Positions 1 through 47,811 of a DNA stretch of 47,811 nucleotides are shown here, one piece after another. The stretch covers positions 1 through 47,811 of the forward strand of contig SVED01000008.1 in assembly GCA_015057515.1 (NCBI GenBank), read 5' to 3'. A program made the translations under genes and the position numbers. This DNA comes from Lachnospiraceae bacterium (GTDB lineage: Bacteria; Bacillota; Clostridia; Lachnospirales; Lachnospiraceae). Each line of letters begins with the position of its first letter. Position 1 is the first letter of the stretch. The notes beneath the pieces were generated by a model. The model saw only the letters and a program-made list of their open reading frames with translations, ran no database searches and was not told the DNA's origin.

Positions 1-29
1 AAAGCAGAAAATTCAAAGCTGACCTATCT

Positions 30-581
30 TTGGAAGGTGGCGATGACTGCTCCACTACAAAGGTTCGGTTGAAGACTCGCAATCAACCAGAACGACTCTT
101 TACTGTCAATGTTATCAGTAGTGGTGATCCACTGGAAATATTTACCGATAAGGACGGAGAAATAATATTAAAAAAATACTCACCTATAGGAGAACTAAGT
201 GGATTTGCGCAGCAGTATGTTGAGGCAACAGCACAGATTCTGGGATGCGGGGTTTGCGTTTGTGATAGGGATCAAATAATAGCAGTGGCAGGCTTACCTA
301 AAAAAGAGCTCCTTGGAAAAAGTCTTCACAGGGAGTTGGAGGAAGCCATTAACGACCGAGAGGCTATTATGGCAAAAAAAGGTGAGAAGAAATTTATAAA
401 AATATTGGGAAATGGAGAAAATGAGTATACTGGACAGATTGTACAGACCATAATATGCGAAGGTGATGCCATAGGTGCAGTAATTGTTTTGAGCCGTGAA
501 GGAGATAGGGCAATAGGTGAAATTGAGCAAAAGGCAGCGGTAATTGCAGCTAATTTTCTGGGTAAACAGATGGAAGGTTAG
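30..581 (+). CDS. spoVT: Stage V sporulation protein T, 5' end abnormal or truncated
   Basis: SpoVT is a forespore transcription regulator with an N-terminal AbrB-type swapped-hairpin DNA-binding domain and a C-terminal GAF-like domain. From the motif GDPLEIF (codons near position 127) to the stop the protein reads as SpoVT: DKDGEIILKKYSP, then a GAF-like segment with GCGVCVCDRDQIIAVAG. The roughly 40 residues before GDPLEIF do not look like the highly conserved family N terminus (normally containing IDDLGRVVIPKEIRRTLRI). The listed start is a TTG without a clear ribosome-binding site, and the frame is open back to base 3, so the gene may begin outside the window. The usual neighbours follow (hup, rqcP, yabP). 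The C-terminal part is secure; the first 125 bases may be a rearrangement or assembly fault. Confidence 0.75.
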   Translation: MEGGDDCSTTKVRLKTRNQPERLFTVNVISSGDPLEIFTDKDGEIILKKYSPIGELSGFAQQYVEATAQILGCGVCVCDRDQIIAVAGLPKKELLGKSLHRELEEAINDREAIMAKKGEKKFIKILGNGENEYTGQIVQTIICEGDAIGAVIVLSREGDRAIGEIEQKAAVIAANFLGKQMEG

Positions 582-641
582 TAAAATGCTCTAATTATAC
601 AGAAAAAAATTCAAAAGTTTAAGATTTCCGTGGGTTTTCCC

Positions 642-670
642 TTGACAAATAATGGCTAAAAGGGTATAAA
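642..670 (+). promoter_or_regulatory. Sigma-A promoter of hup
   Basis: TTGACA at 642-647, a 17-bp spacer, then TATAAA at 665-670. This is a near-consensus housekeeping promoter, about 100 bp upstream of the HU start. The leader between holds a small hairpin (GATTACTA at 710-717 pairs with TAGTAATC at 733-740). Confidence 0.75.
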
Positions 671-774
671 TAAATGCAGGGCATTTACACAATGTCACGA
701 TTACAAGGGGATTACTACTTTAACTTGAATATTAGTAATCAAAAAACTTTTGTATTATATAGGAGGAATATTCG

Positions 775-1047
775 ATGAACAAGAATGAATTAGTTACAAG
801 CATGGCTGAGAAGACTGGCATGAAGAAGACTGAGGTAGAGAAGGTACTTAAGGCTTTCACTGACACAGTTGCTGCAGAGTTAAAGAAGGGCGAGAAGATC
901 CAGTTAGTTGGTTTCGGTACTTTTGAGGTTTCTGAGAGACCAGCAAGAGAGGGTAGAAATCCTAGAACTGGCGAGACTATGAAGATTGCTGCTTCTAAGG
1001 CTCCTAAGTTCAAGGCTGGTAAGGCTTTAAAGGATTCTGTTAACTAA
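775..1047 (+). CDS. hup: HU family DNA-binding protein
   Basis: A 90-residue histone-like nucleoid protein that bends and compacts DNA as a dimer. The sequence starts MNKNELV, contains the core GFGTFEVSERPAREGRNPRTGE with the DNA-contacting arm, and ends KAPKFKAGKALKD, all typical of bacterial HU and of normal length. AGGAGG at 761-766 lies eight bases before the ATG. Its codons are notably biased, as expected for a highly expressed gene. It has its own promoter upstream and a hairpin terminator just after it, so it is probably transcribed mainly alone although it sits among sporulation genes. Confidence 0.97.
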   Translation: MNKNELVTSMAEKTGMKKTEVEKVLKAFTDTVAAELKKGEKIQLVGFGTFEVSERPAREGRNPRTGETMKIAASKAPKFKAGKALKDSVN

Positions 1048-1067
1048 TCCACACCGGATATATATAG

Positions 1068-1109
1068 ATATGGGCTGTCGTGCTAGTTGCGATGGCCCAT
1101 ATTTATTTT
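1068..1109 (+). terminator. Terminator after hup
   Basis: ATATGGGC (1068-1075) pairs with GCCCATAT (1095-1102), and the stem continues inward through G-U pairs to 1079/1091. A T-rich tail (TTATTTT) follows. Confidence 0.8.
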
Positions 1110-1170
1110 GACAAATTATTTACTTTGTGAAAGAATATATTTTGCAGATAATACTCTTGGGAGGGATAGT

Positions 1171-1410
1171 ATGAGATTAGATAAATATTTAAAAGTGTCA
1201 CGACTTATAAAGAGAAGAACGGTGGCTAATGAAGCCTGTGATGCTGGACGTGTACAGGTAAATGGTAAAGTTGTGAAGGCATCTTACGATGTTAAGATAG
1301 GAGATGTTATAGAGATTGCTTTTGGTAACAAGTCGGTGAAGGCTGAGGTAACAATGATTGCAGACAGCACCAAAAAGGAAGATGCAAAGGATATGTACAA
1401 ATATCTATAA
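1171..1410 (+). CDS. rqcP: RNA-binding S4 domain protein RqcP (YabO/Hsp15-like)
   Basis: A 79-residue S4-domain protein. The family member RqcP (old name YabO) binds the 50S subunit and tRNA during ribosome-associated quality control, helping RqcH add C-terminal alanine tails to stalled chains. MRLDKYLKVSRLIKRRTVANEACDAGRV is the S4 RNA-binding signature. An upstream in-frame ATG at 1087 lies inside the hup terminator; the start at 1171 is preferred because GGGAGGG lies directly before it. The hup-rqcP-yabP order is conserved in spore-forming Firmicutes. Confidence 0.93.
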   Translation: MRLDKYLKVSRLIKRRTVANEACDAGRVQVNGKVVKASYDVKIGDVIEIAFGNKSVKAEVTMIADSTKKEDAKDMYKYL

Positions 1411-1418
1411 CCGAGTGG

Positions 1419-1448
1419 GTAATACTCCTGTGAGTTCCAACATATAAT
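1419..1448 (+). promoter_or_regulatory. Candidate sigma-E promoter of yabP-yabQ
   Basis: GTAATACT at 1419-1426, a 14-base spacer, then CATATAAT at 1441-1448. Counted the usual way this is ATA-N16-CATA, which fits the sigma-E (mother cell) consensus. It lies about 40 bp before yabP, a gene known to be sigma-E-controlled in Bacillus subtilis. Confidence 0.6.
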
Positions 1449-1484
1449 AATATATATGTTGTTACGTAATGGGGAGGTATACTT

Positions 1485-1769
1485 ATGGAAAATATACCAA
1501 ATACTAAAGTTCACAACTTAAATATAATAAATCGCCATAAGGGGAGTTTCAATGGCATAAAAAGTGTTATTGCTTTTGCGCCAGAGGAAGTAAAACTTTC
1601 TACTGAAATGGGATGCCTTACTGTGAAGGGTGAGGAGCTTCATGTAATCAGCTTGGATGTAGATAGGGGTGAACTTGAATTTCAAGGACGGATAGACAGT
1701 TTAATATATTCTGAAGATAACTCGCCAGGGAAAAGAGCATCCAGATTTGTGGGGAGATTGTTTAAGTAA
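1485..1769 (+). CDS. yabP: Sporulation protein YabP
   Basis: A 94-residue protein of the YabP family, expressed in the mother cell during sporulation and associated with the spore envelope. Visible family features are HNLNIINRHKGSFNGIKSVIAF and the LTVKGEELHVISLDVDRGELEFQGRIDSL core. Length is normal. GGGGAGG at 1471-1477 precedes the ATG, and a sigma-E-like promoter lies upstream. yabQ starts two bases after the stop, so the two are surely co-transcribed. Confidence 0.93.
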   Translation: MENIPNTKVHNLNIINRHKGSFNGIKSVIAFAPEEVKLSTEMGCLTVKGEELHVISLDVDRGELEFQGRIDSLIYSEDNSPGKRASRFVGRLFK

Positions 1770-1771
1770 AA

Positions 1772-2095
1772 ATGATAGATATTCAATTAAATATGTTGGC
1801 TGTTAGTGTAATGATGGGTGCATTTATGGGAATTACCTATGATGCATTGAGAATTATCAGAAGAATAATATCCCACAATAATTTTTTTATAAGTTTAGAG
1901 GATCTTATATACTGGTTAATATGGACAGTAGTTTGCATTGATAATGTTCATGAGTACAATGAAGGAGAACTGAGAATATACATATTTGTAGGTATTGTGG
2001 TGGGACTTGTTGTTTATATATATACCATAGGTTGGGCTTTGTGGAAGGTTATATCCCATATCTTGTGTTTTGCGAAAAAAACCATAAAAAATTAA
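1772..2095 (+). CDS. yabQ: Spore cortex biosynthesis membrane protein YabQ
   Basis: A 107-residue membrane protein. YabQ homologues sit in the forespore membrane and are needed for cortex formation. Hydrophobic stretches lie near residues 5-24, 43-57 and 70-92. The motif GITYDALRIIRRI after the first segment and the acidic linker are typical of the family. It begins two bases after the yabP stop and appears translationally coupled to it. Shorter than the B. subtilis protein (about 210 residues) but usual for clostridia. Confidence 0.88.
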   Translation: MIDIQLNMLAVSVMMGAFMGITYDALRIIRRIISHNNFFISLEDLIYWLIWTVVCIDNVHEYNEGELRIYIFVGIVVGLVVYIYTIGWALWKVISHILCFAKKTIKN

Positions 2096-2203
2096 ATAAA
2101 ATATTGAAAAAACACAAAAAACGAAGTAAAATTAAAGTAACTATATTGTAAACTTAGGTGTAGTGCATACACGTATTTTAAACAATTTTTATAGGGTATG
2201 GAT

Positions 2204-2524
2204 ATGGGAAGTATTAGAGGAAGACTCAGAAAAAGAAAAACAACTAGAAGACAGTCGAATATTACAAGCCTCATCATTGTTGCGGCTGTTGTTTTTGTGT
2301 GCGTAGTTGTAGTGGTACGAGTTTCAACTCTATATGACAGGAGCAAAGAGCTTCGAGCAACAGAAATTGCTTTGGAACAAAAAATTGAACAGGCAAATAT
2401 TGAACGAGAAAATTTAATTGCTCAGGAACAATATATGATGACTAACGATTACATAGAGGATGTTGCAAAGGATAAGCTTGGACTTGTATATCCTGATGAG
2501 ATTGTCATTAAACCAGCAGAATAG
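2204..2524 (+). CDS. divIC: Septum formation initiator, DivIC/FtsB family
   Basis: A bitopic cell-division protein of the FtsB/DivIC family, which with DivIB/FtsQ and FtsL links the divisome to septal peptidoglycan synthesis. It has a basic cytoplasmic N terminus (RGRLRKRKTTRR), one membrane segment at about residues 20-40 (IIVAAVVFVCVVVVV), a coiled coil (ELRATEIALEQKIEQANIE), and the family ending YIEDVAKDKLGLVYPDEIVI. Two in-frame ATGs exist (2198 and 2204). The second is preferred because the only purine run (AGGG) is too close to the first. A strong terminator follows. Confidence 0.9.
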   Translation: MGSIRGRLRKRKTTRRQSNITSLIIVAAVVFVCVVVVVRVSTLYDRSKELRATEIALEQKIEQANIERENLIAQEQYMMTNDYIEDVAKDKLGLVYPDEIVIKPAE

Positions 2525-2527
2525 ATT

Positions 2528-2559
2528 AAAAAAGGTTGCAGTTATCTGCAACCTTTTTT
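2528..2559 (+). terminator. Terminator after divIC
   Basis: A perfect 14-bp stem (2528-2541 with 2546-2559) and a TTAT loop; the 3' arm ends in six T. This is the strongest simple terminator in the first 5 kb and separates divIC from spoIIE. Confidence 0.93.
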
Positions 2560-2589
2560 GTCAGTTAAGAAAAGAAAATACTGCCACAG

Positions 2590-2623
2590 TTTGACAACTA
2601 AATTTTGAAAAAAGAGATACACT
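2590..2623 (+). promoter_or_regulatory. Candidate Spo0A-type promoter of spoIIE
   Basis: TTGACA at 2591-2596 and TACACT at 2618-2623 are separated by 21 bases. The B. subtilis spoIIE and spoIIG promoters are known for the same unusually long spacing, which makes them dependent on Spo0A~P. TTTGACA at 2590-2596 is one mismatch from the reversed 0A box (TTCGACA). This is a reading by eye, not tested. Confidence 0.45.
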
Positions 2624-2666
2624 ACTATGACATTATTTATATAGTTTGTTGTTGTGGGGGTATAAT

Positions 2667-4664
2667 ATGGGTCTGAAAAAAATATCACGAAGGATATGGG
2701 TAGGAATAGCAGGTTTTTTTATAGGAGGGAGTTTGCTGTTAGGGATAAATCCTCTTGCGCTTGGCTTTTTTGCAGCTACGGTTATATCTGGGCAAGGTGG
2801 TTTGTTGGCTTACGGAGGAATCCTTATGGGTTTGGCTTTTTCCATGCCTTTTTTGGATGTGGTAAGATATAGTGTGGCTATGTTGATTATAGGGATGCTG
2901 ATTAACCTAAAAGCCCTCATAGAAAATAGAGGTAATGTATGGTATATGTCTTTTTTGACAGGCTTAGTAGCCATTACTGCAAATTTTTGTACATATTATC
3001 TTTCGGGACAAGCTGTTTCCCTGGTAAGGATGTTCGGAGAAGGTGCCATGGTGTTTTCTGTAACAGTTATATTTACACATGGTATAAATGTAATTGAAAA
3101 GGATTACGTAAAGGTGGTGACAGATAGTCAGGCTGCTCTTTGTGTAATGGCACTTGCAGCAGCTGTGTTGTATGGTATGCCTGTAGAGGTGGCAGAGACA
3201 GTGGTTATAGCGGAGGCCTTTGCTTTATTTAGTATTATGTTTGCTAATTATAAGTTTGGATTTGGAGTTGGAATGTCATGGACTGTGATTGCCGCTTCCA
3301 TAATGTCCGCTAAAGTGGAAAATCAGGACTATCTGACGGCTTGGATTTTGGTGGGTATAATTTCAGTGTCTTTATTTGCTGTATTTTCGGGTGGTAGATT
3401 GGTATTTGCCGCTATTTTTTGCTTGGTGTATTATGGTTTGGGAATGGGCCTTTACGAAATTTTGTTGGAGGAAAATGGATTGAAAGCATTGCTGACGGCT
3501 TTGTTTGTTTTTGCTTTGGCGCCGCCACGATTGTTGCTTAGGGTTGATGATAAGGTTAAAAATGAAGAATTGGCAGAAAATTCTCCAGAGTGGGGGCGCT
3601 TGGTAATAAGCAGAATAAATGCTTTGGCTTCTGCATTTAAAAGAATAGAATATACAATGGTCAAGGACGCTGCTACAGGAATTGGATTTAATGATGTGGG
3701 GGAGATTATAGAGAACTTTACAAATCAGTTGGACAAGCAGGTGCCTCTTAGAAAAACCATTGAGGCGAGAATAATTGATGAATTGGCCATAAGGGATATT
3801 CAGGTTAAAAATCTTATACTGGTAAAAAACAAGGAAGACAGATATGAGGTGTATTTGACAGCTCGTGTAAGAAGAGGGCGTCTGGTTCATGCAGAGGTGT
3901 TACGCCAGATAATTCAAAATGAAATGAAGGTTGAATTTCTTCTAAAAGAGGAAAGCAGGAGTATAGTAAGCAGAAATTACGAAGTAATATGTTTTTACCA
4001 AAAACCGGCATTTAAATGCATTACAGCAGTTCGTTGTCTTAGCAAGTATGAAGATGAAGTGAGTGGAGATAATTTTTATATAGGAGATATACATGAGGGG
4101 CAAAAGCTAATAATAATTGCAGATGGCATGGGCAATGGTGAAAGCGCAGCCATGGATAGTAATTCCTTGATAGAAGCAATGGAGGAACTTTTGTCTGCAG
4201 GGTTTGATCAGGATATGTCCATAAGATTGGTCAACTCATATTTGTCAGACAAAAATAGAGGAGAATCCTTTTCTACTTTGGATATGTTGCTTGTGGACCA
4301 GCACTCCGGTTATGGTAAATTATATAAGCAAGGTGCAGCAACCACATTTATAAAGAGAAACAATTGGTTGGAAATGGTAAAATCAACCTCTTTGCCCGTT
4401 GGAGTTGTGGAAGGAGCAGTTTGTGAAAAGTGTAACAAAAAGTTTTATAATAATGATATAATTGTAATGGTGAGTGATGGAATATTGGAGAGTATCATTT
4501 TTGAGAACAAAGAAGATTACATGAGAGAGATATTGCTTGAGATGGACAGCGATGAACCGGAGGATATAGCAACAGATATAATTTCCCGCATAAAAGGTTT
4601 AAGCGGAAACAGGCTTAAGGATGACGCTACCGTGATAGTATGTAAACTTGTTAAAACTTTGTGA
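2667..4664 (+). CDS. spoIIE: Stage II sporulation protein E, membrane PP2C phosphatase
   Basis: SpoIIE dephosphorylates SpoIIAA at the asymmetric septum and so releases sigma-F in the forespore. The N-terminal half (about residues 5-290) is a run of hydrophobic segments; a linker follows (about 295-440); the C terminus from about residue 450 is a PP2C phosphatase with SGDNFY, IIADGMGNG (Asp near 485), FSTLDMLLVD, MVSDGI and DDATVIV. At 665 residues it is shorter than the 827-residue B. subtilis protein, with a compact central region. ATG 2667 is chosen over the in-frame TTG at 2646 because GGGGG at 2656-2660 is correctly spaced for it. Confidence 0.95.
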   Translation: MGLKKISRRIWVGIAGFFIGGSLLLGINPLALGFFAATVISGQGGLLAYGGILMGLAFSMPFLDVVRYSVAMLIIGMLINLKALIENRGNVWYMSFLTGLVAITANFCTYYLSGQAVSLVRMFGEGAMVFSVTVIFTHGINVIEKDYVKVVTDSQAALCVMALAAAVLYGMPVEVAETVVIAEAFALFSIMFANYKFGFGVGMSWTVIAASIMSAKVENQDYLTAWILVGIISVSLFAVFSGGRLVFAAIFCLVYYGLGMGLYEILLEENGLKALLTALFVFALAPPRLLLRVDDKVKNEELAENSPEWGRLVISRINALASAFKRIEYTMVKDAATGIGFNDVGEIIENFTNQLDKQVPLRKTIEARIIDELAIRDIQVKNLILVKNKEDRYEVYLTARVRRGRLVHAEVLRQIIQNEMKVEFLLKEESRSIVSRNYEVICFYQKPAFKCITAVRCLSKYEDEVSGDNFYIGDIHEGQKLIIIADGMGNGESAAMDSNSLIEAMEELLSAGFDQDMSIRLVNSYLSDKNRGESFSTLDMLLVDQHSGYGKLYKQGAATTFIKRNNWLEMVKSTSLPVGVVEGAVCEKCNKKFYNNDIIVMVSDGILESIIFENKEDYMREILLEMDSDEPEDIATDIISRIKGLSGNRLKDDATVIVCKLVKTL

Positions 4665-4670
4665 CAACTA

Positions 4671-4699
4671 TATACATAAAAGTTTTCATGTGATATTAT
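4671..4699 (+). promoter_or_regulatory. Candidate sigma-A promoter of tilS-hpt-ftsH
   Basis: TATACA at 4671-4676, 17 bases, TATTAT at 4694-4699, with TG at 4691-4692 giving an extended -10. It lies just after the spoIIE stop and before tilS. Confidence 0.5.
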
Positions 4700-4736
4700 T
4701 TTAGAGTTAAAATTTGACATTTTTACGGTGAAGAGT

Positions 4737-6137
4737 ATGGTAACATTTATAAATGAGGTGTACAATTATATAACTGTAAATGATTTGATTTTCCCCGGGG
4801 ACAAATTGGTTGTCGGTTTGTCTGGTGGAGCTGATTCGGTATGCCTTTTATGCACCCTACACTCGTTGAGAGATAGACTTGGTATAGGCGAGGATGGACT
4901 TATAGCTGTACACATCAATCATATGATTCGCGGAGAGGAAGCGTTAGGTGATGAGGAGTTTGCCAGAAAACTCTGTGAAAAACTTGGGATTCCGTTTAGA
5001 AGCTTTAGTGAGGATATAGTTGTCTTAGCTACAAGACAAAAGCTATCGGTAGAAGAGGCTGGCCGTATGTTTAGGTATCAGTGCTTTGAAGAGGTGTGCA
5101 AAGAGTATGGCATGGCTAAGATTGCTGTTGCCCACAATAAAAATGATTTGGCAGAGACAGTTATATTCAATATGCTAAGGGGCAGTGGCTTAAATGGCAT
5201 GGCTGGTATCCAGGCAAAAAGAGACAATATAGTGCGTCCTCTGTTAGGAGTTACCAGAGATAAGATAGAAGAATATCTTGGCGATATAGGTCAGGGATAC
5301 CGAGAGGATTCAACTAATCAGGGGCTTGATTATGACAGGAATAGAATTAGACATATTATACTTCCTGCTATGACTGAGATTAATGCCAAAGCGGTGGAGC
5401 ATATCTGTCATATGGCTGAAGACGCTAAAGAAAGCTACCAATTTATCCATGGGAAAGCTATGGAAAAATATCAAAATACTAAGACAGAAAACATAGATAA
5501 GACAGTTGTTTTAGATATTAATCAGATATACAAATATAACCCGGTATTACAGGAACATGTGGTAAGAGAAGCTTTGGGGGAAGTGGCAGGTCTCAAGAAA
5601 GACATAACCAGAAAACATATTATGTCTGCGGTGAGCCTTATATATCAGGATACTGGCAAGATGATAGAGTTACCATATGGCATCAAAGCGCGAAGAAGCT
5701 ACGATCAACTTATCATAAGCAATAGTCATAAGAATACGGATGAATATAGTATTGATATAAAAGCTGAAGGTGTATATGATATTCCAAACTGGGGAGAATT
5801 ACAGATATCTTTCCTTAAGAATAGTCCAGATTTAGAAGTTTCCAAAAAAATCTATACTAAAATGGCTGATTATGATAAAATGAAAGATAGTCTTTGTATA
5901 AGAACTCCACAAGAAGGGGACTATATTGTAATTGACAACTCAGGCAGAACAAAAAAACTGTCTAGAGTTTTTATAGACAATAAGATAGACAGAGAGAAAA
6001 GAGCAAGCTGGCCTGTGGTTGCATGTGGCAAGGAAATTATTTGGGTGCTGGGTCTTAGGTACAGCGAAGCTTATAAGGTAAGTCAGGATACTACAGAGAT
6101 TATATATATGAAATACATAGGAAAAGGGGAGGTATAG
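4737..6137 (+). CDS. tilS: tRNA(Ile) lysidine synthetase
   Basis: TilS converts the wobble cytidine of the CAU-anticodon isoleucine tRNA to lysidine, using ATP and lysine, so that the tRNA reads AUA; it is essential. The PP-loop SGGADS is at residues 29-34. HNKNDLAETVIFNMLRGSGLNGMAGI and REDSTN follow, and a C-terminal tRNA-binding domain ends near KVSQDTTEIIYMKYI. An in-frame GTG at 4728 exists, but ATG 4737 is better placed behind GGTGAAG. hpt starts two bases after the stop, the common tilS-hpt-ftsH order. Confidence 0.95.
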   Translation: MVTFINEVYNYITVNDLIFPGDKLVVGLSGGADSVCLLCTLHSLRDRLGIGEDGLIAVHINHMIRGEEALGDEEFARKLCEKLGIPFRSFSEDIVVLATRQKLSVEEAGRMFRYQCFEEVCKEYGMAKIAVAHNKNDLAETVIFNMLRGSGLNGMAGIQAKRDNIVRPLLGVTRDKIEEYLGDIGQGYREDSTNQGLDYDRNRIRHIILPAMTEINAKAVEHICHMAEDAKESYQFIHGKAMEKYQNTKTENIDKTVVLDINQIYKYNPVLQEHVVREALGEVAGLKKDITRKHIMSAVSLIYQDTGKMIELPYGIKARRSYDQLIISNSHKNTDEYSIDIKAEGVYDIPNWGELQISFLKNSPDLEVSKKIYTKMADYDKMKDSLCIRTPQEGDYIVIDNSGRTKKLSRVFIDNKIDREKRASWPVVACGKEIIWVLGLRYSEAYKVSQDTTEIIYMKYIGKGEV

Positions 6138-6138
6138 T

Positions 6139-6660
6139 ATGGCTGAAAAAGTAGGAATACTTATTGGAGAAGCTGAGGTAGAAGCAAAGATTGAGGAGAT
6201 GGCTGCGGCTATCAGCAAAGAATACGAAGGAAAGACAGTTCATATTATAGGAGTACTTAAGGGTAGTGTATTTTTTATGTGTGAGCTTGCAAAAAAACTT
6301 ACTATTCCTGTAACTATGGATTTTATGTCGGTAAGTAGCTATGGTGATGGTACAACATCTTCCGGTATTGTGAGGCTTGTAAAAGATTTAGATGAGAGCA
6401 TAGAGGGAAGAGAAGTTATTCTTATTGAGGATATTATGGATTCAGGTAGGACATTGTCTTATCTTGTAAAGATTCTTAAGGAGAGAAAACCAGCTAGCTT
6501 TAAGGTTATAACTCTTTTAGATAAACCAGACAGACGAGTTGTTGATATTGAGCCGGATATGACAGGTTTTATTATTCCAGACAGATTTGTGGTGGGATAC
6601 GGTCTCGACTGTGCACAAAAATACAGAAATCTTCCATACATTGGAGTTATAGAAGAATAA
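6139..6660 (+). CDS. hpt: Hypoxanthine phosphoribosyltransferase
   Basis: A 173-residue purine salvage enzyme that makes IMP or GMP from hypoxanthine or guanine and PRPP. The PRPP-binding loop VILIEDIMDSGRT (about residues 92-104), the flexible-loop segment SVSSYGDGTTSSG and the purine-binding KYRNLPYIGV end are all present. Its ribosome-binding site (GGGGAGG) is inside the last codons of tilS, so the two are coupled. ftsH follows after 41 bases in the same operon. Confidence 0.96.
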   Translation: MAEKVGILIGEAEVEAKIEEMAAAISKEYEGKTVHIIGVLKGSVFFMCELAKKLTIPVTMDFMSVSSYGDGTTSSGIVRLVKDLDESIEGREVILIEDIMDSGRTLSYLVKILKERKPASFKVITLLDKPDRRVVDIEPDMTGFIIPDRFVVGYGLDCAQKYRNLPYIGVIEE

Positions 6661-6701
6661 TCTGCATTAGATAAACAATATAAAACGAAGGGAGCACGAT
6701 A

Positions 6702-8594
6702 ATGAAAAGTGGTATGAGAAAAGGATTAGGATTTTATCTTCTCCTGATTCTTCTCGGTTTTTGTGTTGTTCTGTGGGTACAAAATAAAAATTCTGTCACA
6801 GACGTAAATTACACAATTGATGATTTTGAAAGAGATGTGAGATTAAATCTCATAGGAACAGTTCACATATATCAGAATGAGGAAGTGCCAACAGGTATAG
6901 TACGTTTTGAGTATAGAGACACTATGGAGGCAGTTGAGTTTTATGCTTCAGACATTAACCTTGTTCAGGACATAGTGGTTGAATATAGTGATGGACTTAT
7001 AAAAATGAGTATGAGCGATGTGACCAGAGAGAGTACATTCCTTACATGGTTGCCAATTATACTTATTGTGTTAATGGTTATATTCCTGTTTACAATGCTG
7101 CTGGGTGGAATGTCTGGTGGCGGCGGAAGCGGCGGCGGTGGCAAGGTTATGAACTTTGGTAAGAGCCGTGCGAGAATGGCTTCTGAGAATGATCAAAAAT
7201 ACACCTTCAAAGATGTAGCAGGACTTGACGAGGAAAAGGAGGACATGGAGGAGCTGGTTGACTTCTTAAAGAATCCTAAGAAGTACAGCGACTTAGGTGC
7301 CAGAATACCTAAGGGTGTTCTTTTGGAGGGCCCTCCGGGAACAGGTAAGACACTTCTTGCAAAAGCAGTAGCTGGTGAGGCTGGTGTTCCGTTTTTCTCA
7401 ATTTCAGGTTCAGACTTTGTAGAGATGTTTGTAGGTGTTGGTGCATCCCGAGTAAGAGATTTGTTTGAGGATGCAAAAAAGAATGCGCCTTGTATTGTGT
7501 TTATAGATGAGATAGATGCAGTTGCCCGTAAGAGAGGTTCAGGTCTTGGCGGCGGTCATGATGAGAGAGAGCAGACACTTAACCAGATGCTGGTAGAGAT
7601 GGATGGATTTGGAACCAACGAAGGAATTATAGTTCTTGCGGCTACTAACAGAGTTGATATACTTGACCCTGCTATTCTTCGTCCGGGACGTTTTGATAGA
7701 AAGATATTGGTTGGAAGACCTGATGTTAAAGGTCGTGAGGCTATTCTTAAGGTTCATGTCAGAAATAAACCATTGTCAGACGATGTAAACTTGCATGAGA
7801 TTGCCAGAACTACTGCTGGCTTTGCAGGTGCTGATTTGGAGAACCTCATGAATGAGGCAGCTATCTGTGCAGCTAAGAAGGATAGAAAGTATATCAACAA
7901 GGAAGATGTTGATAAGAGCTTTGTTAAGATTGGTATAGGCGGTGAGAAAAAGAGTCGTCTTGTTCCGGAAAAAGAAAGAAAGATTACTGCTTACCACGAG
8001 GCAGGTCACGCAATCTTATTCCATCTTTTGAGTGAGGTTGGACCTGTACACCTTGTATCAATTATTCCAAATGGACATGGTGCAGGTGGTTATACAATGC
8101 CACTTCCAGAAAATGATAATGTATTTCTTACCAAGAAGAAAATGCTTCAGGATATTATGGTATCCTTTGGAGGTAGAATTGCAGAGGAAATTATTTTTGA
8201 TGATATAACAACAGGAGCTTCACAGGACATTAAGCATGCTACATCAACAGCACAGGCTATGGTTATAAAGTTTGGTATGTCTGATAAGGTTGGTCTGATA
8301 AATTACGAGACTAACACTAACGAGGAAGTATTCCTTGGCAGAGATTTAGGACATTCAAGAAGCTATGGTGAAGAGGTTGCATCGCTTATTGATACTGAGG
8401 TAAGAAATGTAATCAACGAATGTTATGAGGAAGCAAAGAAAATCATAGAAGAGAACATAGAAGTATTACACAAGTGTGCAAATCTTCTTCTCGAGAAAGA
8501 GCGTATTGACAGACCTGAGTTTGAGGCATTGTTTGGCAGACCAAATACTGAGAATTCAGAAGATCCTGTTCTCGAAATTGGTGGAGAAGAGTAA
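6702..8594 (+). CDS. ftsH: ATP-dependent zinc metalloprotease FtsH
   Basis: A membrane AAA+ protease that degrades damaged and regulatory membrane and cytosolic proteins. Two membrane segments (about residues 9-26 and 115-135) flank an external domain, followed by a glycine-rich linker. The AAA module has Walker A GPPGTGKT at 210-217, Walker [10 protein letters not shown] and the SRH arginine region [10 protein letters not shown]. The zinc site HEAGH lies near residue 432. At 630 residues it is a normal length. GGGAG lies upstream of ATG 6702; a second in-frame ATG occurs four codons on. A strong terminator ends the tilS-hpt-ftsH operon. Confidence 0.97.
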
Positions 8595-8624
8595 TGTCAA
8601 TATATTCAATATAAAAAAATTACT

Positions 8625-8666
8625 AAATCTTCGATTTTTTTCACGGGAAAAATCGAAGATTTTTTG
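8625..8666 (+). terminator. Terminator after ftsH
   Basis: AAATCTTCGATTTTT (8625-8639) pairs with AAAAATCGAAGATTT (8648-8662) around an 8-base loop, followed by further T. The hairpin is symmetric enough to act in both directions. Confidence 0.92.
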
Positions 8667-8813
8667 TTTAAAACGACGATGAAGAACAGGGTGCTATGGT
8701 TAAATTACACAAAAAATAATCCAAAAAAAGCCTATCGGAAACGTACGAAAGACAAAATGCACAAAAATGTACAAAAAAAACAAGAATGTTTGGGCAGACT
8801 TTTTACAGATATT

Positions 8814-8935
8814 TGATATAATAGCATTGTAACCCCCCCAATACATTATATAGTTTTTTGCTACACCCCATAAGTAACAAAATACCTTCTCGAAAAGGGC
8901 AGTCGAACGGTGACTGTCCTTTTCTCCTTTTTCTG
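8814..8935 (+). ncRNA. Possible small RNA or leader upstream of the GH13 gene
   Basis: The 447-base gap between ftsH and the amylase-family gene contains an extended -10 promoter (TG at 8814-8815, TATAAT at 8817-8822; no good -35). About 70 bases later comes a 13-bp hairpin (8892-8904 with 8912-8924, loop GAACGGT) followed by a T/C-rich tail (TCCTTTTTC). No ORF with a ribosome-binding site is seen here on either strand. The transcript would be about 105 nucleotides and starts with a run of seven C. It matches no RNA family I recognise. The alternative is that the hairpin is merely a terminator backing up the ftsH one. Confidence 0.35.
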
Positions 8936-8966
8936 TATATTTTACCAAGTTTTTTGTTGTAAATTA

Positions 8967-8995
8967 TTGTTAAAATCTTAATATTGTATTAAAAT
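8967..8995 (+). promoter_or_regulatory. Sigma-A promoter of the GH13 gene
   Basis: TTGTTA at 8967-8972, 17-base spacer, TAAAAT at 8990-8995. It lies about 46 bases upstream of the ATG and after the hairpin of the candidate small RNA. Confidence 0.5.
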
Positions 8996-9041
8996 AGATA
9001 TTGGTTTTATTATTATTTTTATAGTAGCGGGAGGCGGCATA

Positions 9042-11141
9042 ATGTCAGAGAGAAGACTAAACGCCCACAAAGTTTTTGAATATGTTTTCAATACCAAGAC
9101 AGCCCTTAACATAGGAGCTTTATTTGCTGACGGTACAGAATACTACAGAACCCCTGCTCAGGTGGCAAAAGGAGAGTCTGTTACAATTAAGTTCAGGACA
9201 GCAATAGACAATGTTGACGCTGTCTATTTGATATATGATGGCAATAGAGTGAGGATGTCTGTGGAAAACTCAGATTCCCTGTTTGATTACTATGCATATA
9301 CCATTCCTGCAGTGGATGACAATATAGATTATTATTACGAGGTAGTAGCTGGCAATGTTATTTGTTACTACAACAAACTGGGTACACAGAATCATTTAAA
9401 CCCAGATTACAATTTTCAAATATTCCCAGGTTTCGCAGTGCCTTCATGGGCTAGAGGTGCAGTATTTTATCAGATATTCGTTGATAGATTTTGCAACGGT
9501 GACGAGAGCAACGATGTTCTAGACAATGAGTACTGCTACATTGGTGAGGGAACAAGACGAGTTACAGATTGGTTCAAATATCCTGACAATATGGATGTGC
9601 GTTCCTTCTATGGTGGAGATTTGCAGGGTGTTATGAACAAATTAGACTATCTTCAGGATTTGGGTGTTGATGTTATTTATCTTAACCCTATATTTGTATC
9701 ACCATCTAACCACAAATATGATATACAGGATTATGATTATGTTGATCCTCATTTCGGTGTAATTTTAAAAGACGAAGGCGAGTGTCTGCAGAATGGCTCT
9801 CGAACAAACAAAGAGTCTACCAGATATATCACAAGGGTAACAGACAAAGCCAACTTGGAGGCCAGCAACGCACTGTTTGCAAAACTGGTTGAGGAAGTTC
9901 ACAAAAGAGGTATGAAGATTATCTTAGATGGTGTTTTCAATCACTGTGGCTCCTTCAACAAATGGTTAGATAGAGAATGTATATACGAGAATCAAGAAGG
10001 CTATGAAAAGGGTGCTTTTATTGATCACGATAGCCCATATCGAAGCTTTTTCAAATTCCAGGATCAGTGGAAATGGCCATACAATCCCACTTACAATGGA
10101 TGGTGGGGACATGATACTCTTCCTAAGCTCAATTATGAGGAGTCTGAAAAGCTCTATGAGTATATTATGCACGTTGGGGAAAAGTGGGTTTCACCACCGT
10201 ATAACTGTGATGGTTGGAGACTTGATGTTGCAGCTGATTTAGGACACACAGAAGAATTCAATCACAAGTTTTGGCGAGACTTCCGAAAAAGAGTAAAGGC
10301 GGCCAACCCAGAAGCTATTATTTTAGCAGAGCATTATGGTGATGCGAAGAGCTGGCTTATGGGAGACCAGTGGGATACGGTCATGAACTATGACGCCTTT
10401 ATGGAACCTATTACTTGGTTTCTTACCGGTGTGGAGAAACACAGTGATGAGTTTAGAGGTGATTTGCTTGGTAATCCGGATGCTTTTACCGGCTCGCTCA
10501 GACATCATATGTCAAGATTTAACCAGAATTCACTTGAGATTGCCATGAATGAGTTGTCAAATCACGACCATTCCAGATTTTTGACACGAACCAACAGACG
10601 AGTAGGTCGTATACATACTATGGGACCAGATGCTGCTAATGAAAACATTAACAAAGGTGTTTTTAGAGCGGCGGTGGTTTTTCAGATGACATGGCCTGGA
10701 GCGCCAACTATATACTATGGAGATGAGGCAGGACTTTGTGGTTGGACTGACCCAGATAACAGAAGAACATATCCTTGGGGAAGAGAAGATAAAGAGCTTA
10801 TCAATTTCCACAAAGATATTATAAAGATTCACAAGAATCACGAAGCACTTATGAAGGGCTCGGTTATGTTCTTGTATGGTGGTTATAAGATTATCAGCTA
10901 TGGCAGATTTACTGATAAGCAGGCGGTTATAGTTATTATCAACAACGATTACGAGGACAGAGACTTAAAACTTCATGTAAGACGTTTGGGTATACCTGAT
11001 TGTTCATCTCTCAAACGAGTTATGTTGGCTGATGAAGCGGGATATGACTTAGGTATACGTGAATATGAGGTTAAAAACAATGTGCTTAATATATCAAGTC
11101 CAAAAATTTCGGCTATGGTATTAAGCTACGATAAAGAGTAA
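9042..11141 (+). CDS. GH13 alpha-amylase family enzyme (neopullulanase/cyclomaltodextrinase-like)
   Basis: A 699-residue glycoside hydrolase with no signal peptide, so it acts on imported malto-oligosaccharides in the cytoplasm. An N-terminal beta-sandwich (about residues 15-130, like CBM34 of neopullulanases) precedes the catalytic barrel starting at WARGAVFYQIFVDRFCNGD. Conserved regions are DGVFNH, GWRLDVAAD (nucleophile Asp near 395), AEHYG (acid/base Glu near 430) and LSNHDHSRF (Asp near 509). The GWRLDVA form is typical of the neopullulanase and cyclodextrinase subfamily. GGGAGG precedes the ATG. The substrate cannot be fixed from sequence; panE follows after 29 bases and may be co-transcribed. 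Confidence 0.9.
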   Translation: MSERRLNAHKVFEYVFNTKTALNIGALFADGTEYYRTPAQVAKGESVTIKFRTAIDNVDAVYLIYDGNRVRMSVENSDSLFDYYAYTIPAVDDNIDYYYEVVAGNVICYYNKLGTQNHLNPDYNFQIFPGFAVPSWARGAVFYQIFVDRFCNGDESNDVLDNEYCYIGEGTRRVTDWFKYPDNMDVRSFYGGDLQGVMNKLDYLQDLGVDVIYLNPIFVSPSNHKYDIQDYDYVDPHFGVILKDEGECLQNGSRTNKESTRYITRVTDKANLEASNALFAKLVEEVHKRGMKIILDGVFNHCGSFNKWLDRECIYENQEGYEKGAFIDHDSPYRSFFKFQDQWKWPYNPTYNGWWGHDTLPKLNYEESEKLYEYIMHVGEKWVSPPYNCDGWRLDVAADLGHTEEFNHKFWRDFRKRVKAANPEAIILAEHYGDAKSWLMGDQWDTVMNYDAFMEPITWFLTGVEKHSDEFRGDLLGNPDAFTGSLRHHMSRFNQNSLEIAMNELSNHDHSRFLTRTNRRVGRIHTMGPDAANENINKGVFRAAVVFQMTWPGAPTIYYGDEAGLCGWTDPDNRRTYPWGREDKELINFHKDIIKIHKNHEALMKGSVMFLYGGYKIISYGRFTDKQAVIVIINNDYEDRDLKLHVRRLGIPDCSSLKRVMLADEAGYDLGIREYEVKNNVLNISSPKISAMVLSYDKE

Positions 11142-11170
11142 CTTTTCACCACAGAAGAGGGGGTAAAATT

Positions 11171-12121
11171 ATGAGGATTTTAGTTATAGGTGCAGGAGCG
11201 CTGGGTATTGGTATTGGTGCATCCTTAAAGGATGCTGGTGCTGAAGTTGACTTCTTTGCAAAGGGAGAAACTAAGGCTGCTATAGATGCTTGTGGTATAA
11301 GTAGAAAAGAATGGTTCAAGGATATTGAAATTCCTGCAGGACAGGTAGGAACCTATGATGATTATGCGACATTGCCTGAAGATGCGTATGACTTTATTAT
11401 CATATCAACAAAAACTATAGCAAATGCTGAGGTAAGTGAAAAGCTTGCTGAGTATGCCGGCTGTATGAAGGAGAACTGTAAGATTATATTTATGCAAAAC
11501 GGAATGGGTTATGAAGCTCCGTTTATGGAATTTTTTGAGGACTTCGAGATATATCATAGTAGAGTTATTACTGGATTTAAGAAGGTATCACCTAGTGCTA
11601 GTGTAATAACTGCACATCAGGATCCTATATTTATTGGTTCTATATATGGATATGACAATGCCCCTATCCAGCCGGTGGTGGATGTTCTTAATGCCTCAGG
11701 AATACCAGCGCAGGTAGAGGAGGAGATAAGCAAGGCGCTTTGGGCAAAGCTTATATATAATACAACTCTCAATCCATTGGGAGCTATACTTGGTATGTCT
11801 TACGGTGAACTAGCAGATTCAGAGTACGCCCATTCCATAATGGATATTCTCATTGAAGAAACCTTTGAGGTTATGAATAGAGCTGGTGGAGTGACTTATT
11901 GGAATAATGCCGATGCTTATAGAAAAGTATTATTTGAAGAGATGATTCCTGTTACCTACGACCATCGTTCATCTACACTTCAGGACATTGAAAAGAAGCA
12001 AAAGACCGAGATTGACACTTTGACAGGAGCCCTTCTCAATCTTGCTTCTGCTTGCAATATGCCGGCACCAATGCACAGTATGATGTTTTCACTGGTTAAG
12101 GCACTGGAAGAAAAGTTTTAA
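11171..12121 (+). CDS. panE: Ketopantoate reductase family (ApbA/PanE)
   Basis: A 316-residue NADPH-dependent reductase of the 2-dehydropantoate 2-reductase family, which makes pantoate for coenzyme A. The N-terminal Rossmann motif is GAGALGIGIG (about 7-16). The C-terminal helical domain carries KALWAKLIYNTTLNPLGAI with the catalytic lysine, and a late DHRSSTLQDIEKKQKTEIDTLTGA motif that is typical of the family. Paralogues with other 2-keto acid substrates are common, and no other pantothenate gene is nearby, so the exact substrate is less certain than the family. Confidence 0.85.
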   Translation: MRILVIGAGALGIGIGASLKDAGAEVDFFAKGETKAAIDACGISRKEWFKDIEIPAGQVGTYDDYATLPEDAYDFIIISTKTIANAEVSEKLAEYAGCMKENCKIIFMQNGMGYEAPFMEFFEDFEIYHSRVITGFKKVSPSASVITAHQDPIFIGSIYGYDNAPIQPVVDVLNASGIPAQVEEEISKALWAKLIYNTTLNPLGAILGMSYGELADSEYAHSIMDILIEETFEVMNRAGGVTYWNNADAYRKVLFEEMIPVTYDHRSSTLQDIEKKQKTEIDTLTGALLNLASACNMPAPMHSMMFSLVKALEEKF

Positions 12122-12145
12122 AGCATATAACGGGTAATGTATTGA

Positions 12146-13018
12146 TTATAGATTACCGCCTTTTAAGCGGAACTGCTTTGGAGTAGTTCCGCGATATTTT
12201 TTGAATTGTTTAATCATATGACTACAGTCTGCGTAGCCGGTTTCCTGACTAATGTAGTTCAAATCAAAATCAGTAAAGAGGAGAAAGTCCTCAACCTTAA
12301 ATATTCTAAATCGTTCAATATATTCTTTACATGAAAATCCATACATTTTCTTAAATTTTTTTGCAAAACATGAATAGCTGATACCACATATTTCGGCAAT
12401 TTCAGCCACCTCAATAGACTCTTGAATATGCTGGTCTATATATTCAGTAATGTTATCGATGTTGTAGGAAGTATCTTTCGTATAGATGTCGTTCTCAATA
12501 GTAAAACCATGAGTTTGCCACTGTCTTATCATTATCATCATAATGTTGTAAAGATGAGCCTGAATTAAAAGGTCATATCCAAAGCTTTTGTTTTCAAGCT
12601 CTTTGGCACAATCCAAAAAAAGTTTTTTACAATTAGTGCCAGCAGTGAATTCTGGCGGAAAGTATATTTGCATTTCTTTATCTGCCCCGCTCTTTATAAT
12701 GTTGGTGAGTTTGGGTGAATAAGACGGGGTGGCGGTAAGCCGATTGATATCCAGCTTGATAACTACGTATTTAAGTGGCTTGTCATCCACCCCATAAATG
12801 GAATGTACAGTCTTAGGATGGAAGAATATAAAACCATCTGTAGGAACAACATATTTTATGTGATTGTCGTACAATTCTGCGGTACCTTCCAGAATATAAA
12901 TCATTTCAGCAAAATAATGCCAATGAGGTCGAATTGGAAACTCGTCTTTGGCAGTATCGTATATAAAACATTCGAAGGGCATATTTAGGGTATCCCCAAC
13001 CTCAAATAGTGTAGGCAT
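12146..13018 (-). CDS. AraC family transcription regulator with cupin sensor
   Basis: A 290-residue regulator. The N-terminal half is a cupin-type ligand domain (HWHYFAEMIYILEGTAELY and FHPKTVHSI are visible); the C terminus has two helix-turn-helix motifs (VAEIAEICGISYSCFAKKFKKMYG and LNYISQETGYADCSHMIKQFKKYRG). The frame extends upstream, but the start at 13018 is preferred because AAGGAGT lies seven bases ahead. It is divergent from the MATE exporter across about 180 bp and convergent with panE. It may sense a sugar, as cupin-AraC regulators in this family often do, and may control the MATE gene or itself; neither is shown. Confidence 0.9.
   Translation of the reverse strand: MPTLFEVGDTLNMPFECFIYDTAKDEFPIRPHWHYFAEMIYILEGTAELYDNHIKYVVPTDGFIFFHPKTVHSIYGVDDKPLKYVVIKLDINRLTATPSYSPKLTNIIKSGADKEMQIYFPPEFTAGTNCKKLFLDCAKELENKSFGYDLLIQAHLYNIMMIMIRQWQTHGFTIENDIYTKDTSYNIDNITEYIDQHIQESIEVAEIAEICGISYSCFAKKFKKMYGFSCKEYIERFRIFKVEDFLLFTDFDLNYISQETGYADCSHMIKQFKKYRGTTPKQFRLKGGNL
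12167..12202 (+). terminator. Terminator for panE lying inside the 3' end of the AraC gene
   Basis: GCGGAACTGCT (12167-12177) pairs with AGTAGTTCCGC (12182-12192) around TTGG, with one G-U pair; a run of six T ends at 12202. It is oriented to stop rightward transcription from panE and overlaps the last codons of the convergent regulator. Confidence 0.65.
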
Positions 13019-13198
13019 ATAAAAACTCCTTATGAATAGATTTGTACAATTTTTTGATAGGTATATTATATCATAAATAAAAAGTAAATGGTTAAATACT
13101 TTTTGAAGAGATGCAAGAAATTTTAACACGAATAGTTTAATTTATTTCGAAAATATATCGAATACAAAATATATTACGACGAAAGGAGATGAGATGCT

Positions 13199-14554
13199 AT
13201 GGAACGTGTAAAGTTGGTTCAAGATATGACAAGGGGAAATGAGACAAAATTACTATTAAAATTTATGCTTCCCATGTTGCTTGGTAATATTTTTCAGCAG
13301 GTTTATAATATTGCGGACAGTATTATAGTAGGCCAGTTCGAAGGGGCAGATGCTCTTGGCGCTATTGGTTGTACTGCATCTCTCACTTTTTTGTTCTTTT
13401 CTATATGCCAGGGACTTGGAATGGGTGCCGGTATTATGGTAGCTCAGTTTTTTGGAGCAGGAAGGGAAGAGAATGTAAAAAAGACCCTGACTAATTCATT
13501 TTATATAGTTGTTGCATCGGGTATACTGCTTAGTGTTATGGGCGTCATTTTCACAGGACCTGTATTGGAACTTCTGGGAACTCCTGCGGTTCAGATAGAT
13601 GATGCAACTGCATATATGCAGATAGTTTGTGGAGGAACAGTTGCAGTTGCGATATATAACTATGCTTCTCAGGTTATGAGAGCATTGGGTGATGCAAAAA
13701 CACCATTGTACTTTTTGTTAGTGGCAACAGTATTAAATGTTATTCTTGATTTAGTATTTGTTGTAGGCATGGAAAAAGGAGTTAGTGGAGCAGCGTATGC
13801 AACTATTATCGCTCAGGGAATTTCAGCTCTTGGTAGTTTGATATATGCAATAAGAAGGAATCCATATTTCAGGTTTGAAAAACGACATTTTATTTATGAC
13901 AGTCACATTGGTCAGTTATGCTTTAAGGTGGGATTACCTCTGGGAATACAGGGATTCACTATTGCGGTATCCTGTGTAATACTTCAGAAGTTTGTAAATA
14001 GCTTTGACGCGGCTGTGGTTACAGCCTTTACAGTGACTAGCCGTGTGGAACAATTTGTTCAGCAACCATATAACTCACTTGCTATGGCAGTATCCACGTT
14101 TACAGGTCAGAATATGGGGGCCGGGAAACCGGAAAGAGTGCGACGTGCTCTGGTTAGATCTGTGTGGATTACTGCTGTAATCAGTGGTGCTATGGCACTT
14201 GTATGTTTCTTTGGAGGAGAGCTTATAGTAAGATGCTTCGTTCATGAGCCAGAGGTTATAGAGATAGGTGTAAAGGCACTTAAGATACTAGGTCTTATGT
14301 TCTTCCCTCTTGGTATTATATATGTAACCCGAGGTGTGTTAAATGGAGCCAACGATACCTTCTATGCTATGATAAATGGCATAATTGAAGTGTGTGGTAG
14401 AATAAGTTTTGCTCTCTTGTTTGTAAATGTTATACCTGTGGGAATGTGGTCTGTATGGCTTGCAACAGGTGGAACCTGGATAATTACAGCTATGGCAGGT
14501 ACCATCAGATACAAGCAAGGAAGCTGGCGAAGAAAATGTATTGCTACAACTTAA
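13199..14554 (+). CDS. MATE family efflux transporter
   Basis: A 451-residue inner-membrane exporter of the MATE family (cation- or proton-coupled multidrug/toxin efflux). The opening LLLKFMLPMLLGNIFQQVYNIADSIIVGQF and the second repeat near GLPLGIQGFTIAVS with FVQQPYNSLAMAVSTFTGQNMGAG are family hallmarks, and about 12 membrane segments can be drawn. AAAGGAGATGAG precedes the start. The upstream region shared with the AraC gene has an imperfect inverted repeat (TATTTCGA at 13143-13150, TCGAATA at 13158-13164), a possible operator. Substrate unknown. Confidence 0.93.
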   Translation: MERVKLVQDMTRGNETKLLLKFMLPMLLGNIFQQVYNIADSIIVGQFEGADALGAIGCTASLTFLFFSICQGLGMGAGIMVAQFFGAGREENVKKTLTNSFYIVVASGILLSVMGVIFTGPVLELLGTPAVQIDDATAYMQIVCGGTVAVAIYNYASQVMRALGDAKTPLYFLLVATVLNVILDLVFVVGMEKGVSGAAYATIIAQGISALGSLIYAIRRNPYFRFEKRHFIYDSHIGQLCFKVGLPLGIQGFTIAVSCVILQKFVNSFDAAVVTAFTVTSRVEQFVQQPYNSLAMAVSTFTGQNMGAGKPERVRRALVRSVWITAVISGAMALVCFFGGELIVRCFVHEPEVIEIGVKALKILGLMFFPLGIIYVTRGVLNGANDTFYAMINGIIEVCGRISFALLFVNVIPVGMWSVWLATGGTWIITAMAGTIRYKQGSWRRKCIATT

Positions 14555-14582
14555 TAAAGTTAAATTAATTATACTTCCTCAG

Positions 14583-14666
14583 CCTGTTAAAATGAAGGTA
14601 CGAAAAGGGGTAAAAATCTTTACTTTTTACCATAATTTTCGTACAATCATCTTAACAGGTTTTTTT
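14583..14666 (+). terminator. Very long hairpin terminator after the MATE gene
   Basis: Nested pairing over 77 bases: CCTGTTAA 14583-14590 with 14652-14659, ATGA with TCAT, GTACGAAAA 14598-14606 with 14636-14644, and GGTAAAAA 14609-14616 with 14624-14631, loop of 7. Seven T follow at once. Far longer than needed for termination. Confidence 0.9.
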
Positions 14667-14710
14667 CGTGATTCAATGAATAAATTAGTATAAAAAGGGA
14701 GGATATTATT

Positions 14711-15433
14711 ATGGCAAATACACCAACACCACATATTGGAGCAACAAAGGAGCAGGTGGCAAAAACAGTTCTTATGGCGGGAGATCCCCTTAGAGCAAAA
14801 TACATAGCTGAGACATTTTTAGAGGATTACACTTGCGTAAATACAGTTAGAAATATGTTTGGATTTACCGGAACATACAAGGGAAAAAAGGTATCAGTGT
14901 TTGGACACGGTATGGGAATGCCTTCCATTGGCATATACTCTTATGAGCTTTTCAACTTTTATGATGTGGAAAACATAATCCGCATTGGCTCAGCGGGAAC
15001 CATTAGTGACAAGGTTAATCTTCGAGATGTTGCTATAGCTATAGGTGCCAGTACAGATTCTGCTTACGCTCATCAGTACAATCTTCCAGGCACATTTTCA
15101 GCAGTGGCAGACTTTGGTCTTGCAAGAGCAGCTGTAGAGGCAGGAGAGAAGCTGGGAATTAAGACAGTTACTGGAAATGTTCTTTCATCAGACGTGTTCT
15201 ACGATGATGATGCAGAAGCCTTTGATAAGTGGCGAAAGATGGGTATATTGGCTGTAGAGATGGAGGCAGCCGCCCTTTACATGAATGCGGCACGAGCTGG
15301 AAAAAAGGCACTTTGTATGCTTACCATATCAGATGATATATACGGTGGAAAGAAGCTATCAGTAGAGGATAGACAGACCGGATTTACAGATATGATGAAG
15401 ATAGCCCTTGAGGTGGCAGCAGGGCTTGAATAG
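14711..15433 (+). CDS. deoD: Purine nucleoside phosphorylase, DeoD type
   Basis: A 240-residue enzyme that splits purine (deoxy)nucleosides with phosphate to the base and (deoxy)ribose-1-phosphate. TPHIGA near the N terminus, VLMAGDPLRAKYIAE, GHGMGMPSIGIYSYEL, the purine-site VEMEAAALY and the catalytic-loop TISDD are typical of hexameric DeoD. GGGAGG precedes the ATG. deoB follows 90 bases downstream: its substrate is the ribose-1-phosphate made here. Standard length. Confidence 0.97.
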   Translation: MANTPTPHIGATKEQVAKTVLMAGDPLRAKYIAETFLEDYTCVNTVRNMFGFTGTYKGKKVSVFGHGMGMPSIGIYSYELFNFYDVENIIRIGSAGTISDKVNLRDVAIAIGASTDSAYAHQYNLPGTFSAVADFGLARAAVEAGEKLGIKTVTGNVLSSDVFYDDDAEAFDKWRKMGILAVEMEAAALYMNAARAGKKALCMLTISDDIYGGKKLSVEDRQTGFTDMMKIALEVAAGLE

Positions 15434-15523
15434 TTTTTAGATATATTAATGAATTCAGGCAGGAGTTTTCTTGATGTAGGCATTTAATATCTGGAATGTA
15501 TCTGAAGAAAGGAAGTAGTTTTT

Positions 15524-16711
15524 ATGGGAAAATATAAACGTATATTTGTGGTTGTCATAGATTCCCTTGGTATAGGTGCAGCGGAAGACGCGGCTGATTA
15601 CAATGACATGGGAACTAATACATTGGGGCATATATCAGAAAGAATGGATACCTTTGATATGCCTAATCTTCAAAAACTGGGCATGGCGAATTTATGTAAA
15701 CTAAAACAGGTAGAGCCAGTAGCTGAGCCTATGGGGCGTATTATGACCTTAAAGGAGCGCAGTATAGGAAAGGACACCATGACCGGACACTGGGAGATGA
15801 TGGGGCTTCATATTACTAAGCCCTTCCAGACCTTTACAGAGGGATTTCCGCCAGAACTTATAGCTGAGCTGGAATCAAGAACAGGACACAAGGTTATCGG
15901 CAACAAGAGCGCCAGTGGAACAGCTATATTGGAGGAACTTGCGGAGGAAGAGATAGCTACAGGTAATATGATAGTTTATACTTCTACAGATTCAGTGTTG
16001 CAGATATGTGGCAATGAGGAAACCTTTGATTTGGAAGAGTTATATCGTTGCTGTGAGATTGCCAGAGACATTACTATGAAGGAAGAATGGAAGGTGGGCA
16101 GAGTTATTGCCAGACCTTATGTAGGCAAGAAGAAGGGAGAGTTTGTCAGAACCAGTAACAGACATGACTACGCCATTAAACCATATGGACTTACTACTCT
16201 CAATGCTATGAAGGCTGCAGGACTTGATGTTATATCAGTTGGAAAGATATCAGACATATTCTGTGGGGAGGGTATAACTGAGTCTAACCGCTCAAACTCA
16301 TCGGTTCACGGTATGGAACAGACTATAGAGATAGCCGGTAAGGATTTTACGGGACTTTGTTATGTAAACCTTGTTGATTTTGATACACTCTGGGGACACA
16401 GACGTAATCCTCTGGGCTATGGTGAGGAAATAGAGAAGTTTGATGTAAAGCTGGGAGAATTACTGGAGGTGCTTAAGGAGGATGACTTGCTTATCCTAAC
16501 TGCTGACCACGGCAACGACCCAACATACATTGGAACAGATCACACCAGAGAAAATGTACCGTTTATAGCCTACTCACCATCTATGGATAAGGGTGGAGAT
16601 TTAGGTGAGGCAGATACCTTTGCAGTTATTGGAGCCACTGTGGCAGATAACTTCAAGGTGAGTATGCCAGAAGGAACTATAGGATATTCAATCCTTGATG
16701 AATTGGTATAA
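15524..16711 (+). CDS. deoB: Phosphopentomutase
   Basis: A 395-residue metal-dependent mutase of the alkaline-phosphatase superfamily that interconverts (deoxy)ribose-1-phosphate and -5-phosphate. The metal ligands are visible in [13 protein letters not shown] (Asp near 13), [10 protein letters not shown] and [20 protein letters not shown]; the phospho-acceptor threonine lies in [11 protein letters not shown]. It links DeoD to the DeoC aldolase (for deoxyribose) and to the pentose-phosphate pool. AAGGAAG precedes the ATG. A long terminator separates it from deoC. Confidence 0.97.
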
Positions 16712-16717
16712 AAAAGT

Positions 16718-16780
16718 AAAAAAGTAGTTGCTTGATTTTATTGTCCATAAGTGGGCAACCCATCAAGTGACTACTTTTTT
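16718..16780 (+). terminator. Long hairpin terminator after deoB
   Basis: AAAAAAGTAGT (16718-16728) pairs with ACTACTTTTTT (16770-16780); CTTGAT with ATCAAG; TTGTCC with GGGCAA inside. The outer arm itself supplies the T-run. Like the hairpin after the MATE gene it has several stacked stems. Confidence 0.88.
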
Positions 16781-16812
16781 GCATTAAAGGAAAGTGTGTC
16801 ATTTAGTATTGG

Positions 16813-17075
16813 TTAGGTTGAAAGGTAATTGTTGATTTCATTGTCAGATAGATTGTATGTATTAGATAGCCGTTCATATATTGCGTGGTCGGAAATTCCC
16901 AGTTCTCGTTAAGCTCATCAGCCATTAATTCTTTTAAAGCATCGCACATAAGATTTCCTTCTTTCCATTTTAGTGTAGTAGATTTGTTACCAGAGGTTAC
17001 AGCCTGTAAAACAATGTCTGATAGTTCTTTCTCTTTGCCGGTGTAGTCGAAGAATAACGCATAATGTATATGATG
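16813..17075 (-). pseudogene. Decayed gene, C-terminal remnant with a frameshift (possibly Rpn/PD-(D/E)XK family)
   Basis: Reading leftward, the frame encodes HYALFFDYTGKEKELSDIV, then WKEGNLMCDALKELMADELNENWEF; near 16885-16900 the coding signal moves one frame to DHAIYERLSNTYNLSDNEINNYLS and a stop at 16813-16815. No start codon precedes the first segment and a stop lies just upstream (17076-17078). The MCDALKELMADE stretch resembles the end of Rpn-type recombination-promoting nuclease genes common in Clostridia, but this is recalled, not searched. It lies between deoB and deoC, so it is probably the relic of a mobile-type gene that split the deo cluster. Confidence 0.5.
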
Positions 17076-17088
17076 TCAATAATAAATC

Positions 17089-17117
17089 TGTTAAAAATGT
17101 GTGAATTATGATATGAT
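17089..17117 (+). promoter_or_regulatory. Candidate promoter of deoC
   Basis: TGTTAA at 17089-17094, 17 bases, TATGAT at 17112-17117. The -35 is poor and the -10 good. deoC needs its own promoter because a terminator and a gene remnant separate it from deoB. Confidence 0.4.
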
Positions 17118-17157
17118 TTGTTTATTGAAAATAATATATAAAATATAGGAGATTACA

Positions 17158-17826
17158 ATGAACAAAAAGGATATATTAAGCATAGTAGACCATACTCTTC
17201 TCGCTCAGACTGCTACCTGGGCTGAGATAAAAGAAATACTTGACGACGCTATGAAATATAAGACTGCATCTGCTTGCATACCAGCTTCATATGTAAAGCA
17301 GGCAGCGGACTATGTGGATGGTAAGTTGCCTATATGTACAGTTATAGGTTTCCCTAATGGTTATTCAACTACTGCTGTAAAGGTTGCTGAGACAGCAGAC
17401 GCTGTGGCAAATGGTGCATCTGAGATAGATATGGTAATTAACATAGGTCATGTAAAAGATGGCAGATATGATGAGGTAGAGGACGAGATAAAACAAATCA
17501 AGGAAGCATGTCAGGGAAGAATACTTAAGACCATTATTGAAACATGCCTTCTTACAGAGGAGGAAAAGATTAAAATGTGTGAGATAGTAACTAAGGCTCA
17601 TGCAGATTATATCAAGACATCAACTGGATTTTCTACTGCTGGTGCAACCTTTGCTGATGTAGCCCTCATGAAAAAATATGTTGGCCCAGACATTAAAATA
17701 AAGGCAGCAGGAGGTATAAGCTCCTTTGACGATGCAGAAGAATTTGTAAAGCTTGGAGCAGGCAGACTGGGAACAAGCAGATTGGTAAAGTTGCTTAAAG
17801 GTGAAGAATCTATAGGAAAGTATTAA
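17158..17826 (+). CDS. deoC: Deoxyribose-phosphate aldolase
   Basis: A 222-residue class I aldolase that splits deoxyribose-5-phosphate into acetaldehyde and glyceraldehyde-3-phosphate, the last step of deoxynucleoside breakdown. The TIM-barrel motifs [32 protein letters not shown] (Schiff-base lysine) and [13 protein letters not shown] (second active-site lysine) are intact. TAGGAG precedes the ATG. It shares the pathway with deoD and deoB upstream. The response-regulator gene starts only 46 bases after it. Confidence 0.97.
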
Positions 17827-17872
17827 AAGATAAGTATTAACAGAGAAACTAATTGGTATTAGGAGACTACAT

Positions 17873-18601
17873 ATGATTAAGATTGCGATATGTGATGACG
17901 ATTTAAAGCAACAACTAAATATTAAAGGCTTGGTGGAAAATGTTTTTATCAGAGAAGAACAAACCTACGAAATTATCGAGTATACGTCAGGTGAAAAATT
18001 GGTGACTGATATGCCTGAAGCAAGATACGATATTGTCCTACTGGATATAGATATGCCTACTATGGATGGTATAGAGGTTGCCAACAAAATTGATGAGATT
18101 TGGAAAGATGTAAATGTTGTTTTTGTCACAAATAGAAGTGATTTGGTGTTTGAGGCCTTAAGCTGTAATCCATACAGATTTATTCGAAAAGAATATATGG
18201 AGGAAGGTATAGATGAAGCTATGTCGTCCTTGATAACAAAGATATCTAATGAGACTTATGTTGTATCCTTTGGAGACAAGAAGGAACATTATAGCTTTAA
18301 AATTAATGATTTGGTATATATTGAAAGTAAGAAACATTATGTGTATTTTCGTCTTGATGATGAGGAAGAGTACAAGATACGAGATAGACTTGCTAACTAT
18401 GAAAAAAAGCTAGCAGACTATGGTTTTATAAAAATTCACGGAAGCATTTTAGTAAATGTAAGAAAGATAAGAAAAATAAGTAGTGTGGAAGTAGTGTTGG
18501 TAAATGGTGAGAAACTTCCTATAAGCAGAAGCAACTCAGAAAAAATAAAGATGCACTTTTTGAATGAGATGAGGAGACATGTGAATGGAGTTATTGTATA
18601 A
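17873..18601 (+). CDS. LytTR response regulator, AgrA-like
   Basis: A 242-residue two-component regulator. The N-terminal receiver has acidic residues DDD at 8-10 and the phospho-acceptor Asp58 in VLLDIDMP; the C-terminal half is a LytTR DNA-binding domain (LVYIESKKHYVYFRL, then GFIKIHGSILVNVRKIRKI). LytTR regulators bind paired short direct repeats. A matching repeat pair lies upstream of agrB, making this the likely activator. The kinase gene overlaps its 3' end by 17 bases, and the gap to deoC is 46 bases with no clear terminator, so read-through from deoC is possible. Confidence 0.92.
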   Translation: MIKIAICDDDLKQQLNIKGLVENVFIREEQTYEIIEYTSGEKLVTDMPEARYDIVLLDIDMPTMDGIEVANKIDEIWKDVNVVFVTNRSDLVFEALSCNPYRFIRKEYMEEGIDEAMSSLITKISNETYVVSFGDKKEHYSFKINDLVYIESKKHYVYFRLDDEEEYKIRDRLANYEKKLADYGFIKIHGSILVNVRKIRKISSVEVVLVNGEKLPISRSNSEKIKMHFLNEMRRHVNGVIV

Positions 18602-19883
18602 CATATCTGAGATGGTGGCAAATATAATAGATGGTTTACTGGGACCTGTATTTATATCATTACTGTGTGGAAAAAAAGACCATATTAAATGGCATTTGTT
18701 TATAATAGGACTAATAATATCAGCTATACCATTAAGTCTGTTATCATTATATGTTTCTATTGTGCCAATACAGGTACTGGTATTTTTTATAGTATTAATG
18801 TCTTTTTCTATAATTTTTTTGGATAAAGGGATAGGAAAGAAGTTTTATGCAGTTTTCATTTGGAATGTTGTTCTTATGTTGAGCAATATGCTGGTAGTAT
18901 ATGGTGTGGTAAATATTTTTAAGTGGGATAATGAGGTGGTTCTGCAATCAGGAAGCGTGCAAAGAGTGTTGCTTATTATAATTCATAAAATAGTGCTGGC
19001 TTTAATGTGTATATTATTTATTTATTATGATAACCGTCATTCTATGGATTATAAGCAATGGTTAATCACTATTATCCAATTTGTTGGTACACTCTTTATT
19101 GGGGCTATAATAACTGACTTATATATGAAAGATATTTTTGACGAATCAAACGTTGGTGAGTTAATTATTATGACATTGGCTTTGTTTGTTATATGTATAG
19201 CAGTATGTATATGCCAACATATTATAAATAAGCAAAATCAGTATAAGTTAGAATATGAAAAGCTTCGCACACATTTAGAAAGTGAAGAGAGAAACATTGA
19301 GAAAATACAGGAACTATATGAGAATAGCAGTATATTACGACATGATATAAAACATTATGCCGTAATGGTTAAGGAGCTATTAAAGAAAGAAGAATATGAA
19401 AAAATAGAGCACATTATGGATGATATGATAGAGGAAAAACTGGTTAATGACACAGTTTTATACACATCAAGTGGTATGCTAAATGCTGTATTAAATAATA
19501 AGCTATCCATATGTAAAAAGCATAATGTAAGATTTGATGTAGAAGTAAGTTGTACAATTCCAGAGGAAAAACTTCTTAACATATGTGTTGTTATGGCTAA
19601 TCTTTTGGATAATGCCATTGAAGCTGAAAAGAAAGAGGATGATAAAGCCGTATGCTGTAAAATAAAAAAGAATAAGGATATGTTAAATATATATATAAGT
19701 AATAACATTTCCGAATCAGTGTTAGAAGCTAATCCAAAGCTTGTCACAACAAAAAATGATAAACGACAACATGGCTTTGGCACAAAAAGTATAATAAAAA
19801 GAGTGAAAGAGATGGACGGAATATATAATGTAAGTGAAGATAGGAAAAAGTTTATAATAGAGATTTTTGTACCATATGCGTAG
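18585..19883 (+). CDS. GHKL sensor histidine kinase, AgrC-like
   Basis: A 432-residue receptor kinase. The first 210 residues form about six hydrophobic segments; a coiled coil follows; then the phospho-acceptor motif LRHDIKHY (His near 253) and an ATPase domain with an N box (VVMANLLDNAIEAEKK) and a glycine box (HGFGTKSIIKRV). This is the architecture of peptide pheromone receptors of the AgrC type. The gene overlaps the response-regulator gene, so the pair is one translational unit. The expected ligand is the processed product of the small agrD-like gene downstream. Confidence 0.9.
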   Translation: MELLYNISEMVANIIDGLLGPVFISLLCGKKDHIKWHLFIIGLIISAIPLSLLSLYVSIVPIQVLVFFIVLMSFSIIFLDKGIGKKFYAVFIWNVVLMLSNMLVVYGVVNIFKWDNEVVLQSGSVQRVLLIIIHKIVLALMCILFIYYDNRHSMDYKQWLITIIQFVGTLFIGAIITDLYMKDIFDESNVGELIIMTLALFVICIAVCICQHIINKQNQYKLEYEKLRTHLESEERNIEKIQELYENSSILRHDIKHYAVMVKELLKKEEYEKIEHIMDDMIEEKLVNDTVLYTSSGMLNAVLNNKLSICKKHNVRFDVEVSCTIPEEKLLNICVVMANLLDNAIEAEKKEDDKAVCCKIKKNKDMLNIYISNNISESVLEANPKLVTTKNDKRQHGFGTKSIIKRVKEMDGIYNVSEDRKKFIIEIFVPYA

Positions 19884-19891
19884 GTGAAGTT

Positions 19892-19925
19892 TGCAAATCT
19901 TGCCAGAAATCTGCAAATCTTGCCA
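19892..19925 (+). repeat. Two 14-bp direct repeats, likely LytTR regulator site
   Basis: TGCAAATCTTGCCA occurs at 19892-19905 and again, identical, at 19912-19925, a 20-base period (about two helical turns). The second copy ends five bases before the -35 box of the agrB promoter. Paired direct repeats at this place are how AgrA/ComE-type LytTR activators bind. The motif was not noticed elsewhere in the window. Confidence 0.75.
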
Positions 19926-19930
19926 AGCCA

Positions 19931-19960
19931 TTGAAAAAAAGTAGAAAAGAAAGCTATCAT
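19931..19960 (+). promoter_or_regulatory. Promoter of the agrB-agrD-exporter operon
   Basis: TTGAAA at 19931-19936, 18 bases, TATCAT at 19955-19960. It lies 20 bases before the AgrB start and directly downstream of the direct repeats, the position expected for an activated promoter. Confidence 0.65.
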
Positions 19961-19980
19961 ATCTGTAAGGAGGATATTCT

Positions 19981-20559
19981 ATGATTTCAGATATGATGGC
20001 TTTTTATTTGTTGAATAAAAAACTAATTACTGAGGATGAATTGCCCATATATAAGTACGGATTAAGTGCGTTTGTGAATAGTTTTTCTCAGATTATTTTG
20101 TTATTCCTCTTGGGGGTTTGTTGTGGAGTGGTGTCTGAAACTGTGGCGTTCTTGTTGGTGTTTATATTAATAAGGCGTTTTACAGGAGGTTATCATGCGG
20201 ATACAAAGATGAAGTGCTTGGTGTGTGGTGTATTTATGTGGTTTATTGCCACCTCGGTGAGCAAAGTTTCATTATCTCATAATGTGATTGTGATTTTATA
20301 TCTGGTCATAGTTATATTCTCTGTTGTTATAACATTTAAATATGCACCAGTAGAGCATTATAATAAGCCGTTGAGCAGAAGCATATATGAAAAAAATAAG
20401 AAGTATAGTCGTATTTGCCTGGGTGTTTTCGAATTGCTGGGAGTGTGGCTGCTTTTTATTGATACATCTCTCAGTTATACCATTATGATGACTATTTTTC
20501 TGGTAAGCATATTAATTCTTATAGGAAGGAGGGATTGTCGTGAAAAACTTAGTAGGTAA
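19981..20559 (+). CDS. agrB: Accessory gene regulator protein B (pheromone-processing membrane protease)
   Basis: A 192-residue membrane cysteine endopeptidase that cuts the AgrD precursor C-terminal to the ring and closes the (thio)lactone. The motif RRFTGGYHADTKMKC is present, with His72 and Cys79 seven residues apart as in the staphylococcal enzyme. About five or six hydrophobic segments fill the rest (for example 35-50, 53-64, 81-93, 100-113, 150-184). AAGGAGG precedes the ATG. The agrD-like gene overlaps its last 20 bases. The catalytic pair being intact argues that the system is working. Confidence 0.94.
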   Translation: MISDMMAFYLLNKKLITEDELPIYKYGLSAFVNSFSQIILLFLLGVCCGVVSETVAFLLVFILIRRFTGGYHADTKMKCLVCGVFMWFIATSVSKVSLSHNVIVILYLVIVIFSVVITFKYAPVEHYNKPLSRSIYEKNKKYSRICLGVFELLGVWLLFIDTSLSYTIMMTIFLVSILILIGRRDCREKLSR

Positions 20560-20686
20560 GGTTATCAAAGCAGTTGGTGAAGAAACTGCAAAGATTACCG
20601 TTAATAAGGCTTCGGTGTGGATGTTATATCAGGAAGAAGAACCACAGTCAGTAAGAGAAAGATTTGTGGCAAGTGAGGAGGAATAG
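20540..20686 (+). CDS. agrD: AgrD-like cyclic autoinducer precursor with serine in place of the ring cysteine
   Basis: A 48-residue gene with a GTG start and a strong ribosome-binding site (GGAAGGAGGG) inside the end of agrB. The peptide has the three AgrD parts: an amphipathic leader (MKNLVGKVIKAVGEETAKITVNKA), a short hydrophobic core (S25-V-W-M-L29), and an acidic tail with the conserved proline (YQEEEPQSVRERF). Clostridial precursors typically have Cys-x-W-x-x at the core; here the position is Ser and the whole peptide has no cysteine. Staphylococcus intermedius AgrD also uses Ser and gives a lactone instead of a thiolactone, so a Ser-lactone ring is plausible. The next gene starts two bases after the stop. 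Confidence 0.82.
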   Translation: MKNLVGKVIKAVGEETAKITVNKASVWMLYQEEEPQSVRERFVASEEE

Positions 20687-20688
20687 AG

Positions 20689-21159
20689 ATGAAGAAATTA
20701 AGAAGCAGATTAGTAATGATGACAATGGTAGCAATGTTGGCAATTATAGGGTTTAGTAATAGTGGCGATACCTTGGCTGGAAATACCGCTGATGCTACAT
20801 GGTCATTTTCGCTGAGTGTTAGTAATTCAAATATTCAAAAAATAACCAAAAGGGAGAAAACCGATACTACAAAAATTTATTTACAATGGAGTAGTACCTA
20901 TGGTGGTAATTTATCTGCTATATACGTTTCTCCATATGGTGCAAATAGTTTATCAGGTGGTTCATCTCCTGCAGGAACAAGTGGTGGCGGAGAGGTGTTT
21001 TATAGAGTGCCTTCAACTGGACAATATTCTTTAACCAATTATGTTAAGGAACTTGGATATGGATATGCTACAGTAGGTATGAAGGGTGCTGCCGGTTCGG
21101 GAACTGCGAAAGGCAACTGGAGTCCTGACAGCCGATACAATTATACTATTTTATATTAA
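20689..21159 (+). CDS. Small secreted protein of unknown family in the agr operon
   Basis: A 156-residue protein with a signal peptide (basic MKKLRSRL, hydrophobic MMTMVAMLAIIGF, likely cut near TLAG-NTADA). The mature part is about 125 residues, rich in Ser, Gly, Tyr and Thr, without cysteine, and looks all-beta: DTTKIYLQWSSTYGG, AIYVSPYGANS, then SLTNYVKELGYGYATVGMKG and a final GNWSPDSRYN. I do not recognise the family. It begins two bases after agrD with a ribosome-binding site inside agrD (GAGGAGG), so it is co-expressed with the pheromone. Its position suggests it is the secreted effector of the circuit, perhaps bacteriocin-like; that is inference. Confidence 0.8.
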   Translation: MKKLRSRLVMMTMVAMLAIIGFSNSGDTLAGNTADATWSFSLSVSNSNIQKITKREKTDTTKIYLQWSSTYGGNLSAIYVSPYGANSLSGGSSPAGTSGGGEVFYRVPSTGQYSLTNYVKELGYGYATVGMKGAAGSGTAKGNWSPDSRYNYTILY

Positions 21160-21169
21160 GGAGTGCCAT

Positions 21170-21955
21170 ATGAAAAGAGTATGCTACATAATTGGCATTA
21201 CAGTACTCTTTTTGTGCATTTTCCTTGTTGGTTTAAAGCGTAGAGGTGAACGGGAAGAGCAGGCAGTTGCTCCTTCCAACATCTCTGTAAGAGATGAGCC
21301 GGAGGACTATGTGGAGGAAGATATTAGTATTGCCACAGATGGGGACGCAGATAGGTATGCTGAAAAAAATGAAGATAATGTATACACAATGTCAGATGGA
21401 GCCTGTGTATATGATGGCTTTGCTTATGAGATTGTTGAGGCTAAGATGTATGATTCTCTTGACGAATTTATGCAGATGGATGGATATAATGAAGAATATC
21501 ATAATTTACACAAATTTTGGACAGAAGAGGACAAAACTGTTTCAGTGATTGTATATGTAAAATATAAACTTACCAATATAAGCGATTCAGCTTATAGAGA
21601 CTTAAATATTACTCAATTGGGTGTTGCATATGTCAATGAAGCAGGAGAAACAAGTGGTGGAATTGATTCATATGGAGCAGGACCATATATTGAAGCAATA
21701 TATGCAACCATCCCGGAAAATGCCATAGATGAAAAAAATTTTGATTGTCCTAGACTTGCGCCCCAGGAAACCATTGAACTTGAAATCGCATTTCTTAACA
21801 CAGGTATAAATAAGGATGGTGTTTGGTGTAAGCCTTACGAAATGTATGATGGGGAGTGGTATTTTACAAGCGAGGGCTACAATATATGTATGACTACAGT
21901 ATATAACATATATGAGGACACGGAGCATATAAAAATAAAAATGGATATGGATTAA
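21170..21955 (+). CDS. Membrane-anchored protein of unknown function (1 of 2)
   Basis: A 261-residue protein with one N-terminal membrane segment (YIIGITVLFLCIFLVGL), a low-complexity acidic stretch (about 30-75), and an extracellular domain beginning ACVYDGFAYEIVEAKMYDSLDEF. The domain has alternating beta-type patterns (SVIVYVKYKLTNISDSAYRDLNI, ETIELEIAFLNTGI) like the DUF4352-type immunoglobulin-fold proteins of Firmicutes, but no family is claimed. The in-frame ORF extends upstream; ATG 21170 is chosen because TAAGGAG, overlapping the previous stop, precedes it. The opening of the domain resembles the next gene product. Confidence 0.75.
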   Translation: MKRVCYIIGITVLFLCIFLVGLKRRGEREEQAVAPSNISVRDEPEDYVEEDISIATDGDADRYAEKNEDNVYTMSDGACVYDGFAYEIVEAKMYDSLDEFMQMDGYNEEYHNLHKFWTEEDKTVSVIVYVKYKLTNISDSAYRDLNITQLGVAYVNEAGETSGGIDSYGAGPYIEAIYATIPENAIDEKNFDCPRLAPQETIELEIAFLNTGINKDGVWCKPYEMYDGEWYFTSEGYNICMTTVYNIYEDTEHIKIKMDMD

Positions 21956-21980
21956 AAATTTAAGATAGGAGAAATAAAAT

Positions 21981-22559
21981 TTGAAAAAATACAATCTTAA
22001 AAAGATATGCATTTTGGCTGTCTGTATATTAATAATAATTCTTGTTATATGTCGTGTTTCTTATGTTACAAAAAATGCCCGTGTTCCTGATTTGAATGTT
22101 GTACCCCAGGGGGATAGTGTTGTTTACAAGGGATTGGGATATAGGATAGTAGATGCGGCTTTGTGGGAGTATGACTATTTTTTTGAACAGAACGAAAATC
22201 TTAATAGATATAAGGAAGAATTAATAGATAATGAGATAATGCTGCTTGTTGTGGAAATGGAAATTACAAAGGAGGGTGATAATGGCTATATAGACTATTA
22301 TATGCCTATAAAATATTTCTATGGATTTAACGGTGTATCCCCCTTTATGTTTGCTGATATGAATCCGTCTTTGGTTGATGGTACATTTCACTCAGGTGAT
22401 CATATATATGTGGTTTATGAGATATACAAAAATTCTCTATTGGAAAGTCAATGGAGTGATGTGGTAAATTTTCAGGTTGAATATAGAATTCTACTTGGAA
22501 GCTATCCTGAAAAAAATGAACTACAGATTACAGATATACGAAGAGGTGGTGCAGAATGA
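21981..22559 (+). CDS. Membrane-anchored protein of unknown function (2 of 2)
   Basis: A 192-residue protein with a TTG start behind AGGAG. One membrane segment (residues about 9-24, ICILAVCILIIILVICRV) is followed by an extracellular domain starting SVVYKGLGYRIVDAALWEYDYFF, which lines up with VYDGFAYEIVEAKMYDS of the preceding protein. The domain ends with a beta-rich part (YVVYEIYKN, VNFQVEYRILLGSYPEKN). It overlaps the permease gene by four bases (ATGA), so it belongs to the exporter operon. Could be an accessory or immunity protein; no function is established. Confidence 0.75.
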   Translation: MKKYNLKKICILAVCILIIILVICRVSYVTKNARVPDLNVVPQGDSVVYKGLGYRIVDAALWEYDYFFEQNENLNRYKEELIDNEIMLLVVEMEITKEGDNGYIDYYMPIKYFYGFNGVSPFMFADMNPSLVDGTFHSGDHIYVVYEIYKNSLLESQWSDVVNFQVEYRILLGSYPEKNELQITDIRRGGAE

Positions 22560-23431
22560 TACAATTAGTAAAATTGGAAATAAGTAAAGCGTTAAAGACA
22601 AAAGGCTTTTTTGTAGCAATAGGAATCGGACTGGTTATTTCCATACTGCAAAGCTATTGGTTTTACAATAATGTGTTTACCAATAATAATGAAATATTCG
22701 AGTATTTGATGTCCTTGTCCCCCACAGATTCCCATTATTATGACTTGTGGTTTGAAAATGTTTTTTTAGAAGGATGGCTGGGCTGTGAAGTATATTCTCC
22801 ATACAATAATTTGTTTTATCTTGCCATGCCTTTGCTTGCAGTATTACCCTTTGGCCACAGCTTGTATATGGAGTGGAATAAGGGATATTCATCACAGATT
22901 CTTATAAGAAGTAACAGAAAGAAGTATTTTACAGCAAAGTTCTTAGCAGTATTTATGAGTGGTGGTCTTGCAATTGCAATACCGTTAATATTTAATCTTA
23001 TTATCACAGTATGTTATCTGCCTATTATTCCGGGGGATCCTGTATCTGCGCAGGTGGCAGTTTTTAATATAGGTTTATGGCCGGATTTGTATTTTAATCA
23101 TCCTCTATTATATGCTTTTGCATATATAGCTCTTGATTTTATATGTGGGGGATTAATGGCTTGTATGGCTCTTACTGTCACACATTTTTTTGATAGCGTA
23201 TTTGCTGTCATGCTGTTTCCTTTATTGTTGAATTGTATATTATATTATGGTCTGGACAGTATAGAACCAGCATCCAGAATTTATAATATAAGCTGGTTTG
23301 TCAATCCTGGTCAGCCGGGAATTCGAAACGATTTTAATGCGGTGATTATAACATCAGGGATATGGTTTTTATTACTGGTTATACTTCATTTCGCTTCTAA
23401 TATAAAAAGAGATGTAATAAAAGAGAGGTAA
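22556..23431 (+). CDS. ABC transporter permease (agr operon, first)
   Basis: A 291-residue integral membrane protein with about six segments (near 18-38, 87-105, 125-155, 180-205, 217-235, 262-280) and the opening LVKLEISKALKTKGFF typical of ABC-2-type permeases of the antibiotic/bacteriocin self-protection and export kind. It overlaps the gene before it by four bases and is followed by the ATPase after three bases. Together with the second permease at 24073 it would form the membrane part of one heteromeric exporter. Confidence 0.82.
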   Translation: MIQLVKLEISKALKTKGFFVAIGIGLVISILQSYWFYNNVFTNNNEIFEYLMSLSPTDSHYYDLWFENVFLEGWLGCEVYSPYNNLFYLAMPLLAVLPFGHSLYMEWNKGYSSQILIRSNRKKYFTAKFLAVFMSGGLAIAIPLIFNLIITVCYLPIIPGDPVSAQVAVFNIGLWPDLYFNHPLLYAFAYIALDFICGGLMACMALTVTHFFDSVFAVMLFPLLLNCILYYGLDSIEPASRIYNISWFVNPGQPGIRNDFNAVIITSGIWFLLLVILHFASNIKRDVIKER

Positions 23432-23434
23432 ACA

Positions 23435-24076
23435 ATGAAAATTGAGCTAAAAAATATTACAAAAAAAATAAAGAAAAATACTGTGATTGATGATATAAAT
23501 TATACATTTACAGGAGGATGCATATATGGTCTTGCAGGAAAAAACGGATGTGGAAAAACCATGCTTATGCGTCTTATTGCAGGGCTAATTTATCCCACAG
23601 AAGGCAAAGTATACATAAATGATAGGATGCTCGGAAAGGATATATCTTTTCCGGACAGTATAGGTATACTGATTGAAAATCCAGAGTTTTTGAACGATTA
23701 TACAGGATATGAAAATCTAAAAATGCTGGCAGGCTTACAGAAAAATGTCAGTGATGAGGACATAAAGAATACTCTGGAAAGTGTGGGACTGGACTATAAC
23801 GACAAAAGAAAATTCTATAAATATTCCCTTGGAATGAGACAGAGACTGGGCATTGCCGCTGCGATTATGGGCAAGCCAGACATTATTTTACTGGACGAGC
23901 CAATAAATGCAATTGATGAGGAAGGCGTTGCCCAGATAAAAGAGTTGATTCGTGGACTGGTGGAAGAAAACAGGATAATAATCATTGCCTGTCACGATAA
24001 GGAAGAGATGGATTATCTTGCAGATAAAAAACTTATGATGTCAGCAGGTAAAATTGTGGAGGAGATAATTATATGA
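23435..24076 (+). CDS. ABC transporter ATP-binding protein (agr operon)
   Basis: A 213-residue ATPase. Walker A GLAGKNGCGKTM (near 33-44), the ABC signature YSLGMRQRLGIA, Walker B IILLDEPINAID and the H-loop histidine in IIACHDKEEM are intact. It is shorter than most, with no C-terminal extension. It lies between two six-segment permeases with a 3-base gap and a 4-base overlap (ATGA). The arrangement permease-ATPase-permease fits BcrA/NisF-like exporters that expel or protect against peptides. Substrate unknown. Confidence 0.93.
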   Translation: MKIELKNITKKIKKNTVIDDINYTFTGGCIYGLAGKNGCGKTMLMRLIAGLIYPTEGKVYINDRMLGKDISFPDSIGILIENPEFLNDYTGYENLKMLAGLQKNVSDEDIKNTLESVGLDYNDKRKFYKYSLGMRQRLGIAAAIMGKPDIILLDEPINAIDEEGVAQIKELIRGLVEENRIIIIACHDKEEMDYLADKKLMMSAGKIVEEIII

Positions 24077-24921
24077 TATTTAGATTTGTTTCACATGATT
24101 TAAATGAAGGCATAATCCGGTACAGAAAAAGATATCTGCTAATAATTCTTGTGGCAATTATATCCTGTTTCATGCTGGACAGAAGTACTGAATATATTAC
24201 TACAACCTATGGAGGATATTGGACCCCGCTTGAATATGGAATCAATTTATTTTTAGGAAGATATCCATTTGTATATAGACCTGACAGCATGGATACCTTC
24301 ACAGTACCCTTTGTATGGATATTGACATATATTTTACTTGCTTTTGTTATAGGGGATTATGTACAAAAAGATATGCAGGGCTATGGTATGTATATGATGC
24401 TCAAAAGTAAAAAGCGTTCCTATTGGTGGATTTCAAAATGTGTGTGGTGTGTTATTGTAAATTTGGTCTATTTTGGATTAATATGGTTGACATATATATC
24501 CTATGCGTGGATGAAAAATGGGGATATAGCCATTTATAAAAACTTATTCATTAGAAGTAATTATTTTGGTTGGCGTTTTGAAGATAAGAGCGTAGGATTT
24601 TTAATAATGATGGTTGTGGTTATGCCGATTTTAGTAGGTGTTGTACAGTCCATAATACAGATTTTTTTATCTGTTGTGTTTGATGCAACAGTAACTATGG
24701 TGTTTGTTGCCGGGGGACTGGTTTTAAGCTGCTATTATGGTAACCCGTTAATCCCCCATGGATACGGTATGTTACTAAGATATTATAAAGATGAATCCAA
24801 CCCTGATTTTGTTCCAAATGATATTCAAAGCGGAATAGTGATTTTGCTTACAATGATAGTTATTGCTACAGTAGTTGGGTATGTTTTTTTTAGAAGGAAA
24901 AATATACTTAGTAGACGGTAG
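24073..24921 (+). CDS. ABC transporter permease (agr operon, second)
   Basis: A 282-residue membrane protein with about six hydrophobic segments (near 20-36, 75-98, 115-142, 175-205, 210-225, 255-275). It overlaps the ATPase gene by four bases and is the last gene of the apparent agrB-started operon. No clear terminator follows; a short gap leads to a lipoprotein gene. It shares little visible sequence with the first permease apart from its topology. Confidence 0.82.
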   Translation: MIFRFVSHDLNEGIIRYRKRYLLIILVAIISCFMLDRSTEYITTTYGGYWTPLEYGINLFLGRYPFVYRPDSMDTFTVPFVWILTYILLAFVIGDYVQKDMQGYGMYMMLKSKKRSYWWISKCVWCVIVNLVYFGLIWLTYISYAWMKNGDIAIYKNLFIRSNYFGWRFEDKSVGFLIMMVVVMPILVGVVQSIIQIFLSVVFDATVTMVFVAGGLVLSCYYGNPLIPHGYGMLLRYYKDESNPDFVPNDIQSGIVILLTMIVIATVVGYVFFRRKNILSRR

Positions 24922-25030
24922 ATAATAGACAAAATACCAGTGTTCAGGCATAATCACTATTTTTTGACGTTTTATGTGATATATAAATAACTTAAACGAA
25001 GGAAATCTTTTAATTAAAATAGGAGGACGT

Positions 25031-25429
25031 ATGAAAAAAATACACTTTATATGCTTATTATTGTTACTTTGCTTATGTGGATGTTCCAAAGAATCTGACA
25101 AGGCTGAAAAGGAGGTTAATTCTGGAACAGATGCTTCAGATGTTGAATACATAGATGAGTCGGATTTTTTGCAATCCATTGATGAACAGGCTAAAATCTG
25201 GCAAAATGGTTGTGATAGTATTATAACAGATATATCCAATATCGAATGGGTAGAAAGTGTAAGCATTACACCTTCTGGTTATGAAGAATATATGTCTGCC
25301 GGAAAATGTACCATAACTTGCTCTGTGAATGATGTTGCGCCAGATGAAGCTGATGTAAGGAAAACTCTTGAAGATTATCTGGATGCAGCTAATATTATTA
25401 CAAATTACGAGTTGATTATTATAAATTAA
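25031..25429 (+). CDS. Small lipoprotein of unknown function
   Basis: A 132-residue protein with a lipoprotein signal (MKKIHFICLLLLLCLCGC, lipobox cysteine 18), then an acidic linker and a small domain (SDFLQSIDEQAKIWQNGCDSIITDISNIEWVESVSI). No known family recognised. TAGGAGGA precedes the ATG. A TTGACG at 24964-24969 could be the -35 of its own promoter, with no good -10. It lies 109 bases after the exporter and may be a surface accessory or immunity protein of that locus. A strong terminator closes the region. Confidence 0.72.
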   Translation: MKKIHFICLLLLLCLCGCSKESDKAEKEVNSGTDASDVEYIDESDFLQSIDEQAKIWQNGCDSIITDISNIEWVESVSITPSGYEEYMSAGKCTITCSVNDVAPDEADVRKTLEDYLDAANIITNYELIIIN

Positions 25430-25494
25430 GTGCAACAGGCAAATTGTTATGTCAGACGGGAAAATATGCTAAGCATACTACTATGTGAAAAGTG

Positions 25495-25549
25495 CCGTGA
25501 ATTGTATATATACTAAGGATTATGTGTATATACAATTTACGGTTTTTTT
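25495..25549 (+). terminator. Terminator closing the agr region
   Basis: A 19-bp stem (25495-25513 with 25524-25542) with two G-U pairs, a 10-base loop and seven T. Likely end of the agr-exporter-lipoprotein region. Confidence 0.93.
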
Positions 25550-25570
25550 AAATTAAATAAATTTTACCTC

Positions 25571-25599
25571 TTGACAACAGAAAAATACAGATGTATTAT
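25571..25599 (+). promoter_or_regulatory. Strong sigma-A promoter of the SPFH gene
   Basis: TTGACA at 25571-25576, 17 bases, TATTAT at 25594-25599. One of the best promoters in the window; it runs straight into a palindrome at the expected start site. Confidence 0.85.
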
Positions 25600-25601
25600 G
25601 A

Positions 25602-25620
25602 TGATATCAAATTGATATCA
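25602..25620. promoter_or_regulatory. Perfect 19-bp palindromic operator at the start site of the SPFH gene
   Basis: TGATATCAAATTGATATCA is a perfect inverted repeat around a central A, beginning three bases after the -10 box. A dimeric repressor bound here would block transcription. The regulator is unknown; the ribbon-helix-helix protein two genes on is one candidate. Confidence 0.7.
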
Positions 25621-25686
25621 CGATACTAGCTAGCGAAAAGTAACTATGAAATTAATAATTATTTTATCAAGGGAGGATTTTTTATT

Positions 25687-26736
25687 ATGAGTGATGAAGT
25701 AAAAACAAAGGATGTAACTATTAGTAATGTAGAAGAAAAAGAGATTACCAAAGCCAACGGTGGTGCAGCTCTATTTGGTATTATTTTTGGACAGATTTTT
25801 GCGGTAGCGCTTATTATTGTTAGTGGTTTTATTGTCAATAAGGCAATTGACCTTCCAACGCCTATGGGTGGTATTGGCATTTTCCTAGGCATTGCACTTA
25901 TAGTAGTATTTTCTATTATGTTTGCAGGACTTAAGGTTGTTCACCCAAATGAGGCGGCAGTTTATACGTTCTTTGGTAAGTATTATGGAACTATCAAAGA
26001 GGCTGGTTTTTACTATATCAACCCATTTGCGGTTTGCTACAACCCATCAGCAACATCTGCTTTTGACGAGCTTGCAACTGCATTTACAAAGCCTAGCACA
26101 ACAGATAAGACTGAGACTGGTGTGTCTGCTACATCTAGCATGAACAAAAAAGTATCAACAAAAACAATTACATTGAACAATAGAAAGCAGAAGGTAAACG
26201 ATGCACTTGGTAATCCTGTAATCATTGGAACAGCTGTTATCTGGAAGATTGTAAATCCTACTAAGGCTGTATTTAACGTTGAGAATTACCACAAATATTT
26301 ATCAACACAGTGTGATGTTATAATTAGAAATAACGCGAGACTTTATCCATACGATGTTATGGAGGAGGATTCCGACGAGAAGACTCTTCGTGCCAGCTCA
26401 CAGGAGATTGCTGAGAATATGAAGGTTGAGCTTCAGGAAAAGGTTGCTGAGGCAGGTATTGAGATTAAGGACGTTAGAATTACAGACCTTGCTTATTCGG
26501 ATGAGATTGCAGCAGCTATGCTTCAGAAACAACAGGCGACAGCTATCGTTGCGGCTCGTCACGAGATAGTTGAAGGTGCGGTTGGTATGGTTAAGATGGC
26601 TATTGACCAGCTTGCGGAGGATGAGGTTGTTGTTCTCGATGAGGAGAGAAAGGCAGCTATGGTTAGCAATCTTCTTGTAGTTCTCTGTGGTAGCAAGGAA
26701 GCACAGCCAGTTGTTAACAGCAGCTCAATATACTAA
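25687..26736 (+). CDS. SPFH/Band 7 (stomatin-like) membrane protein
   Basis: A 349-residue scaffold-type membrane protein. Two N-terminal hydrophobic segments (near 28-52 and 58-78) are followed by the SPFH domain starting GLKVVHPNEAAVYTFFGKYYGTIKEAGFYYINPF, with the conserved core VNDALGNPVIIGTAVIWKIVNPTKAVFNVENY and a helical stretch (ASSQEIAENMKVELQEKVAEAGIEIKDVRITDLAYSDEIAAAMLQKQQA). SPFH proteins assemble into ring-like cages in membrane microdomains. GGGAGG lies upstream. The next gene is a ribbon-helix-helix protein, a pairing I recall as recurrent in Clostridia. Function here unknown. Confidence 0.92.
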   Translation: MSDEVKTKDVTISNVEEKEITKANGGAALFGIIFGQIFAVALIIVSGFIVNKAIDLPTPMGGIGIFLGIALIVVFSIMFAGLKVVHPNEAAVYTFFGKYYGTIKEAGFYYINPFAVCYNPSATSAFDELATAFTKPSTTDKTETGVSATSSMNKKVSTKTITLNNRKQKVNDALGNPVIIGTAVIWKIVNPTKAVFNVENYHKYLSTQCDVIIRNNARLYPYDVMEEDSDEKTLRASSQEIAENMKVELQEKVAEAGIEIKDVRITDLAYSDEIAAAMLQKQQATAIVAARHEIVEGAVGMVKMAIDQLAEDEVVVLDEERKAAMVSNLLVVLCGSKEAQPVVNSSSIY

Positions 26737-26767
26737 TTTGTATTTTGAATAATAAGAATAAAATAGT

Positions 26768-26798
26768 TGAACTCCCATGGTATCTTTTTGGGAGTTCA
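26768..26798. other. Hairpin between the SPFH and ribbon-helix-helix genes
   Basis: TGAACTCCCA (26768-26777) pairs with TGGGAGTTCA (26789-26798). No T-run follows, so it may be an attenuating or mRNA-stabilising structure instead of a terminator. Confidence 0.5.
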
Positions 26799-26868
26799 CT
26801 AAATGGTACGAATATGATATATTTATTATTAGTTGTAATATGTTTTTCTATGATTGTGAGGTGAAGAC

Positions 26869-27126
26869 GTGAGCAAGGAAATAAATATAGAAGCTAAGGA
26901 ACAGGAGCTTAATGAGCGTCTTCAACGTTTGGAGAAGCTTGAAGCAGATATTAAGAACAAAGAAAAACAGATGAAGGAAAAGGAAAAAGCCAAGAAGCAG
27001 GTTCTGCTTAGACTTGCCCCATCTCTTTGGGAGGATTTGGCAAAATGGGCTGACGATGACTATCGTTCCATTAACTCCCAGATAGAGTTCCTTCTTGCAG
27101 AAGCAGTTAGAAAGCGTAAAGAATAA
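26869..27126 (+). CDS. Coiled-coil protein with Arc-type ribbon-helix-helix end
   Basis: An 85-residue protein with a GTG start (GAGGTGAAG precedes). The first 45 residues are a charged coiled coil (KEQELNERLQRLEKLEADIKNKEKQ); the rest is an Arc-like ribbon-helix-helix: strand QVLLRLAPSLWEDLAKWA, then SINSQIEFLLAEAVRKRK. The family binds DNA as dimers through the strand. It follows the SPFH gene by 132 bases. It may bind the palindrome upstream of that gene, or link the SPFH scaffold to DNA; neither is shown. Confidence 0.82.
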   Translation: MSKEINIEAKEQELNERLQRLEKLEADIKNKEKQMKEKEKAKKQVLLRLAPSLWEDLAKWADDDYRSINSQIEFLLAEAVRKRKE

Positions 27127-27143
27127 TTATCCTAATATTATTT

Positions 27144-27190
27144 GTACAGAAGAAACAGAACAAATGTTCATTTTCTTCTGTACTTTTTTT
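27144..27190 (+). terminator. Terminator before uvrB
   Basis: GTACAGAAGAAA (27144-27155) pairs with TTTCTTCTGTAC (27172-27183); an inner GAAC/GTTC stem forms within the loop; a run of T follows. Confidence 0.93.
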
Positions 27191-27252
27191 TCTTGGTGTG
27201 ATATATTAGGTGTACAGTGTGTAGAATATATATTATGTTTGGAGGTGATGTT

Positions 27253-29265
27253 GTGGATCATTTTGAATTGGTGTCAGATTATGCTCCTACGGGAGATCAG
27301 CCGGAGGCTATAGAGGGTTTGGTAAAAGGTTTTCAGGAGGGTTTGAAGCAGCAGACCTTGTTGGGTGTTACAGGTTCAGGTAAGACCTTTACTATGGCCA
27401 ACGTTATTGCAAGAATTAACAAGCCAACTATTATTATTTCCCACAACAAGACCTTGGCAGCACAGCTTTACAGTGAGTTTAAATCTTTTTTTCCTCACAA
27501 TGCGGTAGAGTATTTTGTGTCCTACTATGATTATTATCAGCCGGAGGCGTATGTACCTTCCACTGATACTTATATTGCTAAGGATTCCTCCGTAAATGAT
27601 GAGATAGATAAGATGCGTCACAGTGCTACAGCAGCCCTTATCGAGAGAAAGGACGTTATAGTAGTGTCCTCCGTTTCCTGTATATATGGTATAGGTGATC
27701 CAGAGGACTACCGCTCTATGATGATGTCATTAAGACCAGGTATGCAAAAGGACAGAGATGAGGTTATTCGTCAGCTGGTAGATATTCAGTACACCAGAAA
27801 TGAAATGGATTTTACCAGAGGTTCCTTCAGGGTTAAGGGAGATGTGGTAGATGTACTGCCTGTTTCCACCTTTGAGGACGGACTTCGCATAGAGTTTTTT
27901 GGAGATGAGATAGATAGATTGGTAGAGTTTGATCCCCTTACAGGAGAGATTAAGAGAAGTCTGAATTTTGCCTGTATATTTCCTGCATCCCACTATGTAG
28001 TAGCCAGCGACAAGATTGAGGCAGCCATAGAGGAGATTAAGCTTGAGTTAGCAGAGAGAGTTCAGTATTTTAAGGAAAACGATAAGCTCTTGGAGGCTCA
28101 GCGAATCGCCGAGCGAACAGAGTTTGATATGGAGATGCTAAAGGAAACCGGATTTTGCTCTGGTATAGAGAATTATTCCCGAGTGCTTGCAGGTTTGGAA
28201 CCGGGAGCTACACCTAACACTCTTCTCAAGTTTTTTGATGATGATTATTTGATTATTATAGATGAGTCTCACATTACACTGCCACAGGTTAGAGGTATGT
28301 ATGCCGGTGACCGTGCCAGAAAGGAAACCCTTGTCAATTATGGTTTCAGATTGCCATCAGCCCTTGATAACAGACCTCTCAATTTTGACGAGTTCTGTGA
28401 CAGGGTGGACAAGATACTATATGTTTCAGCTACACCTTCGGAGTATGAGAGCCAGATGGAGGAGAACAGGGTAGAGCAGATTATCAGACCTACAGGTCTT
28501 CTTGACCCCGTTGTTGAGGTGCGACCTGTGGCTGGGCAGGTTGATGACCTGGTGGCTGAGGTAAACAAGGAGGTTGCCGAAGGACATAAGGTGTTGGTTA
28601 CTACTTTGACTAAGCGTATGGCGGAGGATTTGACAGATTACATGCGCCAGTTGGATATTAAGGTGAAGTATCTCCACTCTGATATTGATACATTAGAACG
28701 TATAGAGATAGTTAGAGACCTGCGTATGGGAGTTTTCGACGTATTGGTTGGTATTAATCTGCTGAGAGAGGGTTTGGATATACCGGAGATTACTTTGGTT
28801 GCCATTCTTGATGCGGATAAGGAAGGCTTCCTGCGTTCCGAGACTTCATTGGTACAGACCATAGGTAGAGCAGCCAGAAATGTTGACGGAAGAGTTATTA
28901 TGTATGCTGATACCATAACAAGGTCCATGGATAGAGCCATCACTGAGACTAACCGACGCAGACAGGTTCAAGATGAGTATAACAAGGCTCATGGTATTAC
29001 TCCGGAAAGTATTAAAAAAGCAGTTAGGGATGTTATTTCCCTTGAAGCTCAGGGAGAGGATATGGAGGATGGCTATGGCAAGATTAAGAAACAGGGCCAC
29101 ACTAAGGATCCTGAGTCTATGACCAAGAAGGAGCTTAAAGAGGAGATAGCCAGACTTACTAAGCGTATGAATAAGGCTGCAATGGAACTTAACTTTGAAG
29201 AAGCGGCCAAGCTGCGTGATGAGCTTAAAGAACTTAAGATTACACTTAGGGATTATGATGAGTAG
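27253..29265 (+). CDS. uvrB: UvrABC excinuclease subunit B
   Basis: A 670-residue helicase-like subunit that verifies damage and recruits UvrC in nucleotide excision repair. Walker A GVTGSGKT, the damage-probing beta-hairpin [28 protein letters not shown], the C-terminal helicase motifs [17 protein letters not shown] and QTIGRAARN, and a final UVR motif ([16 protein letters not shown]) are present. The frame extends to an ATG at 27217, but GTG 27253 is chosen: GGAGGTGAT lies just before it and [20 protein letters not shown] is the usual start. uvrA follows with one small gene between. Confidence 0.97.
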
Positions 29266-29340
29266 TCTTTTGATTTATAATAATTTTTATCTTTTATTCA
29301 CATACTACTTTTAACCAGTATATTTAGGAGGTATTATATT

Positions 29341-29595
29341 ATGATGTTAAGAGATGAAATGATTGCAGAGATTTCTGAAAGAACAGACACACCTATAGAT
29401 AAGGTGGAAGATATTCTTGATGAGGAGGATTGCATCATAGAGGAAGAGTATTGCGCATATCGCAAGAAGAAATGTGCTATTATGACTATTCTTATCGTTA
29501 TTTTTCTTATGGGAGCCACAGTTGCAGTATATGTATTAGACCAGAAGAACAAGATAGACGTGGAGAAGTCTACCAGAAGATACATCGATAGCTAA
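29341..29595 (+). CDS. Small single-span membrane protein between uvrB and uvrA
   Basis: An 84-residue protein with a helical acidic N-terminal part (DEMIAEISERTDTPIDKVEDILDEEDCIIEEEYCAY), a basic KKK, one membrane segment (about 46-66, AIMTILIVIFLMGATVAVYVL) and a short charged end. TAGGAGG precedes the start; a second ATG follows immediately. The first part resembles the helical repeats of small CsbD/DNA-binding-like domains only loosely; no family is claimed. It lies between uvrB (75 bases before) and uvrA (78 bases after), so it is likely co-transcribed with the repair genes. Confidence 0.75.
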   Translation: MMLRDEMIAEISERTDTPIDKVEDILDEEDCIIEEEYCAYRKKKCAIMTILIVIFLMGATVAVYVLDQKNKIDVEKSTRRYIDS

Positions 29596-29673
29596 GAAGA
29601 CAGCTACACAAGGAAGCGTAGTGTGTGATTATTATAAATTATACAGATTTTTTAAGGATACGGAGATAGACAA

Positions 29674-32502
29674 ATGAGTGAACACAAATATATTACAATT
29701 CAGGGTGCCAAGGAGCACAACCTAAAGAATATAGATATCAAGATTCCAAGGGATCAGTTTGTGGTTTTGACGGGCTTGTCAGGTTCGGGTAAGTCTTCCC
29801 TTGCTTTTGATACAATATATGCAGAGGGACAGAGGAAGTACATGGAATCTTTGTCTTCTTATGCAAGACAGTTTCTTGGATTGGCAGACAAACCTGATGT
29901 AGATAAGATAGAAGGTCTTTCTCCATCTATTTCCATAGACCAAAAATCCACAAATCGTAATCCGCGTTCCACTGTTGGAACCGTCACAGAGATATATGAT
30001 TATCTAAGACTTTTATTTGCCAGAATAGGTATACCTCACTGTCCTAAGTGTGGTAAGGAGATATCTCGTCAGACAGTAGACCAAATGGTGGATGATATTA
30101 TGGAGCTTCCGACAGGGACTAAGTTTCAGCTTTTGGCACCAGTGGTTAGGGGTCGTAAAGGAGAGCATGCCAAGCTTTTGTCTCAGGCGAGGCGAAGTGG
30201 ATTTGTTCGTGCCATCATAGATGGTAGTATGTACGACCTCAGTGAGGATATAACCCTGGACAAAAACAAGAAACACAATATAGATATTGTGGTGGACCGT
30301 CTGGCTATTAAGGAGGGCATAGAGCGCCGTCTTTCTGAGTCTATAGAGACAGTCCTCAAGATGTCGGAAGGACTCTTAAAGGTAGATGTTATCGATGGAG
30401 AGACTATCAATTTCTCCGACAGCTTTTCATGCCCTGACTGTAATGTGAGCATAGATGAAATAGAACCTAGAAGCTTTTCCTTCAACAACCCTTTTGGAGC
30501 CTGTCCTTGTTGTACAGGTCTAGGCTTTAGAAGTGAGTTTGATGTGGAACTTATGATACCAGATACACATCTATCTCTTAATCAGGGGGCTATATCTGTT
30601 ATAGGCTGGCAATCCAGTGGAGACAAGAAAAGTTACAGTCATGCATGTCTTGAGGGATTGGCCAAGGCCTATGGGTTTTCGCTGGATACACCATTTGAGG
30701 AACTTAGCAAGACAGCTAAGGATGTAGTTTTGCACGGTACCGGAGGAAGAAAGATTCATGTTGCCTATGAAGGTACCCGTGGCTACGGAGAGTATATGGT
30801 TGCCTTTGAAGGCTTGATTATGAATGTGCAGCGTAGATACAGAGAGACTTCTGCAGAGGTTATCAAGCAGGAGTACGAAACATTTATGACTACCATCCCT
30901 TGTGAGGAGTGTGGTGGAAAAAGACTTAAGCCGGAGTCCCTTGCGGTGACTATCGGTGATAAAAACATATTCGACATAACAGATATGTCAATTGTGAAGC
31001 TGAATAAGTTTTTAGAGGGACTTAAGCTTAGCGACAGACAGAATATTATCGGTAAACAGATTCTTAAGGAAGTTAAGGCGAGAGTTGGTTTCCTTATTAA
31101 CGTAGGTCTTGATTATTTAACCTTGTCCAGAGCTACAGGTACCTTGTCAGGTGGCGAAGCTCAACGTATCAGACTGGCTACCCAGATAGGCTCAGGTCTT
31201 GTGGGAGTGGCATATATTTTGGATGAGCCAAGTATTGGTTTGCATCAGAGGGACAACGATAAGCTTATTGCCGCCCTAAAGAATCTTCGAGATATAGGCA
31301 ATACCCTTATTGTGGTTGAGCATGACGAGGATACTATGATGGCTGCAGATCATATAGTGGATATTGGCCCTGGGGCTGGTATTGATGGAGGATATGTTGT
31401 TGCAGAGGGTACGGCTGCAGACATTATGGCATGCCCAGAGTCTGTGACTGGAGCATATCTAAGCGGAAAACTTAAAATACCTGTACCGGCTAATAGAAAA
31501 GAACCTACAGGATTTATAGAGGTAAAAGGTGCCAGACAAAACAACCTAAAGAACATAGATGTACAGTTTCCTTTAGGTGTGGTGACCTGCGTTACAGGTG
31601 TTTCCGGCTCAGGTAAAAGTTCTCTAGTAAATGAGATATTATATAAGCAGTTGGCAAAGGAACTTAACCGAGCGAAAGGCAAGGCGGGAGAGCATGATGA
31701 TATCCTTGGTTTAGAACAGCTTGACAAGATTATAAACATTGACCAGTCTCCTATAGGCAGGTCCCCAAGGTCTAATCCGGCTACCTATACAGGAGTTTTT
31801 GACCTTATTCGAGATCTTTTTGCAAATACTAAGGATGCCAAGGCTATGGGATACAATAAGGGAAGATTTTCCTTCAATGTATCCGGAGGAAGATGTGAGG
31901 CCTGTAAGGGTGATGGTATTATCAAGATAGAAATGCATTTCCTAGCAGACGTATATGTGCCTTGTGAAGTGTGTCACGGTAAGAGATATAACAGAGAAAC
32001 CCTGGAGGTTAAGTATAAAGGTAAGAGTATATACGATGTACTTGATATGACAGTGGATGAGGCTTGTGATTTCTTTGAAAACGTACCATCTGTGTTACGT
32101 AAAATTTCTACCCTTAGGGATGTGGGTCTTGGATATATTAAACTGGGACAGCCTTCTACAACCCTGTCAGGGGGAGAAGCACAACGTATCAAGCTGGCGA
32201 CAGAGCTTAGCAGAAGAAGTACCGGCAAGACCATATACGTGTTGGATGAGCCTACCACAGGACTTCATTTTGCAGATGTTCACAAGCTGGTAGATATACT
32301 TCGAAAGCTCAGTGAGGGTGGAAATACAGTTGTAGTTATAGAACACAATTTGGATGTTATTAAGATAGCAGATTACATTATAGATATTGGCCCTGAAGGA
32401 GGAGAAGGTGGAGGAACCATAGTTGCTACAGGAACCCCTGAGGAGGTGGCTACAAACTCCAAGTCCTATACTGGCAAATACCTTAAAAAGTATTTGAATT
32501 AA
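29674..32502 (+). CDS. uvrA: UvrABC excinuclease subunit A
   Basis: A 942-residue damage-recognition ATPase. Both ABC modules are complete: Walker [10 protein letters not shown] and GVSGSGKSS, signatures [10 protein letters not shown] (twice), and Walker [17 protein letters not shown] and [15 protein letters not shown]. The zinc sites are visible as CPKC near residue 120, CPDC...CPCC and CEAC...CEVC. The length matches the E. coli protein (940). GATACGGAGATAG precedes the ATG. A terminator follows. Confidence 0.98.
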
Positions 32503-32545
32503 GTATATGCATATTTTCCTCACAGACAGCTGTAGACTTAACAAA

Positions 32546-32584
32546 AGCCAGAGTATTCTAAGATAGATTACTCTGGCTCTTTTA
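32546..32584 (+). terminator. Terminator after uvrA
   Basis: AGCCAGAGTA (32546-32555) pairs with TACTCTGGCT (32569-32578), followed by CTTTT. Confidence 0.85.
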
Positions 32585-32594
32585 ATCTTACTGG

Positions 32595-32623
32595 TTGCAA
32601 ATTTTATATTATCAACGTATAAT
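32595..32623 (+). promoter_or_regulatory. Sigma-A promoter of the acyltransferase-esterase cluster
   Basis: TTGCAA at 32595-32600, 17 bases, TATAAT at 32618-32623. Transcription would begin near 32630, which argues against the in-frame TTG at 32638 as the start of the next gene. Confidence 0.75.
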
Positions 32624-32685
32624 TTCAAGAGTGATATTTGGAAAAAGATTATAGTAATTGCCCTCGGTGCAGTTATGGAGGAAAT

Positions 32686-34020
32686 ATGGGTTCTAAGGTG
32701 AAGACTAAGACTAAACCAAAGAAAAATTTAAATAAAGAAAAAATCATTAGAAGTCGTGAAACCCGCTTTGACAAACTGGATAACACAGCTAATTTATTTC
32801 CAGTAATAGTGAGCGAGACAGTGAGTAACGTGTTCAGAATATCAGTAACATTAAAGGAGGATGTTGAACCTGAGTTATTACAAAAGGCTCTGGATAAAGT
32901 CCTTCTATATTTTGATGTCTTTAAATCACGTATGAAGAAGGGTATATTCTGGTACTACTTTGAGACTAATCGAAAACCTGCACCAAAGGTAAAACCGGAA
33001 ACAACCTACCCATGCACATATATAAATCCTCTGTCTAACAATGATTACCAATTTAGAGTAACATATTATGGCAAGCGCATTAACTTGGAGGTGTTCCATG
33101 TTCTGACTGATGGAAATGGTGCATTTACATTTTTAAAGGAGATAACTTATCAGTATCTTCGATTCAAGTATCCAACCCTTATGGAAAACTGTAATGACAT
33201 ATTACAGAGTGAAACCTCCCTGGACAGAGAGGATAGCTACGTTAAAAACTATAAGAAAAGTGCCAAGAAAACATACAAGACGGAGAAGGCAGTCATAATA
33301 AAGGGGGAGAAAATTCCTGATGGTAATTTCGGTATAATACACGGATATGTGGACTTGCCGGGTATAAAGGCTGTAGCTAAAAAGTATGGAGTGACCATAA
33401 ACCAGTATCTTCTTGGAGTGTTTGCATGGGCAGTTTATACAGAGTATCTGGCATCTATGCCTAGTAATAAACCAATAAGTGCCTGTGTGCCTGTGAATCT
33501 TCGGCCTTATTTTGGGTCAGATACCACCAAAAACTTCTTTGCTGTAGTGACAGCATTGTTTAAACCAACAAAGGAAAATTACACCTTTGAGGAGGTGCTT
33601 GAAGAGGTGGCAGGTTGTCTTAGGGAACAGATAACCAAAGAAAATTTGGAAAAGATATTTTCCTATAATGTATCAAACGAAAAGAGTATGGTGTTAAGAG
33701 CGATACCCTTATTCATAAAAAATATTGCCATGAAATTTGTTTATAAAACCTCGGCAAGAGCTAACACAACCACCATAACAAATCTGGGTGTAATCCATGT
33801 GGTGGAAGAATACAGAGATTATATAGACAGATTTCACACAGTTTTATCTATGTCAAAGGGACAAAATATCAAAGGAAGCGTATGTAGCTACAATGATGTG
33901 TTGGTATTCACGTTTAGTTCAGCTATCAGGGAGACCTTTGTCCAAAAAGCTTTTTTCAGAAAGCTTAGTCAGGACGGCATAGAGGTATCAATAGAAAGTA
34001 ATGGAGCATATTATGATTAA
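32686..34020 (+). CDS. Condensation-fold acyltransferase (alcohol acetyltransferase-like)
   Basis: A 444-residue soluble protein with the two-lobed CoA-dependent acyltransferase/condensation fold. RFDKLDNTANLFPV is the typical start, and the active-site region is VFHVLTDGNGAFTFLKEI (HxxxDG-type, His and Asp present). The second lobe has VPVNLRPYFGSDTTKNFFAVV. Known homologues are annotated alcohol acetyltransferase or condensation-domain proteins; the substrate is unknown. The frame extends upstream to TTG 32638 (with a CPRC motif), but GGAGG directly before ATG 32686 and the promoter position favour the shorter form. The next gene overlaps its stop. Confidence 0.82.
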   Translation: MGSKVKTKTKPKKNLNKEKIIRSRETRFDKLDNTANLFPVIVSETVSNVFRISVTLKEDVEPELLQKALDKVLLYFDVFKSRMKKGIFWYYFETNRKPAPKVKPETTYPCTYINPLSNNDYQFRVTYYGKRINLEVFHVLTDGNGAFTFLKEITYQYLRFKYPTLMENCNDILQSETSLDREDSYVKNYKKSAKKTYKTEKAVIIKGEKIPDGNFGIIHGYVDLPGIKAVAKKYGVTINQYLLGVFAWAVYTEYLASMPSNKPISACVPVNLRPYFGSDTTKNFFAVVTALFKPTKENYTFEEVLEEVAGCLREQITKENLEKIFSYNVSNEKSMVLRAIPLFIKNIAMKFVYKTSARANTTTITNLGVIHVVEEYRDYIDRFHTVLSMSKGQNIKGSVCSYNDVLVFTFSSAIRETFVQKAFFRKLSQDGIEVSIESNGAYYD

Positions 34021-34723
34021 ATGTCACAGATGCAAAGTAAATATAGTAGATGATTCAGTGCTTTGCCCTTTATGCAATGGAATCTTAGATATGGGAGACG
34101 ACTTTGTAAATGCGCATGCTTCTGTAGAGGATTTGGAGATTTATCACTCTAAGTCTCTTATGTACCCGGATGTAAAACCTGCTATGAGAAGGATGAAGTT
34201 TTTTGTAAGACTGTTTGTATTCTTTTCTATAGTAATAGAAGCTGTACTTATCCTTATAAATTATTTAACCTACAACGGAGTGAAATGGTCCCTTATATGC
34301 GGAGCAGGACTTATATATGCCTGCTTTACGCTTATATATTCCTTTAAGTATAACAAGAGTCACAGAAATAAAATGATAGTTCAGATGGTGGGAGCAATTA
34401 TCCTATGTATTCTCATAGATATGTCTTTGGGTTATACAGGCTGGTCTTTAACTTATGCAGCTCCATCTGCAATTATGGCCATGGATTTAACCATAGTTGT
34501 ACTTATGCTTATCAACAAAGAAAACTGGCAAAATTATATTATGTCTCAGATTGGAGTTTTGCTTTTAAGCATACTTTTTCTAATACTTGCCTTATGCGAT
34601 ATAGTCGAGAAGCCTTTGCTTACAATCATAGCAGTTGTGGCATCTGTTTTAGTATTAGGCGCTACAGTTACCTTTGGAGACAAGAAAGCAACTACTGAGT
34701 TGAGTAGAAGATTTAGAGTATAG
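34013..34723 (+). CDS. Zinc-ribbon membrane protein (DUF6320-like)
   Basis: A 236-residue protein with an N-terminal zinc ribbon (CHRCKVNIVDDSVLCPLCNG, four cysteines) followed by a linker and about six membrane segments (from about residue 62 to 230). I recall this architecture as DUF6320 and as regularly coupled to an acyltransferase of the preceding type. ATG 34013 overlaps the preceding stop (ATGATTAA); another in-frame ATG at 34001 is possible. Its role could be to anchor the acyltransferase at the membrane; this is inference. Confidence 0.78.
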   Translation: MIKCHRCKVNIVDDSVLCPLCNGILDMGDDFVNAHASVEDLEIYHSKSLMYPDVKPAMRRMKFFVRLFVFFSIVIEAVLILINYLTYNGVKWSLICGAGLIYACFTLIYSFKYNKSHRNKMIVQMVGAIILCILIDMSLGYTGWSLTYAAPSAIMAMDLTIVVLMLINKENWQNYIMSQIGVLLLSILFLILALCDIVEKPLLTIIAVVASVLVLGATVTFGDKKATTELSRRFRV

Positions 34724-34809
34724 ATTTTGCAGTGTATTTGTGTTGTATGGAAATTGCATAATAGATGAGGTGCAATTGCTTATGTGTTTTGGGAAGAAAG
34801 GACATAGTT

Positions 34810-35736
34810 ATGCCTGGAAGAAATAAAGAAGAAAAAGTTGACATTAGTCTTAGAGCCAAGATGATTAGAGGAGCTGTATCAGAGTTTAACAAAAACAGTT
34901 TCCTAAAAAATCATTTTGTAAACGGAGACAGAAATGTTAGCGATATAGACAAGCACTACAAATATTCCGACGACTATCAGGCTATCAGATGTGACCTGCC
35001 AGATTTTCCTATGGAGCTTTTGGAGAAAAAAGGTAGTCAGTCACCCTGGATTATTCTACAGCTCCATGGTGGAGGTTATGTAAATGCCTTCAAACACCAG
35101 TATCGTGGTATGGCAAAGAATTATTCTATAGCAGCTGGAGGAGCCAAGGTTTTGACTATAGATTACAGGGTAGCTCCTGAACATACTTTTCCAGCAGCCT
35201 TTGATGATGGTGTGGCAGCATATGAGTGGCTTCTTTCACAAGGCTACAGGAATGAGAATATTATCCTTGCAGGTGACTCGGCAGGTGGTGGACTTGCCAT
35301 GGCTGTATGTCACTATCTGAGGGACAATGATAAACCAATACCTAGGGCAATCATCGCCATGTCGCCATGGACAGATTTAGCTGCTACGGGAGAGTCCTAC
35401 ACTTCCAATGTGGCTATTGATCCTATTTTTGGAAGCGGTCCAAGTGACATTATCAACAAAAGCAGTTACATAGGTGAGGCAGAGGTAACTAATCCGTATA
35501 TATCACCCTTATATGGTGATTTTACAGGATTCCCAACTATGCTCATTCAGGTGGGTACCCACGAAATGCTTTTTAGCGACGCTGATTTAGTTGCAGCTAA
35601 GGCTAAGGCTGCAGATGTAGAAGTTACCTATACCATATACGAAGGAATGTTTCATGTATTCCAACTAGTGGGCCAATTAATGCCCGAATCAAGAAAGGCC
35701 TGGGAAGAAGTCGAAGCCTTCATCCAGTCCCTATAA
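34810..35736 (+). CDS. Alpha/beta hydrolase, hormone-sensitive-lipase-type esterase
   Basis: A 308-residue esterase. The oxyanion-hole motif HGGGYV (LQLHGGGYVNAFKHQ), nucleophile elbow GDSAGG (Ser near 157), the acid region LIQVGTHEMLFSDADL and the histidine in EGMFHVFQL form the standard HSL-family triad. No signal peptide, so cytoplasmic. The upstream frame extends to 34765; ATG 34810 is chosen for its AAAGGA site. It is third in the acyltransferase-membrane protein-esterase set, which suggests making and hydrolysing an ester or acyl group. The natural substrate is not known. Confidence 0.88.
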   Translation: MPGRNKEEKVDISLRAKMIRGAVSEFNKNSFLKNHFVNGDRNVSDIDKHYKYSDDYQAIRCDLPDFPMELLEKKGSQSPWIILQLHGGGYVNAFKHQYRGMAKNYSIAAGGAKVLTIDYRVAPEHTFPAAFDDGVAAYEWLLSQGYRNENIILAGDSAGGGLAMAVCHYLRDNDKPIPRAIIAMSPWTDLAATGESYTSNVAIDPIFGSGPSDIINKSSYIGEAEVTNPYISPLYGDFTGFPTMLIQVGTHEMLFSDADLVAAKAKAADVEVTYTIYEGMFHVFQLVGQLMPESRKAWEEVEAFIQSL

Positions 35737-35851
35737 TCTTAGCTACAAACACCCCCACACAAACAACAACTAAATATTTTTAAGCTGGGGCTTTTCACAT
35801 ATGGTAAGAAAATGTGGGGAGCCTTAAAGTGGTGTGTTAAAGAATGAGATA

Positions 35852-35892
35852 ATCTTAAGAAAATCTTAAAGGTTTGAATAGTTTTATCTTAA
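35852..35892 (+). repeat. Three ATCTTAA repeats, likely OmpR-family regulator site
   Basis: ATCTTAA occurs at 35852-35858, 35863-35869 and 35886-35892, spaced 11 and 23 bases. Direct repeats with an 11-bp period are typical of OmpR/PhoB-family sites. The last overlaps the -35 region of the following gene, whose -10 is CATAAT at 35905-35910 with an extended TGG. Confidence 0.6.
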
Positions 35893-35933
35893 AAATATAT
35901 TTGGCATAATGGTGCTCAAGGAGGAAATAGGAT

Positions 35934-36626
35934 ATGTACAACATTTTAGTATGTGATGATGAAAAGGATATTGTGGAGGCTCTTAATATATACCTTTCCA
36001 GTGAGGGATATACAGTGATAAAGGCTTATAATGGCATGGAAGCCGTGGGGATTGTAGAAAGCCATGAGGTGCACTTGGTGCTGATGGACATAATGATGCC
36101 TGTGATGGACGGAATAAATGCCATGGCAAAGATAAGAGAAAAATCCAATATACCGGTTATATTGCTTACGGCAAAAAGTGAGGACACTGACAAGATACTG
36201 GGTCTTAATGTGGGGGCGGATGATTATGTCACAAAGCCTTTCAACCCGGTGGAGCTTATAGCCAGAGTCAGAGCCCAGCTTAGAAGATATATGTCCCTTG
36301 GAGGGGGAAATGTGGCAAAATCCACAGACAAGCTGGTATTTGGCGGGATAGTGCTGGACGATAAATCCAGAATAGTTACTGTGGATGGGGAGGAAGTGAG
36401 TCTTACCCCTACAGAGTATAAAGTTTTAAGGCTTTTCATGGAAAATGTAGGAAAAGTATTTTCGCCTAGGGATATATATAGAAAGGTTTGGGAGGACGCA
36501 CCTATGGATTCCGAGGGGACGGTAGCTGTACATATCAGACACCTTAGGGAAAAAATAGAGATAAACCCTTCAGAGCCAAGATACCTTAAGGTGGTATGGG
36601 GACAGGGTTACAAATTGGAGGAATGA
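35934..36626 (+). CDS. OmpR-family response regulator
   Basis: A 230-residue two-component regulator. Receiver domain with DDE at 8-10, phospho-acceptor Asp52 (VLMDIMMPVMDG) and the switch lysine in DYVTKPFNPVEL; winged-helix output domain with LTPTEYKVLRLF and GTVAVHIRHLREKIE. GGAGG precedes the ATG. The histidine kinase gene overlaps the stop. The repeats upstream suggest it regulates itself. Signal and targets are unknown; the Na/phosphate transporter downstream is separated by a terminator. Confidence 0.95.
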   Translation: MYNILVCDDEKDIVEALNIYLSSEGYTVIKAYNGMEAVGIVESHEVHLVLMDIMMPVMDGINAMAKIREKSNIPVILLTAKSEDTDKILGLNVGADDYVTKPFNPVELIARVRAQLRRYMSLGGGNVAKSTDKLVFGGIVLDDKSRIVTVDGEEVSLTPTEYKVLRLFMENVGKVFSPRDIYRKVWEDAPMDSEGTVAVHIRHLREKIEINPSEPRYLKVVWGQGYKLEE

Positions 36627-36628
36627 TG

Positions 36629-39016
36629 ATGAATAAAGTAAAAGAAAATAGAGTTTTGAAGGTAATTGCAAGTATACTGTTTTCTATGGCTGCTGTAATG
36701 GCTTTGATTAGTGGAATTGTGTTTATAATAGCCATAAAAAATGACTACTACAATGAAAATGGAAAAGAGAGAGTAAGGGAAGATATTTTAGGTGAAATAT
36801 GCTACAGGTATGAGGATAATGCAATAAATTGGTATATTTCGCTCATTGGTGAAGATGGATATTTGAAAGATTATGAGTATGATAGCTTCGAGGAATATTT
36901 TTCGGAGGAAAACACCAACTACTTTTTTACAATAGAACCTGTTTTGGAGGAAACTGGAGAAGAAAATTATCCTACGCTAGATAACTACTATACGGATGAC
37001 TATCAATACAAGAATAGTAGAAGGCATACTATTTGTTATACTGGAGATGTACAAACATTTACGTATAAATTGAGTTTTGAGGATCTGATGTTTAATGGTG
37101 ACATCCACTTTTACGGAGTGGAGCAGATTGAAGAAGAGTATTATGAAACTACTCAAGTGCAAAATGCAGAAGAGTATTATGAAACTACTCGAGTGCAAAA
37201 TGTAGAAGAAATCCCATATACTGTTTATGGGGATGATGGTGTGCTGGGTAGAGAGGATGTATTATCATACAACGTGTATGAGGAGGGAGATGGCTTTACC
37301 ATTGAACTTATTCTCGATGGTGGCTATATCCTTTGTGACATTAATAATGGAGACTTTGTGGCTTCTTATGAGAAATTCAAGAATGATTTAGGTAAAAATT
37401 ATAATAATATCCAAGTATTGGATTATTACTATGACGAAAATAGCGAAGACCTGATGGTTGATTTTGTATGTGAAAACTACTTTGAAATTAAGCTTACAAG
37501 TTATGTAAAATCAGACCTTACCGCTTATGATGATTTTAAGTCATCATATATGCTTAGATATACAACTAAGGTGCTTGATGCAGCCTTGCCTTGTCTTATA
37601 ATTTCAGTTTTAATGCTCTTGGTTACATTTGTATATATGATTGTGTCAGCGGGTCATAAAGCAGGAGAGGAAGGGATATATCTCTGTGGATTTCATAGAG
37701 TACCATTTGATATTGTAGTTGGAGCATATTTTGTTCTCATAGTTGCAGTGATTTGCTTTTTGGAGGAAATAACAGGAGCATATTTTACAATAATGGTGAC
37801 AAGTCTAATTGCCATAGCATTACTTGCTCTTGTTACTCCGGTTATGATATATACAGTTTCTGTAAGAATTAAGAAAGGAAATATGTTTGCCAATACATTG
37901 ATATGGAAACTTTTAAGATGGTTTGGCAAAACTATGGGTACCGGATTCAAATACATAAGAGAGAATTTTAATCTATATTGGAAATGGATAGGTGCATACG
38001 GTCTTTTATCTTTGGTAGAGCTGTTTATATGCTTTGCTATTGCAGACATAGAGGGAGTTATGCTGCTGTGGTTTTTTGAAAAAATAGTTTTTTCTTTCGT
38101 GTTTATTATTGCCATATCCAACATGCAAAAGCTTAAGCATGGTGCAAATGAAATTGCAAAGGGCAATATGGCATATACCATTAACACAGAAAAAATGCTG
38201 TGGGAATTTAAGGCCCATGGGGAGAATCTAAATTGCATCAGGGATGGTATTCAGGTTGCTGTAGATGAGAGAATGAAGAGCGAGCATATGAAGACTGAAC
38301 TTATTACCAATGTTTCCCATGACATAAAGACACCGCTTACCTCAATTATTAACTATGTGGACCTTCTATCTAAGGAGGAGTTGAAAAATGAAAAAGCGGT
38401 TGAGTATCTGGAGGTTTTAGACAGACAGTCTGCCAAACTGAAAAAGCTAATTCAGGACCTTATTGATGCATCTAAGGCTTCTACAGGAAATATGAAGGTA
38501 GACTTTGCAAAGGTAGATGTAAAGGTTCTTATAGAACAGTCTCTTGGAGAATTTTCTGACAAGCTGGAAGAAAAAGGGCTTACGCCGGTGGTGAATGTGC
38601 GCACTGAAAATACAGAGGTTATGGCTGATGGAAGACATTTATGGAGAGTTATAGATAATCTTGTAAGTAACATTGCCAAATATGCTCAAGAGGGTACAAG
38701 AGTCTATATGGACGTTGCTAGAATTTCACTGGAAGATATCCCTTCAAATGTAGATGTAGACAGTATTATTTCTGGAAGACAGGAAAACTCAAAGGATGGT
38801 ATTTTAAAGGTCACTTTTAAAAATATTTCTAAGGAGGAACTCAATATAAGCGGAGATGAACTTATGGAAAGGTTTGTCAGAGGCGATAAATCAAGAAATA
38901 CAGAAGGCAATGGTCTGGGTATTTCCATAGCCAAAAGTCTTATGAAATTACAAAGGGGAGACCTTCAGATTGTTGTAGACGGAGACCTTTTTAAGGCTGA
39001 ATTATACCTAATGTAA
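36629..39016 (+). CDS. Sensor histidine kinase with large extracellular domain
   Basis: A 795-residue kinase. One membrane segment (about 12-35), a long, acidic, tyrosine-rich extracellular domain (about 40-310), then several membrane segments (about 315-500) and a HisKA/HATPase core: NVSHDIKTPLTSIINY (phospho-acceptor His near 563), N box WRVIDNLVSNIAKYA, and NTEGNGLGISIAK. Three consecutive ATGs (36623, 36626, 36629) overlap the regulator stop; 36629 fits GGAGG best. The external part contains a recent 36-bp tandem duplication encoding AEEYYETTxVQN twice. Partner of the regulator just upstream. Confidence 0.93.
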   Translation: MNKVKENRVLKVIASILFSMAAVMALISGIVFIIAIKNDYYNENGKERVREDILGEICYRYEDNAINWYISLIGEDGYLKDYEYDSFEEYFSEENTNYFFTIEPVLEETGEENYPTLDNYYTDDYQYKNSRRHTICYTGDVQTFTYKLSFEDLMFNGDIHFYGVEQIEEEYYETTQVQNAEEYYETTRVQNVEEIPYTVYGDDGVLGREDVLSYNVYEEGDGFTIELILDGGYILCDINNGDFVASYEKFKNDLGKNYNNIQVLDYYYDENSEDLMVDFVCENYFEIKLTSYVKSDLTAYDDFKSSYMLRYTTKVLDAALPCLIISVLMLLVTFVYMIVSAGHKAGEEGIYLCGFHRVPFDIVVGAYFVLIVAVICFLEEITGAYFTIMVTSLIAIALLALVTPVMIYTVSVRIKKGNMFANTLIWKLLRWFGKTMGTGFKYIRENFNLYWKWIGAYGLLSLVELFICFAIADIEGVMLLWFFEKIVFSFVFIIAISNMQKLKHGANEIAKGNMAYTINTEKMLWEFKAHGENLNCIRDGIQVAVDERMKSEHMKTELITNVSHDIKTPLTSIINYVDLLSKEELKNEKAVEYLEVLDRQSAKLKKLIQDLIDASKASTGNMKVDFAKVDVKVLIEQSLGEFSDKLEEKGLTPVVNVRTENTEVMADGRHLWRVIDNLVSNIAKYAQEGTRVYMDVARISLEDIPSNVDVDSIISGRQENSKDGILKVTFKNISKEELNISGDELMERFVRGDKSRNTEGNGLGISIAKSLMKLQRGDLQIVVDGDLFKAELYLM
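37133..37204 (+). repeat. 36-bp tandem duplication inside the kinase extracellular domain
   Basis: Copies at 37133-37168 and 37169-37204 differ at only two bases (CAA/CGA, GCA/GTA), encoding EEYYETTQVQNA and EEYYETTRVQNV. In-frame and recent. Confidence 0.9.
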
Positions 39017-39066
39017 AATGTAGGTAAAGTTTATAAATAATTATTGACAGAGGGTTGTGTAAAATG

Positions 39067-39111
39067 TTAGTGTTGTTCTTGTGGTTTTTGCCACATAACA
39101 ACACTAATTTT
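39067..39111 (+). terminator. Terminator after the histidine kinase
   Basis: TTAGTGTTGTT (39067-39077) pairs with AACAACACTAA (39097-39107), with an inner GTGG/CCAC stem, followed by TTTTG. Confidence 0.85.
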
Positions 39112-39170
39112 GTATTGTATGGAAAGATATAGAAGATACTATATCATATTAAAAACACAAGGAGAACAGT

Positions 39171-40934
39171 ATGGATATTTTCGGAGTGCTGTCTATGATA
39201 GGTGGCTTGTCCTTGTTCCTTTACGGTATGCATGTAATGGGCGAAGCTCTTGCCAAGATGTCAGGCGGTAAATTAGAACAGATTTTAGAAAAACTAACAA
39301 GTAACAAAGGAATGGCCGTTCTTTTGGGCGCAGGAGTAACAGCGGTTATTCAGTCCTCGTCAGCCACAACCGTAATGGTTGTAGGTTTTGTTAACTCAGG
39401 TATTATGAAGCTTAGACAGGCTATTGGTATCATAATGGGTGCTAATATAGGTACAACTATTACTTCATGGATTTTGAGTTTAAGTGGTCTTGAGGGAGAT
39501 AATATATTTGTAAAGCTGCTTAAGCCTACCTCCTTTACACCTATACTTGCTTTGATTGGCGTTGTGTTCTTGGTCTTTATGAAGAGCGAAAAAAAGCATA
39601 ATTTGGGAACTATATTATTAGGATTTTCAGTTCTTATGTTTGGTATGAACGCTATGAGTAGCGCAGTTGAACCACTTAGGGATGTCCCAGAATTTAGAAA
39701 CATACTCACTATGTTTGAGAATCCTATCTTAGGTATGCTTGCAGGACTCGTGCTTACAGCTGTTATTCAGTCATCCTCTGCATCTGTTGGTATTCTTCAG
39801 TCCTTGTGTGTAACAGGGGCTATAACCTATGCCAATGCGGTTCCTATCATTATGGGACAAAATATAGGTACCTGTATAACTGCAATAATTTCTTCCTTAG
39901 GTGCCAGCAAGGATGCAAAGAGAGCTGCAGCAGTTCATTTTTACTTTAATGTATTGGGAACAACCATATTTATGGTGCTGTTCTATCTAATAAATGTATT
40001 TGTGCCTTGGCCATTTTTAAATGATGTGGCAGGAGAGGCAGGTATCGCAGTGGTTCATACAACGTTTAATGTTCTTGCTACTGTAGTACTTCTCCCATTG
40101 TCAGGTGCTCTTGAGTACCTTGCAGTTAAAACAATCAAGGACAAAGATGAGGATGATAAAGAGCAGGATGCTGTGCTTCAGGTTCTCGACCCTATATTCC
40201 TTGATCAGCCTGGATTTGCTATTGCTCAGTGCCAAAAGGTTGCAGTTCATATGGCAAAAGCATCAAGAGATGTTGTGATGGAGGCTATTTCTCTCATCGA
40301 TGCATACGATGAAGAAAAAGCTGCTCATGTTAGATATGTAGAAGACAAAGTAGATGTATACGAGGACGAACTTGGCTCATATCTTCTGAAATTAAGCTTG
40401 AAAGATCTTTCTCACGACGATAGCCAAACTCTTTCTACATTGCTTCACTCTGTTGGAGATATTGAGCGTATCTCAGATCTTTCCGTAGATATACTCTTGG
40501 GCGTGGAACAGATGTACAAGAAGGAACAAAAATTCTCCAAGAAAGCTATGGCGGAGCTTGCTGTTTATGGAAATGCCCTAAAGGATATTTTGGACCTTAC
40601 AGTTTCAGCACTGGAGAATAACGATAAGGATAAGGCTCTGATGGTTCAGCCTCTCGAGGATCTCATTGATAATATGAACAAAGAACTTAAGAAACGTCAT
40701 GTTAAGCGTCTTAAGAAGGGTAAATGTACTATCGAGCTTGGTATCAGCTTATCTGATATTACAGATACTTATGAGCGTATCTCAGACCACTGCTCTAACA
40801 TTGCAGTATGTATCATCCAAGTGGATGATGATGACTTTGAGGCTCATGGATATCGTAAGGAGCAGAAACTTGCAGATGATGCATGGTTTGCAAAGAAGTA
40901 TGATGAATTTGAGGCACAGTACATGTTGCCATAA
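39171..40934 (+). CDS. Na/Pi cotransporter family protein with PhoU-like domain
   Basis: A 587-residue membrane protein. The N-terminal half has two inverted transport repeats, each with the QSSSA signature (AVIQSSSATTVMVVGFVNSG near 62 and AVIQSSSASVGIL near 198), as in the NptA/SLC34 sodium-phosphate symporters. The C-terminal third (from about 350) is a helical PhoU-like domain (HMAKASRDVVMEAISLI, LHSVGDIERISDLS, YERISDHCSNIAVCI). AAGGAG precedes the ATG. It probably moves phosphate with sodium, though some members carry out regulatory roles. It is alone between two terminators. Confidence 0.93.
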   Translation: MDIFGVLSMIGGLSLFLYGMHVMGEALAKMSGGKLEQILEKLTSNKGMAVLLGAGVTAVIQSSSATTVMVVGFVNSGIMKLRQAIGIIMGANIGTTITSWILSLSGLEGDNIFVKLLKPTSFTPILALIGVVFLVFMKSEKKHNLGTILLGFSVLMFGMNAMSSAVEPLRDVPEFRNILTMFENPILGMLAGLVLTAVIQSSSASVGILQSLCVTGAITYANAVPIIMGQNIGTCITAIISSLGASKDAKRAAAVHFYFNVLGTTIFMVLFYLINVFVPWPFLNDVAGEAGIAVVHTTFNVLATVVLLPLSGALEYLAVKTIKDKDEDDKEQDAVLQVLDPIFLDQPGFAIAQCQKVAVHMAKASRDVVMEAISLIDAYDEEKAAHVRYVEDKVDVYEDELGSYLLKLSLKDLSHDDSQTLSTLLHSVGDIERISDLSVDILLGVEQMYKKEQKFSKKAMAELAVYGNALKDILDLTVSALENNDKDKALMVQPLEDLIDNMNKELKKRHVKRLKKGKCTIELGISLSDITDTYERISDHCSNIAVCIIQVDDDDFEAHGYRKEQKLADDAWFAKKYDEFEAQYMLP

Positions 40935-40980
40935 TATGTTGGTGAGATATAATAGTTAATAAATTAATAAGATGGATTGT

Positions 40981-41015
40981 AAGGCAGTTGCACTGGGTGT
41001 GACTGCCTTGTTTTA
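40981..41015 (+). terminator. Terminator after the Na/Pi cotransporter gene
   Basis: AAGGCAGT (40981-40988) pairs with ACTGCCTT (41002-41009), followed by GTTTT. Confidence 0.8.
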
Positions 41016-41059
41016 TGTAAACTTATATAAAAAATCCTTGATGTCTTTTTCAAACCCCC

Positions 41060-41088
41060 TTGACATATGTATAAAACTGCTGTATATA
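41060..41088 (+). promoter_or_regulatory. Sigma-A promoter of the GntR-ABC module
   Basis: TTGACA at 41060-41065, 17 bases, TATATA at 41083-41088. Overlaps an inverted repeat that is probably the operator of the GntR protein of the same operon. Confidence 0.8.
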
Positions 41089-41098
41089 TACATATACA
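41081..41098. promoter_or_regulatory. Inverted-repeat operator for a YtrA-type GntR regulator
   Basis: TGTATAT-ATAC-ATATACA: two perfect 7-bp half sites around a 4-bp centre, covering the -10 box. A further half-site-like GATATACAC lies just downstream (41104-41112). YtrA-subfamily regulators bind such TGTATA-type repeats over their own promoters. Confidence 0.65.
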
Positions 41099-41129
41099 CA
41101 GTTGATATACACGGTGGGGAGGTAAAGGT

Positions 41130-41990
41130 GTGTTAGTAGATTTAAAGGATATGAATAAAGTCTTGGGGAATTTCAGACTGAAGGATATCTCTATGGAGCT
41201 TCCTGAAGGATTTATACTAGGCCTGATAGGTCCTAATGGTGCAGGTAAAACTTCTCTTATTCACATTCTCCTTGGACTATATGAGCCTACTGGGGGTCAG
41301 GTTTTAATAGATGGGATGAGTTATGAGGACAGTGAGGATGAAATTAAAAACCTTATAGGAACAGTTCTTTTGGAAGATATGTTTGAGCCGGGAACAAGCC
41401 TAATTAAAAATGGTGCATACTACGGTTCGTATTACAAGAATTTCAGTATGGAAGAATATGAGGGGTATCTTGAACGATTTGAATTAGACAAGAGTAAGAA
41501 ATTTGGTAAGCTGTCCAAGGGACAGAAGTTAAAGGCACAATTTGCATTTGCCCTGTCACACCATGCAAAGCTACTTATCTTAGATGAACCCACAGGAAAC
41601 TTTGACCCAAAGTTTAGAAAAGAGTTTTTCAAGGTGCTTAAGGAATATATAGCAGATGGGACCAAGAGCGTAATTTTATCCACCCATCTGACGGAGGACT
41701 TAGATAAGATGGCAGATTATATTCTTTACATAGAGAAAGGGAAAACAATATTCTCAGGGGATATAGAGAAGCTTAGAGACAGTTATAGATTAGTTACAGG
41801 GGAGAGATACAAGATAAATCTTATCCCTGCAGACAGAGTTATACATAAGGAGGATGGTACTTATGGCACAAAGGCACTTGTTACCCATAAACCCAGATAC
41901 ACCTACGATAAAGAGGTTACAGTGGCTGTGCCAACCTTAGAGGAGCTTATGTATTTTACTACCAAAAGAAGGGACGGTGGTAGGAGATGA
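41130..41990 (+). CDS. ABC transporter ATP-binding protein (GntR module, first)
   Basis: A 286-residue ATPase with a GTG start behind GGGGAGG. Walker A GPNGAGKTS (near 34-42), a degenerate signature LSKGQKLKAQFAFAL, Walker B LLILDEPTGNFD and STHLTEDLD are visible; an 80-residue C-terminal extension follows. The LSKGQK signature and the linked YtrA-type regulator place it with the YtrB/BcrA-like group. The permease gene overlaps its end by four bases. Confidence 0.92.
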   Translation: MLVDLKDMNKVLGNFRLKDISMELPEGFILGLIGPNGAGKTSLIHILLGLYEPTGGQVLIDGMSYEDSEDEIKNLIGTVLLEDMFEPGTSLIKNGAYYGSYYKNFSMEEYEGYLERFELDKSKKFGKLSKGQKLKAQFAFALSHHAKLLILDEPTGNFDPKFRKEFFKVLKEYIADGTKSVILSTHLTEDLDKMADYILYIEKGKTIFSGDIEKLRDSYRLVTGERYKINLIPADRVIHKEDGTYGTKALVTHKPRYTYDKEVTVAVPTLEELMYFTTKRRDGGRR

Positions 41991-42661
41991 TGAATATTAT
42001 TGTGAGAGATTATTTTGCAGGGTTTAAGGTGAAGAATGGAACTGATGGCTGGAAATATCTTGCCTGGCCTATAATATATTTCTTGTTTTTTCTTCCGGCA
42101 ATAGACGGTTATTTTGATAACCCCGTATATCTTCTAAAATACTTATCTTTTGGTGTGCCGATTATATTTATTTTGATTGCAGGAGTTACACATCCCATGA
42201 AGCTTCCTAAGATGATGCATCTTGTGCCTATGACTACTGAGGAGAGAAAAAGTTATATTACAAAATCGGTATGGTTCAAAATAATATTTGGAATTGCTGT
42301 TGGGGCAATTTGTATTACACCCGTATTGTTAGTTGGGGAAATGCACATAAGTGTATGGGCCTTGCAGATGTATAACTTTATGACGTTTGCGATAATTAGT
42401 TCAAGAATGGGTAAAAGTTCGAATGGTTCTGACTTGTGGAGAGGAGTAATGATGGTTATAGAGACTATATGGATTACTATAATCAGCTACCTTATGTTAT
42501 ACAAAATTACTTATGGAACAAAGAATGGACGTACCAGTGTAGAATGGAAGTTTGCCTTGTTATCTGTGCTCCTATCCTTTTTTATGACTATATATGTTGT
42601 TACAGACTGGAAGAAGAGGATTAATGAGGCTATAGATTACGAACGTAGCTATTCGAAGTAA
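41987..42661 (+). CDS. Membrane permease of the GntR-ABC module (first)
   Basis: A 224-residue protein with about six hydrophobic segments (near 24-42, 50-74, 101-125, 130-147, 155-175, 190-210). It overlaps the ATPase gene (ATGATG at the stop) and is followed 14 bases later by the GntR gene. No family signature beyond topology is clear; it pairs with the preceding ATPase. Confidence 0.8.
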   Translation: MMNIIVRDYFAGFKVKNGTDGWKYLAWPIIYFLFFLPAIDGYFDNPVYLLKYLSFGVPIIFILIAGVTHPMKLPKMMHLVPMTTEERKSYITKSVWFKIIFGIAVGAICITPVLLVGEMHISVWALQMYNFMTFAIISSRMGKSSNGSDLWRGVMMVIETIWITIISYLMLYKITYGTKNGRTSVEWKFALLSVLLSFFMTIYVVTDWKKRINEAIDYERSYSK

Positions 42662-42675
42662 GGGAAAGGTGAAAT

Positions 42676-43044
42676 ATGAAAATAGTAATACAACCCCAGG
42701 GTACATTGGCAATCTATGAGCAGATTGTCAATCAATTGAAAAATGCCATTGTCACCGGAGAACTTGTGGCAGGGGAAGCCTTGCCCTCTATCAGAGCTTT
42801 GGCGGGAGATTTGGATGTCAGTGTAATAACTACTAAGCGTGCTTACGAGGAGCTTGAAAAGGAAGGGCTGATTCGTTCAGTAGCAGGAAAGGGCTTTTAT
42901 GTCTGCGAATATAACACGGATTATCTTAAGGAGAAGCAGCTTGTTATGCTGGAGAAGAGAATGACTGAGGTAATCGCAGATGCTAAACAGGCAGGACTTT
43001 GTGCAAATGACATAAAAGAGATGGTGGATGCATTGTTCAATTAA
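42676..43044 (+). CDS. GntR family regulator, YtrA subfamily
   Basis: A 122-residue repressor-type regulator. The N-terminal winged helix (YEQIVNQLKNAIVTGELVAGEALPSIRALAGDLDVSVITTKRAYEELEKEGLI) is the GntR signature, with the short C-terminal helical part (about 45 residues) of the YtrA subfamily, which typically controls ABC transporter operons answering cell-wall antibiotics. It sits between two ATPase/permease pairs and most likely represses the promoter at 41060 through the inverted repeat there. Confidence 0.93.
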   Translation: MKIVIQPQGTLAIYEQIVNQLKNAIVTGELVAGEALPSIRALAGDLDVSVITTKRAYEELEKEGLIRSVAGKGFYVCEYNTDYLKEKQLVMLEKRMTEVIADAKQAGLCANDIKEMVDALFN

Positions 43045-43098
43045 TTGTAATGCTGTTTTTGGTGGAAGGTATAGATGGAGAAATAGTAGAGGGAAAAT

Positions 43099-43752
43099 AT
43101 GTTGTTAGAATTTGTAAACGTAACAGGAAAAAAAGGAAGATTTAAATTAGATAATGTGAGTTTTTCGCTTCCGGCGGGTTATATTATGGGACTGGCAGGT
43201 GTAAATGGTGCAGGAAAGACTACCCTTATAGATTACATTATGAATGGAAAGAAAAGATATACAGGAACCATCAAAATAGATGGGGTGGACATACGGGAAA
43301 ATCACGCGGATATGCGTAACTTAATAGGTTTTGTGTCTGATGAAAATGTATTTTTTGAGGATAGAACCTGCGATCAGAATGTGGAGCTTATGTCTATGTT
43401 CTACAAGGACTTTGATGGAGACATATATAAGCAGGCTATGAAAGATATGAATGTAGCTGGAGGGCTTACCCTAAGCAAGATGTCTAGAGGAGAGAGAATG
43501 AAGTTTCAGATGGCATTTGCTATGGCACATAAGCCGGCCATATATCTTTTGGATGAGGTGACTGCCGGTATGGATCCCGTGTTTAGAATAGACTTTTTCA
43601 GGATGCTTCACAAGGTTATAGAGGATGAGGGTGCATCAGTCTTGATGACCTCTCATATAGAGTCGGAAATGGAACAAAAGATGGACTACCTGGGAGTGCT
43701 GGAGGAAGGACGACTGGTGGAGTTCGGGGAAAGTCTGGAGGTGCTTGGATAG
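43099..43752 (+). CDS. ABC transporter ATP-binding protein (GntR module, second)
   Basis: A 217-residue ATPase with Walker A AGVNGAGKTTL (near 33-43), signature LSKMSRGERMKFQMAFAM, Walker B YLLDEVTAGMDPVF (a Glu-Val instead of the usual Glu-Pro) and TSHIESEM. It follows the GntR gene by 54 bases and abuts the next gene (stop TAG, then ATG). It resembles the first ATPase of the module but is shorter, without the C-terminal extension. Confidence 0.9.
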   Translation: MLLEFVNVTGKKGRFKLDNVSFSLPAGYIMGLAGVNGAGKTTLIDYIMNGKKRYTGTIKIDGVDIRENHADMRNLIGFVSDENVFFEDRTCDQNVELMSMFYKDFDGDIYKQAMKDMNVAGGLTLSKMSRGERMKFQMAFAMAHKPAIYLLDEVTAGMDPVFRIDFFRMLHKVIEDEGASVLMTSHIESEMEQKMDYLGVLEEGRLVEFGESLEVLG

Positions 43753-44286
43753 ATGGAAGAAAAAGAATATATAGAAAATCAGCAAAGTATTATAGAGAGT
43801 TTTTTTAAAACCTACAGAACATATGATGTAAGTGATATAGGTTACAAGATAGTTATAGTGCTGTTTACTTTTATACAGATGATATTCTTTGTTTTGCCCT
43901 ACGAATATATGTGTGAAGGAAAATCGTTTAACTATGTTAACGTATCGGATTATATGGAGTTTTTTGGATTGATGATATTGTTCGTAACAATCCCCCCTAC
44001 ATTTTACATTCACTCTTATAAAATTCATGAGGAAAAAGGGGCGATTGGAAGTATTTACGGTAAGCTTAAGTATCTGCCACTTTCACTGAAGGCTTTAAGA
44101 ATATTTAGATTTCGCAAAATGACAAGATTCATCCTTAAAACCTTTTTAATATGTGCAGTGTTGCAGCTGGGGATCAGTCTTCTTGCGTACCAGCGAATTA
44201 TGGTAGGGACCCTAATTCATATTGGAATATATGGTTTTGGAATACCATTTTTGGCGGGAAGTGTTCTGGTGTGGACCACAAAATAG
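43753..44286 (+). CDS. Membrane protein of the GntR-ABC module (second)
   Basis: A 177-residue membrane protein with about four hydrophobic segments (near 31-49, 69-88, 119-137, 148-172) and a basic loop (KLKYLPLSLKALRIFRFRKMTR). It starts directly after the stop of the ATPase, so it is probably its permease. It is smaller than the first permease of the module; no family recognised. Confidence 0.77.
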   Translation: MEEKEYIENQQSIIESFFKTYRTYDVSDIGYKIVIVLFTFIQMIFFVLPYEYMCEGKSFNYVNVSDYMEFFGLMILFVTIPPTFYIHSYKIHEEKGAIGSIYGKLKYLPLSLKALRIFRFRKMTRFILKTFLICAVLQLGISLLAYQRIMVGTLIHIGIYGFGIPFLAGSVLVWTTK

Positions 44287-44394
44287 TAGGTAAATGAAAA
44301 GTTTACCGAATTAGGTGCCCGTTTTTTAGTGATGGCAAAAAGGTAACTATAAGTGACCTTTTGTAATTTCACAAAAGAAAAATGTAAAATATAC

Positions 44395-44423
44395 TTGACA
44401 TTGCGTAAGGACGATCATATAAT
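44395..44423 (+). promoter_or_regulatory. Consensus sigma-A promoter of the XRE-ABC module
   Basis: TTGACA at 44395-44400, exactly 17 bases, TATAAT at 44418-44423: a perfect match to consensus in both boxes, the only one seen in this window. A CGAT/ATCG inverted pair brackets the -10 box (44412-44425), perhaps a regulator site. Confidence 0.9.
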
Positions 44424-44492
44424 CGGTTTCACAGAGGAAGAAAAAAGAATATATATGAGACACAAAAAGATTATATGATGGAGGGTACATAT

Positions 44493-45023
44493 ATGAGTAA
44501 TAATTTAGAACATGCTCTGGGCTTTGTGCTTGGCGTTACTATTGTTTCTGTAGCCTTGGTTCTGGTGATGATGTTTGTTACCAGCAGAGACAAGAAACTT
44601 AAGAGAAAATATGATGAGCGCCAGGAACTTATTCGTGGAAAAGGGTTTAAGTATGCATGTTACACAATGCTTATCGGGAATATGTTGTATGGAGCTTTTG
44701 ATATTGCCTATGATAGGATACCCATAGAGGCTGGTGTAATGTGCTTTTTTGTGGCACTATGTGGTGCATGTGTTTATGCATGGTATTGCATTTTAAATGG
44801 CGCCTATTTTGCTCTCAATGAGAGGAGGAAACAAATTATTATATGTTTTTTTCTAATCAGTGCTTTTAATCTGGCAATTGGTATAAGCAGTATAATTAGT
44901 GGAACTATTGTTAAGAATGGCATGCTTACCTACAGCTGTCTAAATTTAGTAACTGGCGTAGCTATGTTACTTACAGCGGTGGTTGTTTTTATCAAGATGT
45001 TTATTGATAAGAAGGAAGAGTAG
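44493..45023 (+). CDS. Small membrane protein paired with an XRE regulator
   Basis: A 176-residue protein with about five hydrophobic segments (near 10-32, 53-70, 78-102, 113-132, 145-168) and a charged motif KRKYDERQELIRGKGFKYA after the first. This motif and the pairing with a 64-residue XRE regulator are recurrent in Firmicutes; the function is unknown. The start at 44493 is chosen (GGAGGG seven bases ahead) over ATGs at 44475 and 44478. The XRE gene starts eight bases after its stop. Confidence 0.8.
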   Translation: MSNNLEHALGFVLGVTIVSVALVLVMMFVTSRDKKLKRKYDERQELIRGKGFKYACYTMLIGNMLYGAFDIAYDRIPIEAGVMCFFVALCGACVYAWYCILNGAYFALNERRKQIIICFFLISAFNLAIGISSIISGTIVKNGMLTYSCLNLVTGVAMLLTAVVVFIKMFIDKKEE

Positions 45024-45031
45024 GTGATTTT

Positions 45032-45226
45032 ATGAAGAACCTGAGAATTAAGGCAGCCAGGGCCGGACTAGATATGTCCCAGCAGGATTTGGCCGAAAAA
45101 TGTAATGTATCAAGGCAGACTATAAGTGCCATAGAAAAAGGCGACTATAACCCTACAATCAATCTTTGCATAGCTATATGTAAAGCTTTAGATAAAACCC
45201 TAGACGAATTGTTCTGGGAACAATAA
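45032..45226 (+). CDS. Small XRE-family helix-turn-helix regulator
   Basis: A 64-residue protein consisting almost only of a Cro/CI-type HTH: RIKAARAGLDMSQQDLAEKCNVSRQTISAIEKGDYNPTINLCIAICKALDKTLDELFW. This is the typical short regulator found with small membrane proteins and ABC exporters. It probably acts on the consensus promoter at 44395. The ATPase gene starts 34 bases downstream. Confidence 0.95.
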   Translation: MKNLRIKAARAGLDMSQQDLAEKCNVSRQTISAIEKGDYNPTINLCIAICKALDKTLDELFWEQ

Positions 45227-45260
45227 GTAATAACCTAATGTGTATAGAGGAGGAGAAGGT

Positions 45261-46250
45261 ATGAGGTTAGAATTAAAAGACATCAGAAAAAGTTTTGAAG
45301 AAAAAGAAATACTTCACGGCATAAATTTTTCTGTAGAGAGTGGTAAGGCCCTTGGTCTTCTTGGACGTAATGGTGCAGGTAAGACTACAACAATTAGAAT
45401 TATTATGGATGTATTTAGGGCAAATTCCGGTGAGGTACTCCTTGATGGAAAGAAATTTAAACCGGATGGAAGTCAGGTGGGATATCTTCCGGAGGAGAGA
45501 GGACTTTATCCTAAGAAAACAGTAAAGGAGCAGATGATGTACCTTGCCATGCTCAGAGGCATGAACAAGAAGCAGGCTCTTAAGAGTACTGAAAAGTGGC
45601 TTGAGAAGCTTCAGGTGTCTGAGTACACAGACAGAAAACTTGAGACTTTGTCAAAGGGTAATCAGCAGAAGGTACAGCTGGCAGCTACTTTAGTTGGGGA
45701 GCCGGAGATTGTTATTTTAGATGAACCATTTAGTGGACTTGACCCTGTTAATTCCCAGATACTTAAGGATGTTATACAGGAACTTATTTCTGAGGGAAGA
45801 ATAGTTATTTTCTCCAGTCACCAGATGAGCTACGTAGAAGAATTCTGTGAGGATATTGCTATCATCAATCACGGTGAAGTAGTTCTTTCGGGACATCTTG
45901 ATGACATAAAGGAACAGTATGGAAAGGGCAGAAAGATTATAGCTGCTACAAATTATTCCTTAGAAGAAGTTAAATCAATATGTGAGAATGACCTTTCTGA
46001 TAAGGTGAAGGTGCTTTTTGTAAGTAAGCATTACGTTGTTGTAGATTTGAATGACGGTGTAAGTCAGTGGCAGGTATTAGATGCGTTGAAGGAACTTCAG
46101 ATTGATGTAAAGACTTTCGGTGCTTACGAGCCATCCCTTAACGACATATTTGTATCAAAGGTTGGAGAGGAAGAAGTAGTAGAGGAAACACCGGTAGAAG
46201 AGGATGCAACTCCTAAGAAAAAAGGCTTGTTCGGAAAGGGAGGAAAGTAA
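45261..46250 (+). CDS. ABC transporter ATP-binding protein, NatA-like
   Basis: A 329-residue ATPase. Walker A GLLGRNGAGKTTT (near 34-46), signature LSKGNQQKVQLAATL, Walker B IVILDEPFSGLDPVN and SSHQMSYVEEFCEDI are standard for the NatA/CcmA-like group. The C-terminal domain (from about 225) ends with the acidic and then basic tail EEEVVEETPVEEDATPKKKGLFGKGGK. The frame extends upstream; ATG 45261 is chosen for GGAGGAGAAGG directly ahead. The permease follows one base after the stop. Substrate unknown; NatAB in Bacillus exports sodium, but peptides or drugs are possible. Confidence 0.93.
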   Translation: MRLELKDIRKSFEEKEILHGINFSVESGKALGLLGRNGAGKTTTIRIIMDVFRANSGEVLLDGKKFKPDGSQVGYLPEERGLYPKKTVKEQMMYLAMLRGMNKKQALKSTEKWLEKLQVSEYTDRKLETLSKGNQQKVQLAATLVGEPEIVILDEPFSGLDPVNSQILKDVIQELISEGRIVIFSSHQMSYVEEFCEDIAIINHGEVVLSGHLDDIKEQYGKGRKIIAATNYSLEEVKSICENDLSDKVKVLFVSKHYVVVDLNDGVSQWQVLDALKELQIDVKTFGAYEPSLNDIFVSKVGEEEVVEETPVEEDATPKKKGLFGKGGK

Positions 46251-46251
46251 G

Positions 46252-47487
46252 ATGAAGAATTTTAAGACCATACTTAAATTTGAACTTGATAATTATTTCA
46301 AGAGCAAATCATATATGATATGTACTATTCTCTTGGCTATAGTTGCAGCTTTAGCAATGTTTATACCTGCTAAGATAAATGAAGGCAAGGAAAAGGAAGA
46401 TTCAGGGGAAGAGTCACAGGTAAATGAAGAGGATATGCGAGATATGGCTATTTATGATCCAATGGAACTTGGAAATATGGAGGTTCTCCAGACATATTTT
46501 AGCGATGTTAAGTTTACAACCTGTGAGAGCGCAAAAGAGGTTGAGGACCTTGTAAAGAGCGAGAAGGCTGAGGCAGGTTTTGTAATTAACTCTGTAACAG
46601 AATTTGATTTTTATGTTTTCAATAAGAGTATGTACAACTATGATATGGAGACCTTTAAAGATTACATGAGCATGGTTGTGAAGATGGATTACTGTGAGAA
46701 ACACGGCTTGAATTTGGACGAATATCTTGCAGTTGAATATACAGAGATTACTGCTAATGAAAACATTTTAGGTAAGGACGGAGCTCAGAACTATTGGTAT
46801 TGCTATATGTTGATAATCATTGTGTTCATGGTTATCATCGCATACGGTACAACTATAGCATCAGGTGTTACCAACGAAAAGAGTAACCGTTCTATTGAGA
46901 TACTTGTTACTAGTACATCTTCAACAGCTTTGCTTTTTGGAAAGGTGTTTGCCGGTGTTATAGCAGCTATATTCCAGTTTGGACTTATTGCTACAGCACT
47001 TCTCGGTTCATACAGCTTAAACGAGGAATACTTGCCAAGTGAGATGGGTATGTTCTTAGATATACCATCAGAGGTACTTGTTACATTTGCAATATTCGGA
47101 GTGGGCGGATTCTTATTCTATGCCTTCTTCTATGGAGCTCTTGGAGCCCTTGTATCAAAGATTGAGGATCTTAACAAGACCGCAGGAACAGCTCAGATGT
47201 TTGTTATGATTGTTTACTTTATTACCCTCTTTGGTATTTCAAAGCCAGACGGTTTGCCTATGGTAATTTGTTCATATATACCATTTAGTTCATATAGTGC
47301 AATGTTTGCCCGTGTTGCCATGGGTTCAGTTGCAACTTGGGAGATAGTCCTTTCAGCAGTGATTCTCTATGGTTCAGTAGCACTTATGGGTATTATGGGT
47401 GGTAAGATATTCCGTAATTCAACCCTTAGATACGGCAATCCAATCAAACTTTCAAGTGCTTTAAAGGCAATAAAGAAAGAAAATTAA
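46252..47487 (+). CDS. ABC-2 type permease, NatB-like
   Basis: A 411-residue membrane protein of the ABC-2 family. One N-terminal membrane segment (about 20-38), a large external loop (about 40-170) and about five or six segments in the C-terminal half, with the family motif GVTNEKSNRSIEILVTSTSSTALLFGKVFAG. GGGAGG lies in the end of the ATPase gene. Partner of the preceding ATPase. A strong terminator follows. Confidence 0.92.
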   Translation: MKNFKTILKFELDNYFKSKSYMICTILLAIVAALAMFIPAKINEGKEKEDSGEESQVNEEDMRDMAIYDPMELGNMEVLQTYFSDVKFTTCESAKEVEDLVKSEKAEAGFVINSVTEFDFYVFNKSMYNYDMETFKDYMSMVVKMDYCEKHGLNLDEYLAVEYTEITANENILGKDGAQNYWYCYMLIIIVFMVIIAYGTTIASGVTNEKSNRSIEILVTSTSSTALLFGKVFAGVIAAIFQFGLIATALLGSYSLNEEYLPSEMGMFLDIPSEVLVTFAIFGVGGFLFYAFFYGALGALVSKIEDLNKTAGTAQMFVMIVYFITLFGISKPDGLPMVICSYIPFSSYSAMFARVAMGSVATWEIVLSAVILYGSVALMGIMGGKIFRNSTLRYGNPIKLSSALKAIKKEN

Positions 47488-47496
47488 TTTAAAAAT

Positions 47497-47530
47497 AAAA
47501 GGCTTAAACCTGTAGGGTTTAAGCCTTTTT
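47497..47530 (+). terminator. Terminator after the NatB-like gene
   Basis: AAAAGGCTTAAACC (47497-47510) pairs with GGTTTAAGCCTTTT (47516-47529), loop TGTAG. The symmetric A and T ends allow it to work in both directions, serving also the convergent SDR gene. Confidence 0.93.
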
Positions 47531-47547
47531 CTTATCTGGGTATATGA

Positions 47548-47811
47548 TTATATCCATCCGCCGTCCATTTTGATTACTTCGCCTGTTAGATAGGCGGGCA
47601 TCTCCGCCAGGTTTTGTATGCAGAGAGCAGCTTCATCAACGGTGCCCAGACGATTGGCTGGAATCTCATCTGAGAGAGAATCCAGGTCCTCTGGGGTTAG
47701 GTGGCTGTTCATATCTGTATCTATAGCACCGAAGGCAATAGCATTTACAGCAATATTGCTTGGGGCAAGCTCTTTTGCGAGGGCTTTTGTAAAACTGTTT
47801 ATTGCTCCCTT
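47548..47811 (-). CDS. Short-chain dehydrogenase (FabG-like), C-terminal part only
   Basis: The leftward frame from the window edge reads KGAINSFTKALAKELAPSNIAVNAIAFGAIDTDM, then IPANRLGTVDEAALCIQNLA and YLTGEVIKMDGGWI before the stop. This is the C-terminal third of a 3-oxoacyl-ACP-reductase-type SDR. The first lysine is probably the catalytic one of the YxxxK motif, so the Rossmann part and the catalytic tyrosine lie beyond the edge. Convergent with the NatB-like gene. Whether it serves fatty-acid synthesis or another reduction cannot be told from the fragment. Confidence 0.92.
   Translation of the reverse strand, partial: KGAINSFTKALAKELAPSNIAVNAIAFGAIDTDMNSHLTPEDLDSLSDEIPANRLGTVDEAALCIQNLAEMPAYLTGEVIKMDGGWI

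What the first reader, a model, noticed from the sequence alone, without database searches (positions are those of the whole stretch)
17873..25435. A complete agr-type quorum-sensing locus wired to a secreted protein and an ABC exporter
Gene order is regulator, kinase, promoter with repeats, agrB, agrD-like, secreted 156-residue protein, two membrane-anchored proteins, permease-ATPase-permease, then a lipoprotein. Overlaps of 4 to 20 bases run through much of the agrB half, so one autoinduced transcript probably carries it. Known agr loci usually hold only agrBDCA; here the circuit directly includes an unassigned secreted protein and export or self-protection genes. It could be a density-triggered antagonism or signalling system. 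Seen: genes and spacing. Known: roles of AgrB/C/A/D. Inferred: effector and immunity roles.
Basis: partly seen in the sequence, partly recalled or inferred. Interest (0 to 1): 0.85.

Follow-up and report, generated by a model that had tools for sequence, protein, structure and literature searches.

The report
Quorum-sensing switch with swappable secreted-protein cargo
A gut-type bacterium carries a complete cell-density switch (agr) wired directly to a secreted protein of an unstudied family and its ABC transporter, and its close relatives carry the same switch at the same spot with different secreted proteins, so it looks like a density-triggered, exchangeable weapon-and-shield unit whose function is still untested.

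Summary
The genes are real and in the stated order. All four agr parts pass family tests; AgrD has a serine ring (SVWML). AgrD ends 2 bp before the secreted protein. That protein is a divergent relative of DUF2712 (PF10916, unknown function); its predicted fold is a confident beta-sandwich. Relatives of it sit with the same two permeases in all 18 non-congeneric loci where the contig continues, so the cassette exists apart from agr. It is docked behind agrD or beside agrB in about a third of loci, with several different AIP types. At the same genomic site, congeners carry the same agrACBD with other secreted-protein/ABC cargo, or nothing. Two features are new here. (1) The agrB promoter's direct repeat recurs elsewhere, before a lipoprotein paralogue and, in a relative, before another copy of the secreted protein: a small putative agr regulon. 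(2) The promoter -10 box lies in the 5' arm of a terminator-like hairpin that closes inside agrB codons; the stem covaries, so transcripts reading through from agrAC should stop while AgrA-started ones escape. Best reading: agr-controlled antagonism with ABC self-protection, as with PSM/Pmt in S. aureus. No toxicity or transcript data exist; that step is inference.

The parts
17873..18601 (+). agrA-like response regulator (receiver + LytTR)
   Evidence: PF04397 3.3e-19, PF00072 8e-17
18585..19883 (+). agrC-like GHKL sensor kinase, about 6-7 TM segments, H-box LRHDIKH
   Evidence: PF14501 8.7e-20; hydropathy and H-box; overlaps agrA by 17 bp
19886..19925 (+). direct repeat, 2 x 20 nt (TGCAAATCTTGCCA core), putative AgrA operator just upstream of the -35
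   Evidence: conserved in G1033 and G1055; genome-wide pattern search gives 3 sites in own genome, reversed-pattern control 0
19931..19960 (+). putative agrB promoter: TTGAAA-18-TATCAT
   Evidence: similar -35/-10 at spacing 17-18, read by eye, at homologous sites (sequences)
19948..20005 (+). terminator-like hairpin: 18-bp stem AGAAAGCTATCATATCTG / CAGATATGATGGCTTTTT; the -10 is in the 5' arm, agrB RBS and ATG in the loop, 3' arm in agrB codons, T run follows
   Evidence: fold z -4.0; ranks with its orthologue 1-2 of 304 ORF starts; covariation 9 of 10 pairs
19981..20559 (+). agrB peptidase (H72...C79 spaced as in AgrB)
   Evidence: PF04647 5.2e-39; motif
20540..20686 (+). agrD precursor; predicted AIP ring Ser-Val-Trp-Met-Leu, then YQEEEP
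   Evidence: TIGR04223 22.9 bits > 19
20689..21159 (+). secreted protein, 156 aa (signal-peptide-like N-terminus), divergent DUF2712 relative with C-terminal GxWSPDS
   Evidence: profile of 12 DUF2712-like rows finds it at 7.8e-14, none of 1800 shuffles; alignment; model pLDDT 94.9
21170..21955 (+). membrane-anchored protein 261 aa, weak DUF5027 similarity
   Evidence: PF16430 0.0074, below cut-off; one N-terminal TM; clear homologue in G1033
21981..22559 (+). membrane-anchored protein 192 aa, cassette member
   Evidence: homologues in the cassette in relatives
22556..23431 (+). ABC permease A, 291 aa
   Evidence: homologue in 18 of 18 non-congeneric loci with enough contig
23435..24076 (+). 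ABC ATPase, 213 aa, LanF/PmtC-like
   Evidence: PF00005 4e-29; TIGR03740 165 bits and PmtC 142 bits, both below cut-off; PDB 6xjh 7e-33
24073..24921 (+). ABC permease B, 282 aa
   Evidence: homologue in 18 of 18 non-congeneric loci with enough contig
25031..25429 (+). lipoprotein 132 aa; a paralogue elsewhere in the genome has the same operator upstream
   Evidence: G000:C43, 8e-23; only a 52-aa remnant in G1033
25488..25549 (+). terminator-like inverted repeat with T run

Best explanation
A peptide quorum-sensing circuit drives a secreted-effector cassette. agrA-agrC are expressed upstream. AgrB trims AgrD to a serine-lactone AIP (SVWML ring). At high density the AIP activates AgrC, and AgrA binds the 20-nt direct repeat and fires the promoter inside the hairpin. 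One transcript then carries agrB, agrD, the secreted DUF2712-type protein, two membrane-anchored proteins and a LanFEG/Pmt-like ABC transporter. The secreted beta-sandwich protein goes out through the general secretion route and acts against competing Gram-positive neighbours or siblings of another AIP type; the ABC transporter and anchored proteins protect the producer. The hairpin stops and translationally masks transcripts that read through from agrAC, so cargo expression depends on AgrA. Shown here: genes, linkage, repeat, hairpin covariation, cargo exchange. Inferred: one transcript, AgrA binding, terminator activity, antagonism, immunity.
For: Agr family tests. AgrD-to-effector gap of 2 bp. 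agrD immediately before the secreted protein in G1033, G1058 (two loci), G002 and G268, and sub-threshold AgrD-like ORFs in the same place in G1055 and G1034. Secreted protein and both ABC permeases together in 18 of 18 non-congeneric loci where the contig continues. The same agrACBD at the deoC site with other secreted-protein/ABC cargo in G1055 and in G1054/G1036, and empty in G1042, G1027 and G1032. AIP ring differs between alleles (SVWML, STWIM, SAWMV, SVWMC) and the AgrB C-terminal half and AgrC N-terminal part diverge most. Operator reused upstream of a lipoprotein paralogue and, in G1033, of another copy of the secreted protein. Hairpin. ATPase nearest to lantibiotic protection and PSM export.
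Against: No DUF2712 protein has a known activity (no paper in the held library). Structure search gives no toxin-specific match above background, only common beta-sandwiches (Z about 7). Between G000 and G1033 the secreted protein is under purifying selection (dN/dS 0.20). About half of the cassettes have no agr-type gene nearby, and a few copies of the secreted protein lack the ABC genes on their contig (G1033:C196, G1034:C22). Transcription is not measured.
Confidence: 0.55

Rival explanations
1. The secreted protein is a density-controlled public good (adhesin, matrix or surface-coat protein) and the ABC transporter handles something else, such as lipid or peptide traffic.
For: Beta-sandwich fold resembles carbohydrate-binding and endospore-appendage modules among many others; another site with the operator precedes a secreted protein that looks carbohydrate-binding by eye.
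Against: Tight conservation of secreted protein plus ABC transporter over many genera and exchange of both together at the same site fit effector/immunity pairs better.
Confidence: 0.2
2. Resistance cassette: the ABC transporter and anchored proteins defend against foreign lantibiotics or other peptides, and the secreted protein is a decoy or sensor part; agr merely times it.
For: ATPase nearest to lantibiotic-protection ATPases; many cassettes have no agr or other regulator nearby.
Against: The secreted protein is usually the first cassette gene and is sometimes duplicated or present without the ABC genes, as expected of an effector.
Confidence: 0.15
3. The ABC transporter is the exporter of the secreted protein or of the AIP, as the first reader suggested as one option.
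For: Co-operonic; ATPase also resembles the PSM exporter PmtC.
Against: The protein carries its own N-terminal signal-peptide-like hydrophobic segment; AgrB handles AIP processing and export in known systems (own knowledge); the same agr module occurs with different transporters in G1054 and G1055.
Confidence: 0.1
4. Chance neighbourhood: agr and the cassette are unrelated genes.
For: Cassette often occurs without agr.
Against: 2-bp spacing, conserved adjacency behind several different agrD types, operator reuse.
Confidence: 0.02

Closest known systems
Staphylococcus aureus agr with PSMs and the Pmt ABC transporter
   Same: AIP/AgrC/AgrA switch; direct-repeat operator; secreted peptides plus an ABC transporter for export and self-protection; ATPase similar to PmtC (142 bits)
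   Different: In S. aureus the PSMs and transporter lie outside the agrBDCA operon (own knowledge); here the cassette is behind agrD, the effector is a folded protein with its own signal-peptide-like N-terminus, and the agr gene order is A-C-B-D
Clostridium acetobutylicum agr with CA_C0082 (PMC10301443)
   Same: An extra, Agr-controlled effector gene immediately downstream of an agr operon
   Different: Effector there is a LanM-like protein needed for granulose formation; no secreted protein or ABC cassette described in the abstract
Lantibiotic self-protection transporters LanFEG
   Same: Small ATPase with two permeases, best subfamily match TIGR03740 (165 bits)
   Different: Below that family's cut-off (309.75); no lantibiotic synthesis genes in the cluster
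DUF2712 (PF10916)
   Same: Same protein family by transitive profile evidence
   Different: The window protein itself gives no Pfam match; the family has no known function
Lactococcin 972 system
   Same: Secreted small beta protein with an ABC transporter
   Different: No match to that family in Pfam or NCBIfam scans; ATPase match TIGR03608 117 bits is below cut-off (254.85)

Membership tests
agr quorum-sensing locus | AgrB with catalytic His/Cys | tested here: met
   PF04647 5.2e-39; H72 and C79
agr quorum-sensing locus | AgrD: amphipathic leader, 5-residue ring starting with Cys or Ser, acidic Pro-containing tail | tested here: met
   TIGR04223 22.9 > 19 bits; Ser ring SVWML, tail YQEEEP
agr quorum-sensing locus | AgrC: multi-TM GHKL kinase; AgrA: receiver + LytTR | tested here: met
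agr quorum-sensing locus | AIP activates its own promoter | not testable with these tools
   Operator-like repeat present; no expression data
DUF2712 (PF10916) | Window protein reaches the Pfam cut-off | tested here: not met
   No match
DUF2712 (PF10916) | Homology through intermediates | tested here: met
   L025, L053 and L027 pass the cut-off (113.6, 54.7, 27.4 bits against 22); a profile built from DUF2712-like rows finds the window protein at 7.8e-14, shuffles none
LanFEG lantibiotic protection | ATPase above TIGR03740 cut-off | tested here: not met
   165 against 309.75 bits
PmtABCD PSM exporter | ATPase above NF047568 cut-off | tested here: not met
   142.2 against 375 bits
Lactococcin 972 bacteriocin | Sequence match to the bacteriocin family | tested here: not met
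   No such match for any of the 12 members of A1
Lactococcin 972 bacteriocin | Shared fold | tested here: inconclusive
   Not listed among matches, which does not exclude it

The most novel reading that the evidence does not exclude
In this genus agr acts as a fixed docking site for exchangeable secreted-effector/ABC-immunity cargo, matched to AIP alleles, and is kept silent at low density by a new regulatory element: a terminator hairpin whose 5' arm contains the -10 box of the regulated promoter, so that only AgrA-initiated transcripts escape termination and expose the agrB start. The same repeat, in part with the same hairpin, marks other secreted effectors as a regulon.
Probability: 0.4. 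Interest if true: 0.8.

Novelty: new variant of a known kind. Interest (0 to 1): 0.66.

Why it matters
If true, it gives a function to an unstudied, widespread secreted protein family (DUF2712) and to its ABC cassette, shows how quorum-sensing alleles and antagonism genes travel together in gut-type Bacillota, and offers a simple sequence signature (repeat, -10 inside a terminator) for finding agr regulons.

Tried and rejected
Direct Pfam/NCBIfam naming of the secreted protein, anchored proteins and permeases: no significant match. Anti-phage defence: only generic ATPase matches. Phage or plasmid origin of a DUF2712 relative: no match in either collection. First structure model (full length, 12 rows) too weak (pLDDT 61); the mature domain with 21 rows gave 94.9 but no clear structural relative; lactococcin 972 was not listed. 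One scan of named genomes with the protein gave only a doubtful Legionella match. Literature search for DUF2712, DUF2705 and DUF5027: no papers. I first thought the cargo of G000 and G1033 had been swapped because its dS is high (1.3-2.4); other orthologues of the pair (deoD, MATE, deoB) have dS 1.3-2.4 too, so it is the agr module (0.28-0.53) that is unusually alike, perhaps by recombination. Hairpin absent at agrB of the other agr types tested, apart from G1029 and G1040; the C43 operator site also lacks it.

Full report
OBSERVATION. The ORFs, order and most spacings are as described. AgrA, AgrC, AgrB and AgrD all match their families; AgrD passes its curated cut-off (22.9 against 19 bits). 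The predicted ring is Ser-Val-Trp-Met-Leu, so the signal would be a lactone rather than a thiolactone (inference from position). agrB and agrD overlap by 20 bp and agrD stops 2 bp before the secreted protein's ATG; later junctions are within 25 bp up to the second permease.

THE SECRETED PROTEIN. It matches nothing in Pfam or NCBIfam directly. Related proteins were found in 11 other genomes among 299 of the same family and more in wider searches. They share R-x-K-x-D, a central NY-x-x-E and a C-terminal GxWSPDS. Six of twelve members match PF10916 (DUF2712) at some level, best 1.1e-34. A profile built from DUF2712-like rows alone finds the window protein at 7.8e-14 while 1800 shuffled sequences give nothing. 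The mature part is predicted as an all-beta sandwich with pLDDT 94.9 and pTM 0.87, but no solved structure stands out. No paper in the held library mentions DUF2712.

THE CASSETTE. In the 20 non-congeneric loci mapped, two contigs end too early; in the other 18, homologues of both permeases lie beside the secreted protein, and the ATPase and the 192-aa anchored protein do so too in nearly all loci whose contig reaches them. The iterated profiles were run on a small set, so their E-values overstate confidence; the single-sequence matches give the same picture for most loci. The ATPase is nearest to lantibiotic-protection and PSM-export ATPases but below both cut-offs. Because the secreted protein has its own N-terminal hydrophobic, signal-peptide-like segment, I read the transporter as self-protection rather than export.

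LINK TO AGR. An AgrD-like ORF or agrB directly precedes the secreted protein in the window, G1033, G1055, G1052, G1034 (agrD only, contig edge), G1058 (two loci), G002 and G268; agrB lies close but divergent in G624 and G402. AgrD passes its cut-off in G1033, G1058 (both), G002 and G268 and is below it in G1055 and G1034; the G1052 ORF gives no AgrD match. The rings include both Ser and Cys types, so the pairing arose or was exchanged several times (inference). Five further loci have only agr-type regulator or kinase genes nearby, and roughly half of all loci have none. So the cassette is an independent unit that is repeatedly docked to agr.

EXCHANGE AT ONE SITE. Downstream of deoC, G1033 has the same agr and cargo; G1055 has the same agr with an unrelated 127-aa secreted protein and another ABC system; G1054 and G1036 have the same agr with a third cargo whose secreted gene ends SGTWKP (frame broken in G1054; in G1036 a deletion has removed the end of agrB, agrD and the start of that gene); G1042, G1027 and G1032 have no agr there. 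AIP rings differ between these alleles. Between G000 and G1033 the N-terminal part of AgrC, the C-terminal half of AgrB and AgrD are the most divergent agr parts.

OPERATOR AND REGULON. The direct repeat (19886-19925) precedes agrB also in G1033 and G1055. A pattern search with up to 3 mismatches finds three sites in the own genome and none for the reversed control. One is upstream of a paralogue of the window's lipoprotein; another upstream of a secreted protein cut by the contig end; in G1033 a site beside the same neighbour gene as the first (a 409-aa protein, 89% identical) is upstream of a second copy of the DUF2712-type protein, with a third partial copy behind it.

HAIRPIN. The -10 (TATCAT) lies in the 5' arm of a hairpin whose 3' arm is in the first agrB codons and is followed by a T run. 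Six of eight sites fold well below shuffles (z -4.0 to -10.1). Among 304 ORF starts the agrB starts of the window, G1033, G1054 and G1055 rank within the top six by stem score. With similar stems at G1029 and G1040 and at two non-agr operator sites, seven distinct sequences pair fully and 9 of 10 pairs show changes on both sides. The arms were chosen because they are complementary, so the pairing percentage is biased; the fixed position relative to -10, start codon and T run is the stronger argument. Function as a terminator is inference.

CONFIDENCE. Complete agr locus: about 0.97. One AgrA-driven operon including the cassette: about 0.85. Antagonism with ABC self-protection: about 0.55. Taxonomy was not named by the tools; a Lachnospiraceae-like bacterium is my inference.

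Noticed in passing
L029 (G000:C20) 9075-17346: A second agr locus in the same genome (ring SMPIM): agrBD followed by two small secreted proteins (149, 122 aa) without a DUF2712 match, two FtsX/MacB-like permeases and an ATPase; the same theme with other cargo.
   Followed up: partly
L030 (G000:C115) 9730-12402: An agrB-like gene without a recognised agrD, facing a kinase and a regulator on the other strand.
   Followed up: no
L117 (G1032:C10) 6753-14431: agrA-agrC-agrD-agrB followed by a 776-aa membrane protein and several proteins of WXG100 size (97-98 aa): agr may sit beside a type VII secretion locus.
   Followed up: no
L094 (G1036:C16) 5513-5878: Natural deletion fusing the start of agrB to the end of the secreted-protein gene, removing agrD; agrA, agrC and the transporter genes remain.
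   Followed up: partly
L025 (G203) 8263-13156 and L147 (G1038) 6683-11013: Tandem duplications of the secreted DUF2712-type protein with its anchored partner.
   Followed up: no
L126 (G1033:C196) 2034-4513: Secreted DUF2712-type copies with the AgrA-type operator but no ABC genes on the contig: possible solitary effectors.
   Followed up: partly
window 17873-20686 against L093: agrA-D of G000 and G1033, and agrB and kinase of their second agr locus, have far lower dS (0.23-0.53) than several neighbours (1.3-2.4): possible recent exchange of agr modules.
   Followed up: partly

Follow-up and report, generated by a model that had tools for sequence, protein, structure and literature searches.

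A predicted AgrA box before agrB of a Lachnospiraceae bacterium, with the candidate -10 hexamer nested in a terminator-like hairpin

In a contig from a Lachnospiraceae bacterium (SVED01000008.1), the signal genes of an agr quorum-sensing system lie directly behind its receptor genes, and the short gap between them carries an exact direct repeat. The locus raises the questions of what binds this repeat, and of how a signal gene placed behind receptor genes could stay off below quorum.

The agr genes and the repeat pair before agrB

The window, i.e., the whole 47,811-nucleotide stretch that was analyzed, encodes AgrB, a GHKL kinase AgrC and a receiver-LytTR regulator AgrA, all scoring above the Pfam cut-off (Table 1). 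The putative fourth component is a 48-aa AgrD-like peptide that had no match in a Pfam search and that resembles AgrD-like peptides encoded at the equivalent position in eight relatives. The Cys of AgrD normally forms a thiolactone ring; here Ser occupies the usual Cys position (KASVWMLYQEEEP), which is compatible with an agr system because serine lactones are known in other systems. The eight related AgrDs likewise have Ser (ASTW, ASAW, ASVW, ASRY, ASTQ), and a clade of AgrDs with serine-lactone signals is predicted. The components, together with an AgrA box 5′ of agrB, resemble the S. aureus agr operon, from which the locus differs in the Ser-for-Cys exchange and in its order, agrA-agrC and then agrB-agrD; by this order the box would therefore drive the signal genes, not the kinase and regulator genes. 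Besides a secreted protein and a lipoprotein, the region 20689-25429 behind agrD encodes membrane-anchored proteins and an ABC ATPase accompanied by two permease-like proteins. Most of these products have no Pfam family and are named from their ORFs; their genes may form an output or immunity cassette.

Table 1. Features of the agr locus (positions in the window)
Feature	Position	Strand	Remarks
agrA, response regulator with receiver and LytTR DNA-binding domain, 242 aa	17873..18601	+	Pfam LytTR E 3.3e-19, Response_reg E 8.2e-17
agrC, membrane histidine kinase with GHKL ATPase, 432 aa	18585..19883	+	Pfam HATPase_c_5 (GHKL) E 8.7e-20
AgrA (LytTR) box, distal half TGCAAATCTTGCCA	19892-19905	+	exact repeat; binding predicted
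AgrA (LytTR) box, proximal half TGCAAATCTTGCCA	19912-19925	+	exact repeat; binding predicted
-35 hexamer TTGAAA (predicted)	19931-19936	+	equivalents with matching spacing at other sites and in other lineages
Hairpin 5′ arm, 18-bp stem	19948..19965	+	contains the whole -10; ends at about the putative start
-10 hexamer TATCAT (predicted)	19955-19960	+	29 nt 3′ of box
Shine-Dalgarno AAGGAGG of agrB	19967..19973	+	read from the sequence; inside hairpin loop
agrB, membrane peptidase processing AgrD, 192 aa	19981..20559	+	Pfam AgrB E 5.2e-39
Hairpin 3′ arm	19988..20005	+	agrB codons 3-9, running into T run TTTTTATTT
agrD-like signal precursor, 48 aa, GTG start	20540..20686	+	core KASVWMLYQEEEP; overlaps agrB end
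Secreted protein, 156 aa, likely output gene	20689..21159	+	family unassigned; paralogue behind box in G009
Lipoprotein, 132 aa	25031..25429	+	3′ of agr genes; paralogue is the gene behind C43 box

The first-pass annotation of this DNA had reported a 14-bp sequence repeated exactly with a 20-bp period and ending five bases before a TTGAAA/TATCAT promoter. A repeat search of the window confirmed both points: the two copies of TGCAAATCTTGCCA are identical 14-mers of period 20, and the proximal copy ends 5 nt from TTGAAA, with a spacer of 18 nt between TTGAAA and TATCAT. The similarity is somewhat longer than the exact copies, 18 of 20 bases matching between the repeat units over 19886-19925. The pair is the sole exact repeat of at least 12 bases at period 18-24 in the 47.8-kb window, and a repeat of 14 or more bases arose in one of 5000 shuffles of 19884-19980. 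The same annotation had placed the gene for the LytTR regulator immediately upstream; the adjoining gene is instead agrC, and agrA is one further up. We infer a transcription start for agrB near 19967, relative to which the repeat centers fall at about -48 and -68.

The pair is very probably the binding site of AgrA, because its period, position and system-specific words match published LytTR sites. Those sites consist of 9-bp repeats with 11-13 bp between them, 4-11 bp upstream of the -35, and their spacing is conserved while their sequence is poorly conserved between systems (PMC6193735). In C. difficile, RgaR activates the agrB1D1 promoter through such sites, and the critical G residues of the spoZ promoter are at -51 and -72 (PMC10602386); the P2 promoter of S. 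aureus has an 18-nt spacer (PMC4227749). The pair examined here lies within the published range of 20-22 bp, at its short end, has the expected distance to the -35, and is linked to agrA. With the AgrA boxes of S. aureus P2/P3, the LytTR systems of S. mutans and RgaR of C. difficile it shares direct repeats near the -35 and a cognate LytTR regulator encoded nearby, with P2 also the suboptimal spacer, and with RgaR the agrBD promoter as target. Unlike known LytTR sites, it has its own word, TGCAAATCTTGCCA, and a -10 nested in a hairpin arm. Judged by its geometry, the box itself is a classical LytTR/AgrA box, ordinary and of a known kind.

Recurrence of the box in the genome, congeners and order

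Pattern and family searches covered all 117 contigs of the genome (2.15 Mb). The genome-wide scan for the repeat pair that the first-pass annotation had proposed returned two loci beyond the window, C43 (no mismatches) and C50 (three mismatches), and a reversed-pattern control over the whole genome gave zero matches. The C43 box precedes the gene of a lipoprotein paralogous to the 25031-25429 product (48 of 125 residues identical), and the C50 box has mrp upstream and the gene of a secreted protein downstream. At the window, C43 and C50 sites a -10 (GCTATCAT or GCTACCAT) follows the box at 28-29 nt.

Zero-mismatch pairs occur in three of 37 congeneric genomes, namely this one (G000), G009 and G033, and are confined to congeners with this agr lineage; these genomes have three, two and one pairs, respectively. 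In G009 and G033 a box stands before agrB at the equivalent position, and G031 and G012 have an altered box, TGCtatttTTGCC. The spacing of 28-29 nt between box and -10 holds for the sites of G009 and G033 as well. Conservation of the box tracks identity of the AgrA LytTR domain: the box is the same at 99/103 identical residues, nearly the same at 57/102 and altered at 51/102, and at 37/98 or less the box word is different. The expectation that the motif would reveal a regulon was borne out, a small one being found in the genome and its congeners.

A rule of spacing extends over the order. We scored near-exact direct repeats at 42 agrB loci, each with its own promoter region, and found period 20 in 12 loci and period 21 in 14, every other period from 13 to 33 occurring in at most one locus (shuffles expect 0.15-0.85). 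The box word varies from one agr system to the next and the period is kept. A further scan, of a contig database, yielded only six loci; their sources were Lachnospiraceae MAGs from the gut of water deer and sheep, a UBA assembly, and an isolate of Eubacterium. The period-20/21 rule and the system-specific words would allow regulons to be assigned to each agr system of one genome. Two further agr systems with LytTR genes are found in this genome at C20 and C115 (L065, L066); their boxes, GCGCTCATGACA and CTCCATTTTTAA, have period 21, their upstream gene is divergent, and they are without the nested hairpin.

These data bear on two other readings of the pair. That it is a chance or functionless relic might be entertained of any single short two-copy repeat, which may arise randomly, and in this case it is scarcely credible: the pair recurs exactly at unlinked promoters and in a relative whose AgrB is 82% identical, and period 20-21 holds family-wide. 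Binding by another regulator, for instance another LytTR protein of the genome, has in its favor that the genome contains six LytTR matches and three agr systems; it is nonetheless improbable, since each system has its own word, the other two carrying repeats different from this one, and since, among congeners, the pair is found together with this AgrA lineage.

Under the preferred reading, with AgrA as the binding protein, AgrC would sense the AgrD-derived peptide and phosphorylate AgrA, a dimer of which would bind both repeats from the same side of the helix, immediately 5′ of the -35. Bound AgrA would then activate agrB-agrD and the output genes behind them, giving positive feedback through signal production, and at least two other loci, C43 and C50, would be under the same box. 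The predicted autoinduction of agrBD is well supported by sequence comparison. Both parts of the earlier proposal, LytTR binding and autoinduction, gain comparative support; we found no box before agrA, so feedback is visible on agrBD and the downstream outputs only. The evidence had been called strong; it is comparative. For a gut lineage that is uncultured, the box thereby supplies a motif to search with and defines a small regulon of agrBD with its outputs, the paralogous lipoprotein and, in a relative, a secreted paralogue.

A hairpin over the agrB start

The more interesting part of this promoter is the nesting of its -10 in a hairpin arm, a feature absent from the first-pass annotation. 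A hairpin, first listed as an inverted repeat, spans the agrB start (predicted MFE -24.1 kcal/mol, z -5.3), and its 22-nt loop holds the Shine-Dalgarno, unpaired, and the agrB ATG. The predicted fold depends on the 5′ arm: an RNA from about 19967, the inferred start, is without this arm and has no unusual predicted fold (z -0.3). The hairpin is terminator-like, with an 18-bp stem and a T run (TTTTTATTT), but it is A+T-rich with a 22-nt loop and was not called by a short-loop scan; because of this composition and loop length, termination may be weak. The unpaired Shine-Dalgarno is a further point against a silencing role.

The hairpin probably insulates agrB from agrA-agrC read-through, a view that we hold with moderate confidence. 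RNA reading through from agrA-agrC would contain both arms, and would either terminate at the T run or go untranslated, its start site being hemmed by the stem. RNA driven by AgrA would start after the 5′ arm and be free of the hairpin. If so, signal production would be strictly quorum-dependent despite the position of agrB right after agrA-agrC, genes that have to be expressed first, and this would answer how a signal gene behind receptor genes stays off below quorum. The design would be compact, the promoter serving as its own insulator, and the same nesting would serve other promoters of the regulon.

Protection of this kind has precedents. Tn10/IS10 and IS200 guard themselves by 5′ terminators or by RNA structures, which arise only when a transcript was initiated externally. 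The protection of Tn10/IS10 from external promoters is credited to work by Davis, Simons and Kleckner in 1985 (cited in PMC2965389). As in those elements, the structure at the start of agrB would be expected only in incoming RNA, and the gene's own promoter would be the one that counts. Unlike them, the hairpin would guard a quorum-sensing signal gene, its 5′ arm holds the promoter's own -10, and its ribosome site is in the loop, unpaired. We found no report of nested promoter-terminators in agr in the open-licence literature, where absence is a weak sign; the nesting of promoter and terminator-like element is a variant unreported in that literature.

Recurrence and covariation of the nested hairpin

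Nesting of the -10 in a hairpin is common to six agr lineages and two other regulon sites, with compensatory changes. The layout was read by eye in G033, G031/G012, G005/G035, G289 and G073: the 5′ arm holds a -10-like hexamer, and a -35-like hexamer stands at a distance of 16-18 nt from it. In G025, which is related to G005, the version is weaker. The two other sites are C50 (-34.8 kcal/mol) and G009 C196 (-22.2 kcal/mol), whose hairpins look like ordinary terminators behind the upstream gene. C43 has the exact box followed by GCTATCAT at the usual distance, without the hairpin, which is a weak point of the insulation model.

Frequency was measured with a near-perfect-stem score (threshold 30 or more) with gene controls; a generic duplex-energy hairpin test had been dropped as too permissive, long interior loops scoring well. 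The threshold was reached by 10 of 29 agrB genes that lie behind a co-directional gene at 70-240 nt, a figure inflated by relatedness, for which reason six lineages are counted. Among controls it was reached by 1 of 85 other agrB genes and 4 of 174 other genes. L109 passes the threshold and was excluded from the six lineages for its different, interrupted geometry.

Since MAFFT misplaced the G033 5′ arm, arms were exchanged among the genomes to assess covariation. Combining a 5′ region with a foreign coding start lowered the score in both directions for G033, G031, G289 and G073; for G005 a higher score was reached solely with its relative G035, and G025 is an exception to the pattern. The residues encoded by the 3′ arm differ (D-M-M in G000, N-S-I in G033, N-I-I in G031), and matching changes are seen in the non-coding 5′ arm.

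The distribution of terminators is what one would expect if agrB needed insulation from agrA-agrC transcription and obtained it in two ways. The nested junctions of G000, G009, G033, G005, G035, G025, G289 and G073 are without an ordinary terminator between agrC and agrB, and those of G031 and G012 have a weak one. Eight of the remaining class-A loci, which are without the nested hairpin, have an ordinary terminator, although roughly half of the loci that lack the nested hairpin showed no terminator of either type.

Two competing accounts of the hairpin can be weighed against these observations. It could have arisen without selection, simply because the AgrB N-terminus is conserved and the DNA A+T-rich; conserved Phe/Leu codons account for the T run, and related loci share ancestry. 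This we consider unlikely, as the non-coding 5′ arm covaries with the amino-acid changes in the 3′ arm across G000, G033 and G031, and as nearly all cases of the structure occur at junctions that follow a co-directional agrC. The hairpin might also be a regulated attenuator of agrB, with transcription starting upstream and some other signal deciding between termination and read-through. A stem-loop that ends in a T run within the gene start, and that recurs in several lineages, would suit an attenuator, yet such a device needs a start 5′ of the stem, and the distance from box to TATCAT is fixed at 28-29 nt throughout the regulon, also at the hairpin-free C43; moreover, no alternative fold was found for the transcript from the gene's own promoter. 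Attenuation is therefore doubtful, to much the same degree. As to insulation, we lean slightly toward a recurrent clostridial architecture in which the agrB -10 lies in a terminator-like 5′ arm that only AgrA-driven transcripts escape.

Some further loci deserve mention. At G009 C196 a system-1 box with a nested terminator (L049:1501-1533) lies behind a GH3 gene; downstream of it there is another direct repeat, ACGCTCGCGACA / ACGTTCGCGACA (L049:1663-1694), of period 20, which resembles the box of the other agr system of G009; the gene behind both is a secreted paralogue of the 20689-21159 protein, and control of the locus by two agr systems is possible. At G039 C44 (L028/L111) an intergenic terminator, AAAAAACATCTAT-AATAAAG-ATAGATGTTTTTTTT, shares bases with a -10, TATAAT, that follows a box of period 21; this is possibly another promoter nested in a terminator. 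Finally, a perfect inverted repeat of about 31 bp per arm, GGAGCGAAGGGTGTGTTTTTTGGAGTAAACT (L003:1658-1753, i.e., G000 C50:12793-12888), sits between the box/terminator of C50 and the secreted CBM-like gene, and is present in a single copy in the assembly.
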